Shown: positions 1 through 64,000 of the stretch, one piece after another
Numbering within the stretch: the stretch's first letter is position 1
How the letters are laid out: every line of letters begins with the position of its first letter
Assembly (NCBI RefSeq): GCF_004361735.1
Contig: NZ_SNVV01000005.1
Location: forward strand, 124,001-188,000
Length of the DNA: 64,000 nucleotides
DNA from: Azoarcus indigens
Lineage (GTDB): Bacteria; Pseudomonadota; Gammaproteobacteria; Burkholderiales; Rhodocyclaceae
Direction: 5' to 3'
Notes under the pieces: model-generated
What the model saw: the letters and a program-made list of their open reading frames with translations, nothing else
Told to the model about the DNA's origin: nothing
Database searches by the model: none
Position numbers and translations under genes: made by a program

Positions 1-136
1 TGCCGGGCACCAGCCAGGTTCCCGGCGGTACGCAGGCGGCCTCTTCGGCTGCCGCCGGAAAAGGCAGCAAGGCCAGGGCGAATACGCCCGGCAGGCGGTT
101 GAGCAGGGTGCGGCGGGAGATGTAGTTGTTTGTCAT
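1..136 (-). CDS. Start of a secreted protein (5' part only)
   Basis: The window opens inside this minus-strand gene; only the first 45 codons are present, starting at the ATG at 136. The N-terminus carries SRRTLLNRL followed by a hydrophobic run and AAAEEA. This is a good export signal with a twin-arginine-like start, and cleavage is expected near residue 29. The visible mature part (ACVPPGTWLVPG) is too short to assign a family; a ChaN-like haem-binding protein is possible but unproven. It diverges from the zapB-like/zapA pair. Confidence 0.55.
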   Translation of the reverse strand, partial: MTNNYISRRTLLNRLPGVFALALLPFPAAAEEAACVPPGTWLVPG

Positions 137-260
137 GGTCGCGGCCTGCTGCGGGGGAAAACCATATTGGATGCAAGGACTTGGCTGCCGTTCCCCGCCA
201 CCTGGGAGCGCTTTGTATCCATATTGACCACAACATGCCCCCCCTCTACCATCCTGCGCC

Positions 261-455
261 ATGGACGCCGAACTCACCCAGCTCGAAACCCAGGTCGAAC
301 AACTCATCGGCCTCTACGAAAGCCTCAAGGCGGAGAACCGCGAGTTGCGCGCGCGCGTGGGCCGGCTGGAGGCCGACAACCACAGCCTTTCCGACAAGGT
401 CAAGCTTGCCGCAGACAAGCTCGAAGCCATGCTGGAAAAATTGCCCGAGGCCTGA
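261..455 (+). CDS. ZapB-like coiled-coil protein (TIGR02449 type)
   Basis: 64 residues, nearly all predicted to form a two-heptad-register coiled coil (LETQVEQL, ESLKAENREL, RVGRLEADN). Proteins of this size and composition directly upstream of zapA are the TIGR02449 family, thought to be functional relatives of the division protein ZapB. The gene ends 10 bases before zapA and is probably co-transcribed with it. The role (Z-ring associated coiled coil) is inferred from family and position. Confidence 0.8.
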   Translation: MDAELTQLETQVEQLIGLYESLKAENRELRARVGRLEADNHSLSDKVKLAADKLEAMLEKLPEA

Positions 456-465
456 GGACCTGTAA

Positions 466-762
466 ATGGAATCACTGGACATCATGCTGCTGGGCAAGGA
501 GTACCGCGTCTCCTGTCGTCCCGAGAACCGCGAGGGACTGCTGGCCGCGGTGGCCTATCTGGACGACAAGCTCGTCGAACTTGCAGAGAAAACGCACTCT
601 TCCGGCGAGAAACTGGCGGTCATGACCGCGCTCAACATCGCCCATGAATTCCTGCAGCACCAGCGTGGCAACGGGTTTGACATGCCTGCCGCGAAGCGTA
701 GAATCGAACTCATGAAAGCGCGCCTCGACGGGGTGCTCGGCCAGCAAGAAAAGCTCTTCTGA
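466..762 (+). CDS. zapA: Cell division protein ZapA
   Basis: 98 residues, the usual ZapA length. The N-terminal part (LDIMLLGKEYRVSC, then a segment rich in acidic and Leu residues) matches the ZapA globular head. The C-terminal third is a long helix for tetramerisation. ZapA binds FtsZ filaments and bundles them at the division site. The ATG follows a GAGGA ribosome site. Directly downstream lies 6S RNA, the conserved zapA-ssrS arrangement of proteobacteria, which supports both calls. Confidence 0.93.
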   Translation: MESLDIMLLGKEYRVSCRPENREGLLAAVAYLDDKLVELAEKTHSSGEKLAVMTALNIAHEFLQHQRGNGFDMPAAKRRIELMKARLDGVLGQQEKLF

Positions 763-784
763 GGCCGGGCCTGGGGCGCCAGGA

Positions 785-958
785 TCAATCCCCTGCAGTG
801 TTCGTCGAAGTCGTAGATTCCTTGAACCAATAGTCGAGAGACTCGGTTGCCTACCTGATACGCCGCTGGTGTGCACGCCCCTTGCCGGGTGAGCCTGATG
901 CGGAAGGAAAGCGACCTCCCTGAACCCTAGGTTCAGGATGCCCGACGGAGACGGCACA
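785..958 (+). ncRNA. ssrS: 6S RNA
   Basis: Immediately downstream of zapA. The segment has the 6S architecture. Its 5' part CCCCTGCAGTGTTCGTCG can pair with the 3' part CGACGG...CACAGGCGGGGG as a closing stem. The 3' arm carries the typical CCTGAACC-CTA-GGTTCAGG hairpin. The middle is poorly paired, as expected for the open-promoter mimic that binds sigma70 RNA polymerase in stationary phase. Ends are estimated from pairing and are accurate only to about 10 bases. Confidence 0.85.
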
Positions 959-973
959 GGCGGGGGGCCATAC

Positions 974-1000
974 AAAGGCGCGGGAAGCCGCGCCTTTTTC
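974..1000 (+). terminator. Intrinsic terminator after 6S RNA
   Basis: Perfect 10-bp stem AAAGGCGCGG / CCGCGCCTTT closed by a GAAG tetraloop and followed by a T run. It probably ends read-through from zapA and 6S RNA. Confidence 0.85.
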
Positions 1001-1023
1001 TTTCGCCGCAGCGGCGGAAGGCC

Positions 1024-1060
1024 AAAAGGGCGACCGGCGCAATGCACCGGTCGCCCTTTT
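1024..1060. terminator. Strong bidirectional terminator hairpin
   Basis: Perfect 14-bp inverted repeat AAAAGGGCGACCGG / CCGGTCGCCCTTTT with a 9-base loop. It has T tracts on both strands and so can act in both directions. It lies 24 bases past the 6S terminator and may also stop transcription coming from the minus-strand ORF at 1191-1328. Confidence 0.85.
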
Positions 1061-1190
1061 CTTTGCGCCTGCTTGCCTGCACTCCCCGGATATCGGCGCC
1101 GTCCCCGGCTCGTGGGTGGTGGTTCTCCATTCTTCCGTGTTTCAGCAGTAGCGTTTGCCGCCCTCCGGGCTTTCGCTTCGCTTGCGGTGC

Positions 1191-1328
1191 TCAGCCGTCG
1201 ACGAACTGCAGTCCTGCAGGGGGAACTGCACCATATGCAATGGTCAGGTCGGCGGCGCGGACCTGGGGGCTGAGCAAGGCCGCGAGGAGCATGCCGGCGG
1301 CGAGGCCGAGTGTGCGGATGAATCTCAT
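1191..1328 (-). CDS. Short secreted protein, possibly a truncated gene
   Basis: 45 codons from an ATG with a GGAG site about 9 bases upstream. The first 25 residues form a textbook signal peptide (basic MRFIR, hydrophobic core, QVRA/ADL cleavage). Only about 20 mature residues follow (ADLTIAYGAVPPAGLQFVDG) before a TGA. The mature start resembles that of periplasmic solute-binding proteins, so this may be the remnant of one truncated by a stop. A true small secreted peptide cannot be excluded. It diverges from the LuxR-type regulator at 1599. Confidence 0.4.
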   Translation of the reverse strand: MRFIRTLGLAAGMLLAALLSPQVRAADLTIAYGAVPPAGLQFVDG

Positions 1329-1598
1329 CTTGTCTTGTCTCCGTCTGTTGTTGTTTGTTGTCATGGGCCGGGCTGCCGGATAGGCGCGGATCTTGTGTCC
1401 CTGCGACCCGGGGAGGACTTTGCGCCTGCTTGCGCATGGCAAGCCATTCGCGTTTGCCCGTATCGGGGATCAGGGAGAAGTCTGCAAGAGATGGACAGAC
1501 GGGCCTCGGGGAAGTGGCGACAATGCGGCTGACCGGGGCCCGCGACGGGCCGCCTCCCGAATGCACTTTCTGTCTGATTCCGTGCGAGGAGCTAGCCT

Positions 1599-2612
1599 AT
1601 GACTGCGACCCGAGCGGGCGTGCGAGCCCGTATGGATGGCCTGCTGGCGGTGGCCCGCTGCCGAAGTATCGAGGCGCTGCAGGGCGAGTGCCTGGATTAC
1701 CTGCGGAGCCAGTTGCAAGGCCCGGCGGCCGGCGCGCCGGCCGCCGGTTTCTACCTCTTCGGCTCCGATGCCTCTGCGCCCATGTGTCGGGCCGTGGGGG
1801 TGGAGGACGGTTTCCTGCACGAGTACGAGGATGAGGTGCGCCGTGCTGATCCTGTGCTGCAGCGCCTGGTGGCGGAGCGCCGCTGCCTGACCGGGAGGGG
1901 CGTCCTCGGCGCAGACTGGCCTGCCAGCCGCGCTGGCGCCCATCTGCGGCGCTGGGGTTACGGTCATAACATTCAGGGGCCGCTGGTGGTGGACGGCGGG
2001 GTGGCGGGTACGCTGAACGTGGCGGCCGCGCGGGGCGCAGGGGCTTTCCGGCCGCAGCAGATACAGCGCCTGGACTGGCTGTGTGCCGCCGCATCGGCCG
2101 CGCTGGCCGGCATCATCGAGCGGGATGCGCTGCGCGACGCGCTTGCCCAGTGGCGGGTGGCGCTGGATGTGCTGCCGGTTCCCGTCGTGGTCAGCGATGC
2201 AAAGGGTCGGGCGACCTTGCTCAATCGTCTGGCGCTGGCCCGGCTAGCACCCGGCGGTGCCCTGCCACGCGCCCTGTCCGCCTATCTGGAGGCGGCGGCC
2301 GCCACGGGAGAGCGGCCGGTGCCCGCATTGCCGGTGGATGCGCCCACGCTGACGGTGCCGCTGGCCGATCTGGACGACCACTTCCTGAGCGCCTGGCTGC
2401 CGCAGGCCGGGATGACGGCCCCCCGGGCGGAGCCGCTGCCGCCCCGCGCGGCGGCGGTGGCCCGTCTGCTCTGCGCAGGCGCCTCCAACAAGGCCATTGC
2501 CCGTGCGCTCGGCATTTCCGAACACACCGCCAAGGAGCATGTCGCCCACCTGTGTCGCCGTCTGGCGGCGCGCAACCGCACGGAGCTGGTCAGCAAGCTG
2601 CTCGCCGGCTGA
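1599..2612 (+). CDS. LuxR-family transcriptional regulator
   Basis: 337 residues. The C-terminal 65 or so residues form a LuxR-type helix-turn-helix (LPPRAAAVARLLCAGASNK, then ALGISEHTAKEHVAHL). The N-terminal region to about residue 170 looks like a GAF-type sensory domain, and residues 180-260 may form a second PAS-like module (WRVALDVLPVPVVVSDAKG). There is no phosphorylatable receiver, so a small ligand is the likely signal. The start has a GAGGAG site. The cupin gene 103 bases downstream on the same strand is the natural regulatory target; that is inferred from position only. Confidence 0.8.
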   Translation: MTATRAGVRARMDGLLAVARCRSIEALQGECLDYLRSQLQGPAAGAPAAGFYLFGSDASAPMCRAVGVEDGFLHEYEDEVRRADPVLQRLVAERRCLTGRGVLGADWPASRAGAHLRRWGYGHNIQGPLVVDGGVAGTLNVAAARGAGAFRPQQIQRLDWLCAAASAALAGIIERDALRDALAQWRVALDVLPVPVVVSDAKGRATLLNRLALARLAPGGALPRALSAYLEAAAATGERPVPALPVDAPTLTVPLADLDDHFLSAWLPQAGMTAPRAEPLPPRAAAVARLLCAGASNKAIARALGISEHTAKEHVAHLCRRLAARNRTELVSKLLAG

Positions 2613-2715
2613 GCCATCCCCCCGGATGGCGGGATTGTTCCTCTTTCGCTGCCTTCCTACATTGGGCCGGACCGCCGATGGCGGTTTCCCGACCCACGAA
2701 CAGGAGAGCACGACA

Positions 2716-3240
2716 ATGAGCGCAGCCCTGGCAGCAGTGTCCACCACCGAGACCAAGGACCCGGTCCAGCACTGTAGGTTGAACGACGGAGGCTTCATCA
2801 CCCGTACCGAGCAGATCCCCTGGACCCGGCTGAACAAGCCCGGCCTGGAAGGCATCTGCTACAAGATCCTCAATTTCGATGAGAACCGCGGCTACATGGT
2901 GGTGCTGAACACCTTCGACCCCGGTTCCCGCTTCGTGCCGCACAAGCACCTGGGCGCGGTCGAGATCTTCATGCTGTCCGGCTCCTTCTTCTACGACAAC
3001 GGCCAGGTGTTCACCAACGACTTCATGCTGGAAGCCGGCGGCGTCACCCATGCGCCGGGTTCGGACGAGGGGGCGCTGATGCTGGCGATCTTCCACGGCC
3101 CGCTGCAGGTGCTGGACGGCGAAGGCAATGTGCTGGTCACCGTCGGCATCGACGAGATGTACGAACTCGCCAAGGAGGCCGGCGCGGTTGCCCACCTGCC
3201 CAAGACCGAACACCGGGTGGCGCTCACCGCCGGTCGCTGA
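2716..3240 (+). CDS. Cupin-fold enzyme, dihydroxyacetophenone dioxygenase / acetylacetone-cleaving type
   Basis: 174 residues from an ATG with a CAGGAGAG site. One cupin domain: motif 1 is G-SRFVP-H-K-H-LGAV-E-IFMLS-G, with the two His and the Glu that bind metal. Motif 2 supplies the third His in the GGVTHAPG segment. The size and ChrR-like cupin fold fit small Fe-dependent dioxygenases that cleave C-C bonds in diketones or hydroxyacetophenones. The substrate cannot be read from sequence. Probably controlled by the LuxR-type gene upstream. Confidence 0.7.
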   Translation: MSAALAAVSTTETKDPVQHCRLNDGGFITRTEQIPWTRLNKPGLEGICYKILNFDENRGYMVVLNTFDPGSRFVPHKHLGAVEIFMLSGSFFYDNGQVFTNDFMLEAGGVTHAPGSDEGALMLAIFHGPLQVLDGEGNVLVTVGIDEMYELAKEAGAVAHLPKTEHRVALTAGR

Positions 3241-3411
3241 TCCCGCTTTCGCGGCGTGGGGATGGCGGGCAAGCCGCCAGCCCATCCTGCCGCCCGCCCC
3301 GGCCGGGCAGGGACGCCCCTTCGCCGGCCGGGCGCGTTAAGCTTCGCTCCCTTGGCGCGTTCGCGCCGCAAGTGCTGCCGTCATACCCTGCGGCCGCGGA
3401 GGGAGCAAGCA

Positions 3412-3885
3412 ATGCGCTACTGGCTGATGAAGTCCGAACCGGACGATGTTTCCATCGACGATCTCGCCGCCCGGCCCGGCGGCACCGTGCCCTGGTATGG
3501 GGTGCGCAACTACCAGGCGCGCAACCTGATGCGGGATGCGATGACGGTGGGCGATCCGGTGTTCTTTTACCACTCCAGCTGCGCCGAGCCGGGCATCGCC
3601 GGCATTGCCCGGGTCGCCAGCGCCGCCTACCCGGACGCCACCCAGTTCGATGCCACCAGCCCCTACTACGACGCCAAGGCCACGCCGGAGACGCCGCGCT
3701 GGCTGAATGTGGATGTGCAGTTCGTGCGCAAGACCCGGCTGATCGGCCTGGCCGAGTTGCGAGCCCAGGCGGAACTGGCCAACATGCGTGTCCTTGCGCG
3801 CGGCAACCGGTTGTCGATCACCGAGGTCGAGCCGGCCGAGTGGCGCTACATCACCCGCGAGCTGATGGGTTTGCGGGAGGACTGA
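3412..3885 (+). CDS. EVE domain-containing protein
   Basis: 157 residues, entirely one EVE domain (PUA-like fold). The family hallmark start MRYWLMKSEPDDVSIDDL is followed by WYGVRNYQARN and GDPVFFYHSS. Related YTH/EVE domains bind modified bases in RNA or DNA. Free-standing bacterial EVE proteins are usually annotated as thymocyte nuclear protein 1 homologs, with an uncertain role. The ATG follows GGGAGCAAGCA; longer upstream reading is not supported by a ribosome site. Confidence 0.9.
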   Translation: MRYWLMKSEPDDVSIDDLAARPGGTVPWYGVRNYQARNLMRDAMTVGDPVFFYHSSCAEPGIAGIARVASAAYPDATQFDATSPYYDAKATPETPRWLNVDVQFVRKTRLIGLAELRAQAELANMRVLARGNRLSITEVEPAEWRYITRELMGLRED

Positions 3886-3946
3886 GCGGCGCGGCGGCGG
3901 CGGCTGCCAAGGCCGATCGGCGGAAAAGAACCAGGGAGGAAACAGG

Positions 3947-4753
3947 GTGGAATTCGATCTGTGGTGGCTGAGCTATCCCCTGCTCGGCGCGGTGGTGGGT
4001 TTCTTTGCCGGCCTGCTCGGCGTAGGCGGCGGCGGTATCACCGTGCCCATCCTCACCAGCCTGTTCGTGGCCCAGGGCTTCCCCCACGAGCAGGTGGTGC
4101 ACCTGGCGCTGGGCACCTCGATGGCGGCCATCGTCATGACCTCCATCTCCAGCATGCGCGCCCACCACGGCCACGGCGCGGTGCGCTGGGACGTGGTGCG
4201 CAATATCACGCCGGCAGTGCTGGTTGGCACCTTCGGCGGCACCTTCGTCGCCTCGGCGGTGGATACCGTGCCGCTGGCCATCTTCTTTGCCCTGTTCATG
4301 AGCTATGTGGCGGTGCAGATGTTGCTCAACGTCAAGCCCAAGCCCAGCCGCTCGCTGCCCGGCGCGGTGGGCATGAGCGTGGCGGGGCTGGGCATAGGCG
4401 GGGTGTCGGCGCTGGTCGCCATCGGCGGCGGTTCGCTGTCGGTGCCCTTCCTCACCTGGTGCAACGTCAAGGTGCACAACGCCATCGGCACCTCCGCCGC
4501 CATCGGCCTGCCGATCGCGGTGGCCGGCGCCGTCGGCTACCTGGTGAATGGCTGGAGCGTGGAAGGGCTGCCGCGCTACTCCGCCGGCTTCGTCTATCTG
4601 CCGGCGCTGGTGCTGATCACCGCGGTCAGCACCTTCACCGCGCCGGTCGGCGCCCGGCTGGCCCATACGCTGCCGGTGGCGACGCTGAAGAAGGTGTTCG
4701 CCGGTGTCATCGTGCTGCTGATCGTGAAGATGCTCTATGGCCTGCTGGGCTGA
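3947..4753 (+). CDS. TauE/SafE-family membrane transporter
   Basis: 268 residues with about eight membrane segments and two glycine-rich repeats (FAGLLGVGGGGITVP near residue 20, LVAIGGGSLSVPFLTW near 160), the internal duplication typical of TauE/SafE (DUF81). Members export sulfite, sulfoacetate or other organic anions; the substrate here is unknown. The start is GTG preceded by GGAGGAAACAGG. The 3' end overlaps the convergent MscS gene by 19 bases. Confidence 0.88.
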   Translation: MEFDLWWLSYPLLGAVVGFFAGLLGVGGGGITVPILTSLFVAQGFPHEQVVHLALGTSMAAIVMTSISSMRAHHGHGAVRWDVVRNITPAVLVGTFGGTFVASAVDTVPLAIFFALFMSYVAVQMLLNVKPKPSRSLPGAVGMSVAGLGIGGVSALVAIGGGSLSVPFLTWCNVKVHNAIGTSAAIGLPIAVAGAVGYLVNGWSVEGLPRYSAGFVYLPALVLITAVSTFTAPVGARLAHTLPVATLKKVFAGVIVLLIVKMLYGLLG

Positions 4754-5847
4754 GCCAGCGCCGCGGCCGCGACGCCGGCATCGGCCGAGGCGGCGGCACC
4801 TTCCACCAGCTGCATGCGCGAGGCCGGCAGCGAGACGGCGATGCCTTCCGCGTTGAGGTGGCGCAGCAGCTCGAGGTTGATCGCCTGCTGCACGTCCATG
4901 TAGCGGTTGAAGTCGGCCACCAGCACGTAATACACCACCTCGAAGTTGAGCGCGGCGGCGCCGAAGCCCTGGAAGTGGGCGCGGTCGAAGCGCACCTCGT
5001 CCTGGCTTTCGACGATCCGCCGCAGCACCTGCGGCAGGCGCGCCACCTTGTCCGCCGGGGTGTCATGGCCGATGCCGAAGTTGAACACGATGCGCCGTTC
5101 CTGCATGCGCTTGTAGTTGCGGATGCGGCTGCCCAGCAGGTCGGCGTTGGACATCACCACCTGCTCGCCGGACAGGCTGCGGATGCGGGTGGTCTTGAGG
5201 CCGACGTACTCCACCGTGCCCAGCACGTCGCCGACGATGATGAAGTCGCCGACGACGAAAGGCTTGTCCAGCGCGATGGAGAGCGAGGCGAACAGGTCGC
5301 CGAGGATGTTCTGCACCGCCAGCGCCACCGCGACGCCGCCTATGCCCAGCGAGGCCACCAGCGCGGTGACGTTGAAGCCGAGCTGGTCCAGCATCAGGAT
5401 GAGTACCACCGACCACAGCGCCAGCCGGGCGATGAAGCCGAGCAGGGCCATGGAGGTGATGCTGTCGCCATCGCCCCGTTCACGCTGCTCCTGCTGGCGG
5501 CGGCCCAGCCAGGCGCGTACCGCGCCGTTGCCCCACAGGCCGCACTGCAGGAACAGCAGCGCCATCACCACCCGGCTCAGCAGCGTTTCCAGGCTGCCCG
5601 GCAGATCCAGGTTCATGCCGGCGACCAACACTGACACGGCGGCCAGCATCCAGCCGCGGGTGGCGGCCAGCAGTTCCACCACCAGGGCATAGAGGCGGTA
5701 GCTGCTTTCGCGTGCGCGGGCGGCGAGGCGGCTGCGGATGAAGCGCCGCAGCGTCACCAGCAGCAGGAAGAGGCCGCCGCCCAGGGCGAGGGCGAGCCAG
5801 ACGGTCTCGGCGGAGTTGTGGGCGATCAGATGCTGGAAGAAAGGCAT
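4735..5847 (-). CDS. MscS-family small-conductance mechanosensitive channel
   Basis: 370 residues. Four membrane segments are visible. The last contains the Ala/Gly-packed pore helix (GIGGVAVALAVQNILGDLFA), followed by the beta domain (DKPFVVGDFIIVGDVLGTVE) and the C-terminal alpha/beta vestibule. This is the standard MscS core with one or two extra N-terminal helices. It releases solutes on hypo-osmotic shock. It is convergent with the TauE gene and overlaps its end by 19 bases, so the two stop regions code on both strands. Confidence 0.92.
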   Translation of the reverse strand: MPFFQHLIAHNSAETVWLALALGGGLFLLLVTLRRFIRSRLAARARESSYRLYALVVELLAATRGWMLAAVSVLVAGMNLDLPGSLETLLSRVVMALLFLQCGLWGNGAVRAWLGRRQQEQRERGDGDSITSMALLGFIARLALWSVVLILMLDQLGFNVTALVASLGIGGVAVALAVQNILGDLFASLSIALDKPFVVGDFIIVGDVLGTVEYVGLKTTRIRSLSGEQVVMSNADLLGSRIRNYKRMQERRIVFNFGIGHDTPADKVARLPQVLRRIVESQDEVRFDRAHFQGFGAAALNFEVVYYVLVADFNRYMDVQQAINLELLRHLNAEGIAVSLPASRMQLVEGAAASADAGVAAAALAQPSRP

Positions 5848-6112
5848 GCCGGATGGGTCTCCTGGAGGGGGTGAGGGCGGGCGCCGGCCCGCCGCAAACG
5901 ATGGAAGGAAGTGAGGGCGCTACCGGCGTGTAGTGGACATGCTCGTGCCCCCTGCCTTTTACGAGGTCACTGGCTGCAGATGGTTCAGGCCGGTGTGCAA
6001 TCGGGCGGGCGGGGCGCGTGCCGGACGACGGCTGGGCGGCCTGGAACGTTGGCGCGATGCTTGCTGTGGCAGGCATGCACTTCAACCAAAAACCAGCCAG
6101 AACCCCATCCCC

Positions 6113-6466
6113 ATGAGCCCGGTACCCAATCTCCACGATCTCCTCGAACTCGCCACCACCGATCTGCTGACGCTTACCGAAGGCCTGGACGCCGGTGAGT
6201 TGGCCGGCAGCCGGCTGACCCGCGCCGAAACCGAGAAGCGCCTGCGCCGTGTTGCCGCCATCGCCGTCGGCCTGCCGGAAGAGGCGCGTGCCGCCTTGCC
6301 GGAGCTGAACTGGCCGGCCTGGCGGCAAGTGGGCGCGGAGCTTGCCGCTGGCCCGCTGCCGGCCGAGGCGCTATGGGCGGCAGCGCGGGAGCTGGCCACC
6401 GAAACGCTGCAGTGGCTGCGGGTCTATCGCGAAGCCAATCCCGCCTGGTGGCAGTCGGCGGCCTGA
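6113..6466 (+). CDS. HepT-like (DUF86-type) protein with degenerate active site
   Basis: 117 residues, all-helical. The sequence order R-LRRVAAIAV...LPEEARAALPELNWPAWRQVG...ALW-AAARE follows the HepT/DUF86 toxin pattern (dimer helix, PEIPW-like turn, LW-x-ITxxxLP helix). The catalytic Rx4-6H motif that should follow the W-x-x-I helix is replaced by AELAAG, so RNase or AMPylation-acceptor chemistry is unlikely. No MNT-type nucleotidyltransferase partner lies beside it. It ends 3 bases before the Fe-S gene, so the two are probably co-transcribed. Assignment by pattern only. Confidence 0.5.
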   Translation: MSPVPNLHDLLELATTDLLTLTEGLDAGELAGSRLTRAETEKRLRRVAAIAVGLPEEARAALPELNWPAWRQVGAELAAGPLPAEALWAAARELATETLQWLRVYREANPAWWQSAA

Positions 6467-6469
6467 GCG

Positions 6470-7912
6470 ATGGTGAAGGACGACATTGTCGGGAAGACGA
6501 CAGCGCCAACCGTGAGCGGCAGCCTGCGTACGCAACTGGATTGGTCGGCCTACGAAGGGGGTGGCTTCGGCGACAGTTTCGGCGATCCCTTCGGCGGTTT
6601 CGGCATGCCGGCCGCGACCGCCAGCCCGGGAGCCGACAACGGCTACCTCCGCGCGGCGGCGCTGTGCCAGGGCAAGGGCCAATGCCAGCGCAAGGATGGG
6701 GCCGGCGTGATGTGCCCCAGCTTCCGCGCCACCGACGATCCGCTGCATTCCACCCGCGGGCGGGCGGCAGCGCTGCGTGAGTTGCTGGAGATGGAAAGTG
6801 GCGCGGGGGAGGGGATCGACTTCGCCTCGCCGCGGGTGGCGGAGGCGATGGCGCTGTGCCTGGGCTGCAAGGGCTGCAAGCGGGAGTGCCCGAACGGGGT
6901 GGACATGGCGCTGCTGCGCACCGAGTTCCTCGCTCAGCGCGCGGCCCGGTTGGGCGTGCCACGGCGGGATCGCCTGTTCGCCGGCATCGCCCGCCAGGCC
7001 AGGGGGCGGGCCTTGCTGCGGGCCATCGTCGCCCTGCGCAACCGCCTGCCACTGCTGGCCGGGTGGACGGAGCGCCTGTTCGGCATCGCCCGCGACCGCA
7101 GCCTGCCCCTGCCGGCGGCCCGGCCCTTCACGCCGGCTGCGTCCGCGGCCGCAAGCGATGGCCGCGAAGTGCTGCTGCTGGTGGACAGCTTCAACCGCGG
7201 CTTCGAGCCGGAAGTGGCGCAGGCGGCGCTGGAAGTGCTGCAGGCGGCGGGCTATGCAGTGCGGGTGCTGGCGCCGGCGGCCGACGATGCCGAGCCGCGG
7301 CGGTCATTGTGCTGCGGCCGCTCGCTGCTGTCCTACGGCCTGGTGGAAGAGGCGCGGGCGGAAGCGCGGCGGATGATGGCGGCGCTGGCGCCGGCGATTG
7401 CCACCGGTACGCCGGTGATCGGGCTGGAGCCCTCCTGCCTCTACATGCTGAAGGACGAGTACTTCAGCCTCGGTCTGGGCGAGGCGGTCGGTAGGCTGAC
7501 GCCGCAGGTCTTCCTGCTGGAGGAGTTCCTCGCCAGCGAGCAGGCGGCGGGCCGCTTGAAGCTGGCGCTGAAGCCGCTGCCGGGGCCGGCGGCGCTGGTG
7601 CACGGCCATTGCCACCAGAAGGCGCAAGGCGGCATGGAAGCGGTGCAGGCGGTGCTGGGCTTGATCCCGGGTTTCGAGTTCAGGCTGGCCGAGGCCGGCT
7701 GCTGCGGCATGGCCGGCAGCTTCGGGCTGGAGGCGGAGCATGCGGCGCTGTCACGGCGCATCGGCGAGGCTGCCTTGCTGCCGGCGGTGCGGGCGGTGGC
7801 GCCGGGTGCGCCGGTGCTGGCGGATGGTTTCTCCTGTCGCCACCAGATCCGCGACGGTGCTGGCCGGCGAGCCGAGCATGTGGCGCTGCTGCTGCGGCGG
7901 GCGCTGGCGTGA
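6470..7912 (+). CDS. Fe-S / CCG-domain oxidoreductase subunit (C-terminal half of YdiJ-type dehydrogenases)
   Basis: 480 residues. Two ferredoxin-like 4Fe-4S sites (CQGKGQCQRKDGAGVMCP near residue 64 and CLGCKGCKRECP near 130) are followed by two CCG domains (LCCGRSLLSYG, GCCGMAGSFG). It ends in the conserved ADGFSCRHQIRDG tail. This is the C-terminal half of the large FAD-linked hydroxyacid dehydrogenases (YdiJ type). The FAD-binding half is absent here and is not encoded next door. The short Gly/Phe-rich N-terminus looks like the old interdomain linker. It may pass electrons for a separately encoded flavoprotein. Confidence 0.8.
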   Translation: MVKDDIVGKTTAPTVSGSLRTQLDWSAYEGGGFGDSFGDPFGGFGMPAATASPGADNGYLRAAALCQGKGQCQRKDGAGVMCPSFRATDDPLHSTRGRAAALRELLEMESGAGEGIDFASPRVAEAMALCLGCKGCKRECPNGVDMALLRTEFLAQRAARLGVPRRDRLFAGIARQARGRALLRAIVALRNRLPLLAGWTERLFGIARDRSLPLPAARPFTPAASAAASDGREVLLLVDSFNRGFEPEVAQAALEVLQAAGYAVRVLAPAADDAEPRRSLCCGRSLLSYGLVEEARAEARRMMAALAPAIATGTPVIGLEPSCLYMLKDEYFSLGLGEAVGRLTPQVFLLEEFLASEQAAGRLKLALKPLPGPAALVHGHCHQKAQGGMEAVQAVLGLIPGFEFRLAEAGCCGMAGSFGLEAEHAALSRRIGEAALLPAVRAVAPGAPVLADGFSCRHQIRDGAGRRAEHVALLLRRALA

Positions 7913-7938
7913 GCATCCCGGCGGTGCCGGAATGAAAA

Positions 7939-7963
7939 CGGGGCGCCTGGGGAAGGCGCCCCG
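7939..7963 (-). terminator. Terminator for the membrane-protein gene at 7991-9205
   Basis: Inverted repeat CGGGGCGCC / GGCGCCCCG with a 7-base loop. Read on the minus strand it is followed by TTTTC, so it serves the minus-strand gene. It lies between that gene and the convergent Fe-S gene. Confidence 0.7.
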
Positions 7964-7990
7964 TGCGGGGATCAGGCTGACGACCGGGGC

Positions 7991-9205
7991 TTAACGCGCT
8001 TCGTAAGGCAGCAGGGTGGGTGCGCTCTGGTCGGCGCCGGTTGCGGCGGATCTGGCCGGATCGGAATCCAGGCTGGCGTCGAAGCCGAACAGGCTGCCGG
8101 CCCACAGGAACACCAGCCACACCAGCAGGCCGAAGGGCATGTAGCCGAAGTAACCCAGCAGCGGCATCTCGGCGAAGATGTGGATGACGTTCACGTAGGG
8201 GATGTCATACACCCAGTAATTCGGATTGGTGGCCGGCACCGGGTTGGGATTGGCGCTGCCCCAGTTCCACAGCTCCCAGAAGAAACCGTTGCACAGCGAG
8301 GCGAGCGCGATCAGCACCAGCGGCGTCCAGTTGCCCTGCGCCAGCGTAGTGAAGGGCGTCCACACGCCCTTGCGGATCAGCTGGCCGCCGATGACCACCA
8401 TGGGCCCTATCCACAGCACCCAGAACAGCGGCAGCGGCAGGAACACCATCAGCACGATCAGCGCGAAACCGGCCACCAGCAGCAGCGTGCCCGGCAGCGG
8501 CAGCCTGGGGCCGTTGGCATAGCGTGCGCCCAGCTTCGGGAAGGTGCGCAGCAGCGAGTACCACTCGAAGATCGCCGGCCACACGGTGGTGTAGGCGATC
8601 AGGAACAGCAGCACCACGGTGGAGTGGGCGAGCTCCGGCATGTGGCCGTTGGGGTAGTACCAGTTGCTGAAGACGAAGTAGTTGTAATACTCGAAGTAGT
8701 ACCAGCCGCCGACCGACACCAGCGCCGACAGCAGCAGCGTCTTCGGCTTCTTCGCCAGCAGCGAGTTGCCGTTGGAGCGGCGGTAGGCGATGCCGTCCAG
8801 CACCAGGATGAAGCCCCACCACATAGGGCTGAAGGCGTAGTAGACGAGGTCGCCGAAGGGCGTCACCCGCGCCCACATCAGCCACCAGAAGAACAGGGTG
8901 AACACCAGGCCGAGCCAGAACCACGCCGGGAAGGGCGCCTTGGGCGAGGGCGCCGGCGGTGTCACCGGGCGGAAGCCGAACAGCCGGGGGAAGAGCAGCA
9001 AGGCGCCCACTGCCAGCTCGGCCAGCAGCACCGCGAGGAAGTAATAGAGGTTGAAGGCCGGCTCCTGGGTGACGAACTCCGGCGGGAACACGCCGAACTT
9101 CGGCGGCAGATGGGTATCCGGGTAGGCGAACCAGGCGGCGACCAGCGGCAGCACGATGGTGGCGAGCACCGGCCACAGCAGGCTCCATTTGGATGGCGTA
9201 TGCAT
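7991..9205 (-). CDS. Polytopic membrane protein of unknown function
   Basis: 404 residues from an ATG with a GGAGCCCAAG site. About ten hydrophobic segments are visible. The segments and loops are very rich in Trp, Tyr and Phe (for example FFWWLMWARVTPFGD, GWYYFEYYNYFVFSNWYYPN). Conserved-looking polar residues sit in NGFFWELWNWGS. I do not recognise the family. The aromatic content suggests a membrane-embedded enzyme or cofactor-handling protein rather than a simple transporter, but this is a guess. It lies 85 bases downstream of the diguanylate cyclase on the same strand. Confidence 0.75.
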   Translation of the reverse strand: MHTPSKWSLLWPVLATIVLPLVAAWFAYPDTHLPPKFGVFPPEFVTQEPAFNLYYFLAVLLAELAVGALLLFPRLFGFRPVTPPAPSPKAPFPAWFWLGLVFTLFFWWLMWARVTPFGDLVYYAFSPMWWGFILVLDGIAYRRSNGNSLLAKKPKTLLLSALVSVGGWYYFEYYNYFVFSNWYYPNGHMPELAHSTVVLLFLIAYTTVWPAIFEWYSLLRTFPKLGARYANGPRLPLPGTLLLVAGFALIVLMVFLPLPLFWVLWIGPMVVIGGQLIRKGVWTPFTTLAQGNWTPLVLIALASLCNGFFWELWNWGSANPNPVPATNPNYWVYDIPYVNVIHIFAEMPLLGYFGYMPFGLLVWLVFLWAGSLFGFDASLDSDPARSAATGADQSAPTLLPYEAR

Positions 9206-9290
9206 CTTGGGCTCCGAGGGGTGGAGCTGGATTATCTGTTCCGGGTTATGTCGGGTGTCTAGTCGGCTTTTGGGTCGGATGTCGAATAGA

Positions 9291-10967
9291 TCACGGTGCG
9301 GTTCCGGTGAGGCCGTCGGCCAGGCCATCGCGCAGCTTGCGCCGCCGCTTGTGCTCGTACATCCGCATGTCGGCCAGCTGCTTCAGCTCGTCCTTGCCGG
9401 GGTTCTCCAGCACCCGCACCGAGCCGTAGCTGGCGCCGCTGAAGACGAAGCCGCTGTCGCGCAGTCCCTCGGCGGTGGCGCCTATCAGGGCTTCCACCCG
9501 GACGAAATCCCCGTCGGGCGCGGTGATGGCGAACTCGTCGCCGCCCAGGCGATGCAGGGTGGCTTCCTCGCCCAGCCGTTCGGCGAGGCTCACGGCGAAC
9601 AGGCGGATCAGTTCGTCGCCGCGGTGGTGGCCGAAGGTGTCGTTGTAGCGCTTGAGACCGTCCAGGTCGACGAAGGTGAGGCTGCCGGCGGCCGGCAGTT
9701 CGGCCATCGCCAGTTCCAGCGCATAGCGGTTGGGCAAGCCGGTGAGGGCGTCGGTATAAGCCACCCGCAGGTTCTCCTCGGCACGCACCAGCGCCTCGTC
9801 CTTCTCGCGGTGCAACTGGGCGAACTGGTAGGACAGCACCAGCGCCAGCAGCAGCACCTCGATGGCCACCGCCAGCAGGCCCAGGTGTTCCACGTAGAAG
9901 GCTTCGTAACCCTCCAGCCGCAACAGGGTGATGGAGGTGACGCCGGGCATGAAGAAGGCGATGTTGGCCACCAGATAGAGGCGGGCGGAGGGATTGCCGC
10001 GCAGCGCGCAGACGCTGCCGGCGCCGAGGCCGTACAGCAGGAACAGGCCGACGCCGTAGCGGTCCAGCTCCAGCGACCAGTTCGGGCGGAAGGCTGCCGC
10101 TACCACGAACATCGCCAGCACCATCAGCAGGATGCGGCTGAGGCGATGGAGGTGGGGATGGTTGTCGCGGCGTATCTCCAGCAGCGCCCGCACGAACAGG
10201 ATGTAGGCGATGTTGGAGAACAGGATGGGCACGCTGATGAGGTAGAACCAGCGGATGCCGAACAGGTCCGGGAACACCAGCAGCGCGCTGCCGTTGTAGA
10301 GCAGGTTGCCGAGGATGAAGAGGGCGTACATGCCTTCCACCGCGCGGCGGCGGGCGACGGCCAGGCTGGCGTAGTACAGGCCCAGGCCGAGGAACACGCC
10401 CAGGCACGCCAGGGTGAGGGCGTTGCCCGGCTTGATCGATGCGCGGTAGTGCGCCTGCGGCGCGAGGTAGGGCTCCGGCTGGGCAAGGAAGAAGGGCGAA
10501 TCGACCTCGGTGACCAGCAGGTATTCGCCGGCGTCCAGCTCGAAGTCGCGCCCGTGGCGGAGGAAATAGGGGTTCTCTACGCGGGAGCGGATGCCGCCCT
10601 CGGCCACCTGGGTCAGTCCCTCGGCGCCGTACAGGTGATGGCGGAAGTTGCCGATGACGCTGGAGTTGCGGAAGTCCAGCACGTAGTGGCCGGGGGTGCT
10701 CACCTGCACGCGGGCGACATACCAGAAGCGGCCACCGGTGGCTGGCAGCCGCTCCACCGCCGGCAGGCCGCGCAGTTCGGGCGGGAAGGGCCTGTCCTGT
10801 TGCAGGGTGGCGGTGGGGCGGAACCAGTTGCCGGCCAGATCCAGCGCCGCGGCGCTGGCACTCGCCGGCAGCAGCGCGAGCAGCGCCGCCGCCAGCATCA
10901 GCAGGGCGCACAAAAACGCGCCGGCGGGAGGGCGCCGGCGCGGCAGGGCTGCGGCAACGAAGGTCAT
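9291..10967 (-). CDS. 7TMR-DISM diguanylate cyclase
   Basis: 558 residues. Signal peptide, then an extracellular beta-sandwich domain (about residues 40-180, 7TMR-DISM extracellular 2 type). Seven or so membrane helices follow (about 185-385), then a short coiled coil and a GGDEF domain (about 400-545). The catalytic motif GGDEF and the upstream DGLKRYNDTFGHHRGD metal/substrate segment are intact, so it should make c-di-GMP. The RxxD inhibitory site normally five residues before GGDEF is absent, so product inhibition is unlikely. It may sense an extracellular carbohydrate-like ligand. Confidence 0.9.
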   Translation of the reverse strand: MTFVAAALPRRRPPAGAFLCALLMLAAALLALLPASASAAALDLAGNWFRPTATLQQDRPFPPELRGLPAVERLPATGGRFWYVARVQVSTPGHYVLDFRNSSVIGNFRHHLYGAEGLTQVAEGGIRSRVENPYFLRHGRDFELDAGEYLLVTEVDSPFFLAQPEPYLAPQAHYRASIKPGNALTLACLGVFLGLGLYYASLAVARRRAVEGMYALFILGNLLYNGSALLVFPDLFGIRWFYLISVPILFSNIAYILFVRALLEIRRDNHPHLHRLSRILLMVLAMFVVAAAFRPNWSLELDRYGVGLFLLYGLGAGSVCALRGNPSARLYLVANIAFFMPGVTSITLLRLEGYEAFYVEHLGLLAVAIEVLLLALVLSYQFAQLHREKDEALVRAEENLRVAYTDALTGLPNRYALELAMAELPAAGSLTFVDLDGLKRYNDTFGHHRGDELIRLFAVSLAERLGEEATLHRLGGDEFAITAPDGDFVRVEALIGATAEGLRDSGFVFSGASYGSVRVLENPGKDELKQLADMRMYEHKRRRKLRDGLADGLTGTAP

Positions 10968-11002
10968 GACTTCAATGATGGCCGAGAGGCCGGCGCTCCC
11001 GC

Positions 11003-11016
11003 GTGATCCAGGTCAT
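11003..11016. promoter_or_regulatory. CRP-like half-symmetric site upstream of the 7TMR-DISM cyclase
   Basis: GTGA-N6-TCAT lies about 35-50 bases upstream of the cyclase ATG at 10967. It resembles a CRP/Vfr-type operator with one mismatch in the second half-site. Weak evidence on its own. Confidence 0.25.
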
Positions 11017-11208
11017 GAATCCTTCTTCGTCATCGGCGCAAAAGCAATAGCGGGATTCCGATTGGATGGCTGCCGGCTGTGCGCGCGTTGTAGAAAAGCC
11101 GCGAGGACATGCGGAGGCCGGGGGGCGCGGGCGGCATTGGCGCGGCAAAGGCCGCTCGCCGGTGGCCGCGGCGGGGGAAGGCCGCAGGATGACCGGGGGC
11201 GGGGCGGC

Positions 11209-12168
11209 TTACTTGCCGCCGACCAGCGCCCGGCTCATCACGTCCAGGTTGTGCCGCATCATCGAGATGTAGTCCGGCGCCGGGCCGCCGGCGGGCGACA
11301 GCGCGTCGGAGTACAGGGTGCCGCCGACGCGGGCGCCGCCTTCGCTGCGGATGCGCTCCAGCAGGCGGGGGTCGGTGACATTCTCCAGGAACACCGCCGG
11401 CACCTTCTCGCGGCGGATCTGGGTGATCAGGCTGGCGACGCCGCGGGCGGTGGGTTCAGCGCTGTTGGCGACGCCCACCGGCGCAAGGAAGCGGATGCCG
11501 TAGGCGCGGCCGAAGTAGGCGAAGGCGGCGTGGGAGCTGACCACCTTGCGCCGTGCCGGCGGCAGCGCGCCCAGGGTGCGGCGGATGTCGGCATCCAGTG
11601 CCTGCAGGCGGGCGTCGTAGCTGGCGGCGCTGGCACGATAGGCCTCGGCGCCGGCCGGGTCGGCAGCGACCAGCGCGGCGGCGATGTTGGCGACATAGCG
11701 CCGCACGTTGGCCACGTCCTGCCAGGCGTGGGGGTCGATGCCGTGTTCGCCGTGCTGGTGGCCATGGTCGTGATCGTGGCCGTGTTCGTCCCCCGGCGCT
11801 TCCTCGGTCGTCAATGTGGCGACGCCATCGCTGGCGACCACCAGCGGGCCGCGGTAGCCGGCAGCACCGGCCAGGCGCACCAGCCAGTCGTCGAAGCCCA
11901 GGCCGTTCACCACCACCACTTTGGCGGCGCCTACCTGGCGGGCGTCCGAGGGCCGGGGCTGGAAGGAGTGGGCGTCCTCGTCCGGGCCGACCAGGCTGCG
12001 CACCGCGACGCGCTCGCCGCCTACCTGCTGCACCAGATCGCCCAGCAGGCTGAAGCTGGTGACCACCTCCAGTGGCGCCGCCTGGGCGTTGCCGAGCATG
12101 AACGGCAGCAGGGCGAGGGCGAGCAACTGGGCGCGGCAGCGGGCGAGGGCGCGGCGGAAGGCGGTCAT
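11209..12168 (-). CDS. znuA: Zinc ABC transporter substrate-binding protein ZnuA
   Basis: 319 residues with a signal peptide ending NAQA/APL. Cluster A-I metal-binding fold: the His-containing loops EDAHSFQPRPSD, IDPHAWQDVANV and VVSSHAAFAYFG are present, along with the acidic ligand region near the C-terminus. A His/Asp-rich loop (HGHDHDHGHQHGEHG, around residue 135) marks the zinc-specific branch rather than manganese. It is the last gene of the cluster, 10 bases after znuB. It binds periplasmic Zn(II) for ZnuBC. Confidence 0.93.
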   Translation of the reverse strand: MTAFRRALARCRAQLLALALLPFMLGNAQAAPLEVVTSFSLLGDLVQQVGGERVAVRSLVGPDEDAHSFQPRPSDARQVGAAKVVVVNGLGFDDWLVRLAGAAGYRGPLVVASDGVATLTTEEAPGDEHGHDHDHGHQHGEHGIDPHAWQDVANVRRYVANIAAALVAADPAGAEAYRASAASYDARLQALDADIRRTLGALPPARRKVVSSHAAFAYFGRAYGIRFLAPVGVANSAEPTARGVASLITQIRREKVPAVFLENVTDPRLLERIRSEGGARVGGTLYSDALSPAGGPAPDYISMMRHNLDVMSRALVGGK

Positions 12169-12178
12169 GGGCGTAGGC

Positions 12179-13045
12179 TCAGGATTCGAGGTGGCGGCGC
12201 AGCGGCAGGCGGCCGGCGAGCAGGCCGCCGGGTGCGGCCAGCAGGGAGGCGAAATAGACCAGGCCGCACATCAGCACGATGGCGGGGCCGGCGGGCACGT
12301 CGGCGTGGTAGGAAACCAGCAGCCCGGCGACGCCGCTGCCGAAGGCGAACAGCACCGCCAGCAGCAGCAGCGCCGGCAGGCCGCGCGCCCACAGCCGGGC
12401 GGCGGCGGCGGGCAGGATCATGATGCCCACCGCCATCAGCGTGCCCAGCGCATGGAAGCCCGCCACCAGGTTGAGCACCACCAGCACCAGGAAGCCGTAG
12501 TGCGCCACCGGCGACCAGCCGCTGACCGCGCGCAGGAAGGCGGGGTCGAAGCACTCCAGCACCAGCGGGCGGAACAGCAGGGCGAGGCCGAACAGGGTGA
12601 CGGTGGCGATGCCGGCGATGAGCAGCAGCGAGCCGTCGTCCAGCGCCAGCACCGAGCCGAACAGCACGTGCAGCAGGTCCAGGTTCTTGCCGCGCAGGGA
12701 GACGATCATGACGCCGGCGGCCAGCGACAGCAGGTAGAAGGCGGCCAGGCTGGCGTCCTCCTTCAGCACCGAGCTGCGGGTGACCAGGCCCGCGGCGAAC
12801 ACCACCACCAGGCCGGCGACGATGCCGCCCACCGTCATCGCCCCCAGCGACAGGCCGAAGGCGAGGTAGCCGAGCGCGGCCCCGGGCAGGATGGCGTGGC
12901 TCATCGCATCGCCCATCAAGCTCATGCGCCGCAGCATCAGGAACACGCCCACCGGCGTCGCCCCCAGCGACAGCGCCAGGCAGCCGGCCAGCGCGCGGCG
13001 CATGAAGCCGAAGTCGGCGAAGGGGGACAGCAGCAGTTCCGTCAT
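12179..13045 (-). CDS. znuB: Zinc ABC transporter permease ZnuB
   Basis: 288 residues with eight or so membrane helices. It carries the ABC-3 family signature around GDAMSHAILPGAALGYL and the ATPase-contact segment. The ATG at 13045 overlaps the znuC stop (ATGA), so translation is coupled. It forms the channel through which ZnuA-delivered zinc passes. Confidence 0.93.
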   Translation of the reverse strand: MTELLLSPFADFGFMRRALAGCLALSLGATPVGVFLMLRRMSLMGDAMSHAILPGAALGYLAFGLSLGAMTVGGIVAGLVVVFAAGLVTRSSVLKEDASLAAFYLLSLAAGVMIVSLRGKNLDLLHVLFGSVLALDDGSLLLIAGIATVTLFGLALLFRPLVLECFDPAFLRAVSGWSPVAHYGFLVLVVLNLVAGFHALGTLMAVGIMILPAAAARLWARGLPALLLLAVLFAFGSGVAGLLVSYHADVPAGPAIVLMCGLVYFASLLAAPGGLLAGRLPLRRHLES

Positions 13046-13824
13046 TTGTCGTCCCGGCGGCAGGCGGCGGCGTGGTCGTCGAAGGCTTCGGAGAGGTGGC
13101 GGGCGCGGTGCAGCAGCGGCTCGGTGAGCACCTCGGCGGTGGGGCCGCTGGCCACCAGCTCGCGCGCCAGCAGCAGGCAGCTGGGGAAATGGCGGCGCAC
13201 CTGCTCGAAGTCGTGCACCACCGCCAGCACCGTGCGGCCTTCCGCATGCCAGCCGAGGATGATGGCGACTAGGTCTTCCACCGTGCGCACATCGATGGCG
13301 GCGAAGGGCTCGTCCAGCAGGATCACCGGCGCGTCCTGAAGGATGAGCCGGGCGAAGCGGGCGCGTTGCAGCTGGCCGCCGGACAGCGAACCGATGGGGC
13401 GCGACTCGAAGCCGGAGAGGCCGACCGCCGCCAGGGCCGCCAGCACGCGGCGGCGGCGCCCGCCGTCTAGCCGGCCGAAGGCGCCGAGTTCGCGCCACAG
13501 GCCCATGGCCACCATATCGAATACCGAGACCGGGAAGCTATGGTCCATCTCGCCGCGCTGCGGCATGTAGGCGACGTCGCGATGCGGATCGCAGCCGAGG
13601 CGGATGGTGCCGCCTATTGGCCGCAGTTCGCCGGCCACGCCCTTCAGCAGGGTGGACTTGCCGGCGCCGTTGGGGCCGATGACGGCTACCAACGCGCCGG
13701 CAGGTATCTCGGCGCTGAGGTGATGCACCGCCGGGTGGCGGTCGTAGCCCAGCGTCAGGTCGTCGAAGGCCAGCACCGGTGGGAGGACGGGAGCGGCGTG
13801 CGCCAAGGGCAGGGCGGCGTTCAT
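13042..13824 (-). CDS. znuC: Zinc ABC transporter ATPase ZnuC
   Basis: 260 residues. Walker A GPNGAGKSTL, Q-loop MPQRGEMDH, signature LSGGQLQRARFARL, Walker B VILLDEPFAAID and the switch His in VVHDFEQV are all intact. I chose the ATG at 13824 rather than the in-frame start at 13854 because it overlaps the stop of the preceding His-rich gene as ATGA. All four zinc genes (66-aa protein, znuC, znuB, znuA) are then tightly coupled. Confidence 0.92.
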   Translation of the reverse strand: MNAALPLAHAAPVLPPVLAFDDLTLGYDRHPAVHHLSAEIPAGALVAVIGPNGAGKSTLLKGVAGELRPIGGTIRLGCDPHRDVAYMPQRGEMDHSFPVSVFDMVAMGLWRELGAFGRLDGGRRRRVLAALAAVGLSGFESRPIGSLSGGQLQRARFARLILQDAPVILLDEPFAAIDVRTVEDLVAIILGWHAEGRTVLAVVHDFEQVRRHFPSCLLLARELVASGPTAEVLTEPLLHRARHLSEAFDDHAAACRRDDK

Positions 13825-14021
13825 GCGCGCATCGCCCAGTGCAGCGTCAGCCACAGCAGGCCGCTGGCCGCGACGGCGATGGCCAGCCGCGCCGCCAGCC
13901 CGGTGCCCAGCAGGCTGCGCTTCACCTTGGGCCGTGCCGGCCGGCGCGCGTGGCTGTGGCCATGCTCATGCCCGTGGGCGTGCGGGGAAGCGGGAGACGG
14001 AGCGGCGGGAGGGGTGGGCAT
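13821..14021 (-). CDS. Small His-rich single-pass membrane protein leading the znuCBA operon
   Basis: 66 residues. N-terminal Pro/Ala segment, then a dense His cluster (PHAHGHEHGHSHA, residues 13-25), a basic stretch (RRPARPKVKR) and one C-terminal membrane helix (about residues 43-63). The positive-inside rule puts the His cluster in the cytoplasm. It overlaps znuC by ATGA and lies downstream of a perfect palindromic operator, so it should be induced with the transporter. A zinc-handling or chaperone role for ZnuBC is inferred. I know no named family for it. No strong ribosome site is visible. Confidence 0.65.
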   Translation of the reverse strand: MPTPPAAPSPASPHAHGHEHGHSHARRPARPKVKRSLLGTGLAARLAIAVAASGLLWLTLHWAMRA

Positions 14022-14124
14022 CGGGAGGGCGCCGGAGCTGGGGAAGGAGCTGAAAGGACGGGGAAAGCGGCTGGTCAGTCGGCTGGTCGGGCGATGGGGG
14101 CGTGCAAAAACGGGGGGCGAATGA

Positions 14125-14139
14125 TGCAACAGTGTTGCA
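14125..14139. promoter_or_regulatory. Probable Zur box upstream of the znuCBA operon
   Basis: Perfect palindrome TGCAACA-G-TGTTGCA lying between zur and the His-rich gene/znuCBA. The same motif recurs upstream of zur (14673-14687). Palindromes with one central base are typical Fur/Zur-type operators. Confidence 0.7.
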
Positions 14140-14161
14140 GTAAAGGCAATCCCGTCCGTCC

Positions 14162-14647
14162 TCAGCGCCGCGGCGCCGCCGCCGGGCTGGCCCGCTCCAC
14201 GCCACAGTCCGGACAGGCGCCGTGGATGACGAGCTCGGCGCGGTCCAGTTGGAAGCCGGCCGGCAGCGCTACCGCCACCGCCGGCTCCAGGCCTTCCAGG
14301 CAGATCACCTGGCCGCAGCGGTCGCAATGGAAATGGGCGTGGCGATGGCCGTCGGCGCGCAGCAACTCGAAGCGCCAGGCGCGATCGTTGCCGCTGCCGG
14401 CGATGCGCCGCGCCAGCGCCTGCTCCACCAGCCAGTCCAGCGCGCGGTAAAGGGTCACGCGGTCGTGGGCGATGTCGGCGGCGGCCAGCTCGGCGGCCAG
14501 CTCGTCGTGGCTCATCGGATGGTCGCTGGCCTGCAGGATCTCCAGCACCGCCACCCGGGTGCGGGTAACGCGGCCGCCGCGGGCGGCGATCAGCGCGCGG
14601 GCATCGGTGGGCGCGGCGTGCGTGTGGCGTGCTTCGGTCTGGGTCAT
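14162..14647 (-). CDS. zur: Zinc-responsive repressor Zur (Fur family)
   Basis: 161 residues. Winged helix (about 15-90: TRTRVAVLEILQASDHPMSH, then DRVTLYRALDWLVEQ) followed by the metal-binding dimerisation domain. That domain contains HRHAHFHCDRCGQVICLEG and a C-terminal CPDCG, the two Cys pairs of the structural zinc site. Position between znuCBA and a zinc-associated operon identifies it as Zur rather than Fur. I chose ATG 14647 by homology length; ATG 14680 is also possible, and neither has a clear ribosome site. With zinc bound it should repress both flanking operons. Confidence 0.9.
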   Translation of the reverse strand: MTQTEARHTHAAPTDARALIAARGGRVTRTRVAVLEILQASDHPMSHDELAAELAAADIAHDRVTLYRALDWLVEQALARRIAGSGNDRAWRFELLRADGHRHAHFHCDRCGQVICLEGLEPAVAVALPAGFQLDRAELVIHGACPDCGVERASPAAAPRR

Positions 14648-14672
14648 GGCAGGGGCAATTTGCGGGCGGTAT

Positions 14673-14687
14673 TGCAACATTGTAGCA
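14673..14687. promoter_or_regulatory. Probable Zur box in the zur / DUF2796 divergent promoter
   Basis: TGCAACA-T-TGTAGCA, one mismatch from the perfect palindrome at 14125-14139. It lies between the divergent starts of zur (14647) and the DUF2796 gene (14725), so one site could control both. Confidence 0.65.
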
Positions 14688-14724
14688 TTTGCCTCCTTTC
14701 CCGCCATGTCCTTCCGGTGCCGCC

Positions 14725-15270
14725 ATGAGACTGCCGCTCGCCCTCCTGCTCACCTGCTTCTGTTCTGCCGCCCATGCCCAGCATGCCGCCCATGAGCACG
14801 GGGTGGCCGAACTGCGGGTGGCGCTGGAGGGCAGGATGCTGCAGATCGAATACGCCAGCCCGCTGGATACCCTGGTGGGCTTCGAGCATGCGCCCAGCGA
14901 CGAGCGCCAGCACCGCCTGCTGGCCGAGGCGGAGGCCACGCTGCGCAACATCGGCCGCTTGTTCCGTCTGCCCGCCGCCGCCGGTTGCGTGCTGAAGACG
15001 GTGGAGTTGTCCTCGCCCTGGGCGCTGGCGCGCCAGGCGCCTGCCGCCGAGGCGGAGCATGAGCATGACCACCCGCATGCCGCCGGAGGCCATGCCGAGA
15101 TGGAGGCGGCCTACACCTTCGAATGCGACCGGCCGCAGGCGCTGGACACGCTGGAGGTGCTGGTGTTCGACGCCTTCCCGCGCACCCGCGAGGTCCGCGC
15201 CGAGCGCGTCTCCGGGCGCGGCCAGGCGGCGCAGGTGCTGAACCCGCAGCGCCGCCAGCTGCCGCTGTGA
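14725..15270 (+). CDS. DUF2796 periplasmic protein, zinc-regulated
   Basis: 181 residues with a signal peptide (cleavage near HAQ/HAAH). The mature start is HAAHEHGVAELRVALEG, the DUF2796 hallmark. A His-rich loop (EAEHEHDHPHAAGGH, around residue 115) is likely to bind zinc. It is the first gene of an operon continuing with an ABC ATPase, permease and DUF3299 protein. The same four-gene order is known as a zinc-depletion-induced, Zur-controlled operon in Pseudomonas aeruginosa (PA4063-PA4066). Its biochemical role is unknown. Confidence 0.85.
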   Translation: MRLPLALLLTCFCSAAHAQHAAHEHGVAELRVALEGRMLQIEYASPLDTLVGFEHAPSDERQHRLLAEAEATLRNIGRLFRLPAAAGCVLKTVELSSPWALARQAPAAEAEHEHDHPHAAGGHAEMEAAYTFECDRPQALDTLEVLVFDAFPRTREVRAERVSGRGQAAQVLNPQRRQLPL

Positions 15271-15337
15271 CGCCGGCCATGCGGCATGGCGAGGGACGAG
15301 GGCCGGGGCAGCCGGGCCGCCACCGGAGTAGCGCCGG

Positions 15338-16045
15338 ATGAGCGAGGCAGTGATGGTGCAGGGGCTGCGCTTCCGCTGGCCGGGCGCGGCGGCGGACTGC
15401 CTGGCGGTGGCGGATTTCCGCCTTGCCGCCGGGGAGCGGGTGTTCCTGCGCGGCCCCAGCGGCAGCGGCAAGAGCACCCTGCTGTCGCTGATCGGCGGCG
15501 TGCTGCTGCCGGACACCGGCACGGTGGCGGTGCATGGGCAGGACCTGGCGGCGCTGCCGGCGGGCCGGCGCGACCGCTACCGGGCGGACCACGTCGGCTT
15601 CGTCTTCCAGCTCTTCAACCTGCTGCCTTATCTCTCGGTGCTGGACAACATCCTGCTGCCCTGCCGCTTCTCGCCGTTGCGGACGCGGCGCCTGGCCGAG
15701 GCCGGTACCACGCCTGTAGCGGAGGCGCTGCGGCTGGCGGCGCGGCTGGACCTGGACGAGGCGCTGCTGGGCCGCAGCGCGGCGGCACTGTCCGTGGGCC
15801 AGCAGCAGCGGGTTGCGGCGGCGCGGGCGCTGATCGGCCGGCCGGCGCTGGTGGTGGCGGACGAGCCGACCTCGGCGCTGGACGCCGACCGCCAGCAAGC
15901 CTTCCTCGATCTGCTGCTGGGCGAATGCGCGGCCGCCAGCGCGGCGCTGCTCTTCGTCAGCCACGATGGCCGGCTGGCCGGGCATTTCGACCGCGTCGCC
16001 GATCTCGCCGCACTCAACCGTGCCGACGCCGGAGCGCCGCGATGA
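15338..16045 (+). CDS. ABC transporter ATPase (LolD/MacB type) of the zinc-response operon
   Basis: 235 residues. Walker A GPSGSGKSTL, Q-loop FVFQLFNLLP, signature LSVGQQQRVAAARAL, Walker B LVVADEPTSALD and switch His in FVSHDGR. The set is complete, with LSVGQ in place of LSGGQ. It belongs to the group that powers MacB/FtsX-type mechanotransmission rather than membrane import. Its stop overlaps the permease start (ATGA). The preferred partner is the permease at 16042. Confidence 0.88.
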   Translation: MSEAVMVQGLRFRWPGAAADCLAVADFRLAAGERVFLRGPSGSGKSTLLSLIGGVLLPDTGTVAVHGQDLAALPAGRRDRYRADHVGFVFQLFNLLPYLSVLDNILLPCRFSPLRTRRLAEAGTTPVAEALRLAARLDLDEALLGRSAAALSVGQQQRVAAARALIGRPALVVADEPTSALDADRQQAFLDLLLGECAAASAALLFVSHDGRLAGHFDRVADLAALNRADAGAPR

Positions 16046-17322
16046 AGCCGCGCTTCGGCCTGTTGTGGCACCTGTGCTGGCGCAGCATCCTCAACCGCCG
16101 GCTGTCGGTGGCGCTGACGGTGGTCGCGGTGGGGCTGGCGGTGGCGATGCTGATCGGCGTCGAGCGCCTGCGCGGCGACGCCCGCGCCGCCTTCGCCCAG
16201 ACCATCTCCGGTACCGACCTGGTGGTCGGCGCCCGCGGTGGCGGCGCGCAACTGCTGCTCTACTCGGTGTTCCACATCGGCAACGCCAGCAACGAGATTT
16301 CCTGGGACAGCGTGCAGCGCATCGCGGCGATGCCGCAGGTGGACTGGGTGGTGCCGCTGGCGCTGGGCGACTCCCACCGCGGCTTCCGGGTGGTCGGCAC
16401 CACGGCGGCCTACTTCGAGCACTACCGCTACGGCGAGCGCCGCAGCCTGGCCTTCGCCGAGGGCCGCGCCTTCGCCGACGTGTTCGAGACGGTGCTGGGC
16501 GCCGAGGTGGCGGCGCGCCACGGCTACCGCGTCGGCGACCGCATCGTGCTCAGCCACGGCGCCGGCGCCGACGGCACCCGCTTCGCCGAACATGCGGACA
16601 AGCCCTTCACCGTGGTCGGCATCCTGGCGCGCAGCGGCACGCCGGTGGACCGCTCGGTGCTGGTGAGCCTGGAGGGGATCGCCGCCATCCATGTGGACTG
16701 GGCCGGCGGCGCGCCCATTCCCGGCCTCAGCATCGCGCCGGAGCATGTGCGCAAGTTCGACCTCCGGCCGAAGACGGTGACCGCCGCGCTGGTCGGGCTG
16801 AAGAGCCGCATCGCGGTGTTCCGGGTGCAGCGGGCGATCAACACCGACACCGCCGAGCCGCTGTCAGCGGTGCTGCCGGGCGCCACGCTGCAGGAACTGT
16901 GGAACCTGGTGGGCCTGGCCGAGCAGGCGCTGCTGGCGGTGTCGGCGCTGGTGGTGGTGGTCGGCCTGGCCGGTCTGGTGGCGGTGATGGTGGCCGGCCT
17001 GGGCGAGCGGCGGCGGGAGCTGGCCATCCTGCGCGCGCTGGGCGCCGGGCCGCGGCAGGTGTTCGCCCTGCTGGCACTGGAGAGCATCGCAGCCAGTGCC
17101 GCCGGCATCGCCCTCGGCCTTGCGCTGGTGTATGGTGCGGCCGCGCTGGCCGGCCCCTGGCTGCAGGCCGAATACGGGCTGGCGCCGAGCCTGGGCTGGC
17201 CCGGCGTGGCGGAACTGCGGCTGCTGGCCGCGGTGTTGGCTGCCAGCCTGCTCGCCAGCGTGCTGCCCGGCTTGCGGGCCTACCGTTACTCGCTGGCCGA
17301 TGGCATGACGATCAGGATCTGA
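16042..17322 (+). CDS. ABC transporter permease (MacB/FtsX type) of the zinc-response operon
   Basis: 426 residues. One N-terminal membrane helix (about 18-40), a large periplasmic MacB-like core (about 45-285), then three C-terminal helices (about 290-415). This is the four-helix FtsX layout of mechanotransmission ABC systems. Such systems act on periplasmic or envelope substrates and do not form a channel. The flanking DUF2796 and DUF3299 genes suggest it works on a zinc-linked periplasmic target; the target is unknown. Confidence 0.87.
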   Translation: MKPRFGLLWHLCWRSILNRRLSVALTVVAVGLAVAMLIGVERLRGDARAAFAQTISGTDLVVGARGGGAQLLLYSVFHIGNASNEISWDSVQRIAAMPQVDWVVPLALGDSHRGFRVVGTTAAYFEHYRYGERRSLAFAEGRAFADVFETVLGAEVAARHGYRVGDRIVLSHGAGADGTRFAEHADKPFTVVGILARSGTPVDRSVLVSLEGIAAIHVDWAGGAPIPGLSIAPEHVRKFDLRPKTVTAALVGLKSRIAVFRVQRAINTDTAEPLSAVLPGATLQELWNLVGLAEQALLAVSALVVVVGLAGLVAVMVAGLGERRRELAILRALGAGPRQVFALLALESIAASAAGIALGLALVYGAAALAGPWLQAEYGLAPSLGWPGVAELRLLAAVLAASLLASVLPGLRAYRYSLADGMTIRI

Positions 17323-17324
17323 CC

Positions 17325-17963
17325 ATGAAACGCTTCCTCAGACTTTCCTCGCTGCGCCGCCTTTCCGCCGTGGCGCTGTTGTGCCTCGCCGCCGCTGGCC
17401 TGGCGCTGGGCGGCCGCGCCGCGCTGGCGGAGAAGCCGGCGCCGGCCGCCGACTACAAGGTGGGCGACCGCCTGGCGCCCAAGGGCGCCGCCGCCGGCGC
17501 CTTCCGCGAGATCAGCTGGGACGACCTCATCCCCGCCGACTGGAACCCGGAGAAATTCTTCGCCACGCTGGATCTCTCCGACCTGCAGGACAACGACCCG
17601 CGCGCGCTGGAGGCGATGAACCGCATCCGCGCCGAGTGGGACAAGGCGCCGGTGGTGGAGAAGCTGGCCGGCAGCCGGGTGCGCATCCCCGGCTTCATCG
17701 TGCCGCTGGAGAGCGATGGCAAGACCATCAAGGAATTCCTGCTGGTGCCTTACTTCGGCGCCTGCGTGCATGTGCCGCCGCCGCCGGCCAACCAGCTCAT
17801 CCACGTGATCCCGGACAAGCCGGTGCCGGCGGCCTGGAACATGGCGCCGGTGTGGGTGAACGGGGTGATGGCGATCAGCCGGGTGGAGTCCGACATGGGC
17901 ACCGCCGGCTACGCGATGCGCGGCATCAAGGTGGAGGAGTACAAGGAGCCGCTGCCGCGCTGA
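17325..17963 (+). CDS. DUF3299 secreted protein, last gene of the zinc-response operon
   Basis: 212 residues starting 2 bases after the permease stop. Long signal peptide (about 35 residues). Mature domain with ISWDDLIPADWNP, RIPGFIVPLE and FFGACVHVPPPPANQLIHV-like segments (YFGACVHVPPPPAN here), the DUF3299 hallmark containing Cys and His in one loop. This is the fourth member of the Zur-controlled set seen in pseudomonads. Function unknown; a periplasmic metal-binding or metallo-enzyme assembly role is plausible. Confidence 0.87.
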   Translation: MKRFLRLSSLRRLSAVALLCLAAAGLALGGRAALAEKPAPAADYKVGDRLAPKGAAAGAFREISWDDLIPADWNPEKFFATLDLSDLQDNDPRALEAMNRIRAEWDKAPVVEKLAGSRVRIPGFIVPLESDGKTIKEFLLVPYFGACVHVPPPPANQLIHVIPDKPVPAAWNMAPVWVNGVMAISRVESDMGTAGYAMRGIKVEEYKEPLPR

Positions 17964-18031
17964 GCGGCGGGCGGTCGGCCGGACGCGAGCCCCGGTCCGG
18001 CGGGGAAGCGCGGCAGCGGCGTGCGCCGCCC

Positions 18032-18403
18032 TCAGTCGGCGATCAGGGCCGAGAATTCCCGGTTCAGCAGCGCGGCATCGCCGAGGTTGAGTTCCAGCAG
18101 GCGGCGCAGGTGGGTGATGCTGTCGAGGTCGATCTCGCGGCACACCAGCCCGAGGCGGCGGCCTTCGCGGTGGGCCACATCGCCCTCCATGCGCACCGCG
18201 GTGCCGGCGTCGTCCAGGCGCAACTCCAGCATGCAGCGGCCGCCTACCTCCAGGCTGGCCGGCGTGCTTTCCTCCTGCAACACCAGCAGCGCGCCCTTCA
18301 GCGACAGGTCGCAGATCTCGCAGGCGGTCTCAGTGTCATCCACCAGCAGATGAGCGCCACTCTGGAAGCGGATGCGGGAAAACTTGCGCTGTTCGGTTTG
18401 CAT
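18032..18403 (-). CDS. PilZ domain protein (c-di-GMP receptor candidate)
   Basis: 123 residues. The N-terminus QRKFSRIRF is the RxxxR arm of PilZ domains. Downstream CDLSLKGALL corresponds to the D/NxSxxG motif (DLSLKG), so both c-di-GMP contacts are present. ATG at 18403 follows GGAGCTCCC. It is divergent from the adhesin secretion operon, placing a c-di-GMP receptor beside a c-di-GMP controlled adhesin. A role in the same circuit is inferred. Confidence 0.82.
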   Translation of the reverse strand: MQTEQRKFSRIRFQSGAHLLVDDTETACEICDLSLKGALLVLQEESTPASLEVGGRCMLELRLDDAGTAVRMEGDVAHREGRRLGLVCREIDLDSITHLRRLLELNLGDAALLNREFSALIAD

Positions 18404-18646
18404 GCAGGGAGCTCCGCGGAATGGCCGCAGCAGGCCGGGGTGGATGTCTCTCATTGTGGAAGGGGCGGGCAAGGCCCGCAAGCCGTGGATATGCATGATG
18501 CAGACCCGGATGCACCCGCGATGTGGGCTGAAACCGGAAACCCGTCACGATGGGGAAGGCCCATGCATGCGAGAATCCGCGCGCTCCCTGGGCCGCCGCG
18601 ACAGCGCGGCCCGATGACGATGCCCTAAGACAGGACGGCGGATCAC

Positions 18647-20842
18647 GTGGCGGAAAGCGACAATACGATGGTGCTCGAAGGCGTGCCGCAGGCGGCGGGC
18701 ACGGACACGGGGCGCCGCGCCGCGCCGAGGCTGGACTCCCTGCTCGAATGCCTGTTGCTGGTGGTCCGCGCCCACGGCGGCGCGCTGACGGCGGACGCGG
18801 CGCTGGCCGGCCTGCCGGTGGAGAACGGCCGGCTGACGCCCTCGCTGTTCGAGCGCGCTGCGCGCCGCGCCGGCATGAACTCCCGGGTGGTGGCCAGTGG
18901 GCTGGACGGCGTCAACGCCGCGCTGCTGCCCGCCATCCTGCTGCTGGACGGCGAGCAGGCCTGCATCCTGCTGCGCCGCGACGCTGCCGCCGGCAAGCTT
19001 GAGGTGATCTTTCCCGAGCTGGGCGAAGCGGCGGTGACGCTGCCGGAGGCCGAACTGCTCGCCCGCCATACCGGCCATGTCATCTACCTGCGACCGGGCT
19101 TCCGTTTCGACGCCCGTGTGCCCGGCGTCAAGAAGGACCCGCGCAAGCACTGGTTCTGGGATGTGATCGCCGACAACCGCCAGCTCTACCGCGACGTGCT
19201 GATGGCGGCGGCGATGATCAACCTGTTCGCGGTGGCGATGCCGCTGTTCGTCATGAACGTGTACGACAGGGTGGTGCCGAACGCTGCCACCGACACCCTG
19301 TGGGTGCTGGCGGCCGGCGTGTTCATCGTGCTCTGCGGCGACTTCGCGCTGCGCTCCATGCGCGGCCATTTCGTCGACCTGGCCGGCAGCCGGGCCGACG
19401 TGAAGCTCTCCGCCTACATCATGGAGCGGGTGCTGGGCCTGCGCATGGCCGCGCGGCCGGTGTCGGCCGGCTCCTTCGCCGCCAACCTGCGCGCCTTCGA
19501 AACGGTGCGCGACTTCATCAGCTCGGCCACGGTGGTGGCCTTCATCGACCTGCCCTTCGCGGTGGTCTTCCTCGTCGTCATCGGCTGGATCGCCTGGCCG
19601 CTGCTGCTGCCCTTCCTGTTCGGCGTGGCGGCGCTGCTGCTGTATGCGATGTCGGTGCAGGGCCGCATGCACGAGCTGGCCGAGCGCACCTACCGCACCG
19701 GCGCGCAGCGCAACGCGGTGCTGGTGGAGGGCCTGGTCGGCCTGGAAACGGTGAAGGCGATAGGCGCCGAGGCCGCCATCCAGCGCAAGTGGGAGCAGAG
19801 CGCCACCCACCTCGCCAACGTGTCCACCCGCATGCGCCTGCTGTCCGCCTCCACCACCAATGGCGCGATGTGGGTGCAGCAGGTGGTGAGCGTGGTGGTG
19901 ATCCTGGGCGGCGTCTACATGATCGGCGAAGGCCTGCTGACCATGGGCGGGCTGGTGGCCTGCTACATGCTGTCGTCGCGGGCGATGGCACCGGTCGGGC
20001 AGGTGGCTGGCCTGCTGGTGCAGTACTACAACGCCTCCACCGCGCTGGCCTCGCTGGACTCGCTGATGGGGCAGGAGGTGGAGCGGCCGGAGGGCAGCAA
20101 CTTCGTCAGCCGCCAGGGCTTCGCCGGCGCGATCGAGTTCCGCGATGTCTCCTTCACCTATCCCGGCCAGGAAGTGCCGGCGCTGCGCAACGTGTCGCTG
20201 CGCATCCGCCCGGGCGAGCGCATCGCGGTGCTGGGGCGGGTCGGCTCCGGCAAGACCACGCTGGAGAAGCTCATCCTCGGCCTCTACCAGCCGGACGATG
20301 GCGCGGTGCTGATAGACGGCATAGACCAGCGTCAGCTGGATCCGGCCGAGCTGCGCCGACACATCGGCTACGTGCCGCAGGACATCACCCTGTTCTACGG
20401 CAGCCTGCGCGAGAACATCACCCTGGCGTCGCCGCTGGCGGAGGATGCCGCGGTGCTGCGCGCTGCCACCGCCGCCGGCATCACCGAGTTCGTCAATGCC
20501 CATCCGCACGGTTTCGACATGCTGGTGGGCGAGCGCGGCGAGTCCCTCTCCGGCGGCCAGCGCCAGGGCGTGGCCATTGCCCGCGCACTGATCAACGATC
20601 CGCCCATCCTGCTGCTGGACGAGCCCACCGCGGCCATGGACCACACCAGCGAGGAAGAGGTGAAGCGCCGCCTCGGCGAGGCGGCGCGGGGCAAGACCAT
20701 GATCATCGTCACCCACCGCACCTCGCTGCTGGACCTGGCTGACCGCATCATCGTCGTCGATGGCGGCAAGATCGTCGCCGACGGGCCCAAGGCGCAGGTG
20801 GTCGAAGCGCTGCGCCAGGGCCGCATCGGGAGGGCTGCCTGA
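18647..20842 (+). CDS. lapB: Type I secretion ABC exporter for the LapA-like adhesin (LapB type)
   Basis: 731 residues. An N-terminal C39-peptidase-like domain (about 20-140) without the catalytic Cys, as in exporters that leave their substrate uncleaved. Then six membrane helices (about 165-440) and an ATPase domain with Walker A GRVGSGKTTL, signature LSGGQRQGVAIARAL and Walker B ILLLDEPTAAMD. It is the inner-membrane motor of a type I system. The start is GTG 18647 by an AGGA site 11 bases upstream; ATG 18668 is the alternative. It overlaps the next gene (TGATG). Confidence 0.9.
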   Translation: MAESDNTMVLEGVPQAAGTDTGRRAAPRLDSLLECLLLVVRAHGGALTADAALAGLPVENGRLTPSLFERAARRAGMNSRVVASGLDGVNAALLPAILLLDGEQACILLRRDAAAGKLEVIFPELGEAAVTLPEAELLARHTGHVIYLRPGFRFDARVPGVKKDPRKHWFWDVIADNRQLYRDVLMAAAMINLFAVAMPLFVMNVYDRVVPNAATDTLWVLAAGVFIVLCGDFALRSMRGHFVDLAGSRADVKLSAYIMERVLGLRMAARPVSAGSFAANLRAFETVRDFISSATVVAFIDLPFAVVFLVVIGWIAWPLLLPFLFGVAALLLYAMSVQGRMHELAERTYRTGAQRNAVLVEGLVGLETVKAIGAEAAIQRKWEQSATHLANVSTRMRLLSASTTNGAMWVQQVVSVVVILGGVYMIGEGLLTMGGLVACYMLSSRAMAPVGQVAGLLVQYYNASTALASLDSLMGQEVERPEGSNFVSRQGFAGAIEFRDVSFTYPGQEVPALRNVSLRIRPGERIAVLGRVGSGKTTLEKLILGLYQPDDGAVLIDGIDQRQLDPAELRRHIGYVPQDITLFYGSLRENITLASPLAEDAAVLRAATAAGITEFVNAHPHGFDMLVGERGESLSGGQRQGVAIARALINDPPILLLDEPTAAMDHTSEEEVKRRLGEAARGKTMIIVTHRTSLLDLADRIIVVDGGKIVADGPKAQVVEALRQGRIGRAA

Positions 20843-22257
20843 TGGGCGATCTGCCTTCCCAGCGCGCCTTCGAGCGCGTCGGCCATGTCTCCCAGCGCCT
20901 GGCGAAGCCGGTGAATCCGCTGCTGGACCGCTTTTTCACCCGCTTCCTACCGATGCCGCGCGAGCGCCTGGACTGGGCCGGCGATGCCGACTGGGCACAG
21001 CTGCAGCAGGAGCCGCTGCGCGCCCGCCTGCTGTTGCGGGTGATCTTCGGCCTGCTGCTGCTGTTGCTGCTGTGGGCCGCCTTCGCCCCGATAGACGAGG
21101 TGACGCGCGGCGAGGGCAAGGTGATTCCCTCGTCCCAGTTGCAGGTCATCCAGTCGGTGGATGGCGGCGTGGTGGAAGAGATGCCTGTGCGCGAAGGCCA
21201 GGTGGTGAATGCCGGCGATCTGCTGCTGCGCATAGACCCGACCCGCTTCGTCTCCTCCCTGCTGGAAAGTCGCGCCACCTACTGGGCGCTGCAGGCCAAG
21301 GCGGCGCGGCTGCAGGCGCTCACCTCCGGCACGCCGCTGAACATGCCGGCGGAGGTGCTGAAGGAGGTGCCGGAGATCGCCGCCCACGAACGCCAGCTGT
21401 ACGAATCCAGCCGGGCGGAGATGGAGGCCCAGCTCTCCATCGCCCGCCAGCAGCTCAGCCAGCGCGAGCAGGAGCTGAACGAGGTGCGGGCGCGGCGCGA
21501 GCAGGCCGGCCGCGCCTTCGACCTCGCCACCCAGGAGCTGAACGTGACCAAGCCGCTGATGGCCTCCGGCGCGGTCTCCGAAGTGGACCTGCTGCGGCTG
21601 GAGCGGGACGTCGCCCGCCTGCGCGGCGAGCGCGACCAGTCCTCGGCGCAGATCTCACGCATCCAGGCCGCCATCACCGAGGCCACGCGCAAGATCCAGG
21701 AAGTGGAGCTGAACGTGCGCAACCAGCTGCGCAACGAGCTCTCCGACACCATGGGTAAGCTCGGCAGCCTGTCCGAAGGCAGCCGCGCGCTGGCGGACAA
21801 AGTGAAGCATGCTGAGGTGCGCTCGCCGGTGCGCGGCACGGTCAAGCGCCTGCTGGTCAACACCGTGGGCGGCGTCGTGCAGCCGGGCAAGGAAGTGGTG
21901 GAGATCGTGCCGCTGGACGACGCCCTTGTACTGGAGGCCAAGGTGAAACCCAAGGACATCGCCTTCCTGCGTCCTGGCCAGCCGGCGGTGGTCAAGTTCA
22001 CCGCTTATGACTTCTCCATCTACGGCGGCCTGGAGGCGGAGCTGGAGCACATCTCCGCCGACACCGTGGTCGATGACAAGGGCAACGCTTTCTACGTGAT
22101 CCGGGTGCGTACCAGGAACGCCAGCCTGGGCGACAACCTGCCCATCATCCCCGGCATGGTCGCCGAGGTGGACATCCTCACCGGCAAGAAGACGGTGCTC
22201 TCCTACCTGCTCAAGCCCGTGCTTCGGGCCAAGGCCAACGCGATGACGGAACGATGA
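20842..22257 (+). CDS. lapC: HlyD-family membrane fusion protein (LapC type)
   Basis: 471 residues. Cytoplasmic N-terminus, one membrane helix (about 55-77), a biotinyl-lipoyl-like half (GEGKVIPSSQLQVIQSVDGG), a long coiled-coil hairpin (about 160-330) and the second lipoyl half and beta-barrel (RSPVRGTVKRLLVNTVGG). This bridges the LapB motor and the TolC-like channel at 29551. Start overlaps lapB by TGATG and its stop overlaps the next gene by ATGA. Confidence 0.92.
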   Translation: MGDLPSQRAFERVGHVSQRLAKPVNPLLDRFFTRFLPMPRERLDWAGDADWAQLQQEPLRARLLLRVIFGLLLLLLLWAAFAPIDEVTRGEGKVIPSSQLQVIQSVDGGVVEEMPVREGQVVNAGDLLLRIDPTRFVSSLLESRATYWALQAKAARLQALTSGTPLNMPAEVLKEVPEIAAHERQLYESSRAEMEAQLSIARQQLSQREQELNEVRARREQAGRAFDLATQELNVTKPLMASGAVSEVDLLRLERDVARLRGERDQSSAQISRIQAAITEATRKIQEVELNVRNQLRNELSDTMGKLGSLSEGSRALADKVKHAEVRSPVRGTVKRLLVNTVGGVVQPGKEVVEIVPLDDALVLEAKVKPKDIAFLRPGQPAVVKFTAYDFSIYGGLEAELEHISADTVVDDKGNAFYVIRVRTRNASLGDNLPIIPGMVAEVDILTGKKTVLSYLLKPVLRAKANAMTER

Positions 22258-22877
22258 GCGTGCATCACTTCATCACCCCCGAGGGCGCGCTGCAGCCGCG
22301 CTGGCAAGAGGCTTTTCCGGAGGCGCTGGCCTCGGCTGGCGAGGCTGCCTCCGTCGATTCGAACGGCATCGTCTGGCTGCTGACCACACTGCCTGAATGG
22401 CGGGCGGGGCTTGCCCGCCAGCTGGCGGCTCATCCGGCCGTGCCCTGCGTGGTACTGGACCCGCAGCCGGAGGAGCGCCGTGCCCTGCTGGCGCTGGATG
22501 GTGGCGCGCGCGGCTACTGCCATGCCCAGGCCACGCCGGCACAGCTGCGCGAGGTCGCGCTGGTGGTGCGGCACGGCGGATTGTGGATAGGGCCGGAGCT
22601 GATGTCGCGGGTGGTGGGCGCCGCCCGCCGCGCCTTGCCGCCAGCGGCGGAGGCGGGCGAGGAGCGCTTCGCCATGCTGTCGCCGCGGGAGCTGGAAGTG
22701 GCCAGGGCGGTGGCCGACGGCCTGTCCAACAAGGAGGCCGCGCTGCGCCTGGGCATCACCGAGCGCACTGTCAAGGCCCACCTCGGCGCCGTCTTCGAGA
22801 AGCTCGGCGTGCGCGACCGCCTGCAACTCGTTCTGCTTATGTCCGGCGCCACCGAACCCCGCGAAGCCACGGCCTGA
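22254..22877 (+). CDS. LuxR-type regulator with degenerate receiver, in the Lap operon
   Basis: 207 residues. C-terminal LuxR helix-turn-helix (LSPRELEVARAVADGLSNKE, then LGITERTVKAHLGAVFEKL). The N-terminal half has receiver-like spacing (CVVLDPQPEE, GARGYCHAQATPAQL), but the phospho-acceptor site is not conserved, so it is probably phosphorylation-independent, CsgD-like. ATGA overlap with lapC shows co-expression with the secretion genes. Natural targets are the adhesin gene 144 bases downstream or the operon itself. Confidence 0.82.
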   Translation: MSVHHFITPEGALQPRWQEAFPEALASAGEAASVDSNGIVWLLTTLPEWRAGLARQLAAHPAVPCVVLDPQPEERRALLALDGGARGYCHAQATPAQLREVALVVRHGGLWIGPELMSRVVGAARRALPPAAEAGEERFAMLSPRELEVARAVADGLSNKEAALRLGITERTVKAHLGAVFEKLGVRDRLQLVLLMSGATEPREATA

Positions 22878-22887
22878 ATGGCTTCGC

Positions 22888-22901
22888 GTGACGCAGGTCA
22901 C
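22888..22901. promoter_or_regulatory. CRP/Vfr-like palindrome upstream of the adhesin gene
   Basis: GTGA-N6-TCAC, extended by one base each side to CGTGAC/GTCACG. It lies 120-135 bases before the adhesin start. This is the core symmetry of CRP-family operators. No adjacent -35/-10 pair is convincing. Confidence 0.4.
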
Positions 22902-23021
22902 GACCTGTCCACTAGTCCAATATGTGGCCGGCCTTGCCCTCGCTAAGCTGCGATCCGTCGATAAACCGTTCCGGCCGCTTTCTCTTCGCAGCGCGGCCGA
23001 CTGTCCGAGGATCCAGCCACC

Positions 23022-25916
23022 ATGGCCACTGCCCAACCCGTCGCCACCGTCGTCGCCGTCACCGGTACCGCCTACGCCCGCGATGCGGAAGGCAGGATGC
23101 GCCTGCTGCGCGCCGGCGATGCCATCAACGAGGGTGAAACCGTCGTCACCTCCAGCGGCGGCCGGGTGGAACTGGCATTCGAAGATGGCAGCGTGCTGCC
23201 GGTCGAGCAGAACCAGAGCATCGCCGTTACTGCCGAGCTGTCCGAAACCTCCCGCCCGCAGGCGCTGGACGCCCAGCTGGGCGACGCCTCCATCGCCCAG
23301 GTCATCCAGGCGCTGAATGACGGCGGCAACCTGGACGACGCGCTGGAAGCCCCGGCTGCCGGTCTGGCTGGTGGCGGTGGCGGCGAAGGCAACAACTTCG
23401 TCCGCCTGCTGCGCATCACCGAAGGCGTGGATCCCCTGGCCTTCGATTTCGCCCCGACCGAGCCGGACCGCATCGACGAGCGCCTGCCGGGCGCCCCGGA
23501 AGCGGACGACGGCACTCCCGCTACCACTACAACCACGCCGCCCAGCACCGTTCCCGCGGTGACGGTTGACCTGGAGCTGGGCGTGGATGGCAGTTCGCCG
23601 ACGCTCACGGTGGACGCGAAGAATGCGACCAGCGTGACGCTGACGATCACGGGCAGTGACGGGTCGGAGCAGACCGCGCCGGTGACGCAGAAGGCGGATG
23701 GCACATGGACTGTGGATACCAGCGGCCTGACCTTCAACGAAGAAGTCAGCTACACCGCCACCGCGATCGCCAAGGACAACGCTAACAACACCGCGACCGA
23801 CACGGACACCGACAGCTTCGACCTGAAGCCGGAGGTGGAGGTTGATCTGGAACTGGGCGTGGATGGCAGTTCGCCGACGCTCACGGTGGACGCGAAGAAT
23901 GCGACCAGCGTGACGCTGACGATCACGGGCAGTGACGGGTCGGAGCAGACCGCGCCGGTGACGCAGAAGGCGGATGGCACATGGACTGTGGATACCAGCG
24001 GCCTGACCTTCAACGAGGCGGTTACCTACACCGCCACCGCGATCGCCAAGGACAACGTCAACAACACCGCCACCGCAGTCGACAGCGACAGCTTCGATCT
24101 ACCGCCGGCTGCCGACGGTGGTGCGGTAGCTGGCGTCGAAGACAGCAGCTACGTCTTCCAGTGGTCCGACTTCAAGGTCAGCGACGGCGCCACGCCGGCC
24201 AGCTCGCTGGGCATCGTCATCAACACCCTGCCGGTCAATGGCAAGCTGGAATACCTGAATGCCGCCGGTGACTGGGTGGCCGTTTCCCAAGGGCAGGAAG
24301 TAAGCCAGGCGGACATCGCAGCCGGCCACCTGCGCTTCACCCCCGCCGCCAACGAGTCCGGCAGCGATGCCTACGGCGGCACCGGCGTGGGCGACCAGCA
24401 GGGCGATTACGCCCGCTTCGAATACTCGCCCACCGACGGTACCCAGGTCGGCGACTCGGCCACCATGGTGGTGGACATCGCGCCCGTGGCGGATGCGCCA
24501 ACGCTGTCGGTCACGGTGGGCGCGGCTCATGAGGTGACGGTGACGCCGGCCGGCACCTTCAGCGGCACGCTCAATGCGTCCAACCTGCTGACGACCAGCG
24601 GTGTCAGCGTCAGCGCCAAGAACTTCGTGCATAACCCGGATGGCACTTACTCACTGTCGAGCGCTTCTTCCGGCAACATCTACCTGGAGAACACCAGCAC
24701 CACCGGCAGGATCGGCGTGGCGGGCAACCATCCGGGCGCGTCCAGCCAGGAGGTTGCCACTGGCAACCAGATCGGCTACAGCTACACCACGCACGAGTCG
24801 GAAGAGCTGATCTTCACCTTCCAGAGCACGGTGACGACGGCTTCGGCCACCATCTCCAACCTGTGGATCAAGGACAATGGCAAGAACGCCACCGAGGTCG
24901 GCATCTACGAGTTGTACCGCGATGGCGTGCTGGTGGGCACCGGCACCTTCAACGGCACCTCCAGCGGCAACCTCACGGTGAGCATGACAGCCAACGACGG
25001 CCTGGGCTTCGATACCGTGGTGTTCAAGGCGGCCAGTTCCTACCTGAACATGACGACCGCGCAGTCGGTTGCCACTGGCGACGGCAGTGACTACTACATC
25101 ACCAGCCTCACCTACCAAGGCACCACCGCGCCGGTGAAGGCCTACACCTATGCGCTCGACATCGATGCCGCGCTGGTGGATGCCGACGGCTCCGAGTCCC
25201 TGTCCGGCGTCAGCATCAGCGGCATACCCAGCGGCGCGACGCTGACCGACGGCACCCACACCTATACCTCCACCGACAGCAGCCACAGCCTGCTGCTGGA
25301 TGGCTGGAACCTGGACAGCCTGGTGATCACCACTTCGGCGGGCAGCACCACCGACTTCACGCTGCAGGTGTCGGTGTCCTCCTCCGAGCATGCCAATGGC
25401 GACACCGCCACCACCACCACGGCGGTCACCGTCGTGGTCGGCGCCGCGGACGCGGTCGCCCCGGCGGTGCATCTCACTGGCGGCGCGGGTGACGATCACA
25501 TCACCGGCGGCATCGGCGACGACGTCATCGCCGGCGGTGCGGGCAGCGACATCCTGGCCGGCGGCCTGGGTGCGGATACCTTCATCTGGTCCTTCGGCGA
25601 CCAGGGTGCAGAAGGCAAGCCGGAGGTGGATCGGGTGCTGGACTTCGACACCAGCTCCGACAAGCTGGACCTGCACGATCTGCTGCAGGGCGAGAGCGCC
25701 AGTGGCGGCAACCTCGGCTCCTTCCTCTTCGTCGAGCATCAGGGGGCCGATACGGTGATCCACGTCAGCACCCAGGGCGGCTTCACCTCGGGGTACGATG
25801 CCGGCAAGGAAGATCAGACCATCGTGCTGCAGGGGGTGGATCTGGTTGGTGGCCTCAGCAGCCAGGCGCAGATCCTCCAGAACCTGGTCGATCACGGCAA
25901 ACTGATCACCGACTGA
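23022..25916 (+). CDS. lapA: LapA-like retention-module adhesin, type I secreted
   Basis: 964 residues, small for the family. Residues 1-125: retention module that plugs in the TolC-like pore. The di-alanine LapG site lies at P111-A112-A113-G114 and is followed by a Gly-rich linker. Residues 182-365: two almost identical 92-residue Ig-like repeats. Residues 365-800: cadherin/VCBS-like and novel beta domains. Residues 818-860: RTX-type calcium repeats (GGAGDDHITGG, GGAGSDILAGG). The C-terminus is a type I secretion signal. Start has a GAGGA site. It should be displayed at the surface when c-di-GMP is high and cut loose by LapG when low. Confidence 0.9.
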   Translation: MATAQPVATVVAVTGTAYARDAEGRMRLLRAGDAINEGETVVTSSGGRVELAFEDGSVLPVEQNQSIAVTAELSETSRPQALDAQLGDASIAQVIQALNDGGNLDDALEAPAAGLAGGGGGEGNNFVRLLRITEGVDPLAFDFAPTEPDRIDERLPGAPEADDGTPATTTTTPPSTVPAVTVDLELGVDGSSPTLTVDAKNATSVTLTITGSDGSEQTAPVTQKADGTWTVDTSGLTFNEEVSYTATAIAKDNANNTATDTDTDSFDLKPEVEVDLELGVDGSSPTLTVDAKNATSVTLTITGSDGSEQTAPVTQKADGTWTVDTSGLTFNEAVTYTATAIAKDNVNNTATAVDSDSFDLPPAADGGAVAGVEDSSYVFQWSDFKVSDGATPASSLGIVINTLPVNGKLEYLNAAGDWVAVSQGQEVSQADIAAGHLRFTPAANESGSDAYGGTGVGDQQGDYARFEYSPTDGTQVGDSATMVVDIAPVADAPTLSVTVGAAHEVTVTPAGTFSGTLNASNLLTTSGVSVSAKNFVHNPDGTYSLSSASSGNIYLENTSTTGRIGVAGNHPGASSQEVATGNQIGYSYTTHESEELIFTFQSTVTTASATISNLWIKDNGKNATEVGIYELYRDGVLVGTGTFNGTSSGNLTVSMTANDGLGFDTVVFKAASSYLNMTTAQSVATGDGSDYYITSLTYQGTTAPVKAYTYALDIDAALVDADGSESLSGVSISGIPSGATLTDGTHTYTSTDSSHSLLLDGWNLDSLVITTSAGSTTDFTLQVSVSSSEHANGDTATTTTAVTVVVGAADAVAPAVHLTGGAGDDHITGGIGDDVIAGGAGSDILAGGLGADTFIWSFGDQGAEGKPEVDRVLDFDTSSDKLDLHDLLQGESASGGNLGSFLFVEHQGADTVIHVSTQGGFTSGYDAGKEDQTIVLQGVDLVGGLSSQAQILQNLVDHGKLITD
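23565..24116 (+). repeat. Two tandem 276-bp repeats inside the adhesin gene
   Basis: Unit 1 is about 23565-23840 and unit 2 about 23841-24116 (92 codons each). A stretch of about 164 bases (23577-23740 versus 23853-24016) appears identical, including synonymous positions. The unit ends differ by scattered substitutions. Confidence 0.9.
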
Positions 25917-25923
25917 GCATCCG

Positions 25924-25950
25924 GGGCCGGTACGCCGGCCCTGTTCCTTT
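25924..25950 (+). terminator. Terminator after the adhesin gene
   Basis: Stem GGGCCGG / CCGGCCC closed by a TACG tetraloop, followed by a T-rich stretch. It lies 8 bases past the adhesin stop. Confidence 0.65.
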
Positions 25951-26001
25951 TGGCGGCCGGCGCGGCGACTGGCCGGCGGCAACGGGAATGGGAGCAAGAA
26001 A

Positions 26002-26325
26002 CTGGGCGTCTATGTGAAACGCGACGGCGAGGGGCGCATCCTCGCCATCAGCCGGCAGGCGGAGGCGGGTTTCGACGAGTCTCTTCCCGCCGATTCGCCG
26101 GAGATCGCCGGCTTCATCGGCGGCAATGGCCGGGAGGCACTGGCCTCCACCGACCTGCGGCTGGTGCGGGTGCTGGAGGACGTGATCGACCTGCTGATCG
26201 CCCGCGACCTCATCCGCTTCACCGACCTGCCGCAGGAAGCTCAGGACAAGCTGCTCCAGCGCCGCACGCTGCGGGCCAAGCTGGGCGGGCTGGATCTGCT
26301 GGACAGCGACGACGGACTGATCTGA
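26002..26325 (+). CDS. Small conserved Lap-locus protein (often misnamed tryptophan synthase beta-like)
   Basis: About 103-107 residues, acidic, helical. It matches the short conserved proteins found beside lapA/lapD genes, with a YVKRD-x-EGRI start, a central VLEDVIDLLIARDLIRFTDLP segment and a LGGLDLL-acid tail. Databases often call them tryptophan synthase subunit beta-like, with no evidence of that activity. No ATG is available. GTG 26014 is possible, but the ribosome site GGAG at 25991 is spaced correctly (7 bases) for CTG 26002. Function unknown. Confidence 0.7.
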   Translation: MGVYVKRDGEGRILAISRQAEAGFDESLPADSPEIAGFIGGNGREALASTDLRLVRVLEDVIDLLIARDLIRFTDLPQEAQDKLLQRRTLRAKLGGLDLLDSDDGLI

Positions 26326-26633
26326 GGCGGCTCGCTGCCGGGCCGGTCCCGCGCTCGGCCGGCGAGCGCCTCCGCAACATCTGGGGCTGCGGGGAAACAC
26401 GCCGCCGCCACTTGCTACCCCGCTGCCGGCGCGCCCTCTCCCCGCGCTTTTCCCTCGACCTGCCGTGCGATTGCTTGCGGGGAAACCTGCGGTCTCAACT
26501 CCCGCGGCCGACAGCTCCCCGGCATTCAGCGGTCCCGGGATCGGTCATCAGCGCGCCTGCATATCCTGGAGCATCTGCCCCCATCGCCGGCCAGCCCGCT
26601 TCGTCCTGAGCCAGCCGGGCAGGGCCTGCCCGC
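26326..26633. other. Convergent intergenic region, 308 bases
   Basis: Between the small Lap-locus gene and lapD. The only structure I see is an inverted repeat at 26606-26637. It has a core CGGGCAGG / CCTGCCCG flanked by CTGAG / CTCAG and touches the lapD stop. It lacks a T tract and could be a weak or factor-assisted terminator for lapD. No gene-like ORF. Confidence 0.4.
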
Positions 26634-28544
26634 TCAGGCCGTCGGCCAGACGATGGCCGGGCCGGTCATGCCGTCTATGCCCAGCGCCGGCAGCGTGGCG
26701 CGTTCGGCCTCGCTGGCGACGCCGGAGGCCAGCACCGACAGGCCGATGGAGTGGGCCAGGGTGCACAGGCCGCGCAGGATGGCCTGGTTGCCCGGGTCGG
26801 CCTCGATGCTGCGCACGATGCTGGCATCCACCTTCACGTAATCCAGCCCCATGTCGTGCAATTCGGCGATGCGCTCGAAGTCCGCGCCCACATGGTCTAT
26901 GCCCAGCCGGCAGCCGAGCGGGCGCAAGGCCACGCACAGGGCCCGGAACTCCGCGGCGTGGCGCAGGGCGCCGTGGGCCGGCAGTTCCAGCCACAGGCGG
27001 CGGGCCTGTTCCGGCGTCTGCTGCAGCAGGCTGTACAGTTCGCTGCGGCGGGCGGCGTCGCCCAGGGTGTCGGGCGACAGGTTGATGCCCAGCGCCTCGC
27101 CGCCGGCGGCCAGCGCGGCCAGGGCGCTGCGCAGCACCGCCAGATCGATGGCGCCGGTCATGTCCTGGCGTGCGGCCCAGGGCATGAAATAGCCGGCGTT
27201 GCGCCATTCGCCGTCCAGGCGCAGCCGCACCGGCGCTTCCATATGCAACAAGGCTCCGCTGGCGGCGACCACCGGGTAGTGGCCCAGGCGCACGCCATCT
27301 TCCGCCAGGGCCTGGACCAGCGCTGCGCGCCATTCGCTCTGGGCCAGGCGGGCCGGCGCTGCGGCGGTCGCGACCTCGCAGGCGCGCGGGCCGGCCTGTT
27401 CGGCGGCGGCCAGGGCCCCGTCGGCGCGGGCGAGCACGGTGCCGCGCGCCTCGCCGGCGAGGTAGCTGCAGGCGCCCACCGGCAGGGCCTGCAGGGTGTG
27501 CATGCCGCCGGAATCGAGCCAGCCGTGCAGGTCCAGCGCCACCGCGCTAGCCAGCGCCGGCGGGTGGTCGCCGGCCGGGGCGAGCAGGGCGAAGTCGGTG
27601 CCGTTGAGGCGGCCCACCGTCCAGTCGGAATGCTCGCCGATGTGCCGGCGCAGGCGCTGGGCGAGCTCGGCGAGCAGGGCATCGGCCCCGGCGCGGCCCA
27701 GGCGGCGGTTGAGATCCACCAGGTGGCCGACGCGCAGGATGAGCAGCACGCCGCCGGCGCTGGCGTCTTCCCGTTCGAGGGCGGCGTCCAGCCGCTTGAG
27801 GAACTGCTCGCGGTTGAACACCCCGGTGAGCGGATCCAGCTGGGTCTGGCGGCGCAGTTGCTCCAGGCGGGCGGATTCCTCCGCCATCATGGAGCGCACC
27901 CGCTCGGACAGCGCGTTCATCGCCCGCACCACGCTGCGGAACTCGCGGGTGGCCGGCTCTGGCGTGGTGATGAAACGGCGTCCGCCTATGGCTTCGGCCT
28001 GTGCCACCACCCGGTCCAGCGGGCGGGTGATGAGCTTGATCACCAAGGTGCCGATCAGGCCGGTGAGCAGGCCGCCGACGGCGAACCACAGCAGCATCTG
28101 CAGGGTGCCGCGCCACAGGGTTTCGTAGGCGTAGTGGCTATGGCTTTCCAGCGTCAGCGTGCCGAACTGGCGCCAGCCGTCCTGCACCTGGGCGACGCCC
28201 GGGTGGGTGACAATGGGGATCAGGCGCATGAACCAGCCTGGAACGTCCGCATCCGCGCCGCTGTACTCGCGGGCGGCGATCTCGCTGCCGTCCGGCGCGG
28301 TGAGCAGGATGCGGCGGTAGTGGCCGGCGTCGAACTGGGCGGCGATCTGCATTTCCACCGCCACCGGGTCCTTGTCCATCTGCGACAGCGACAGCGCCAG
28401 CGAGGTGGCGTTGTCCAGGTTCTTCACCGTGAGCTGCTGCTCCAGGTAGCGCTTGGCCGCCAGCGTGCTCACCACCAGGCTGCCGCCCAGCGAGAACACC
28501 GCGACCAGGATGATGGCGATCCAGAGTTGCTTGATCAGTGACAT
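26634..28544 (-). CDS. lapD: LapD: inside-out c-di-GMP receptor with degenerate GGDEF and EAL
   Basis: 636 residues. Membrane helix (about 6-30), periplasmic LapD/MoxY-type domain (about 31-150), second helix (about 150-172), HAMP, GGDEF domain (about 230-370) and EAL domain (about 400-630). The GGDEF motif reads NGTDF and the EAL motif MEAPVR, so both enzymes should be dead. The EAL fold then serves as a c-di-GMP sensor. As in Pseudomonas fluorescens, bound LapD sequesters LapG through its periplasmic domain and protects the adhesin. It lies immediately downstream of lapG on the minus strand. Confidence 0.92.
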   Translation of the reverse strand: MSLIKQLWIAIILVAVFSLGGSLVVSTLAAKRYLEQQLTVKNLDNATSLALSLSQMDKDPVAVEMQIAAQFDAGHYRRILLTAPDGSEIAAREYSGADADVPGWFMRLIPIVTHPGVAQVQDGWRQFGTLTLESHSHYAYETLWRGTLQMLLWFAVGGLLTGLIGTLVIKLITRPLDRVVAQAEAIGGRRFITTPEPATREFRSVVRAMNALSERVRSMMAEESARLEQLRRQTQLDPLTGVFNREQFLKRLDAALEREDASAGGVLLILRVGHLVDLNRRLGRAGADALLAELAQRLRRHIGEHSDWTVGRLNGTDFALLAPAGDHPPALASAVALDLHGWLDSGGMHTLQALPVGACSYLAGEARGTVLARADGALAAAEQAGPRACEVATAAAPARLAQSEWRAALVQALAEDGVRLGHYPVVAASGALLHMEAPVRLRLDGEWRNAGYFMPWAARQDMTGAIDLAVLRSALAALAAGGEALGINLSPDTLGDAARRSELYSLLQQTPEQARRLWLELPAHGALRHAAEFRALCVALRPLGCRLGIDHVGADFERIAELHDMGLDYVKVDASIVRSIEADPGNQAILRGLCTLAHSIGLSVLASGVASEAERATLPALGIDGMTGPAIVWPTA

Positions 28545-28591
28545 GTAGTCAGTTTTCCGTGCCTAAGACAAAAGGGATGCCGGAGCATGCA

Positions 28592-29317
28592 TCATTGCAG
28601 GCCCTCGTTGCGCATGCGCTCGAGTACGTCGCGCCAGCGTGACAATCGGGCGGTGGGATCGGCCGAGGAAGTAGCGGCGCCACCCACCCACAGGCCTTCG
28701 CTGTTGAAGCTGAAGACCGGCACCAGGTCGGTCCGGCGCGCGGCCGGGCGGACGTCGCCGATCAGATTGTCCAGCACCAGCGGCTCACCGCCGGGCGTGG
28801 CGAAGTAGCCGACCACCATGTGGGCCTGGCTGAGGGTGCTCTGCGGGCCGCCGATGCGGGCGCGCACATAGATCAGCCGCAGCTTCTCCGCCGGGATGCC
28901 CAGCAGGCGCAGGCTCATGTACTTGGCGATGGCGAAATCCTCGCAGTCGCCGGCGGCGCGGCCCATGGTCTCCAGCGGCGTCGCCCAGTAGTCCGGCTGC
29001 TTCCAGACGACGATGTCGTCCTCGAAGGCGATGCGGCGGTTGAAGAAGGCATTGACCCGCGACAGCCGCTCGACCTCGTCCGCCTCCTGCGCCTCCGCCA
29101 TCATCCGCCGCCAGTCCGCCACCGTCTCCTCGGCGGCGTTGCCATAGCGTTCCCGCGCCAGCTGCTGCATGCGGTCCAGCTTGGGCTCCGCCGGCACGAA
29201 GCCGGCGACGACCACCAGGCATAGCGCCAGCCCGCGCAGCAGGCGGCCGAGCGCGGCGGGCACGGGCCGGGTCTCGGACAGCGGGAGGCACAGGGGTGGG
29301 GCAGGGAGCATGGGCAT
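28592..29317 (-). CDS. lapG: LapG periplasmic cysteine protease
   Basis: 241 residues with a signal anchor (about 24-44). Transglutaminase-like (BTLCP) protease with a complete triad: C125 in AAGDCEDFAIAKY, H166 in SQAHMVVGY and D183 in LVLDNLIGD. The calcium-binding acidic cluster precedes the Cys. It cleaves the retention module of the adhesin after its di-alanine (site seen in the gene at 23022). The start could also be the ATG two codons in. Co-oriented with lapD, 48 bases apart. Confidence 0.92.
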   Translation of the reverse strand: MPMLPAPPLCLPLSETRPVPAALGRLLRGLALCLVVVAGFVPAEPKLDRMQQLARERYGNAAEETVADWRRMMAEAQEADEVERLSRVNAFFNRRIAFEDDIVVWKQPDYWATPLETMGRAAGDCEDFAIAKYMSLRLLGIPAEKLRLIYVRARIGGPQSTLSQAHMVVGYFATPGGEPLVLDNLIGDVRPAARRTDLVPVFSFNSEGLWVGGAATSSADPTARLSRWRDVLERMRNEGLQ

Positions 29318-29550
29318 GGGATGGAGAGGGCCGCGGCCATTATCCGTGATCGCGGCCCGCTGGGCGTCCCGTGTCGCAGGGAGAGCGGAGTGTGACGATT
29401 TTGAGACGCTTTTGTGCTCTAGTTCGCATCCGGGGCCGCCGGCATTTCATTATCATCGGCGCTCACCGCCGCACCGTCCGGGAAGCCCGCAGCACGGGCA
29501 TCTAAGAAAAACCCACGGTACCTGCCGCCCCCAATTCGCCTGGAGAGAAC

Positions 29551-30996
29551 ATGAAGAAGGTCTGCTTGCTGGTTTCCCTTGCCGTGCTCGGCTTCTCGAG
29601 CGCCGCCACGGCCGCTGCCCCGGAAGCGCTGCGCGAGGCCGCGCGCAAGGCCGTGGTGACGAACCCGGAGGTGCAGGCCCGCTGGCACGCTTTCCAGGCC
29701 GCCGACGCCGAGCGCGACGTGGCCCGCGGCGGCTACCTGCCGAGGCTGGACCTCACCGCCAGCGTCGGCCGCGAGAGCCAAGTGCGGCCGGACGTCAGCA
29801 CGCAGAACTACACCCACCGCAACGCCACGCTGACGCTTACGCAGATGGTGTATGACGGTTTCTATACCAAGAACGAGGTTGCCCGCCTCGGCTACAGCAA
29901 GCTCGCCCGCTACTACGACCTGCTGGACGCCTCCGAGAGCGCCGCGCTGGAGGCGGTGCGCGCCTATGGCGACGTGCTGCGCTACCGCGAGCTGGTGCGC
30001 CTGGCCAAGGAAAACTACGTCCAGCACAAGCAGATCCACGACCAGATCGCCGAGCGTGCCGGCGCCGGCGTCGGCCGCCGGGTGGACCTGGAGCAGGCCA
30101 CTGGCCGCCTGGCGCTGGCCGAGTCCAACCTGCTGACCGAAGTCTCCAACCTGCATGACGTCAGCGCCCGCTACCTGCGCATCGTCGGCGAGCAGCCGGC
30201 GGATAACCTGCCGCTGTTCGGCGATCGCAACGTTTTCGGCGCCCTGCCGCCGAACGCCAACGAAGCGCTGCGCACCGCCTTCAACACCAACCCGGCGCTG
30301 AATGCCGCAGTGGAAGGCGTGCGCGCCGGCCAGTCCGCAGTGGCGGCGCAACGCGCGGCGAACCACCCGCGCGTGGATTTCCGCGCCATCCAGGCGCTGG
30401 ACAACAATCTCGACGGCATGGACGGCCACTCCCGCGACAGCGTCGTCGAGTTGGTGCTCACCTACAACCTGTTCCGCGGCGGCTCCGACCAGGCGCGCAT
30501 CCGCCAGGCCGCCGAGTCGCTGAACCAGTCCAAGGACCTGCGCGAGAAGGCCTGCCGCGACCTGCGCCAGACCCTGTCCATCGCCTACAACGACACCCAG
30601 CGCCTGCAGGAACAGCTCGGCTACCTGGACCAGCACCAGCTCTCCATCGAGAAGGCGCGCGAGGCCTATCGCCGCCAGTTCGACATCGGCCAGCGCACCC
30701 TGCTCGACCTGCTGGATACCGAGAACGAATACTTCCAGGCCCGCCGCGCCTACGTCGGCGCGGTATACGACCAGGTCATCGCCCAGGCCCGCACCCTGTC
30801 CGGCATCGGCCGCCTGATGCCGGCGCTGGACGTGACCCGCGACGACCTGCCGACCCCGGCCGAGGCCGGCCAGGACCGCAGCGGCATCGACCCGGAGAGC
30901 ATCTGCCCGGCCGACGCGCCTAACCCGCTGAAGATCGACAAGGACGCCCTGCTGGCGGAAACCCTGCGCGAAGCCGGCGCCGCGCCGCGCCGCTAA
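29551..30996 (+). CDS. lapE: TolC-family outer-membrane channel for adhesin secretion (LapE type)
   Basis: 481 residues with a signal peptide (cleavage near TAA/AAP). Two TolC-type repeats, each with long helices for the periplasmic tunnel (for example residues 120-185 and 345-400) and beta strands for the barrel. The type I secretion subgroup motifs include DLLDTENEYFQARRAY. The ATG follows GGAGAG. It should form the outer-membrane pore that anchors the retention module of the adhesin. Divergent from lapG. Confidence 0.9.
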   Translation: MKKVCLLVSLAVLGFSSAATAAAPEALREAARKAVVTNPEVQARWHAFQAADAERDVARGGYLPRLDLTASVGRESQVRPDVSTQNYTHRNATLTLTQMVYDGFYTKNEVARLGYSKLARYYDLLDASESAALEAVRAYGDVLRYRELVRLAKENYVQHKQIHDQIAERAGAGVGRRVDLEQATGRLALAESNLLTEVSNLHDVSARYLRIVGEQPADNLPLFGDRNVFGALPPNANEALRTAFNTNPALNAAVEGVRAGQSAVAAQRAANHPRVDFRAIQALDNNLDGMDGHSRDSVVELVLTYNLFRGGSDQARIRQAAESLNQSKDLREKACRDLRQTLSIAYNDTQRLQEQLGYLDQHQLSIEKAREAYRRQFDIGQRTLLDLLDTENEYFQARRAYVGAVYDQVIAQARTLSGIGRLMPALDVTRDDLPTPAEAGQDRSGIDPESICPADAPNPLKIDKDALLAETLREAGAAPRR

Positions 30997-31037
30997 GGTC
31001 GTCGATACCGCTGGCCGCGGGCTGGCGGCAGCACCGG

Positions 31038-31071
31038 ACGCCGGGTGAGCCGAGAGGCCACCCGGCGTTTT
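31038..31071 (+). terminator. Terminator after lapE
   Basis: Ten-base-pair stem ACGCCGGGTG / CACCCGGCGT with an 11-base loop, followed by TTTT. It closes the lapE transcript. Confidence 0.85.
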
Positions 31072-31350
31072 CATGTGGACCGCGAGGCGGGGGGCCGGGC
31101 AAGCCGGCATGCGGGACGCGGGCGCCTCTGCGCCATGCAGTCGCCGGCGCGGGAGTGGTTCATTCAACTGCCGGTTGAATAGAATGCGGCGAGGGGCGCG
31201 ACCGGCCGGAGACCATGCGACGCAAGGCCGGGCCGGCCTTGATCCCCGGCTGGCGCGGGCCACTGCCTGCGAGGCCGGCAGCCAGCCGTCCTCCTCTGGC
31301 GCTATCTTTCGTCTTCGTGCCCCTGGCCGTCCTTCCCGACCCCTTCGCCC
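31072..31350 (+). promoter_or_regulatory. Leader region of the permease-kinase gene with palindromic operator
   Basis: A perfect inverted repeat ATTCAAC-N5-GTTGAAT (31162-31180) directly abuts a possible -10 element TAGAAT (31180-31185). A protein bound to the palindrome would cover the core promoter. From that -10 the leader would be about 160 bases long. No ribosome site is obvious before the ATG at 31351. Confidence 0.45.
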
Positions 31351-34300
31351 ATGACCCCGACCCCTTCCCCTGTTCCAGCCTCCTTGCCCGAGGGCGACGC
31401 CGTCCAGCGGGTGGTCAAGGTCAGGCGCGACTACAACACCTGGGTCGCCAACGAAACGCTGGAGGACTACGCGCTGCGCTTCACCCCGCGCAGCTTCCGC
31501 AAGTGGACCGAGTTCCGCGTCGGCAACACCGCCTTCGGCGCCGCCTCCTTCCTGGTGCTGGAAGCGGTGGGCGCCACCATGCTGGTGGCCTATGGCTTCG
31601 TGAACACCTTCTGGGCGGTGCTGGCCATCGGCCTCATCATCTTCCTCACCGGCCTGCCCATCAGCCTCTACGCCGCCCGCCACGGTGTGGACATGGACCT
31701 GCTGACGCGCGGCTCCGGCTTCGGCTACATCGGCTCCACCATCACCTCGCTGGTCTACGCCTCCTTCACCTTCATCCTGTTCGCGCTGGAGGCGGCCATC
31801 ATGGCCTACGCGCTGGAGCTGGCGCTGGGCATACCGCCGGCCTGGGGCTACCTCATCTGCGCGCTGGTGGTGATCCCGCTGGTCACCCACGGCATCACCG
31901 CCATCAGCAAGCTGCAGACGCTGACCCAGCCGCTGTGGCTGTTCCTGCTCGCGCTGCCCTTCGTCTTCCTGCTGCGGGAAGACCCGCAGGCGCTGGCCGG
32001 GCTGTGGCAGTTCGCCGGCGAGAAAGGGCAGGGCGGCGTGTTCGACGTGCATCTCTTCGCCGGCGCGATGACGGTGGGCATTGCCCTCATCACCCAGATG
32101 GGCGAGCAGGCCGACTACCTGCGCTTCATGCCGGCGCGCACCGAGCAGAACCGCTGGCGCTGGCTGGCCGGCGTGGTGCTGGGCGGGCCGGGCTGGGTGC
32201 TGATCGGCGTGGTGAAGATGCTGGGCGGCGCGCTGCTGGCGTGGATGCTGCTGCGCGACGGCCTCAGCCCGGCCAAGGCGGTGGACCCCAACCAAATGTA
32301 CCTGCTGGGCTTCTCCCAGGTGTTCGACAGCGCCTTCTGGGCGGTGGCGGTGACGGCGCTGTTCGTCATCGTCTCCCAGCTCAAGATCAACGTCACCAAC
32401 GCCTACGCCGGCTCGCTGGCCTGGTCCAACTTCTTCTCCCGCCTCACCCACAGCCATCCGGGGCGGGTGGTGTGGGTGGTGTTCAACATCCTCATCGGCC
32501 TGCTGCTGATGGAGATGAACGTGTTCCAGGCGCTGGGCCAGGTGCTGGGGCTGTATTCCAACATCGCCATCTCCTGGATGGTGGCGGTGGTGGCGGACCT
32601 GGTGATCAACAAGCCGATGGGCTGGTCGCCGCCGGGCGTCGAGTTCAAGCGCAGCCACCTCTACGACATCAACCCGGTGGGCGTGGGGGCGATGCTGATC
32701 GCCTCGGTGCTGTCGGTGAGCACCTTCGTCGGCGTCTTCGGGGCGGACTGGCAACCCTTCGCGCCCTTCGTCGCGCTGGGGGTGGCGCTGGTCGTGTCGC
32801 CGCTGATCGCCTGGGCCACCAAAGGCCGCTACTACCTCGCCCGCGAGCCGGAGCGCATCGCCACCGCCGGCCGCGCCTGGGTGCCGACGCGCACCTGCTG
32901 CGTCTGCGGCCAGGCCTTCGAACCGGAGGACACCAGCCACTGCCCGGCCTACCAGGGCACCATCTGTTCGCTGTGCTGTTCGCTGGACGCCCGCTGCGGC
33001 GACCTGTGCAAGCCGCAGGCCCGGCTGTCGGCGCAGTGGAGCGGCTTCCTGCAACGGGTGCTGCCGCGGCGGGCAATGCCTTACGCGGATTCCGGCCTTG
33101 GCCACTACCTGCTGTTGATGCTGGGCGTCAGCGGCTTCCTGGTGCTCTTCCTCGGTACGCTGTACTACCACGAGGTGCTGGCGCTGGGCCCGGTGGTGGC
33201 CGACGGCGTGCTGAAGGGCGTGCTGCTGAAGACCTTCGCCGCGCTCTTCCTGGTGAGCGGCATCGGCGCCTGGTGGATGGTGCTGACGCACAAGAGCCGG
33301 CGGGTGGCGCAGGAAGAGTCCAACCGCCAGACGCGGCTGCTGATGCAGGAGATCGAATCCCACCGCCGCACCGACGAGCAGCTGCAGAACGCCCGCCGCG
33401 TCGCCGAGCAGGCCAACCAGGCCAAGAGCCGCTATGTCACCTCCATCAGCCACGAGCTGCGCACGCCGCTGAACAGCATCCTCGGCTACGCCCAGATCCT
33501 GGACGGCGACGAAGCCATTCCGCCGCACCGGCGCCAGGCGGTGAGCGTGATCAAGAAGAGCGGCGAGCACCTGCTGTCGCTGATCGAGGGCACGCTGGAC
33601 ATCGCCCGCATCGAGAGCGGCAAGTTCGCCCTCGACATGCGCGCGCTCGCCTTCCCTGGCTTCATCCGCCAGCTCGTCGGCATGTTCGAGCTGCAGGCGC
33701 GCAACAAGGGCCTGGCCTTCCGTTTCGACTGCACCGGCACGCTGCCGGAGGTGGTGCGGGCCGACGAGAAGCGGCTGCGCCAGATCCTGATCAACATCAT
33801 CGGCAACGCCATCAAGTTCACCCCGCGTGGCAGCGTGCGCCTGCACCTCACCTACCGTCGCGAGATGGCGCTGTTCGAGGTGGAAGACAGCGGCCCCGGT
33901 ATCGCCGCCGACGAACTCGCCCATGTGTTCGAGCCCTTCGCCCGCGGCAGCAGCGCCCGGGCCAACACCACCACCGGCACCGGCCTGGGCCTCACCATCA
34001 GCAAGATGCTCACCGACCTCATGGGCGGCGAACTGACGGTGGAAAGCCGTCCGGGCGAAGGCAGCACCTTCCGCGTGCGCCTGTTCCTGCCGCAGCTGCA
34101 CGACATCCAGGCCGCCGAGGCGCTGCCGCGCATCCAGCGCATCGGCTACAAGGGCGTGCGCCGGCGCATCCTCACGGTGGATAACGAGCGGGTGGACCGC
34201 GAGTTGCTCGTCAGCCTGCTGGAGCCGCTGGGCTTCGAGGTCGGCCAGGCCGGCTCGGGCGAAGACTGCCTGGAACTGCTGCCCGCCTTCCGCCCCCACC

Positions 34301-34794
34301 TGGTGTTCATGGACCTCGCCATGCCCGGCATAGACGGCTGGGAGACCATACGCCGGCTGCGCGCCGCCGGGCTGGACAGCATGCCGCTGGCGGTGATCTC
34401 CGCCAACGCCTTCGACAAGGGCCTGGACAACGACGCCGGCATCGCGCCGGAAGACTTCATCCTCAAGCCGATCCGGGTCGAGGAGCTGCTGGACTGGATA
34501 GGTCGCAAGCTGGGCCTGGAATGGGTGTGGGCGGATGCGCCGCAGGCCGCCACCGACCCCGCGCCCGCCGCCGGCGCGCCCACGCTGGTGCTGCCGCCGG
34601 CCGAGGCGCTGCAGGGGCTGGACGAGCTGATCGAGCTCGGCTACCTGCGCGGCATCCTCGCCCGCCTGGCCGAGATCGAGCGCGCCGACCCCGCCCATGC
34701 CGAGTTCGTTCGCGTGCAGCGCGAGCTCGCCCGCCAGTTCCAGTTCGACGCCATGCGCGAGATACTCCGCCAGACCGAAACCCCGCCATCATGA
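31351..34794 (+). CDS. NCS1 nucleobase permease fused to hybrid histidine kinase
   Basis: 1147 residues. Residues 15-505: about twelve membrane helices of an NCS1 (CodB-like cytosine/purine) transporter. Residues 516-553: Cys-rich segment with nine Cys and one His (C516, C517, C519, H530, C531, C539, C542, C543, C549, C553). Residues 585-650: two further helices. Then a coiled coil, a HisKA domain with phospho-His H701 (SISHELRTPLNS), a HATPase domain with N-box and GTGLGLTISK, and a C-terminal receiver with phospho-Asp D988 (VFMDLAMPG). It is presumably a transporter-like sensor of a nucleobase or related heterocycle. It overlaps the response regulator gene (ATGA). Confidence 0.9.
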   Translation: MTPTPSPVPASLPEGDAVQRVVKVRRDYNTWVANETLEDYALRFTPRSFRKWTEFRVGNTAFGAASFLVLEAVGATMLVAYGFVNTFWAVLAIGLIIFLTGLPISLYAARHGVDMDLLTRGSGFGYIGSTITSLVYASFTFILFALEAAIMAYALELALGIPPAWGYLICALVVIPLVTHGITAISKLQTLTQPLWLFLLALPFVFLLREDPQALAGLWQFAGEKGQGGVFDVHLFAGAMTVGIALITQMGEQADYLRFMPARTEQNRWRWLAGVVLGGPGWVLIGVVKMLGGALLAWMLLRDGLSPAKAVDPNQMYLLGFSQVFDSAFWAVAVTALFVIVSQLKINVTNAYAGSLAWSNFFSRLTHSHPGRVVWVVFNILIGLLLMEMNVFQALGQVLGLYSNIAISWMVAVVADLVINKPMGWSPPGVEFKRSHLYDINPVGVGAMLIASVLSVSTFVGVFGADWQPFAPFVALGVALVVSPLIAWATKGRYYLAREPERIATAGRAWVPTRTCCVCGQAFEPEDTSHCPAYQGTICSLCCSLDARCGDLCKPQARLSAQWSGFLQRVLPRRAMPYADSGLGHYLLLMLGVSGFLVLFLGTLYYHEVLALGPVVADGVLKGVLLKTFAALFLVSGIGAWWMVLTHKSRRVAQEESNRQTRLLMQEIESHRRTDEQLQNARRVAEQANQAKSRYVTSISHELRTPLNSILGYAQILDGDEAIPPHRRQAVSVIKKSGEHLLSLIEGTLDIARIESGKFALDMRALAFPGFIRQLVGMFELQARNKGLAFRFDCTGTLPEVVRADEKRLRQILINIIGNAIKFTPRGSVRLHLTYRREMALFEVEDSGPGIAADELAHVFEPFARGSSARANTTTGTGLGLTISKMLTDLMGGELTVESRPGEGSTFRVRLFLPQLHDIQAAEALPRIQRIGYKGVRRRILTVDNERVDRELLVSLLEPLGFEVGQAGSGEDCLELLPAFRPHLVFMDLAMPGIDGWETIRRLRAAGLDSMPLAVISANAFDKGLDNDAGIAPEDFILKPIRVEELLDWIGRKLGLEWVWADAPQAATDPAPAAGAPTLVLPPAEALQGLDELIELGYLRGILARLAEIERADPAHAEFVRVQRELARQFQFDAMREILRQTETPPS

Positions 34795-35756
34795 TGACGC
34801 CCATCGACCCCGCTGGCCTGCCCGCCGCCGCCGGCATCGTGCTGATCGTGGACGACGTGCCGGAGAACCTCTCCCTGCTGCACGACGCCCTGGACGAAGC
34901 CGGCTACACCGTGCTCGTCGCCACCAACGGCGAGAGCGCGCTCGCCCGCGCTCGCCAGAGCCTGCCCGACGTCATCCTGCTCGACGCGATGATGCCCGGC
35001 ATGGATGGCTTCGAGGTCGCGCGCCGGCTCAAGGCCGAGTTCGCCACCCGCGCCATTCCGCTGATCTTCATGACCGGCCTCACCGAGACCGAACACGTGG
35101 TGGCCGCCTTCGCCGCCGGCGGCGCCGACTACGTCACCAAGCCGATACGCCCGGCCGAGGTGCTGGCGCGCATCGCCGCCCATGTGCACAACGCCCGCGA
35201 GGTGAAACAGGCGCGCAGCGCGCTGGACGCCTTCGGCCAGGCCACCGTCGCCGTGCGCGCCGCCGACGGCAGGCTGGTGTGGCAGACGCCGCTGTCGCGC
35301 AAGCTCATCGCCGCCTGGTTCCCGCCCGCGTCCGGCGAGCCTGAGGAGCGCACGCCGCCGCGCCTGCTGGACTGGGTGCGCGCCGCCGTCGCCGCCCGCC
35401 GCGAGCGCCGTGAGGTGCCCGCCCTGGTCGCCAGCGACGGCCCGCGCCGCCTGCTCGCCTCTTTCCACGACCAGACCGGCGAAGAGGAATGGCTGGTGGT
35501 GCTGCGCGAGGAGAACGACGCCAGCGCCGCCGAAGCCCTGATCACCGCCTTCCGCCTCACCGCCAAGGAGGCGGAGGTGCTGTACTGGGTCACCCGCGGC
35601 AAGACCAACCGCGACATCGGCGACATCCTCGGCTCCAGCCCGCGCACGGTGCACAAGCACCTGGAGCATGTGTTCGAGAAGCTGGGCGTGGAGACCCGCA
35701 CCGCGGCGGCGTCGATGGCGATGGCCAAGCTGCGCGGGGCGGGCGAGGGCGGCTGA
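34791..35756 (+). CDS. LuxR-type response regulator paired with the permease-kinase
   Basis: 321 residues. Receiver domain (about 15-135) with phospho-Asp in VILLDAMMPGMDGFE and the switch Thr/Lys in FMTG and VTKP. A central linker domain of unknown type (about 145-245) follows, then a C-terminal LuxR helix-turn-helix (LTAKEAEVLYWVTRGKTNRD, SSPRTVHKHLEHVFEKLG). The ATGA overlap makes it the cognate output of the kinase at 31351. Targets are unknown; nearby candidates are the urt, ABC importer and urease genes. Confidence 0.88.
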   Translation: MMTPIDPAGLPAAAGIVLIVDDVPENLSLLHDALDEAGYTVLVATNGESALARARQSLPDVILLDAMMPGMDGFEVARRLKAEFATRAIPLIFMTGLTETEHVVAAFAAGGADYVTKPIRPAEVLARIAAHVHNAREVKQARSALDAFGQATVAVRAADGRLVWQTPLSRKLIAAWFPPASGEPEERTPPRLLDWVRAAVAARRERREVPALVASDGPRRLLASFHDQTGEEEWLVVLREENDASAAEALITAFRLTAKEAEVLYWVTRGKTNRDIGDILGSSPRTVHKHLEHVFEKLGVETRTAAASMAMAKLRGAGEGG

Positions 35757-35860
35757 GCGGCCCGGGCTTGAACATCAGCAAGCTGTTCGACAGGGTTTGT
35801 CGGGCCGGGCTGGAAGCGCGAGGCATGGAGTGCCCAGCCGCCAAGTGCTGAAGCGTCCGC

Positions 35861-36739
35861 TCAGCAGCGATTCCCGTTCATCCGGGTGAAGCCCATGCCG
35901 CCGCCTTCGCTGGTTCCCGGGCGGATGCAGATGGTGATGGCCATGGAGCGGGCGGCGCGGTCTATGTCCGGCGGGAAGGGCGAGAAGGGCACGGAGCGCT
36001 CCACCACCAACCGGATGAAGGCGATCTCCGCCGCCTGGTCGCCGGCGTTGAGGACGACGAAGCTCTGCAGCGAGCCGTCCGGGTTCAGCCGGAAGCGGAT
36101 GGCGGCGGGCTGGATGCCGGGGTCGCCTTTTTCGCGCTGGACGAAGCCGGCGCTCTGGTTGAGGCGGCGCAGCAGGCCGTTGAGATAGCTCTCCAGGCTG
36201 AAAGGATGGATGGGCGGCGCGTTGGGGCGGGCTTCCAGCAGGGCTTCCTCGCTGGCGTCGTCCCGCGCCATCTGCCGGCCCTGCTCGCGCGCCATTGCAC
36301 GGGCGCGCTGGGCGAGCGTCGGCTGCGGCTGGCGGGCGAGTTCGTCCAGGAAGTTGTTCATCTCGGCCTTTTCGGCCTCGGTCCAGGTCGGTTCCTCTTC
36401 CGGGGCAGTGATGGCCCGGGGGCTGGGCTGGGTCAGTCGCGGCTGCGGCCGGGCGGTGCTGGGCGGCGTCGTTCGCCTCGGCTGGGGGCGGGCGGCCGGA
36501 GCTGCGGGCCTGGCCGGAGGCGGCGGGGTGACGGCGGGCGCCGGCGTGGCCCGCGCTGCCGGTGGAGGCGGCAGCAGGCGCGCCTGAATGGAGGGCGCTG
36601 GCGAGGAGGCGGGTGGTTCCAGTACCGGGTCGGGGCTGGGCGCCAGGAACAGCAGCAGGTGCAGCGCGAGCGACAGCAGCAGCGCCAGCAGGGAGGTGCG
36701 TTGTTGTCGGTTCAGGCGCGCTCGGAACATCGTCCGCAT
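35861..36739 (-). CDS. TonB-like energy-transducer protein
   Basis: About 292 residues. N-terminal basic tail and one membrane helix (about 18-35), then a long Pro/Ala-rich spacer (about 40-125) typical of TonB periplasmic arms, an acidic helical part and a C-terminal globular domain (about 205-285: FRLNPDGSLQSFVVLNAG). The C-terminal domain resembles TonB but is divergent, and no ExbB/ExbD gene is adjacent. TTG 36757, ATG 36739 and ATG 36730 are all possible starts, none with a good ribosome site. Convergent with the response regulator gene. Confidence 0.7.
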   Translation of the reverse strand: MRTMFRARLNRQQRTSLLALLLSLALHLLLFLAPSPDPVLEPPASSPAPSIQARLLPPPPAARATPAPAVTPPPPARPAAPAARPQPRRTTPPSTARPQPRLTQPSPRAITAPEEEPTWTEAEKAEMNNFLDELARQPQPTLAQRARAMAREQGRQMARDDASEEALLEARPNAPPIHPFSLESYLNGLLRRLNQSAGFVQREKGDPGIQPAAIRFRLNPDGSLQSFVVLNAGDQAAEIAFIRLVVERSVPFSPFPPDIDRAARSMAITICIRPGTSEGGGMGFTRMNGNRC

Positions 36740-36825
36740 TCTAGCCGCGCTGCACAATGGGCGCTTTCTGGCTCCGGGGGCCGAGGGTGGGATAGGTCGC
36801 GGGCGTGGCGGGGCGGTATGGTTTG

Positions 36826-36911
36826 CTCCCTCCCCTCTTGCGGGGGAGGGCCGGGGAGAGGGGGCGCCCCATAGGGGCGCTGGCGCTTATCCGGGCGCCG
36901 TTCCCCCTCCC
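36826..36911. repeat. GC-rich intergenic repeat (REP-like)
   Basis: CTCCCTCCCC-TCTTGC-GGGGGAGG is followed by GGGGAGAGGGGG. An inner perfect hairpin GCGCCCC-ATA-GGGGCGC and CCCCCTCCC complete it. This purine/pyrimidine-stripe palindrome is of the kind scattered in intergenic spaces of many high-GC proteobacteria. Only one copy is seen here. Confidence 0.5.
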
Positions 36912-36957
36912 TTCCGGCGCGAAACGTATGGCGAGCAGCAGCGGCGGGAGGCCGCGC

Positions 36958-37623
36958 TCACTCCTGCCGCTGCGCTTCCTCCCGTGGCGTGCCGCCCACC
37001 AACGCCGGCAGCACATGCGGCCCGCCGTGCTTTTCGGCCAGGCGATGAGCGTCGGCGAGGTCGGGCAGGCGGTGGGCGATGCCGATGTGGCAGTCGATGC
37101 AGGTGCGTTCGCCGCTGGCGAGCGAGGTGGAGTGGGCGGTCTGGGCGCGCGGGCTCTGGCGGGTAAAGTCCATGGACTGGAAGTCGTGGCAGTTGCGGCA
37201 TTCCAGCGAGTTGTTGGCCTTGAGGCGGCGCCATTCGTTCATTGCCAGCGCCAGGCGCATGTTCTCGAACTTCTCCGGCGTGTCCACCGTGCCGAAGATC
37301 TTGCCCCACACCTCCTTGGAGGCCTGCATCTTGCGCGCGATCTTGGCCGTCCACCGGTGCGGCACGTGGCAGTCGGGGCAAGTGGCGCGCACGCCGCTGC
37401 GGTTGCTGAAGTGGATGGTGGGCTGCAGCTCGCGGTACACGTTGTCGTGCATCTCGTGGCAGCCGATGCAGAAGGCTTCGGTGTTGGTGGCTTCCAGGGC
37501 GGTGTTGAAGCCGCCCCAGAACAGCACGCCGCCGATGAAGCCGCCGACGGTGAGGAAGCCCAGGCTGTAGTGCACGCTGGGCCGGCGGATCACCCGCCAG
37601 TAGCGTTTCAGCAGTCGGATCAT
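36958..37623 (-). CDS. napC: NapC tetrahaem c-type cytochrome
   Basis: 221 residues. N-terminal membrane anchor (about 19-40) and four CXXCH haem sites (CIGCH, CPDCH, CRNCH, CIDCH), the NapC/NirT pattern. It takes electrons from quinol and passes them to NapAB in the periplasm. Last gene of napEDABC; starts 13 bases after napB ends. No napF, napG or napH is present, so this is the NapC-dependent route. Confidence 0.95.
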
Positions 37624-37636
37624 GGGCCGCGCCTCC

Positions 37637-38104
37637 TTATTCCCGGCCGGGCAGGGTGGAGGCGGAGCCGCCGCGACGCAGCATGGTCTCGACGTCGATG
37701 TAGCGGTTCTCCACCAGCGGCTTCACCGGCACCTGCGGCACGTGGCACTGCAGGCAGAAGTAGCGGCGCGGCGACAGTTCGGCGAGGAAGTTGCCGTCGC
37801 GGTCGGTGAAGTGGGAGACGCTGATCATCGGCGCCTGGCTCTGCTCGGTGCGGGTGCGGGCGTGGCACATCATGCAGCGGTTGGCGTTGCGGTCGGTCTG
37901 ATAGCCCTCGATCTTGTGCGGGATGATGGGCGGCTGCATGGCGTAGGCGCGCTGGCGGCGCACGTCGCTGTTGTCCGGGTTCTGCAGCGGTGGCGGGGCG
38001 TGCTCTTCCATGACCGGCACCGGACCGCGGGCGTTGTCGATGTGCTGGGCGAGGGCGGCGGTGGCACAGAGCGCCGCCAGCCCGACGGATATCAGGATGC
38101 GCAT
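37637..38104 (-). CDS. napB: NapB dihaem electron-transfer subunit
   Basis: 155 residues with a signal peptide (cleavage LAQ/HID). Two haem sites, CMMCH near residue 80 and CLQCH near 122, and the NapB motif APPMISVSH in the form APMISVSHF. It transfers electrons from NapC to NapA in the periplasm. Confidence 0.95.
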
Positions 38105-38117
38105 GGCGTGGGCCCTC

Positions 38118-40610
38118 CTAGACCTTGCGGATCTGGACCGCGCACTTCTTGAAGTCGGTCTGCAGCGAAATCGGACAGGTGGCGTCCAGCGTGACCTTGT
38201 TGATCAGCTGGCCGGCGTCGAACCAGGGCACGAAGATGAGGCCGGGCGGCGGTTTGTTGCGGCCGCGGGTTTCCACCCGGGTACGCATGGCGCCGCGGCG
38301 GGAACTGATCTCGATGTCGTCGCCGCGGCGCAGGCCGAGGCGGCGGGCGTCGTCCGGGTGCATGTAGCAGACGGCGTCGGGGAAGGCCCGGTAAAGCTCC
38401 GGCACCCGCCGCGTCATCGAGCCGGAGTGCCAGTGCTCCAGCACCCGGCCGGTGCACAGCCAGAAGGGATAGTCCTTGTCCGGCTCCTCGGCGGCGGGCT
38501 CGTAGGGCAGGGCGTAGATCACCGCTTTGCCGTCGGGCATGCCATAGAAGTTCACATCCTCGCCGGCCTTCACGTAGGGGTCGTAGCCTTCGCGGTAGCG
38601 CCAGCGCGTTTCCTTGCCGTCCACCACCGGCCAGCGCAGGCCGCGGGCCTGGTGGTAGGCATCGAAGGGGGCGAGGTCGTGGCCGTGGCCGCGGCCGAAG
38701 CGGGCGTATTCCTCGAACAGGCCTTTCTGCACGTAGAAGCCGAAGGCCTTGGCCTCGTCGTTGGCGTAGCCGGCCTCCACCTGGCTGGCGGGGAACTTGT
38801 CCACCTCGCCGTTGCGGAAGAGCACGTCGTAGAGGGTCTTGCCGCGGTAGTTGGGGGCCTTGTCCAGCAGCTCCGCCGGCCACACTTCCTCCATGCGGAA
38901 GCGCTTGGAGAACTCCATGATCTGCCAGAGATCGGAGCGCGCCTGGCCGGGGGCGGATACCAGCTGGTGCCAGAACTGGGTGCGGCGCTCGGCGTTGCCG
39001 TAGGCGCCTTCCTTCTCCACCCACATGGCGGTGGGCAGTACCAGGTCGGCGGCCACGGTGGTCACCGTGGGGTAGGCGTCGGAGACGACGATGAAGTTGT
39101 CCGGATTGCGGTAGCCGGGCCAGGCTTCCTCGACGATGTTGGGCGCCGCCTGCATGTTGTTGTTGCACATGACCCAGTAGGCGTTGAGCTTGCCGTCCTT
39201 GAGCATGCGGTTCTGCTGCACCGCGTGGTAGCCGGGTTTGTCCGGGATGGTGCCCGGCGGCAGCTTCCAGATGGTTTCGGCGGTTTCGCGGTGCTTGGGG
39301 TTGGTGACCACCATGTCCGCTGGCAGGCGGTGGGAGAAGGTGCCGACCTCGCGCGCGGTGCCACAGGCGGAGGGCTGGCCGGTGAGGGAGAAGGGGCCGT
39401 TGCCGGGGGCGGCGATCTTGCCGGTGAGCAGGTGCAGGTTGTAGAGCAGGTGGCTGCACCAGGTGCCGCGGGTGTGCTGGTTGAAGCCCATGGTGAACAG
39501 CGACATCACCGGCGTCTTCGGGTCGGCGTACAGCTGTGCCAACTGCTCCAGGCGCTGCCGGGGCACGCGGGAGAGTTCGGCCACGCTGTCCAGGTCGTAG
39601 CGCGAGACGAAGGCGGCGTATTCCTCGAAGGTGGCCGGTTTGCCGCCGCCGGGGTCGGCCACGTTGCGCGCCTTCTGCAGCGGGTTCTCCGGCCGCAGGC
39701 CGTAGCCGATGTCGGTGTTGCCCACCATGAAGCGGGCATGGCGGTCTACGAAGCCGCGATTCACCGCGCCGCTGCGGATGATGTGGTTGGCGATGTAATT
39801 CATGATCGCCAGGTCGGTCTGCGGGCGGAAGGTGAGGGTGAGGTCGGCGAGGTCGTAGCTGCGGTTCTCATACACCGACAGCGTTACCACCCGCGACTGC
39901 GGCGAGGACAGCCGGCGGTCAGTGATGCGGCTCCACAGGATGGGGTGCATCTCCGCCATGTTGGCCCCCCACAGCACGAAAACCTGGCCGTTCTCGATGT
40001 CGTCGTAACAGCCCATCGGCTCGTCCATGCCGAAGGTGCGCATGAAGCCGGCCACCGCCGAGGCCATGCAATGGCGGGCGTTGGGGTCGATGTTGTTGGA
40101 GCGGAAGCCGGCCTTGAGCAGCTTGGCGGCGGCATAGCCCTCCCAGATCGTCCATTGGCCGGAGCCGAACATGCCGACGCTGGTCGGCCCCTTGTCGCGC
40201 AGGGCCTTCTTGAACTGCTCGGCCATGACGTCGAAGGCGCGATCCCAGCTCACCGGTTGCAGCTCGCCGTTCTTGTCGTACTTGCCGTCCTTCATGCGCA
40301 GCAGCGGCTCGGTGAGGCGGTCGGCGCCGTACATGATCTTGGACAGGAAGTAGCCCTTGACGCAGTTGATGCCGCGATTCACCTCGGCGTTGATGTCGCC
40401 GTGGGTGGCCACCACCTTGCCGTCGCGCACCGCCACGTTCACGCCGCAACCCACGCCGCAGAACCGACAGGGCGCCTTGCTCCACTGCAGCTTGGTCAGC
40501 GCCGCGTCGGTCACGATGTTGGCCGCGCCCGCGGTGGCCGGAATGCCGGCAGCGGTGGCGGTGCTCAGCGCGGCGGACTGCTTAAAGAACTCGCGTCGAG
40601 TCAGCTTCAT
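38118..40610 (-). CDS. napA: NapA periplasmic nitrate reductase catalytic subunit
   Basis: 830 residues, the normal NapA size. Twin-arginine signal TRREFFKQ. 4Fe-4S site [10 protein letters not shown] with the fourth Cys in [10 protein letters not shown]. Mo-bis-MGD ligand Cys in [18 protein letters not shown]. It reduces nitrate to nitrite. ATG 40610 follows GGAGATCTCAG; the gene overlaps napD by 29 bases, coupling the two. Used in aerobic redox balancing or denitrification. Confidence 0.97.
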
Positions 40611-40887
40611 CTGAGATCTCCTCTTCCATGGCGCTGCGGCTTTCGGCGTGCTGGTAGACCAGCGCGACGTTGGCCACGCCGGGCAGTTCGCGGATGGCGG
40701 CGAGCAGGGCGAGCATGGCGTCGGCGCCCTCGCTCTCGCAGACGACGACCAGCTTGCCGCCCTCGCCCTGGGCGCAGACCTCGGCGTTGGGCATGGCGGC
40801 GACCTGGCGGCTGACGGTGGCGGCATGCTCCGGGCGCACCTGCACCAGGATGCCGGCGATGTGGATTTCCTCGTGGACTTCTTCCAT
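40582..40887 (-). CDS. napD: NapD chaperone for NapA
   Basis: 101 residues. Ferredoxin-like NapD fold with [17 protein letters not shown] at the start and [10 protein letters not shown] in the middle. It binds the NapA twin-arginine signal and holds back export until the cofactor is inserted. The acidic tail is encoded in the 29-base overlap with napA. Confidence 0.9.
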
Positions 40888-40983
40888 GGCGAACCTCTGC
40901 GGGTTGCTTCCGATGGCGGATACGCCGCCGGGGGTGTGGCTGGCTGCTATGCGCTTGGGGAGCGCGGGCGGTGGAGGCCGGTC

Positions 40984-41145
40984 TCAGTGCGTCGGCAGGT
41001 GCCCGCTCAGCAGCTGGTAGAACCACACGACGAAGCCGTAACTGGCAACCAGCAGCACTGCCAGTACCGGCGCCATGACGAAGGCGAGGAAGAGGAAGGA
41101 GCGCTGCTCTTCCTGGTGGGTGGAAGGGGGCTCGGGCTGGGTCAT
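40984..41145 (-). CDS. napE: NapE small membrane protein
   Basis: 53 residues with one long membrane helix (about residues 18-45), matching NapE in size and position at the head of the nap operon. ATG 41145 has GGAG six bases upstream; ATG 41151 is less well placed. Its function is not settled in any organism. Confidence 0.82.
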   Translation of the reverse strand: MTQPEPPSTHQEEQRSFLFLAFVMAPVLAVLLVASYGFVVWFYQLLSGHLPTH

Positions 41146-41565
41146 GGGCATCTCCGTTCCTGGATGTGCGCCCGGGGCGCGGGAAGCGAGCGTGCTGCAT
41201 GCGTGGGCGGCAGTATGCATGCCTCGATTCCCTTCGCAAACAATCATTTACGCTGCATTGCCGCAATCCGGCGGGGCTTGCGTTCGAGCGGCAGGGCGGG
41301 TGCAGGGCCTGCCTAAACCATGGTTGCGGCGCACTGGGGGTACCGACCATTCTTGCCGTTGGCATGGCAGCGAAACACGTGCCTGTTGCCGGTTTTGGGG
41401 GAAGGGGAAAGGCTGGAAAAGGCTTGCGGTGCACGGGTGCGGCGACGGGGTACGCCATCTTGCGTATTCCTGCGCATGGGGGGCGGCGCCTAATCTGCAT
41501 TCGTGCACTGCAACGTGGCTGACGCGATCCGCCACCTTCAAAAACGCCGTTCTAGGGGACTTCAC
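41146..41565. promoter_or_regulatory. Divergent nap / urt control region, 420 bases
   Basis: Holds the promoters of napEDABC (minus) and urtABCDE (plus). On the plus strand GG at 41485 and GC at 41497 are separated by 10 bases (CGGCGCC-TAATC-TGCAT), a sigma54-like -24/-12 pattern that would start urt transcription near 41510. I see no clear FNR (TTGAT-N4-ATCAA) or NtrC (GCACCA-type) site. The rest is unassigned. Confidence 0.4.
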
Positions 41566-42822
41566 ATGCAAACCCGTCGCAACTTCATCAAGGCCCTCGC
41601 GCTGTCCGCCTCCATCGCCGCGATCGGTGCCCCGCTGGGCGCCCATGCGGCCGACACCATCAAGGTGGGCATCCTGCATTCCCTGTCCGGCACCATGGCG
41701 ATCTCGGAAACGGCGCTGAAGAACGTGGCCCTGATGACCATCGAGGAGATCAACGCCAGCGGCGGCGTGATGGGCAAGAAGCTGGAGCCGGTGGTGGTGG
41801 ACCCCGCCTCCAACTGGCCGCTGTTCGCCGAGAAGGCGCGCCAGCTGATCAGCCAGGACAAGGTGGCGGCGGTGTTCGGCTGCTGGACCTCGGTGAGCCG
41901 CAAGTCGGTGAACCCGGTGTTCAAGGAACTCAACGGCCTGCTGTTCTACCCGGTGCAGTACGAAGGCGAAGAGCTGGAGAAGAACGTGTTCTACACCGGC
42001 GCCGCGCCCAACCAGCAGGCGATTCCGGCGGTCGAGTACCTGATGAGCGAAGAAGGCGGCGGCGCCAAGCGCTTCGTGCTGCTGGGCACCGACTATGTGT
42101 ACCCGCGCACCACCAACAAGATCCTGCGCGCCTTCCTGAAGAGCAAGGGCGTGGCTGATGCGGACATCATGGAGGACTACACCCCCTTCGGCCATTCCGA
42201 CTACCAGACCATCATCGCCAACATCAAGAAGTTCGCCTCCGAAGGCAAGAAGACGGCGGTGGTCTCCACCATCAACGGCGACTCCAACGTGCCCTTCTAC
42301 AAGGAACTGGGTAACGCCGGCCTGAAGGCGACCGACGTGCCGGTGGTGGCGTTCTCGGTGGGTGAGGAAGAACTGCGCGGCGTGGATACCAAGCCGCTGG
42401 TCGGCCACCTGGCGGCGTGGAACTACTTCATGTCGCTGAAGAACCCGCAGAACGACGCCTTCATCAAGAAGTACAAGGACTGGGCGAAGAAGAACGGCGT
42501 GCCCAATGCCGACACCGTGGTCACCAACGACCCGATGGAAGCCACCTACGTGGGCATCCACATGTGGAAGCAGGCGGTGGAGAAGGCCAAGTCCACCGAC
42601 ACCGACAAGGTCATCGCCGCGCTCGGCGGCCAGACCTTCAAGGCGCCCTCCGGCTTCACCCTGACCATGGACAAGACCAACCACCACCTGCACAAGCCGG
42701 TGTACATCGGCGAAGTACGCGCCGACGGCCAGTTCGACGTGGTGTGGAAGACCAAGGAGCCGATCCGCGCCCAGCCGTGGAGCCCGTTCATCGCCGGTAA
42801 CGAAGGCAAGCAGGGTCTGTAA
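41566..42822 (+). CDS. urtA: Urea ABC transporter substrate-binding protein UrtA
   Basis: 418 residues with an export signal that has a twin-arginine-like start (TRRNFIKAL). Type I periplasmic binding fold, KVGILHSLSGTMAISE at the mature N-terminus and the UrtA-specific VFGCWTSVSRKSV and YPVQYEGEE segments. It captures urea in the periplasm. First gene of urtABCDE; the ATG follows GGGAC. Confidence 0.95.
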   Translation: MQTRRNFIKALALSASIAAIGAPLGAHAADTIKVGILHSLSGTMAISETALKNVALMTIEEINASGGVMGKKLEPVVVDPASNWPLFAEKARQLISQDKVAAVFGCWTSVSRKSVNPVFKELNGLLFYPVQYEGEELEKNVFYTGAAPNQQAIPAVEYLMSEEGGGAKRFVLLGTDYVYPRTTNKILRAFLKSKGVADADIMEDYTPFGHSDYQTIIANIKKFASEGKKTAVVSTINGDSNVPFYKELGNAGLKATDVPVVAFSVGEEELRGVDTKPLVGHLAAWNYFMSLKNPQNDAFIKKYKDWAKKNGVPNADTVVTNDPMEATYVGIHMWKQAVEKAKSTDTDKVIAALGGQTFKAPSGFTLTMDKTNHHLHKPVYIGEVRADGQFDVVWKTKEPIRAQPWSPFIAGNEGKQGL

Positions 42823-42998
42823 TTCCGCAGTACCGCCGGGCGGGGCGCTGCGCTCCGCCCCGGCGCGAGTTTCTCCTCTTTCTTGAAGTGCCTTCGGTGC
42901 CGGTGCTGTCCGCCGGCCCGTTTTTTCCTGCTGTTCCCGCTTCTCTCCCGAATTCCCGATCTGCCCGTAGCGCTTCGCCCCGTCCGGCGGAGGCTGCG

Positions 42999-44618
42999 AT
43001 GGAGCCTGCAATGAATCGACTGCTGCTGCGGCTCGTTCTCTTCTGCGCCGCGCTCGCCTGCCTCGCCGGGCCGGCCCGCGCTGCCCTGGATCCGGCGCTG
43101 CTCGCTGGTTTTCATGGTGACTTCTCCAGCCGCGTTGCCGCCATCGAAGCCCTGGGCGTGGCTGGCGGCGATGATGCCCGCCGGGTGCTCGCCGCGCTGG
43201 AAGAAGGCAACCTGGGCGTCGTCGGCGAGCGCGTCCTCATCGTCGATGGCGACACGGTGCGCGATGCCGCCACCGGCGAAGCCGCCGAGGTGGCCGCCGC
43301 CGATGTGGATCTCATCACCGTGAACAACCGGGTGCGCCGCGCACTGTCGGCCGCCCATGCGGCGCTGTCGCTGCTGGCGGGCGAGCGCGGCGAGCGCCTT
43401 GCCGCCGCCCAGAACCTCAGCGAAAACGCCTCCGAAACCCTGCTGCCGCTGTTCGAGCGCGCCCTCGCCGCCGAGAAGGATGAGGCGGTGCGCGGCGTGC
43501 TGACCCGCGCCATGGCCAAGGTGAACCTGGGCGCCGCCAACCCGGCCAAGCGCCTGCAGGCGGCCGAGGCGCTGGGCGAATCCTCCGACCCGGCGGTGAA
43601 GAACATGCTGGCGGTGCTGCTGCAGAAGAATGGCGACACCTGGGCCGAACCGGACATCGCGGTGCGTACCGCAGCCGAGGCTTCCATCGCCGCCATCGAC
43701 CGCCGCGTCGCCACCGCCCAGCATATCGGCACCGTGTTCTCCGGCCTGTCGCTGGGCTCCATCCTGCTGCTGGCGGCGCTCGGGCTGGCGATCACCTACG
43801 GCGTCATGGGCATCATCAACATGGCCCACGGCGAACTGCTGATGGTCGGCGCCTACGCCACCTTCATGGTGCAGACGCTGTTCCGCAGCTACCTGCCGGG
43901 CTGGCTGGACTGGTACGTGGTGGCCGCCATTCCGGTGGCCTTCTTCGCCGCCGCGCTGGTCGGCGTGGCGATGGAGCGGCTGGTGCTGCGCCACCTCTAC
44001 GGCCGTCCGCTGGAGAGCCTGCTCGCCACCTGGGGCCTGTCGCTGGTGCTGATCCAGGCGATGCGCATCATCGTCGGCCCGCAGAACGTGGAGCTGGCCA
44101 ACCCGAGCTGGATGTCCGGCGGCATCGAGCTGGCCGCCGGCGTGGTGCTGCCGTGGAACCGCATCGTCATCATCGGCTTCGCGGTGTTCGTGCTGGTGCT
44201 GATCTGGCTGACCATGCAGAAGACCCGGCTGGGCATGTTCGTGCGGGCGGTGACGCAGAACCGGCCGATGGCCGGCTGCGTGGGCGTGCCGACCGCGCGG
44301 GTGGATACCCTGGCCTTCGCCATCGGCGCCGGCATCGCCGGCCTGGGCGGCCTGGCGCTGTCGCAGATCGCCAACGTCGGCCCGGCCATGGGCCAGGGCT
44401 ACATCGTCGATTCCTTCATGGTGGTGGTGCTGGGCGGCGTCGGCCAGCTTGCCGGCGCGGTGTGGGCGGCGCTGGGCCTGGGCATCGTCTCCAAGTTCCT
44501 GGAAGGCTGGGCCGGCGCGGTGATCGCCAAGATCCTGGTGCTGGTGTTCATCATCGTCTTCATCCAGAAGCGTCCGCAGGGCATCTTCGCCCTCAAGGGC
44601 CGCTTCGCCGACAGCTGA
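42999..44618 (+). CDS. urtB: Urea ABC transporter permease UrtB
   Basis: 539 residues. Signal peptide and a periplasmic helical domain (about 25-240) unique to UrtB, then eight or so membrane helices of the LivH type (about 245-535; NMAHGELLMVGAYATF). I chose ATG 42999, which has GGAGG five bases upstream; the earlier in-frame start has none. It pairs with UrtC to form the urea channel. 176 bases separate it from urtA, enough for a differential-expression element. Confidence 0.93.
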   Translation: MEPAMNRLLLRLVLFCAALACLAGPARAALDPALLAGFHGDFSSRVAAIEALGVAGGDDARRVLAALEEGNLGVVGERVLIVDGDTVRDAATGEAAEVAAADVDLITVNNRVRRALSAAHAALSLLAGERGERLAAAQNLSENASETLLPLFERALAAEKDEAVRGVLTRAMAKVNLGAANPAKRLQAAEALGESSDPAVKNMLAVLLQKNGDTWAEPDIAVRTAAEASIAAIDRRVATAQHIGTVFSGLSLGSILLLAALGLAITYGVMGIINMAHGELLMVGAYATFMVQTLFRSYLPGWLDWYVVAAIPVAFFAAALVGVAMERLVLRHLYGRPLESLLATWGLSLVLIQAMRIIVGPQNVELANPSWMSGGIELAAGVVLPWNRIVIIGFAVFVLVLIWLTMQKTRLGMFVRAVTQNRPMAGCVGVPTARVDTLAFAIGAGIAGLGGLALSQIANVGPAMGQGYIVDSFMVVVLGGVGQLAGAVWAALGLGIVSKFLEGWAGAVIAKILVLVFIIVFIQKRPQGIFALKGRFADS

Positions 44619-44631
44619 GCGAGGCACGCCG

Positions 44632-45857
44632 ATGCGCACTCCCTTCACCGTACGCCTGATCCAGTCCATGCCGCGGGGCGGCTGGATCGCCCTGGCGATC
44701 TTCGCCCTGGTCGCCTGGGTGGGCATTCCCTTCGCCCACCTGGCGCTGCCGGAAAGCCACCCGCTGCATGTGTCCGCCTACACCGTGAGCCTGCTGGGCA
44801 AGATCCTCTGCTACATGGTGGTGGCGGTGGCGATGGACCTGATCTGGGGCTATGCCGGCATCCTGTCGCTGGGCCACGGCCTGTTCTTCGCCCTCGGCGG
44901 CTACGCCTTCGGCATGTACCTGATGCGCCAGATCGGCCGCGACGGCAGCTACGGCGCCGACCTGCCGGACTTCATGGTCTTCCTCGACTGGAAGGAGCTG
45001 CCCTGGTACTGGGGCGGTTCGGATTCCTTCGCCTGGGCGCTGTTCCTGGCGGTGGCCGCGCCCGGGCTGATCGCCTTCGTGTTCGGCTACTTCGCCTTCC
45101 GCTCGCGCATCAAGGGCGTGTATTTCTCCATCATCACCCAGGCGCTCACCTACGCCGCCATGCTGCTGTTCTTCCGCAACGAGACCGGCTTCGGCGGCAA
45201 CAACGGCTTTACCGACTTCAAGCGCATCCTCGGCTACGCCATCACCTCGCCGGAAATGCGCACCCTGCTGTTCGCGCTGTCGGCGCTGCTGCTGATGGCC
45301 TGCCTGGTGCTGGGCCGCTACCTCGTCACCTCGCGCTTCGGCCGGGTGCTGGCGGCCATCCGCGACGCCGAGAGCCGGGTCATGTTCATCGGCTACAACC
45401 CGCTGCACTACAAGCTCTTCATGTGGACGCTGTCGGCCATGCTGTGCGGCCTGGCGGGCGCGCTCTACGTGCCGCAGGTGGGCATCATCAACCCGTCGGA
45501 AATGAGCCCGGCCAACTCCATCGAGATCGCGGTGTGGGTGGCGGTGGGCGGCCGCGGCACCCTGGTGGGCGCGGTGCTGGGCGCCGGCATCGTCAACCTG
45601 CTGAAGAGCTGGGCCACCGTGTCCTTCCCGGAATACTGGCCCTTCTTCCTCGGCTTCCTCTTCATCGCGGTAACGCTCTACCTGCCGGATGGCGTGGTCG
45701 GCCTGTGGCGCAAGCTGCGCGCCGGCCGCAAGGCGGCGCCAGTGGCGGAGCAGCCGCTGCACACGCCGCCGCCCGGCTCCACCACCGATCCGCTGCCGGA
45801 GGGCGCCACCGCGCCCCAGCACGCAGCCCCCGCCACCGCCGCCAAGGGAGCCGCCGC

Positions 45858-45861
<4 letters not shown>
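44632..45861 (+). CDS. urtC: Urea ABC transporter permease UrtC
   Basis: 409 residues, about ten membrane helices of the LivM type (LIWGYAGILSLGHGLFFALG). UrtC-specific inserts follow the third helix, and there is a Pro/Ala-rich C-terminal tail. Its stop overlaps the urtD start (ATGA). Confidence 0.94.
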
Positions 45862-46703
<842 letters not shown>

Positions 46704-46808
46704 GATGGAAAAGCGCCCAGCCTGGCGGGGAGCGCCTCGCCACGACGACACCCCCTCATCCGAACACGCTTGCCGCAGGGGCGCATACCGCCCGGCAGGA
46801 GGCCTGAC

Positions 46809-47501
46809 ATGCTGAAAGTCGACAACCTCAACCAGTACTACGGCGGCAGCCACATCCTGCGCGGCCTCTCCTTCGACGTGCCGCTGGGCAAGGTCACCAC
46901 CCTGCTGGGGCGCAACGGCGTGGGCAAGACCACGCTGCTGAAGACGCTGATGGGCCTGGTGCCCTCCGCCAGCGGCGCGATTTCCTTCGATGGCCGGGAC
47001 ATCACCCGCGCCCCGTCCTACAATCGGGTGCGCGCCGGCATTGGCTACGTGCCCCAGGGCCGCGAGATCTTCCCCCGCCTCACGGTGGAAGAGAACCTGC
47101 TGATGGGCCTGGCCACCCGGCCGCGCGGCGAAGCGGTACCGGCCCGCATCTTCGAGATGTTCCCGGTGCTCAAGCAGATGATGGGGCGGCGCGGCGGCGA
47201 CCTCTCCGGCGGCCAGCAGCAGCAGCTCGCCATCGGCCGGGCGCTGGCCTTCGGCCCGCGGCTGCTGATCCTGGACGAGCCGACCGAGGGTATACAACCC
47301 TCGATCATCAAGGACATAGAGCGCGCCATCCGCGCGCTGGCGGCCACCGGCGAGATGGCCATCCTGCTGGTGGAACAGTATTACGATTTCGCCAAGTCGC
47401 TCGCCGACCACTACCTGGTGATGGAGCGCGGCGAGATCGTCATGCGCGGCGAAGGCCGCAACATGGACGCCGATGGCGTCCGCGAGGCGTTGGCGGTGTA
47501 A
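46809..47501 (+). CDS. urtE: Urea ABC transporter ATPase UrtE
   Basis: 230 residues. Walker A GRNGVGKTTL, signature LSGGQQQQLAIGRAL, Walker B LLILDEPTEGIQPS, switch residue in LVEQYYDF. LivF-like, the second nucleotide-binding subunit of the urea importer. The 105-base gap from urtD carries no gene. Confidence 0.95.
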   Translation: MLKVDNLNQYYGGSHILRGLSFDVPLGKVTTLLGRNGVGKTTLLKTLMGLVPSASGAISFDGRDITRAPSYNRVRAGIGYVPQGREIFPRLTVEENLLMGLATRPRGEAVPARIFEMFPVLKQMMGRRGGDLSGGQQQQLAIGRALAFGPRLLILDEPTEGIQPSIIKDIERAIRALAATGEMAILLVEQYYDFAKSLADHYLVMERGEIVMRGEGRNMDADGVREALAV

Positions 47502-47537
47502 GGCTCCCGGCGCTTCGCTCGACTAGGAGAAAGACGT

Positions 47538-48491
47538 ATGGCGAGCGGATGCGCCTGGGATTCACTGGATGCCCACCTGTTGCGCGTGCTGCATGTGCTG
47601 CTGACCGAAGGCAGCGTGTCGCGCGCCGCCCGGCGCCTCAACCTCTCGCAGCCGGCGGTCAGCACCGCGCTGAAGCGGCTGCGCGACATCACCGGCGACA
47701 AGCTGCTGGTGCGCTCCCGCGGCGGCATGACGCCCACCGAGCGCGGCGCCTCGCTGCTGGAGCCGGTGCAGATCGCGCTGGAGCAGCTGGAGCGCATCGC
47801 CGCCGGCCCCACCGGCTTCGATCCCGCCACCTCCCGCCGCAGCTTCAACCTCGCCACGCCGGACTACCTCAACGCCCTGCTGCTGGGCGAAGTGGTGGCG
47901 GATGTGCACCGGCTGGCGCCCCATGTGCAGGTGGCCTTCCATTCCATGACCCGCAGCACCGATTACCCCGGCGCGCTGGAGGCGGGCGAACTGGACGTGG
48001 TCATCGGCAACTGGCCCAACCCGCCGGACCATCTGCGCACCACGCCGCTGTTCGACGACCGCCTGGTGGTGATGATGCGCGCCGGCCACCCACTGTCCGG
48101 CGCGCCGCTGACGATGGCGGACTGGCTGGGTGCCGAGCATGTGGTGCCCACGCCCTATTCGGTGGGCCAGCGCGGCGTGGTGGATGTCTTCCTCGCCCGC
48201 GAGCGCATGCGGCGCAACATCGTCGCCCAGGTGCCTTACTTCCACATGGCGCCCTACATGCTGCTGCAGTCCGACCTGGTGTTCACCGCGCCCAGCCGCT
48301 TTGCCGCTCAGTACGCCGACTTCCTGCCGCTGGCGCTGGCCGCCGCGCCGGAGGAACTGCCGCCCATGGCCTACTACCTGCTGTGGCACGACCGCAGCCA
48401 CCACTCCGAGGAATGCCGCTGGTTCCGCGAGCGCATCGTGCGCATCGCCCGCGGTGAGGCCACGCCGGTGCCGGCACGCAGGGTTGCCTGA
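47538..48491 (+). CDS. LysR-family transcriptional regulator
   Basis: 317 residues. N-terminal winged helix (GSVSRAARRLNLSQPAVSTA) and a two-lobed effector-binding domain. The start has AGGAG. It follows urtE by 36 bases in the same orientation, so it may be co-transcribed, unlike most LysR genes which are divergent from their target. The effector is unknown. Confidence 0.88.
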   Translation: MASGCAWDSLDAHLLRVLHVLLTEGSVSRAARRLNLSQPAVSTALKRLRDITGDKLLVRSRGGMTPTERGASLLEPVQIALEQLERIAAGPTGFDPATSRRSFNLATPDYLNALLLGEVVADVHRLAPHVQVAFHSMTRSTDYPGALEAGELDVVIGNWPNPPDHLRTTPLFDDRLVVMMRAGHPLSGAPLTMADWLGAEHVVPTPYSVGQRGVVDVFLARERMRRNIVAQVPYFHMAPYMLLQSDLVFTAPSRFAAQYADFLPLALAAAPEELPPMAYYLLWHDRSHHSEECRWFRERIVRIARGEATPVPARRVA

Positions 48492-48585
48492 GTTCAGGCG
48501 GCGATGATCCGGGGAGGGCGTTGCGGCGTCCTTCGTCTTTCCCGGGCGCGGCAGGCGCTGCGGATGCCTTCCGGCCGCCGCCCGC

Positions 48586-49041
48586 TCAACGGCACAGCGC
48601 CGTCGCCGCCACCTCCCAGGCGGCCTTCTCGGTCGCATAGTCGAAGGAATACAGCACGGTGACGCCATCCGGCAGCAGGTTCTGCAGCGCCGGGCCGCAG
48701 CGTCCGCAGGGGCTCATCCCGATATAGACGCCGACGATGGGCAGCAGCCCCGAGGTATTGCCGCTGCGGGCGATCGCCTCTATCGCCTGGCACAGGCCGG
48801 ACAGCTCGCCGTGGTACTTCACCCACTGGTTCTTGTAGGGCGAATACTCCAGGTCGCTCTTCATCTGGCTGCAACCGGTCTGGAGGCCCATGCGCGTGCC
48901 GGTGAAATAGGCCACGCCCGCCCAGCAGGAATGCGGGCCTATGCCGGGATGGACCTGGCTCATCTTCTTGGTCTGCAGCGTGCCCCGCACCAGCTCGTTG
49001 TCGGCGTTGAGGTCGTAGGGGACTTTGCTCAAGGTGATCAT
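48586..49041 (-). CDS. Cytidine-deaminase-fold protein of unknown substrate
   Basis: 151 residues. The zinc-binding and catalytic pattern of the CDA superfamily is present: H-G-E in KYHGELSGLCQAIEAIA and P-C-x-x-C in SPCGRCGPALQNLLPDG. The N-terminal half (residues 1-65, with KMSQVHPGIGPHS and YFTGTRMGLQ) does not match ordinary cytidine or guanine deaminases. The usual A after H is G. Substrate unknown; candidates include nucleobases, nucleosides or modified bases. A toxin-type deaminase is unlikely since no secretion domain or immunity gene is seen. Confidence 0.6.
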   Translation of the reverse strand: MITLSKVPYDLNADNELVRGTLQTKKMSQVHPGIGPHSCWAGVAYFTGTRMGLQTGCSQMKSDLEYSPYKNQWVKYHGELSGLCQAIEAIARSGNTSGLLPIVGVYIGMSPCGRCGPALQNLLPDGVTVLYSFDYATEKAAWEVAATALCR

Positions 49042-49378
49042 GGCGGTTCCGGAGGGAGGGCAGGGGTATCCGCTCCACACAGGAGGGACGGCGCGGAATG
49101 TCGAATGGATGAAGACGCCGCCGGTCGGGCGGCGAGGAGCGAACCGGGGGCCGGGGCCTGAGCAGGGCGCACTGGCGCCGCTCCTGGCGAGGTCGCAAGA
49201 GGCTGGCCGGGAAGCTGACAAAACCATACAGGCGAGGGCCGATGTGAGCGAGCTCGCACCAGGGCGTAAAAGGCTTTTAGGCTTGATTAGGCGCAGTTCC
49301 GCCCTATATCGCCGGTGTTAGGATTGCGCCCAACTCGCGGGCCTTTCGCTTCGCGGAAGTCTCGGAGAGAGCAGCATC
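49042..49378 (+). promoter_or_regulatory. Divergent intergenic region with sigma70-like promoter for the cyclase gene
   Basis: 337 bases between the deaminase-fold gene (minus) and the diguanylate cyclase (plus). A plausible promoter is TTGATT (49283) - 16 bases - TATATC (49305), about 70 bases before the GTG. A palindrome GCGAGCTCGC lies at 49248-49257, upstream of the -35. Nothing else recognised. Confidence 0.45.
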
Positions 49379-50560
49379 GTGAAGCGTCTTTGGAACGCAA
49401 TCTGCCAGCACATCGTCGCGCCCACCCAGTTGAGCAGCGACCAGCTTCCCCGCCTGCTGGCGCCCTTCAACCGCTCGCCGCAACTGCGGCGGCATGCCGC
49501 CGCGGTCATCATCGCCCGCGTCCAGCTCATCTGCGCCCTGTTCGCGGTGCTGGTGCCGCTGTGGGCGGTGGTGGACCTGCTGGTGTTCGAGTGGCCGGTC
49601 GCCTGGCCGCTGGTGCTGATGCGGCTGGCTTCCGCCGCGGTGTTTGCCACGCTCGCCTGGCCGCGCGGCATCTCGATGGAACGCCCCTATCTGCAGGCGA
49701 TGGCGATGCTGGTCACCATGATGTTGGTGCCGCCGCTGTTCTACCTCGCCTCGCTGCAGGTCATCGACGTCTCCCGGCTCAGCGGCTGGCCGCGGCTGGT
49801 CGGCGAGCTGTACGGCTTCATGCCCACGGTGGTGCTGGGCGGCCTCGCCATCTTTCCGCTCACCGCGTTGGAGGCGCTGCTGCTGTCGCTGCCGGCGATC
49901 GCCATAGCGGTGTTCGGCATGGCCGCCAGCGGGCTGGAATTTTCGCTGCAGCAGCACGGCGCCGCGCTGTGGTTCATGCTGCTGATGCTGGGCGTGGCCA
50001 TGTTCTCCGGCATGAGCCAGACCCACTACATGGAAAGCCTGGTGCACAAGGCGATGACCGACCCGCTCACAGGCGCCTTCTCACGCCGTTCCGGCGCGGA
50101 GGCGCTGGAACTGATGTTCCGGCTGTCGTCCATGTCCTCCCGCCCGCTCACCGTGGTCTTCTTCGACCTCGACCACTTCAAGGCCATCAACGACGGCTAC
50201 GGCCATGATGCCGGCGACCAGGCCCTGATCGCCTTGGTGCAGACCCTGCGCGGCATTCTGCGCCGCGGCGACGTGCTGGCGCGCTGGGGCGGCGAGGAGT
50301 TCGTCGCCGTGCTGCCGGACCTGCCGGTCGCCCAGGTGCCCGCCTTCCTTTCCCGCCTGCGTGCCGCCGGCCTGGGCATCCGCCCCGACGGCAAGCCGCT
50401 GACCGCCTCCATCGGCGTCGCCGAAAGCCTCGTCGACGGAGTCGGCGACTGGGCCAAGCTGGTCGAGCTTGCCGACCAGCGCATGTACCGCGCCAAGCAC
50501 GAAGGCCGCGACAGGGCGGTGCTGCCGGGTGGAGCGGTGATCGGGTTTTCCGCCGCCTGA
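49379..50560 (+). CDS. Membrane diguanylate cyclase
   Basis: 393 residues. Five or six membrane helices (about 43-210) and a C-terminal GGDEF domain (about 225-380). The catalytic motif is GGEEF with intact FFDLDHFKAINDGYGHDAGD, and an RxxD inhibitory site (RRGD) sits exactly five residues before it. It should therefore be active and product-inhibited. The start is GTG with GGAGAG upstream. Confidence 0.92.
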   Translation: MKRLWNAICQHIVAPTQLSSDQLPRLLAPFNRSPQLRRHAAAVIIARVQLICALFAVLVPLWAVVDLLVFEWPVAWPLVLMRLASAAVFATLAWPRGISMERPYLQAMAMLVTMMLVPPLFYLASLQVIDVSRLSGWPRLVGELYGFMPTVVLGGLAIFPLTALEALLLSLPAIAIAVFGMAASGLEFSLQQHGAALWFMLLMLGVAMFSGMSQTHYMESLVHKAMTDPLTGAFSRRSGAEALELMFRLSSMSSRPLTVVFFDLDHFKAINDGYGHDAGDQALIALVQTLRGILRRGDVLARWGGEEFVAVLPDLPVAQVPAFLSRLRAAGLGIRPDGKPLTASIGVAESLVDGVGDWAKLVELADQRMYRAKHEGRDRAVLPGGAVIGFSAA

Positions 50561-50574
50561 GCTTACAGCCGAAG

Positions 50575-50602
50575 AAAAGGCCACCCAAAGGGTGGCCTTT
50601 TT
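50575..50602. terminator. Bidirectional terminator between cyclase and ABC permease genes
   Basis: Twelve-base-pair stem AAAAGGCCACCC / GGGTGGCCTTTT with an AAA loop and T tracts on both strands. It serves the two convergent genes. Confidence 0.9.
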
Positions 50603-50625
50603 CACATCCAGCGCTGCGGGCAGGC

Positions 50626-51399
50626 TTACAGCGCCCCGTTCGGATTCCGGTGTGCCCAGCCGGTCAGCCGGCGCTCGGCGAAGGCGAAGAGCTCGTACAT
50701 CACCACGCCCATGATGCCGATGACGATGAGGCCGGCGAACACCAGGGCCATGTCCATCGACGAGCTGGCGGCCATCATCAGGTAGCCGATGCCGAGGTTG
50801 GAGGCCACGGTTTCGGAGATCACCGAGCCGACGAAGGCCAGCGTGATGGCGACCTTCAGCGAGGCGAAGAAGTAGGGCATGGCGCGCGGCAGGCCGACCT
50901 TCTTCAGGATGTCGAGGCGGGAGGCGCCCAGCGAGCGCAGCACGTCTTCCAGCTCCGGCTCCAGCGTCGCCAGGCCGGTGGCGACGTTCACCACCACCGG
51001 GAAGAAGGAGATGAGGAAGGCGGTAAGGATGGCGGGGATGGTGCCGATGCCGAACCACACCACCAGCACCGGCACGAAGGCCACCTTGGGAATGGAGTTG
51101 AAGCCCACCAGCAGCGGGTAGAGCGCCTTGTAAATGACCGGCGAGGAGCCGACCGCGGCGCCCAGCACCAGGCCGACGACCACCGCGATGCCGAAGCCGG
51201 CCAGGGTGGTGAGGAAGGTCTGGGTGGCGTGCATCATGATCGGGTCCCAGTGCGTCAGCGTGGAGCGCCACACCGCGGACAGGGAGGGGAACAGGAACTC
51301 GGGCACCTGGAAGCCGACGACCACCGCTTCCCAGAGGATGCCGAGCGCGAGGATGACCAGCCAGGGCGCGAGCCGGATGAGTGTTTTCTGCGACAGCAT
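50626..51399 (-). CDS. NitT/TauT-type ABC transporter permease
   Basis: 257 residues, six membrane helices, with the ATPase-contact EAA loop around LRSLGASRLDILKKVGLPRAMPY. ATG 51399 has GGAGGA upstream. Part of a three-gene importer with the ATPase (51417) and binding protein (52261). The family imports sulfonates, nitrate, thiamine precursors, riboflavin or heterocycles; the substrate is not readable. Confidence 0.9.
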   Translation of the reverse strand: MLSQKTLIRLAPWLVILALGILWEAVVVGFQVPEFLFPSLSAVWRSTLTHWDPIMMHATQTFLTTLAGFGIAVVVGLVLGAAVGSSPVIYKALYPLLVGFNSIPKVAFVPVLVVWFGIGTIPAILTAFLISFFPVVVNVATGLATLEPELEDVLRSLGASRLDILKKVGLPRAMPYFFASLKVAITLAFVGSVISETVASNLGIGYLMMAASSSMDMALVFAGLIVIGIMGVVMYELFAFAERRLTGWAHRNPNGAL

Positions 51400-51416
51400 G
51401 GGGATGTCCTCCGGGC

Positions 51417-52196
51417 TCAGGATTCGCGGATGTGGCCGATGTGCTCGCGCAACTCGTGCACATAGGCGGCGAAGGGTTCGGTGTAGGTGACTTCGAGGTC
51501 GCGCGGGCGCGGCAGGTCGATCTCGCGCTTGACCAGGATGCGGCCGGGGCGCTTGCTCATCACATAGACGGTGTCGGCGAGGAAGACCGCCTCGCGCAGG
51601 TCGTGGGTGACCAGCACGACGGTGAAGGGCTCTTCCTGCCACAGGTCGCGCACCATGCACCACAGTTCTTCGCGGGTGAAGGCGTCCAGCGCGCCGAAGG
51701 GCTCGTCCAGCATCAGCAGGCGGGGCTTGTGGATGAGGGCGCGGCAGATGGAGGCGCGCTGCTGCATGCCGCCGGAAAGCTCCCACGGAAATTTGTTCTC
51801 GAAGCCGGCGAGGCCGACGCGCTTCAACAGCGCGCGCGCCTGCTCCTCGTACTCGGCGCGCCGGGCGCGCAGGGTGGAGCGATAGGGCTCGACGATCTCC
51901 ATCGGCAGCATCACGTTCTGCAGCGTGGTGCGCCAGGGCAGCAGGTTGGAGGCCTGGAAGGCCATGCCCACGCATTTCTGCGGGCCGCCGACCTCGCGGC
52001 CGTCCACATAGACATAGCCCTTGCTCGGCGGCTTGAGGCCGGTGACCAGTTTCATCACGGTGGACTTGCCACAGCCCGAGGGGCCGACGAGGGAGATGAA
52101 TTCGTTTTCGCGGATGCTCAGGCTGACATCCTCGATGGCGAAGGGGCTGCCCGGCTGGTAGGCGAGGCTGACGTTCTCGAAGCGGACAAAATCCAT
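51417..52196 (-). CDS. NitT/TauT-type ABC transporter ATPase
   Basis: 259 residues. Walker A GPSGCGKSTV, Q-loop MAFQASNLLPW, signature LSGGMQQRASICRAL, Walker B LLMLDEPFGALD, switch His in VTHDLREAV. ATG 52196. Ends 17 bases before the permease gene. Confidence 0.92.
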   Translation of the reverse strand: MDFVRFENVSLAYQPGSPFAIEDVSLSIRENEFISLVGPSGCGKSTVMKLVTGLKPPSKGYVYVDGREVGGPQKCVGMAFQASNLLPWRTTLQNVMLPMEIVEPYRSTLRARRAEYEEQARALLKRVGLAGFENKFPWELSGGMQQRASICRALIHKPRLLMLDEPFGALDAFTREELWCMVRDLWQEEPFTVVLVTHDLREAVFLADTVYVMSKRPGRILVKREIDLPRPRDLEVTYTEPFAAYVHELREHIGHIRES

Positions 52197-52260
52197 GATG
52201 TATTCCGCCCGGCGCCGCGGGTGAGGCGGGCCGGGCGTCCTCCTTGTCGTTTCGGGTGAC

Positions 52261-53295
52261 TTACTTGACGGCGCGGTCGGCGGCGGGCGGCAGGTAGGCG
52301 GAGGTGAACAGCGCGCCCGCGTCCGGCGTGGCGGGCAGGCCGAAGGCGGCAACCACGTCGGCAACCGAGCGCTTCAGGCGGGCTTCATCCACCGCGCCCA
52401 GGCCCAGCCTGGCGGTTTCAGGCGTGACCACCACCATGTCCATCGCCATCTTCAGGCGGCGGGTTTCCAGCGCCACGTTGATCAGCGGATCGCGTTCCTT
52501 CACGTAGGCCACCGCGGCTTCCGGGTTGGCCAGGGTTTCCTTCAGCGCTTTGTTGAAGGCGCGCACGAAGCCGGCCACCGCCTGCGGCTTCTCGGCCAGG
52601 AACTTCGGGCTGGCGATGATGGCGTTGCCGTAGAACTCGACGCCGTGGTCCGGGTACTTCAGCGCCACGATGTCCTCGGTCTTCACGCCGCGGGCTTCCA
52701 GGTTGAGCACGCTGGTGAAGTAGAAGCCGGTGATGCCGTCCACATCGCCGCGGGCGAGCAGGGTCTCGCGGATGGCCGGCTCCACCGTCTGCCACTTCAC
52801 CGCGTCCAGCGCCAGGCCGTTGGCCTTGGCAAAGGCCGGCCAGGCCTTGCGGCCGCCGTCGAACACCGGCGCGGCCAGGGTCTTGCCCACCAGGTCGGCC
52901 GGCTTGCTCACGCCGGATTTCTTCAGCAGCACGATGGCGGCTGGGGTGCTGTTGTAGACCATGTAGACGCCCTGGATCTTGGTGCCGGGCGTCTTGGCTT
53001 CCTGTTCGATCAGCGAGTTGAAGTCGGCGAAGCCCATTTCGTAGGCGCCGGTGGCGACGCGGGTGACCGCGCCGGCGGAGCCGTTGCCGGCGTCGATCTC
53101 CACGTCCAGGCCTTCGGCGGCGAAGTAGTTCTTCGCCTTCGCCAGCAGGAAGGGGGCCGCCGGGCCTTCGAAGCGCCAGTCCAGGGTGAACTTGATCTTC
53201 ACCGGGTCGGCGGCGTGCGCGGCGCCGCCGGCGAAGGCCAGGGCGGTGGCGGCGCAGAGGAAGAGACGGCGGGAGATGGAGGTCTTGCGGGTCAT
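52261..53295 (-). CDS. NMT1/THI5-like ABC substrate-binding protein
   Basis: 344 residues. Export signal with a twin-arginine-like start (SRRLFLCAA) and cleavage at AHA/ADP. The mature start VKIKFTLDWRFEGPAAPFLL is that of NMT1/THI5-like periplasmic proteins, the group that binds thiamine-pyrimidine precursors and other pyrimidine-like or flavin ligands. ATG 53295 follows GGAGCAGCTC. First gene of the importer operon (binding protein, ATPase, permease). Confidence 0.88.
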   Translation of the reverse strand: MTRKTSISRRLFLCAATALAFAGGAAHAADPVKIKFTLDWRFEGPAAPFLLAKAKNYFAAEGLDVEIDAGNGSAGAVTRVATGAYEMGFADFNSLIEQEAKTPGTKIQGVYMVYNSTPAAIVLLKKSGVSKPADLVGKTLAAPVFDGGRKAWPAFAKANGLALDAVKWQTVEPAIRETLLARGDVDGITGFYFTSVLNLEARGVKTEDIVALKYPDHGVEFYGNAIIASPKFLAEKPQAVAGFVRAFNKALKETLANPEAAVAYVKERDPLINVALETRRLKMAMDMVVVTPETARLGLGAVDEARLKRSVADVVAAFGLPATPDAGALFTSAYLPPAADRAVK

Positions 53296-53703
53296 GAGCT
53301 GCTCCGTTTGCATGGATGGATCGGTTTCGGCCCAGCAATTGGCAAGCGCCGTGCCACCGGAAAGTGGCAAAAACGGCGGATTATCGCGCCCGATCCGGGT
53401 GCTGCACGTTCCCTCGTGGTGCGTGCGCCGGAGCGACGCCCGTAACGACTTGTTTCGGCACATTTTTGCGATGCACCGAAGTTGGGCGGGAATGGCATAA
53501 ATGCGCCAACAAAGGGAATGCTTTTTGAATATCGAGGAAAGGATATTCCTTTTATAAACAGAAGGATGTGAATTGGTGGTCTTATATGGCAAACGTAATA
53601 CCCATTATTCGCCAAAGCCCTTTCGGCTCCTGTTAGCGTCTAAAAAAGCGCGGCAATCCGGTGCGCAGCAGCATTCACAGCAGACCACTCAGGAGTCCCA
53701 TCA
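53296..53703. promoter_or_regulatory. AT-rich divergent control region, 408 bases
   Basis: Between the importer operon (minus) and the OmpK-like gene (plus). The part from about 53495 to 53650 is clearly richer in A and T than the surrounding sequence. It contains a perfect inverted repeat GAATATC-N8-GATATTC (53527-53548), followed by TTTATAAAC. I cannot assign a -35/-10 pair with confidence. Confidence 0.45.
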
Positions 53704-54588
53704 ATGAAGTCCTCCCCCACCCGCGGCAAGAAGCTGGCGCTCGCCTGCGCCATCGCCGCTCTGCCCGCCCTCGTGCCGAATGCCGCCCAGGCTGCCACCT
53801 GGAGCGATACCTTCATCGGCTACCGCTTCGGCACCGATTTCCGCGAGCCGAACAACCGCGACGAGGTGCGCAAGCATGTGCTGCAACTGACCCACGCCAG
53901 CGGCTACTCGATCGGCCAGAACTTCGTGAACCTGGACGTGCTGCAGTCCGACGGCAAGGACCCGGCGAGCGGCAGCGACAGCGGCGCCACCGAGTTCTAC
54001 CTGACCTACCGCCACCAGTTCCACCTGGGCAAGATCTTCGACAAGGACATGTCCTTCGGCCCGGTCAAGGAAGTGGCGGTGACCGCCGGCTTCGACCTCA
54101 ACACCAAGAACACCCGCTTCGCGCCGCGCAAGCGCCTGCTGGTGGTCGGCCCCACGCTGAAGTTCGACGTGCCGGGCTTCCTCGACCTCAGCCTGCTGTA
54201 CGGCCGCGAGCAGAACCACTGCGGCCTCGGCTCCCCCGCCTGCCCGAAGAGCGACATCACCTTCGATCCGCAGTGGATCGTCAGCGCCTCCTGGGGCATT
54301 CCCTTCCAGGCCGGCCCGGTGCCGCTCAAGTTCCAGGGCTTCATCAACTACATGAGCGAGAAGGGCAAGGACTACGCCGGGGTGAAGACCAAGGAAGAAA
54401 CCCTGATGCGCACTTCGCTGATGGTGGACGTCGGCCAGATGGTCAGCGGCAAGAAGAACACCTTCCTGATGGGCGTGGGCTACGAGCTGTGGCGCAACAA
54501 GTTCGGCAACCACAGCAACGCCGCCGGCGTGACCAAGCCGGGCATAGACACCAACGCGCCGACCTTCCAGATGGAATGGCACTTCTGA
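53704..54588 (+). CDS. Tsx/OmpK-like outer-membrane channel
   Basis: 294 residues. Signal peptide (cleavage near QAA/TWS), then alternating beta strands across about 260 residues, ending in the outer-membrane insertion signature MEWHF with terminal Phe. The pattern (FIGYRFGTDFREPNN, VLQLTHASGYSIGQNF) matches nucleoside-specific Tsx/OmpK porins. The ATG follows AGGAG. Divergent from an NMT1-type importer, it may bring the same substrate across the outer membrane. Confidence 0.8.
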   Translation: MKSSPTRGKKLALACAIAALPALVPNAAQAATWSDTFIGYRFGTDFREPNNRDEVRKHVLQLTHASGYSIGQNFVNLDVLQSDGKDPASGSDSGATEFYLTYRHQFHLGKIFDKDMSFGPVKEVAVTAGFDLNTKNTRFAPRKRLLVVGPTLKFDVPGFLDLSLLYGREQNHCGLGSPACPKSDITFDPQWIVSASWGIPFQAGPVPLKFQGFINYMSEKGKDYAGVKTKEETLMRTSLMVDVGQMVSGKKNTFLMGVGYELWRNKFGNHSNAAGVTKPGIDTNAPTFQMEWHF

Positions 54589-54907
54589 TCCGCCCTGCCT
54601 GAGCGGAGCCGGGTGCGCACCGCGCGCACCCCCGCGCCGGACCTGCTGGCCTGCATCCGCAGGCAAGCGGTCCGGCGTGTGCTTTCTGGTGCCCGCCGCC
54701 AGGCTGCGCCAGCCGGCGGTGCCCGCCGCAAAGGCGGCCGCATGCAATTGGGAAATCAGGAAATTTTCCTGTTTTGCACGGACTTTCCCCCGCAAAACGT
54801 TAGCAGCTAAACTGCCCGGCTTCTGTCGGCCGCGGGCGCAATGGCGCGCTTGTGCAACTGGCTACGCACAGGGTGGGAGGGATGCCTCCCGTTCACGAGG
54901 AATCCCG
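54589..54907. promoter_or_regulatory. Intergenic region with two perfect inverted repeats upstream of the sulfatase gene
   Basis: 319 bases. Palindrome CAGGAAA-T-TTTCCTG at 54757-54771 is immediately followed by GTTTTGC (54771-54777), which pairs with GCAAAAC (54792-54798) across a 14-base loop. These two elements sit about 110-150 bases before the gene start. No convincing -35/-10 pair identified. Confidence 0.45.
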
Positions 54908-57019
54908 ATGCACCGTCTAATGTTCCGCCGCCTGCGTTACCTCCTGGCCGGCGTGTTCTTCTTCTTCCTGCTGTTCGCCTTGCTGCGGGCAGGCTTCTAT
55001 CTCTGGTCGTCCGAAGTCACGCTGGGCGAGGGTACGCATGCTGCCGAAGTGCTGAAGACCCTGGGCGTGGGGCTGCGCTTCGACCTGCGGCTGGCGATCC
55101 TGCTGATGCTGCCGCTGGCGGTGCTCGCCATCCTGCCGCGCTTCAACCTCGCCACCTCGCGGCCGCTGCGGTGGATCGGCCGGCTATGGCTATTGGCCGC
55201 CAGCCTGGCGGTGACGCTGATCTACATCGTGGACTTCGGCCACTACCAGTACCTTGGGCTGCGGATCAATTCCAGCATCCTGCGTTTCTTCTCCGACGCC
55301 CAGATCTCCGCCGACATGGTGTGGCAGAGCTACCCGGTGGTGTGGCTGACGCTGCTGTGGCTGGTGGCCAGCTTCTCCATCTTCGGCATCATGCTGGCGC
55401 TGGAGAAGCGCACGCTGGACCGCCCGCCGCGGCCGGTGGGCGTGCTGCCGGCGGCGCTGGCGCTGGCGGCCACCGTGGTGCTGGGCTTCCTCGGCATCCT
55501 CGGCCGGCTGGAGGACATCAACCCCCGCAACCCGGTGCCGCTGCGCTGGGGCGACGCCTTCTTCTCCGGCAGCACCCAGGTTGGCGCCCTCGGCCTCAAC
55601 CCGGTGATCTTCCTGTGGGACACGGTGCGGACGCCGCTGGAGCGCTATGACCTTGCGGCGGTGCGCGAGTACTACCCGGAGGTGGCCAACTACCTCGGCG
55701 TGGAGGCCCCCGCGGCCGGTGCCGGCGACGTCCAGCCGCGCTTCGACCGCCACATCGGGGTGCAGCCCCACCACCTGCAGCGCCCGCGCCCGCCCAACGT
55801 CGTCTTCATCATGCTGGAGTCCTTCGGCGCCAGCGTCACCGGCATCCACGGCAACCCGCTGGACCCGACGCCCCACCTCGACTCGCTGGCGCGCCAGGGC
55901 TGGTTCTTCCCCAACCTCTACGTGCCGGTCACCGGCACCGCCAAGACGGTGTGGGCGACGATCACCGGCATTCCGGACGTGTCCCGCGCCGAGAGCGCCA
56001 CCCGCAACCCCTTCATCGTGCCGCAGCACACCGTGGCCAACGCCTTCCGTGAGCACGACAAGTTCTACGCCATCGGCGGCAGCGCCGGCTGGGCCAACAT
56101 GAATGCGCTCATCGTCAGCAGCGTGGACGGCATCCAGCTCTACGAGGAAGGTCACTGGAAGTCCCAGAACGCCGACGTTTGGGGCGTCTCCGACCTCAAT
56201 ATGTTCAAGGAAGTGGATGCGATGCTGCGCGACATGCCGCGCGACAAGCCTTTCTTCGCCTTTCTGCAGACCGCCGGCAACCACCGCCCCTTCACCATTC
56301 CGCCGGACAGCGACGATTTCGAGGTGAAGCGCATCAGCGACGCCGAGGCCGATCCCGCCGGTTTCCGCGGCGCCGACCAGTACAACGCGGTGCGCCTGCA
56401 GGACTACAGCGTCGGCCGCTTCATCGAGATGGCGAAGAAGAGCGGCTACCACGACGACACCATCTTCGTGCTCTATGGCGACCACAACGGCCGCATCTCC
56501 CGCCTGCCCTTCATGCCGCCCGCCTACGAGGCGCTGAACCTGGAGAGCCTGAACGTGCCGGCGGTGATCTACGCCCCCAGGATGATCGCCCCGCGCGTCA
56601 CCGCCGAGGCCACCAGCCTGCTGGACCTGCTGCCCACGGTGGCCGGCCTGGTCGGCGTGGAATACACCAACACCACCATGGGCCGCGACATCCAGCTGCC
56701 GGCGCCGGAAGGCGAGCGGGCGGTGCCGGTGGTGCTGCGCGAAGGCAACTTCCCGCTCATCGGCGTCGTCACCCAGCACTACCTGGTGCAGATGAACGCC
56801 GACGGCAGCAGCCCCTCCATGCACGAGATCGCCTCCAAGACGCCGCTGGACAACGTCGCCGAGGCCAACCCGGCGGAATACCAGCGCCTCTACCGCCTCG
56901 CCCGCGGCCTGCATGAAACCGCCCGCCTGATGCTCTACAGCAACAAGGTGGAAGACAGTTCGCAGGCGGTGCCGGTGCACAGCCCCCTGCCGCAGACGGC
57001 GCCCCACGGCGCTCACTGA
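54908..57019 (+). CDS. LTA-synthase-like membrane sulfatase / phosphoglycerol transferase family
   Basis: 703 residues. Five membrane helices (about 10-210), linker, then an extracytoplasmic sulfatase domain (about 295-640). Metal ligands are visible: Glu in [12 protein letters not shown], the nucleophile Thr in [13 protein letters not shown], and Asp-His in [10 protein letters not shown]. Start has GAGGAA. The family transfers phosphoglycerol or phosphoethanolamine onto envelope glycans or lipids; the exact reaction is unknown. A Gram-negative member most likely modifies periplasmic glucans or LPS. Confidence 0.85.
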
Positions 57020-57056
57020 GCGCCCGCCGCCGGCACAGATGACGCAAGGAACAGGC

Positions 57057-57890
57057 ATGACGGAAAGACATGGCGCCGAGGCCTCGCCGCTGGGGCGCAC
57101 GGTCAGCTACCGCGATACCTACGCGCCGGAGCTGCTGTTCCCCATCCCGCGCCAGCTGAAGCGCGACGAGCTGGGCCTGCGCGAGGAGGCGCTGCCCTTC
57201 GTCGGCGCCGACCTGTGGAACGCCTACGAGCTGTCCTGGCTGAACCCGCGCGGCAAGCCGGTGGTGGCGCTGGCGTGCTTCCGGGTGCCGGCGGAAACGC
57301 CGCGGCTGGTGGAGTCCAAGTCGCTCAAGCTCTACCTCAACTCCTTCAACCAGCATGTGTTCGCCGACCATGACGCGGTGGCGGCCACCATCGCCGCCGA
57401 TCTCTCCGCTGCCGCCGGCGGCCCGGTGGGCGTGGAGGTGACGCCGCTGTCGCAGCGGCCGCAGCGCGCCTTCGGCTATCCGGAAGGCCTCTGCCTGGAT
57501 GAGCTGGATGTCGCCATCGACAGCTACCAGCCGGCGCCGGAACTGCTTTCCGCCGGCGGCGCCGAGGTGGAGGAAACGCTGTATTCCCACCTGCTGAAGT
57601 CCAACTGCCTGGTCACCGGCCAGCCGGACTGGGGCATGGTGGCGCTGCGCTACCGCGGTCCGGCCATCGATCGCGCCGGCCTGCTGCGCTATATCGTCTC
57701 CTTCCGCGGCCACAACGAATTCCACGAGCAGTGCGTGGAACGCATCTTCTGCGACGTGTTGGCGCGCTGCCAGCCGCGCGAACTCTCCGTATGGGCGCGC
57801 TACACCCGCCGCGGCGGGCTGGACATCAACCCCTGGCGCGCCACCTCCCTGGCGCTGGTGGCGGATGAGCGCATGGAAGTGCGGCAGTAG
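57057..57890 (+). CDS. queF: QueF, NADPH-dependent 7-cyano-7-deazaguanine reductase
   Basis: 277 residues, the long (E. coli) bimodular type. Catalytic Cys184 in [15 protein letters not shown] and the following QueF motif [16 protein letters not shown]. It converts preQ0 to preQ1 in queuosine synthesis. I chose ATG 57057, which follows AAGGAACAGGC, over the in-frame ATG at 57039. Confidence 0.95.
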
Positions 57891-58032
57891 GGCCGACACA
57901 TGGTCGAGGTCGGGGCGCGGCATGCTGCGCGGGCACCGGCCTGGTGCGCGGGGTGCGCTCCGCGGCGCAGGATGTCCGCGGCATCGCCCGGCGAGGGCCG
58001 CAACCGCGGGCGCCCGGCCGCGGGCTGCGAAC

Positions 58033-58047
58033 TGGAATGCCAATTGC
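58033..58047 (+). promoter_or_regulatory. Sigma54-like -24/-12 element upstream of ureD
   Basis: TGGAAT-GCCAA-TTGC keeps GG and GC 10 bases apart, the invariant spacing of sigma54 promoters. The implied start near 58059 almost coincides with the ureD ATG (58061), so either the mRNA is leaderless or the match is fortuitous. Confidence 0.35.
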
Positions 58048-58060
58048 TAAAACGAAAGTC

Positions 58061-58918
58061 ATGAACGCCGTCGTCGAATGCCCCAGCCTGACGCCCTCCG
58101 CACACGGCTGGCAGGCCGAGCTGCACCTCGGTTTCCGCCGCCGCGGCGACCGCAGCGTGCTGGCCGAGCGCCGCCACGTCGGTCCGTTGGTGGTGCAGCG
58201 TGCGCTCTACCCCGAGGGGGGCGAGGTGTGCCATGCCATCGTCGTGCACCCGCCGGCCGGCATCGTCGGCGGCGATTCCCTGACGCTGAACGTGGACGTG
58301 GGCGCTGGTGCCCATGCGCTGCTGACCACGCCGGGCGCCGGCAAGTGGTACCGCAGCGAGGGCCGCGCCGGCCGCCTCAGCCAGCGCATCGCGGTGGCTG
58401 AAGGCGGGGTGTGCGAATGGCTGCCGCAGGAGAGCATCGTTTATGAAGGCGCGGTCGGCGAACTGCTGACCGAGGTGGAGTTGGCGGGCGACGCCTGCTT
58501 CATCGGCAGCGAGATGAGCTGCTTCGGCCGCACCGGCTCCGGCGAGCGCTTCGGTCGTGGCACGCTGGCATTGGCCACCCGCATCCGCCGCGATGGCAAG
58601 AGCCTGTGGCTGGAGCGCGGTCGGGTGGAAGGCGGCGGCAGCCTGATGGATTCACCGGTCGGCCTGGGCGGCCACCCGGTCGTCGGCACCCTGCTGGCGG
58701 CGTCGCCGCGGGTGGATGGCGAACTGCTCGCCGCCTGCCGCGGGATCGCGCCGGCGGTGGGTGAGGGCGCGGTCACCCTGCTGCCCGGCCTGCTGGTCGC
58801 CCGTTATCTCGGCCCCGGCTGCGAGCCGGGGCGCATCTGGTTCAACCGCCTGTGGGCGGTGTTGCGGCCGGCGCTGGCCGGGCGGCCGCTGGCCATCCCG
58901 CGCATCTGGAACACCTGA
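58061..58918 (+). CDS. ureD: Urease accessory protein UreD
   Basis: 285 residues. UreD hallmarks LYPEGGEVCHAIVVHPPAGI, GGDSLTLNV and PGAGKWYRSEG. It forms the scaffold on apo-urease for UreF and UreG during nickel insertion. ATG 58061 is the best start by length; it has no strong ribosome site. First gene of ureDABCEFG. Confidence 0.93.
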   Translation: MNAVVECPSLTPSAHGWQAELHLGFRRRGDRSVLAERRHVGPLVVQRALYPEGGEVCHAIVVHPPAGIVGGDSLTLNVDVGAGAHALLTTPGAGKWYRSEGRAGRLSQRIAVAEGGVCEWLPQESIVYEGAVGELLTEVELAGDACFIGSEMSCFGRTGSGERFGRGTLALATRIRRDGKSLWLERGRVEGGGSLMDSPVGLGGHPVVGTLLAASPRVDGELLAACRGIAPAVGEGAVTLLPGLLVARYLGPGCEPGRIWFNRLWAVLRPALAGRPLAIPRIWNT

Positions 58919-58954
58919 GTGGAATACCCGAATGGAACACACGAGGACTAGCGT

Positions 58955-59257
58955 ATGGAATTGACTCCGCGCGAGAAGGACAAGCTGCTCATCTTCACCG
59001 CCGGCCTGCTCGCCGAGCGCCGCCGCGCCCGCGGCCTCAAGCTCAACTACCCGGAGGCGGTGGCGCTGATCACCTGCGCCATCCTCGAAGGCGCGCGCGA
59101 CGGCCGCACGGTGGCCGAGCTGATGAGCTTCGGCACCACCCTCCTCGCCCGCGAGGACGTCATGGACGGCGTCGCCGAGTTGATTCCGGAGATCCAGGTC
59201 GAGGCGACCTTCCCGGACGGCACCAAGCTGGTCACGGTACACAACCCCATCGTCTGA
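58955..59257 (+). CDS. ureA: Urease subunit gamma UreA
   Basis: 100 residues, full length. Typical [19 protein letters not shown] start and NYPEAVALI. Structural subunit of the alpha-beta-gamma trimer. The ATG follows GAGGAC. Confidence 0.97.
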
Positions 59258-59330
59258 CAGCGCGGGCGGCGCCGCGCCGGACGGCGCGGCCTGCACGCAA
59301 ACGTTCGCGGCGCGGCCGCGGGAGGTTGCG

Positions 59331-59666
59331 ATGCACGAAGCGGAAGTGGAACGCAAGGAACTGGAGCGGGCGGGCCTGCTTTCCCGCCTCAGGCTGCAGC
59401 TGCGCCGCCGGGGCGCCAGCCTGGACCCGGCGGCGCTGGTCGAGCCCGCCCGGGCTGAGCAGGTGCTGGCCGCGCTGGAGGCGGATGGCGACGGCATCGT
59501 GCGCGAACTGGCCGGCCGCCTGCGCCAGCTGCTGCAGGCGCCGCCGCAGGCCGAAGCCGCGACCATCATGCCGCCGGCAGACGCGCAAACGGACAAACCC
59601 GCCGCCCGGGCCGCCGTCCGGGACTACCGCTACGGCGCCCGTGGCGGTTGGGGCATACAAGGATAA
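59331..59666 (+). CDS. Extra small gene inside the urease operon, unknown function
   Basis: 111 residues between ureA and ureB. Helical N-terminal half rich in Arg, Glu and Leu (EVERKELERAGLLSRLRLQ), a central acidic patch, and a disordered Ala/Pro tail ending DYRYGARGGWGIQG. Strong ribosome site GGGAGG six bases before the ATG, and the coding frame is open and ends 15 bases before ureB, so it looks real. No known urease subunit or accessory protein matches. Perhaps an assembly or regulatory factor. Confidence 0.6.
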   Translation: MHEAEVERKELERAGLLSRLRLQLRRRGASLDPAALVEPARAEQVLAALEADGDGIVRELAGRLRQLLQAPPQAEAATIMPPADAQTDKPAARAAVRDYRYGARGGWGIQG

Positions 59667-59681
59667 GAAAGGAGCAAGCAC

Positions 59682-59987
59682 ATGATTCCGGGTGAACTCA
59701 TCCCCGCGGCCGGCGAGCTGGAGCTGAACGCCGGCCGCGCCACGCTGACCCTGTCGGTGACCAACACCGGCGACCGCCCGATCCAGGTCGGCTCGCACTA
59801 CCACTTCGCCGAGACCAACGCCGCGCTGGATTTCGACCGCAAGGCCGCCCGCGGCTTCCGCCTCAACATCGCCGCCGGCACCGCGGTGCGTTTCGAGCCG
59901 GGCCAGGCGCGCACGGTGGAACTGGTGGCGCTGGCCGGCGCGCGCAAGGTGTATGGCTTCAACGGCGACGTCATGGGAGCGCTTTGA
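59682..59987 (+). CDS. ureB: Urease subunit beta UreB
   Basis: 101 residues. Characteristic [19 protein letters not shown] start and [18 protein letters not shown]. The ATG has a GGAG site. Stops 1 base before the ureC ATG. Confidence 0.97.
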
Positions 59988-59988
59988 G

Positions 59989-61695
<1,707 letters not shown>

Positions 61696-61810
61696 CGACA
61701 CGCGCGACTGCCGGTCGCGGTGGCGGGCGCAGGGTGGCTTGGCTACCCTGTGCCACTTCCCATCGCGCTGGCTCGCGCGGTCCATCGATACCCGTTTCCG
61801 GAGACATTCC

Positions 61811-62329
61811 ATGACCACGGCCTCCTCAGCTGGCCCGACGGGCGGCGACATGCTGCTGATCGAAGCCCTCTACGAAGGCAACCGTAACGCCACCGACACG
61901 CTGGAGCTGGACTTCGGCTACCGCACCAAGAGCCGCCTGCGTGCAAAGCTGGGCTCGGGTGCCGAAGTCGGCCTCTTCCTGCCGCGCGGCACCATCCTGC
62001 GCGGCGGCAACCGCCTGCTCGCCAATGACGGTCGGGTGGTGGAAGTGGTCGCCGCGCCGGAAGACTTGATGGAAGTGCGCTGCGCCGATGCCCTGGAGCT
62101 GGCGCGCGCCGCCTACCACCTGGGCAACCGCCACGTCGCCGTCGAACTCGGGGAGGGCTGGCTGCGCATCCAGGCCGACCATGTGCTGGAAGGCATGCTC
62201 ACCGGCCTGGGCGCCGACGTCGAAGCGCTACGCGCGCCCTTCGAGCCGGAAGCCGGCGCCTACGCCCACGGCCACCAGCACCCGGGTGACGGCAGCGGTG
62301 CCCGCATCCACATGATGGACGGGCAGTGA
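61811..62329 (+). CDS. ureE: Urease nickel chaperone UreE
   Basis: 172 residues. Peptide-binding N-terminal domain and metal-binding domain with [10 protein letters not shown]; the C-terminal tail has His ligands ([10 protein letters not shown]). It delivers Ni(II) to the UreDFG-urease complex. ATG 61811 follows GGAGAC; an internal ATG 39 bases on is also possible. Its stop overlaps the ureF start (GTGA). Confidence 0.92.
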
Positions 62330-63057
62330 GCGAAGCCGCTCCCGCCGCCGCGGTGCTCGCCCCGGCCGCCCTCGGCCAGTTGCAGCTGGTGCGCCTGCTG
62401 CAACTGGCCAGCCCGGCGCTGCCGGTGGGCGCCTACACCTATTCGCAGGGCCTGGAGTGGGCGGTGGAATGCGGCGCGGTGCGCGACGAAGCCGACGCCG
62501 GCCGCTGGATAGGCGACCTGCTGAGCCACGGCGCCGGCCGTTTCGAAGCGCCGCTGCTGGCGCGGCTGGTGCAGGCCTGGGCGGTTGGCGAGGATGCCGA
62601 AGTCGCCCGGCTCAACGACGATTTCGTCTGCAGCCGCGAGACCTCGGAGCTGCGCGCCGAGACGCTGCAGATGGGCTATTCCCTGGTGCGCCTGCTGACC
62701 GAGCTGGACGCTTTCGCTGGCTTGCCGGGCTGGCGCGAACGCCTGCGCGGCATCGACTCCCCCGCCTTTCCCACCGCCTGGGCCGCGGCTGCCGCCGCCT
62801 GGAACATAGACGCCGGGGCCGCGCTGGCGGCCTACCTGTGGGCCTGGCTGGAAAACCAGGTGATGGCGGCGGTGAAGGCGGTGCCGCTGGGCCAGAGCGC
62901 CGGCCAGCGCTTGCTCGCCGGCCTGGGCGCGCGGCTGCCGGAGCTGGCGGCCGCGGCGCTGGCGTTGCCGGAGGCGGAATGGAGCAACTTCACCCCCGGC
63001 CTGGCCATCGCCAGCAGCCGGCATGAAACCCAATACACGAGGCTGTTCAGATCATGA
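62326..63057 (+). CDS. ureF: Urease accessory protein UreF
   Basis: 243 residues, all-helical. Family segments [20 protein letters not shown] and the C-terminal [14 protein letters not shown] tail. GTG start overlaps ureE, stop overlaps ureG (ATGA). It links UreD to the GTPase UreG. Confidence 0.94.
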
Positions 63058-63680
63058 CTTCCCAGACTTCCCACGCCCTGCGCGTTGGCATCGGCGGCCC
63101 GGTCGGCTCCGGCAAGACCGCGCTTACCCTGGCGCTGTGCCGCGCGCTGCGCGAGCGCTACAACATCGCGGTGGTGACCAACGACATCTACACCGCCGAG
63201 GACGCCCAGTTCCTGGTGCGCAACGAAGCGCTGGCGCCGGAGCGCATCATCGGCGTGGAAACCGGCGGCTGCCCGCACACCGCCATCCGCGAGGACGCCT
63301 CCATCAACCTGGAGGCGGTGGATCGCCTCAACCAGCGCTTTCCGGGGCTGGAGATCATCTTCGTCGAATCCGGCGGCGACAACCTGGCGGCCACCTTCTC
63401 GCCGGAGCTGTCCGACCTCACGCTGTACGTGATCGACGTTTCCGCTGGCGACAAGATTCCGCGCAAGGGCGGCCCCGGCATCACCAAGAGCGACCTGCTG
63501 GTGATCAACAAGATCGACCTCGCGCCCTTGGTCGGTGCCTCGCTGGAGGTGATGGACCGCGACGCAAAGAAGATGCGCGGCGAGCGCCCCTTCGTCTTCT
63601 CCAACCTCAAGACCGGCCAGGGCCTGGACGAGATCATCGGCTTCATCGAGCGCCAGGGCCTGCTGCGCCCCGCCGCCTGA
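63054..63680 (+). CDS. ureG: Urease accessory GTPase UreG
   Basis: 208 residues. P-loop [10 protein letters not shown], metal-invariant [15 protein letters not shown] (CPH nickel/zinc site), [16 protein letters not shown], and NKID guanine site. It hydrolyses GTP to drive nickel insertion into urease. Confidence 0.97.
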
Positions 63681-63767
63681 GGTCGGGCCGGCGGCGCGCC
63701 GCCGTGGGCAAGCCCTGCCCGGTCGTTTAGTATCGCGGCGGTTCCGTCCCTTGCCAGAGGAGTAGGT

Positions 63768-64000
63768 ATGAAGTTGCCCGCCGCCGCGCTAAGCGCCGCA
63801 CTCGCCGCCTGTACGCTGTCCGCCGCGCCGGCGTTTGCCGATGAGGCGCTGGCCAAGGCGAAGAACTGCACCGGTTGCCATGTGCTGGACCAGAAGCGGG
63901 TGGGCCCGGCCTTCAAGGACATCGCCGCCCGCTATGCGAAGCAGCCCGGCGCGGTGGACAAGCTCATCGGCAAGGTGCTCAACGGCAGCGTGTGCGAGTG
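63768..64000 (+). CDS. Class I c-type cytochrome (5' part only)
   Basis: The gene runs off the window; 77 codons visible. Signal peptide (cleavage AFA/DEA), then one haem site CTGCH at about residue 34-38, VGPAFKDIAARYA and the start of the second half. This matches small monohaem cytochromes c551/c552 that carry electrons in the periplasm. The ATG follows GAGGAG. Confidence 0.88.
   Translation, partial: MKLPAAALSAALAACTLSAAPAFADEALAKAKNCTGCHVLDQKRVGPAFKDIAARYAKQPGAVDKLIGKVLNGSVCE

Follow-up and report, generated by a model that had tools for sequence, protein, structure and literature searches.

A predicted urea/amide sensor of the urt genes in Azoarcus indigens: an NCS1-type permease fused to a hybrid histidine kinase

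Analysis of a 64,000-nucleotide stretch of DNA from Azoarcus indigens (hereafter the window) revealed an NCS1-type permease fused to a hybrid histidine kinase and coupled to a LuxR-type regulator, as an earlier note on this DNA had proposed. The best reading, to which we give a probability of about 0.72, is that the protein is a urea/amide sensor kinase, which would make it a transceptor-like nutrient sensor, activating urt through the LuxR-type regulator.

The gene (P0001, positions 31351 to 34794, forward strand, as are all genes described here) is a single ORF of 1147 amino acids whose domain search and AlphaFold model agreed with the one-protein layout read earlier from the letters. It comprises an NCS1-type permease (sensor) domain with 12 transmembrane-type helices (residues 1-495; 31351 to 32835), a Cys segment (residues 516-553; 32896 to 33009), two further helices delimited by DSSP of the model (residues 582-612 and 614-679; 33094 to 33387), the second of which runs on towards the kinase part, HisKA (residues 691-757; 33421 to 33621), HATPase_c (residues 805-913; 33763 to 34089) and a receiver of the Response_reg family (residues 940-1048; 34168 to 34494). 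Pfam and alignment defined a hybrid histidine kinase, with the phospho-acceptor at H701 and the receiver Asp at D988, where the note had placed them. The fusion is not an assembly artefact, since the sensor domain was present at E<1e-20 in 205/205 sequences examined, a set in which the window's own gene is counted three times and which excludes L002-L008, obtained only for their kinase part. Of 209 frames read out, 198 have a length of at least 1000 amino acids.

The stop codon of the kinase and the start of the regulator gene (34791 to 35756) overlap as ATGA at 34791-34794, exactly as claimed. The regulator has 321 amino acids and consists of a Response_reg domain (residues 17-128) with D65, a middle alpha/beta domain and a GerE helix-turn-helix (residues 256-310); D65 is invariant in the 43-row alignment A3, and the receiver Asp together with the GerE domain place the protein with the NarL/FixJ (LuxR-type) regulators. 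A LuxR-type regulator follows the kinase in 127 of the 135 kinase loci with room for one. By eye, the predicted secondary structure of the middle domain has a PAS-like topology; no PAS family was among the matches listed for the 43-row alignment.

Neither residues 1-500 nor residues 501-680 matched any Pfam or NCBIfam family at E<=10, and the permease part gave no direct match to the PF02133 profile. Comparison of the sensor sequence with PDB chains yielded nothing useful by sequence search, whereas a fold search succeeded: with the AlphaFold model (mean pLDDT 78.8), Foldseek ranks 1-5 were Mhp1 and CodB (2jln, 4d1a, 2x79, 7qoa; E 3e-8 to 2e-6), which indicates a modelled 12-helix LeuT-type fold nearest to these two. 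The stand-alone relative L163 shares 30% identity with the sensor (E 2e-42) and is itself a PF02133 protein at 3.6e-9, while hhalign linked the sensor profile at 98.8% and E 6e-17 to five permeases, of which two exceed the PF02133 cut-off. Fold, transitive sequence link and profile comparison support placing the permease part with the NCS1 permeases.

The fold and the position of the substrate Asn are common to the window protein and Mhp1/CodB: N350, identical in 105/105 representatives (clustered at 85% identity), aligns through chained alignments with Mhp1 N318, which we take to be the substrate Asn of TM8. By such alignments the Trp at Mhp1 position 117 corresponds to L143 in the window protein, and the TM6 stretch, with the motif QMGEQADYLRF, has an insertion of 4-5 residues, both placements being approximate. 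E147, Q249, E252, Q253, D255, K345 and N347 are likewise identical in all 105 representatives, four stand-alone permeases included, and are putative pocket-lining residues together with N350. The sodium-site Ser/Thr of Mhp1/CodB are K345/I346 in the window protein, and the position aligned with Mhp1 S312, presumably a sodium ligand, is an invariant Lys in the 105 representatives, which argues against ordinary sodium coupling. Mhp1 and CodB, moreover, have no kinase, and their PF02133 profile does not match the window protein.

The Cys segment contains nine Cys and one His, as counted before. Eight Cys, spaced as C-x2-C-x11-C-x7-C-x2-CC-x5-C-x3-C, are family-conserved, every one being present in 102-105 of the 105 representatives; C517 is not conserved in the family. 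The segment is a strongly conserved, probably zinc-binding fold, predicted from its cross-brace-type pattern to hold two zinc ions. The earlier suggestion that it adds a separate metal or redox input found nothing in the analysis to show it. That metal or redox state at this segment is the main input, with the permease part only an anchor, is very improbable: the conservation of the eight Cys speaks for such a role, yet it does not surpass that of the permease's polar residues (105/105), and the genomic context belongs to urea and amides. A shorter form of the Cys segment, moreover, is retained by three stand-alone permeases that lack a kinase, so that its presence is not confined to signalling proteins.

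The window also carries genes for urea uptake and breakdown. The end of the kinase lies 6.8 kb before urtA, which encodes the substrate-binding protein of the urea ABC transporter (41567 to 42822, starting with the ATG at 41567; Pfam, and TIGR03407 at 593 bits, over its cut-off) and is followed by the permease genes urtB (42888 to 44618) and urtC (44632 to 45861), both identified by Pfam and tblastn. The ATPase genes urtD (ORF 45423 to 46703, ABC_tran at ORF residues 201-356) and urtE (46770 to 47501, ABC_tran) were named by order; the true start of urtD lies downstream of the ORF start at 45423. In the urease cluster (57944 to 63680) ureD, ureA, ureC, ureE and ureG were identified (UreD by Pfam, all five by tblastn), and the ORFs for ureB and ureF by position only.

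Of the 399 Burkholderiales genomes sampled, 66 carry the sensor domain, after six weak or partial matches had been dropped (among the 66, G259 has the stand-alone permease only and G164 a fragment); the domain was also found in 533 plasmid records. Markers of the urt, urease, fmdA or amiF type were present in 47/58 family loci of 5.7-20 kb versus 0/20 control regions of the same genomes, and in only 45/80 close relatives whose flank did not exceed 8 kb. Eleven of the 58 loci lacked a marker; four of these (L157, L158, L161, L162) hold divergent kinases, and the neighbours scanned there are unrelated to urea, and several of the other seven are contig ends. Variants of the L157/L158/L161 type constitute a divergent group outside the urea context; NadA and NUDIX genes or a REC-HD gene adjoin L158 and L157, and L161 has PAS domains. 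UrtA at about its cut-off occurred in 57 of the 66 sensor genomes and in 69 of the 333 others (Fisher 2.5e-24; the 126 UrtA genomes were hand-picked by E-value, and 123 exceed the formal cut-off). A stand-alone version of the permease lies directly upstream of the urease genes in Acinetobacter lwoffii.

Gene neighbourhoods, co-occurrence and the palindrome described below suggest urea as the probable ligand in the window's clade, and short-chain amides as those of its sister groups. The nucleobase, hydantoin or similar ring compound put forward in the earlier note was set aside because of this urea/amide linkage, read from a marker set of urea/amide genes. The nearest solved structures do bind ring compounds (Mhp1 hydantoin, CodB cytosine), but the markers and the promoter site belong to urea/amide use, and the loss of the Trp at Mhp1 117 and the longer TM6 stretch, as approximately placed, also argue against a ring ligand, which we regard as improbable.

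A tree built from an outgroup and those 70 of the 105 representatives whose locus measures 9 kb or more placed the window within a 32-row clade that holds 0/19 amide-only loci. Thirteen of these 32 rows have no marker, and 4 of the 13 urea-labelled rows lie outside the clade. The urea/amide labels need 4 changes on the tree, whereas 200 shuffles need 6-13, and this grouping of urea- and amide-linked kinases fits ligand recognition. The urea clade and the amide-linked rows differ at V73, L78, G243, T248, M250 and other positions, which is not proof of specificity. The tree bears on the alternative that the permease part is a working transporter, or that flux or nitrogen state is sensed, the kinase reporting turnover or nitrogen limitation with control through the palindrome unchanged. 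Its conserved polar residues are common to stand-alone permeases, the SLC5 domain of CbrA is said in PMC13022988 to mediate histidine uptake, and a passage of PMC10781810 has the fmd genes of M. methylotrophus induced by formamide and urea; against this stand the grouping on the tree and the invariant Lys at the Mhp1 S312 position, and we consider the alternative unlikely.

The sole exact match in the window to the palindrome TACGY-N6-RCGTA, a predicted binding site of the regulator, is TACGCCATCTTGCGTA (41451 to 41466, no strand assigned), whose end lies 100 bp before the urtA start. Three exact copies exist in the 5.46-Mb genome, the other two inside long ORFs. A predicted -10-like element, TAATCT (41491 to 41496, forward strand), follows 24 bp after the palindrome, and its spacing, compared with relatives by eye, would put the palindrome centre near -43 of the transcription start. 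The window's own kinase promoter has no copy, and the urease promoter only two-mismatch matches, no commoner than chance. In 133 loci, 57 of 61 exact matches fall within the space upstream of urtA, fmdA or the kinase, which amounts to 5.8% of the sequence, versus 4/178 for 13 other palindromes in the same test; these counts take in related loci and so are not independent events, one site serves two promoters in divergent loci, and the enrichment upstream of the kinase is partly circular because the palindrome was discovered in kinase-upstream regions.

Presence of the exact site at urtA depended on a close sensor. It was found in 16/17 genomes whose sensor is 66% identical or more (the 17th has one mismatch) versus 0/37 sensor-free genomes (Fisher 8e-13). 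The groups of the first 40 promoters were fixed before the scan, whereas the 66% line within the second batch was drawn after that batch had been inspected, and the count at 63% identity or more is therefore also given: 16/23 versus 0/37 (Fisher 1.6e-9). Over all sensor genomes examined it was 17/42 versus 0/37 (Fisher 3e-6). The 37 sensor-free promoters are a selection from about 69 sensor-free UrtA genomes, and the urtA used for G374, G025, G072, G116, G191, G311 and G340 is of a lower-scoring kind (516-527 bits). Sensors of 63-65% identity (0/6) and more distant ones (0/18) were not accompanied by the site, except in G003, whose sensor is 51% identical. In G205 the exact site is kept at urtA although the kinase lies more than 1.6 Mb away on the same contig. 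These data make it scarcely credible that the kinase is constitutive or senses no ligand and that the link reflects co-inheritance of a nitrogen island. The 6.8 kb between kinase and urtA in the window and the kinase promoter without a site would suit co-inheritance, but the urtA site follows a close sensor and not just the neighbourhood, as G205 illustrates, and is absent from all 37 sensor-free promoters.

The proposed activation of urt by a urea sensor builds on the computed architecture, NCS1 fold, conserved polar residues, genomic linkage, and promoter palindrome with its dependence on a close sensor. The NCS1-fold domain would bind urea in its central site (formamide or another short-chain amide in the sister groups), and a conformational change would pass through the cytosolic Cys domain, probably zinc-loaded, and the last two helices to the HisKA dimer. 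H701 would then be phosphorylated and the phosphate would reach D65 of the regulator via D988 of the receiver, or directly. The phosphorylated regulator may bind TACGY-N6-RCGTA near -43 and presumably turn urtABCDE on; many amide-linked relatives have the site in the interval that separates the kinase operon from a divergent urt/fmd operon.

NCS1 proteins are otherwise known for ring substrates. Taken jointly, and at slightly less than even odds, the results may describe an NCS1 branch that recognises urea and small amides and has two forms: stand-alone permeases next to urease genes, which would be urea transporters of a new kind, and transporter-kinases, coupled by an eight-Cys zinc domain, that would be the missing inducer sensors of urt/fmd operons through one conserved palindrome across Pseudomonadota, Klebsiella plasmids included. 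The protein is thereby proposed as an inducer sensor of operons for urea and formamide, for which no sensor was found described. Few transporter kinds were found described as fused to histidine kinases (SLC5, Amt), and a widespread NCS1 kind is now added. Its ligand, partner, DNA site and target operon are all predicted, which makes the conversion of a transporter into a sensor directly testable. Fused and stand-alone versions have the same conserved residues, so that their comparison should be informative on sensor origin.

The earlier note knew of no characterised NCS1-kinase, and none was among the matches listed in the open-licence PMC literature. The SLC5/STAC systems CrbS/R, RpuS/R and CbrA/B likewise join a LeuT-fold transporter to a histidine kinase. 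CrbS is a hybrid kinase, and according to PMC5715377 its partner CrbR is a LuxR-family regulator needing an inverted repeat at -52 to -36, close to the -43 predicted for the window palindrome, although the palindromes differ. CrbS, RpuS and CbrA have SLC5 and STAC (CbrA also PAS, according to PMC13022988) and serve acetate, pyruvate or histidine use, while the window protein has NCS1, the Cys domain and two helices, and its family has urea/amide genes nearby. In the list of 50 fold matches, Mhp1 and CodB stand above the SLC5 entries, and residues 501-680, between the permease and kinase parts, have no Pfam match and contain the Cys segment and the two helices. Ks-Amt5 of Kuenenia stuttgartiensis, an ammonium-transporter histidine kinase in a passage of PMC5764959, also joins a nitrogen-compound transporter domain to a kinase, but with an Amt fold and ammonium as ligand; no Amt entry was among the 50 listed Foldseek matches of the window protein. 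A passage of PMC12918730 calls the Ks-Amt5 regulator yet to be identified. GrtK/GrtR, the Burkholderia glumae ammonia sensor of the same source, was considered and is not a relative (427 amino acids, PilS-like membrane domain). For the amide/urea cluster fmdCABDEF of Methylophilus methylotrophus, the passage in PMC10781810 names a putative positive regulator, and the main text of that review contains none of the terms "two-component", "histidine kinase" and "sensor". Gene sets similar to fmdCABDEF adjoin the amide-linked kinases.

Analysis of the window indicated that the kinase is encoded by one ORF (31351-34794, plus strand) of 1147 residues, in which Pfam recognised HisKA (691-757), HATPase_c (805-913) and receiver (940-1048) domains, with the phospho-residues H701 and D988 at the expected places. 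The start of the next gene (34791-35756, plus strand) overlaps the kinase stop (ATGA), and its product carries a receiver and a LuxR-type HTH. The single hybrid protein and its coupled response regulator, both read from the DNA in the earlier note, were therefore confirmed. Between receiver and HTH, regulator residues 150-242 are predicted to fold as an alpha/beta domain with a PAS-like topology, which is not recognised by Pfam and which might bind a second signal. Over residues 1-680 of the kinase, the closest named relative is Azoarcus sp. TTM-91 (98% identity).

The permease part had been described as NCS1-type with about twelve helices. Kinase residues 1-500 and 501-680 matched no Pfam or NCBIfam family, even with E<=10, and since the direct profile match fails the sensor represents a divergent NCS1 branch. 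Modelling of residues 1-680 with AlphaFold (73 input sequences; mean pLDDT 78.8, pTM 0.79) gave 12 transmembrane-type helices followed by a small Cys domain and two further helices, and a Foldseek comparison of this model with the PDB gave Mhp1 (2jln, 4d1a, 2x79) and CodB (7qoa) in places 1 to 5 (E 3e-8 to 2e-6). The stand-alone relative at locus L163 showed 30% identity to the window sensor (E 2e-42) and itself matched PF02133 at 3.6e-9. Profile-profile comparison of the sensor with five stand-alone permeases gave 98.8% (E 6e-17); two of these five were above the PF02133 cut-off, two below it and one (L213) unmatched, while their joint profile found CodB at 2.5e-18 and Mhp1 at 5e-4. Fold model and homology thus bear out the earlier description, and the front part of the window kinase belongs to NCS1, with the caveat of the failed direct profile match. 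At L163 this nearest Pfam-recognised NCS1 relative adjoins a carbon-nitrogen hydrolase (PF00795; L163:8948-10438 and 10323-12167), which would fit an amide substrate.

Chained alignments with Mhp1, proposed earlier as a check on the substrate residues together with CodB, placed N318 and Q121, substrate contacts in Mhp1, at N350 and E147 of the window sensor; the asparagine is retained and the Q121 position is an invariant glutamate. Both residues were identical in 105/105 representatives of the family (clustered at 85% identity), as were Q249, E252, Q253, D255, K345 and N347, which may line the pocket. The positions of Mhp1 S312/T313, which contact sodium, are occupied by K345 and I346, so ordinary sodium coupling appears unlikely. 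TM6, which contains the motif QMGEQADYLRF, is 4-5 residues longer than in the NCS1 proteins compared.

Each of C516, C519, C531, C539, C542, C543, C549 and C553 was retained in 102 to 105 of the 105 representatives, and a predicted two-zinc fold is the natural reading of this domain. Three stand-alone permeases (L121, L122 and L159) lack C543, C549 and C553, with C531 also gone in L121 and L159, and retain CxxC...CSLC. The permease C-terminus of NCS1 proteins lies on the inside; if this also holds here, the Cys domain would be cytosolic and the last helix would run straight into the kinase.

Neighbour mapping, as the earlier note had suggested, used marker genes from annotated relatives as tblastn queries and linked a widespread family to urea and amide use. 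Genes of the urt, urease, fmdA or amiF type were present at 47/58 loci around sensors vs 0/20 control regions (arbitrary places in the same genomes), and 45/80 close relatives with <=8 kb of flank carried such a marker; this linkage, like the architecture, was shown by computation. UrtA, at about the TIGR03407 cut-off, was found in 57/66 sensor genomes of the order sample vs 69/333 others. The window itself carries urtABCDE (41567-47501; urtD and urtE named by gene order) and a urease cluster (57944-63680). Annotated relatives lie next to urtABCDE and formamidase in Klebsiella pKpN, beside a five-gene ABC set, formamidase, FmdB and a nitrilase-type protein in B. vietnamiensis, and beside urease in Mitsuaria. 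An Acinetobacter lwoffii plasmid carries a kinase-less NCS1-type permease with a short Cys tail, annotated as hypothetical protein (L121:9950-11557), with ureEFG and further urease genes directly downstream; this permease may represent a new kind of urea transporter.

Several further arrangements were observed. One genome carries the sensor twice, once fused to a kinase and once as a divergent stand-alone protein keeping all eight Cys; the two genes are adjacent (L152:10766-12442 and 8311-10311) and adjoin fmdA, fmdB and a nitrilase-type gene. In pKpN, the one Klebsiella plasmid inspected, insertion sequences and a pair of short fragments of the creatininase family are found close to the sensor set. 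Upstream of the window kinase, genes for a LapD-like protein (26634-28544, minus strand), a LapG-type protease (28592-29317, minus strand) and, just before the kinase, a TolC-type outer membrane protein (29551-30996, plus strand) probably serve biofilm adhesin control. Between regulator and urtA, 36958-40826 encodes a NapC/NirT-type cytochrome together with a molybdopterin oxidoreductase whose neighbours suggest that it is NapA-like.

An enriched-dyad search of 101 kinase-upstream regions revealed one clear palindrome, with best form ATACGTCANNTGACGTAT and core TACGY-N6-RCGTA. Across 133 loci (2.42 Mb), 57 of 61 core copies were upstream of urtA, kinase or fmdA, a space making up 5.8% of the sequence, vs 4/178 copies for 13 other palindromes of like form; this enrichment is partly circular because the search started upstream of kinases. 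The core was absent from 20 control regions (399 kb). The single copy within the window (41451-41466) lies 100 bp upstream of the urtA start codon (ATG 41567), and any core match was found in 3/100 shuffles of the window. The whole genome holds three copies, the remaining two within long ORFs of a mechanical ORF listing. A TAATCT -10-like element lies, by eye count, 23-24 bp past the palindrome in the window and several relatives, and would centre the palindrome near -43, compared with -52 to -36 for the CrbR site in the excerpts of PMC5715377.

For the first 40 urtA promoters, groups were fixed beforehand from sensor identities: the exact core was present in 8/8 with a window-like sensor, 0/12 with only more distant, amide-type sensors and 0/20 without sensor. 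In the second batch it was present in 8/9 further promoters with a sensor at >=66% (the ninth had one mismatch), 0/6 at 63-65%, 1/1 in genome G003 (51%), 0/6 others and 0/17 without sensor. Pooled counts were 16/17 (sensor >=66%) vs 0/37 without sensor (Fisher 8e-13), the 66% line being drawn only once the second batch had been scanned; a line at 63% gives 16/23 (Fisher 1.6e-9) and all sensor genomes 17/42 (Fisher 3e-6). Since urtA is distant from the kinase or on a separate contig in several genomes (G205, G111, G350), the site tracks a close sensor beyond neighbourhood alone. The 0/6 at 63-65% indicates that the rule is not universal; two genomes of that group, G116 and G191, instead have near-sites in front of the kinase gene (L109 and L102).

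In a 71-row tree built by a quick method with SH-aLRT supports, the window's clade comprised 32 rows: 9 urease-labelled, 8 urt-only, 2 mixed, 13 unmarked and 0/19 amide-only. Outside it were all 19 amide-only, 4/13 urease-labelled, 5 urt-only, 1 mixed and 9 unmarked rows. Over 32 labelled rows the urea/amide labels needed 4 changes vs 6 to 13 in 200 shuffles; the root is uncertain because the stand-alone rows and outgroup are long branches. Genomes G264, G204 and G350 each carry two sensors, the window-like one going with the palindrome at urtA and the more distant one adjoining fmdA as well as another urtA-like gene (L164, L165, L170); the two sensors form a natural pair for ligand-choice comparison.

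We infer the ligand, direction of control and biochemistry of the sensor kinase as follows. Urea would bind the NCS1 pocket and, via the Cys domain and the final helices, alter the kinase, and phosphate would pass to the LuxR-type regulator, which, once phosphorylated, would activate urtABCDE from the palindrome, a site established computationally. Transporter-kinases of the SLC5 kind, CbrA (PMC13022988), CrbS (PMC5715377) and RpuS, and of the Amt kind (PMC5764959) are described. No NCS1-kinase, in agreement with the earlier note, and no urea/amide sensor of such kind was among the matches listed in open-licence literature, and NCS1 would add a further transporter kind to these two.

Sensor matches were found in 72/399 genomes of the order sample, 66 counted as true, one of which (G259) has a stand-alone permease only, and in 17/274 genomes of the class and 45/299 of the phylum sample (weak matches included; samples overlap). 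Plasmid records with a match numbered 533, including 342 from Klebsiella. A LuxR-type regulator was next in 127/135 kinase loci with room (near-duplicates kept; 59 further loci had no room). A record titled Akkermansia muciniphila (MAG; L053), with a family member and urease genes, groups with Comamonadaceae-type rows and is probably a mis-binned contig. Architecture variants lack the receiver (L153), have Hpt and two receivers (L158) or carry PAS domains (L161). The divergent sensor kinases of L157, L158, L161 and L162 are without urea/amide markers; that of L158 sits between NadA and NUDIX/cytidylyltransferase genes and that of L157 precedes a REC-HD protein gene.
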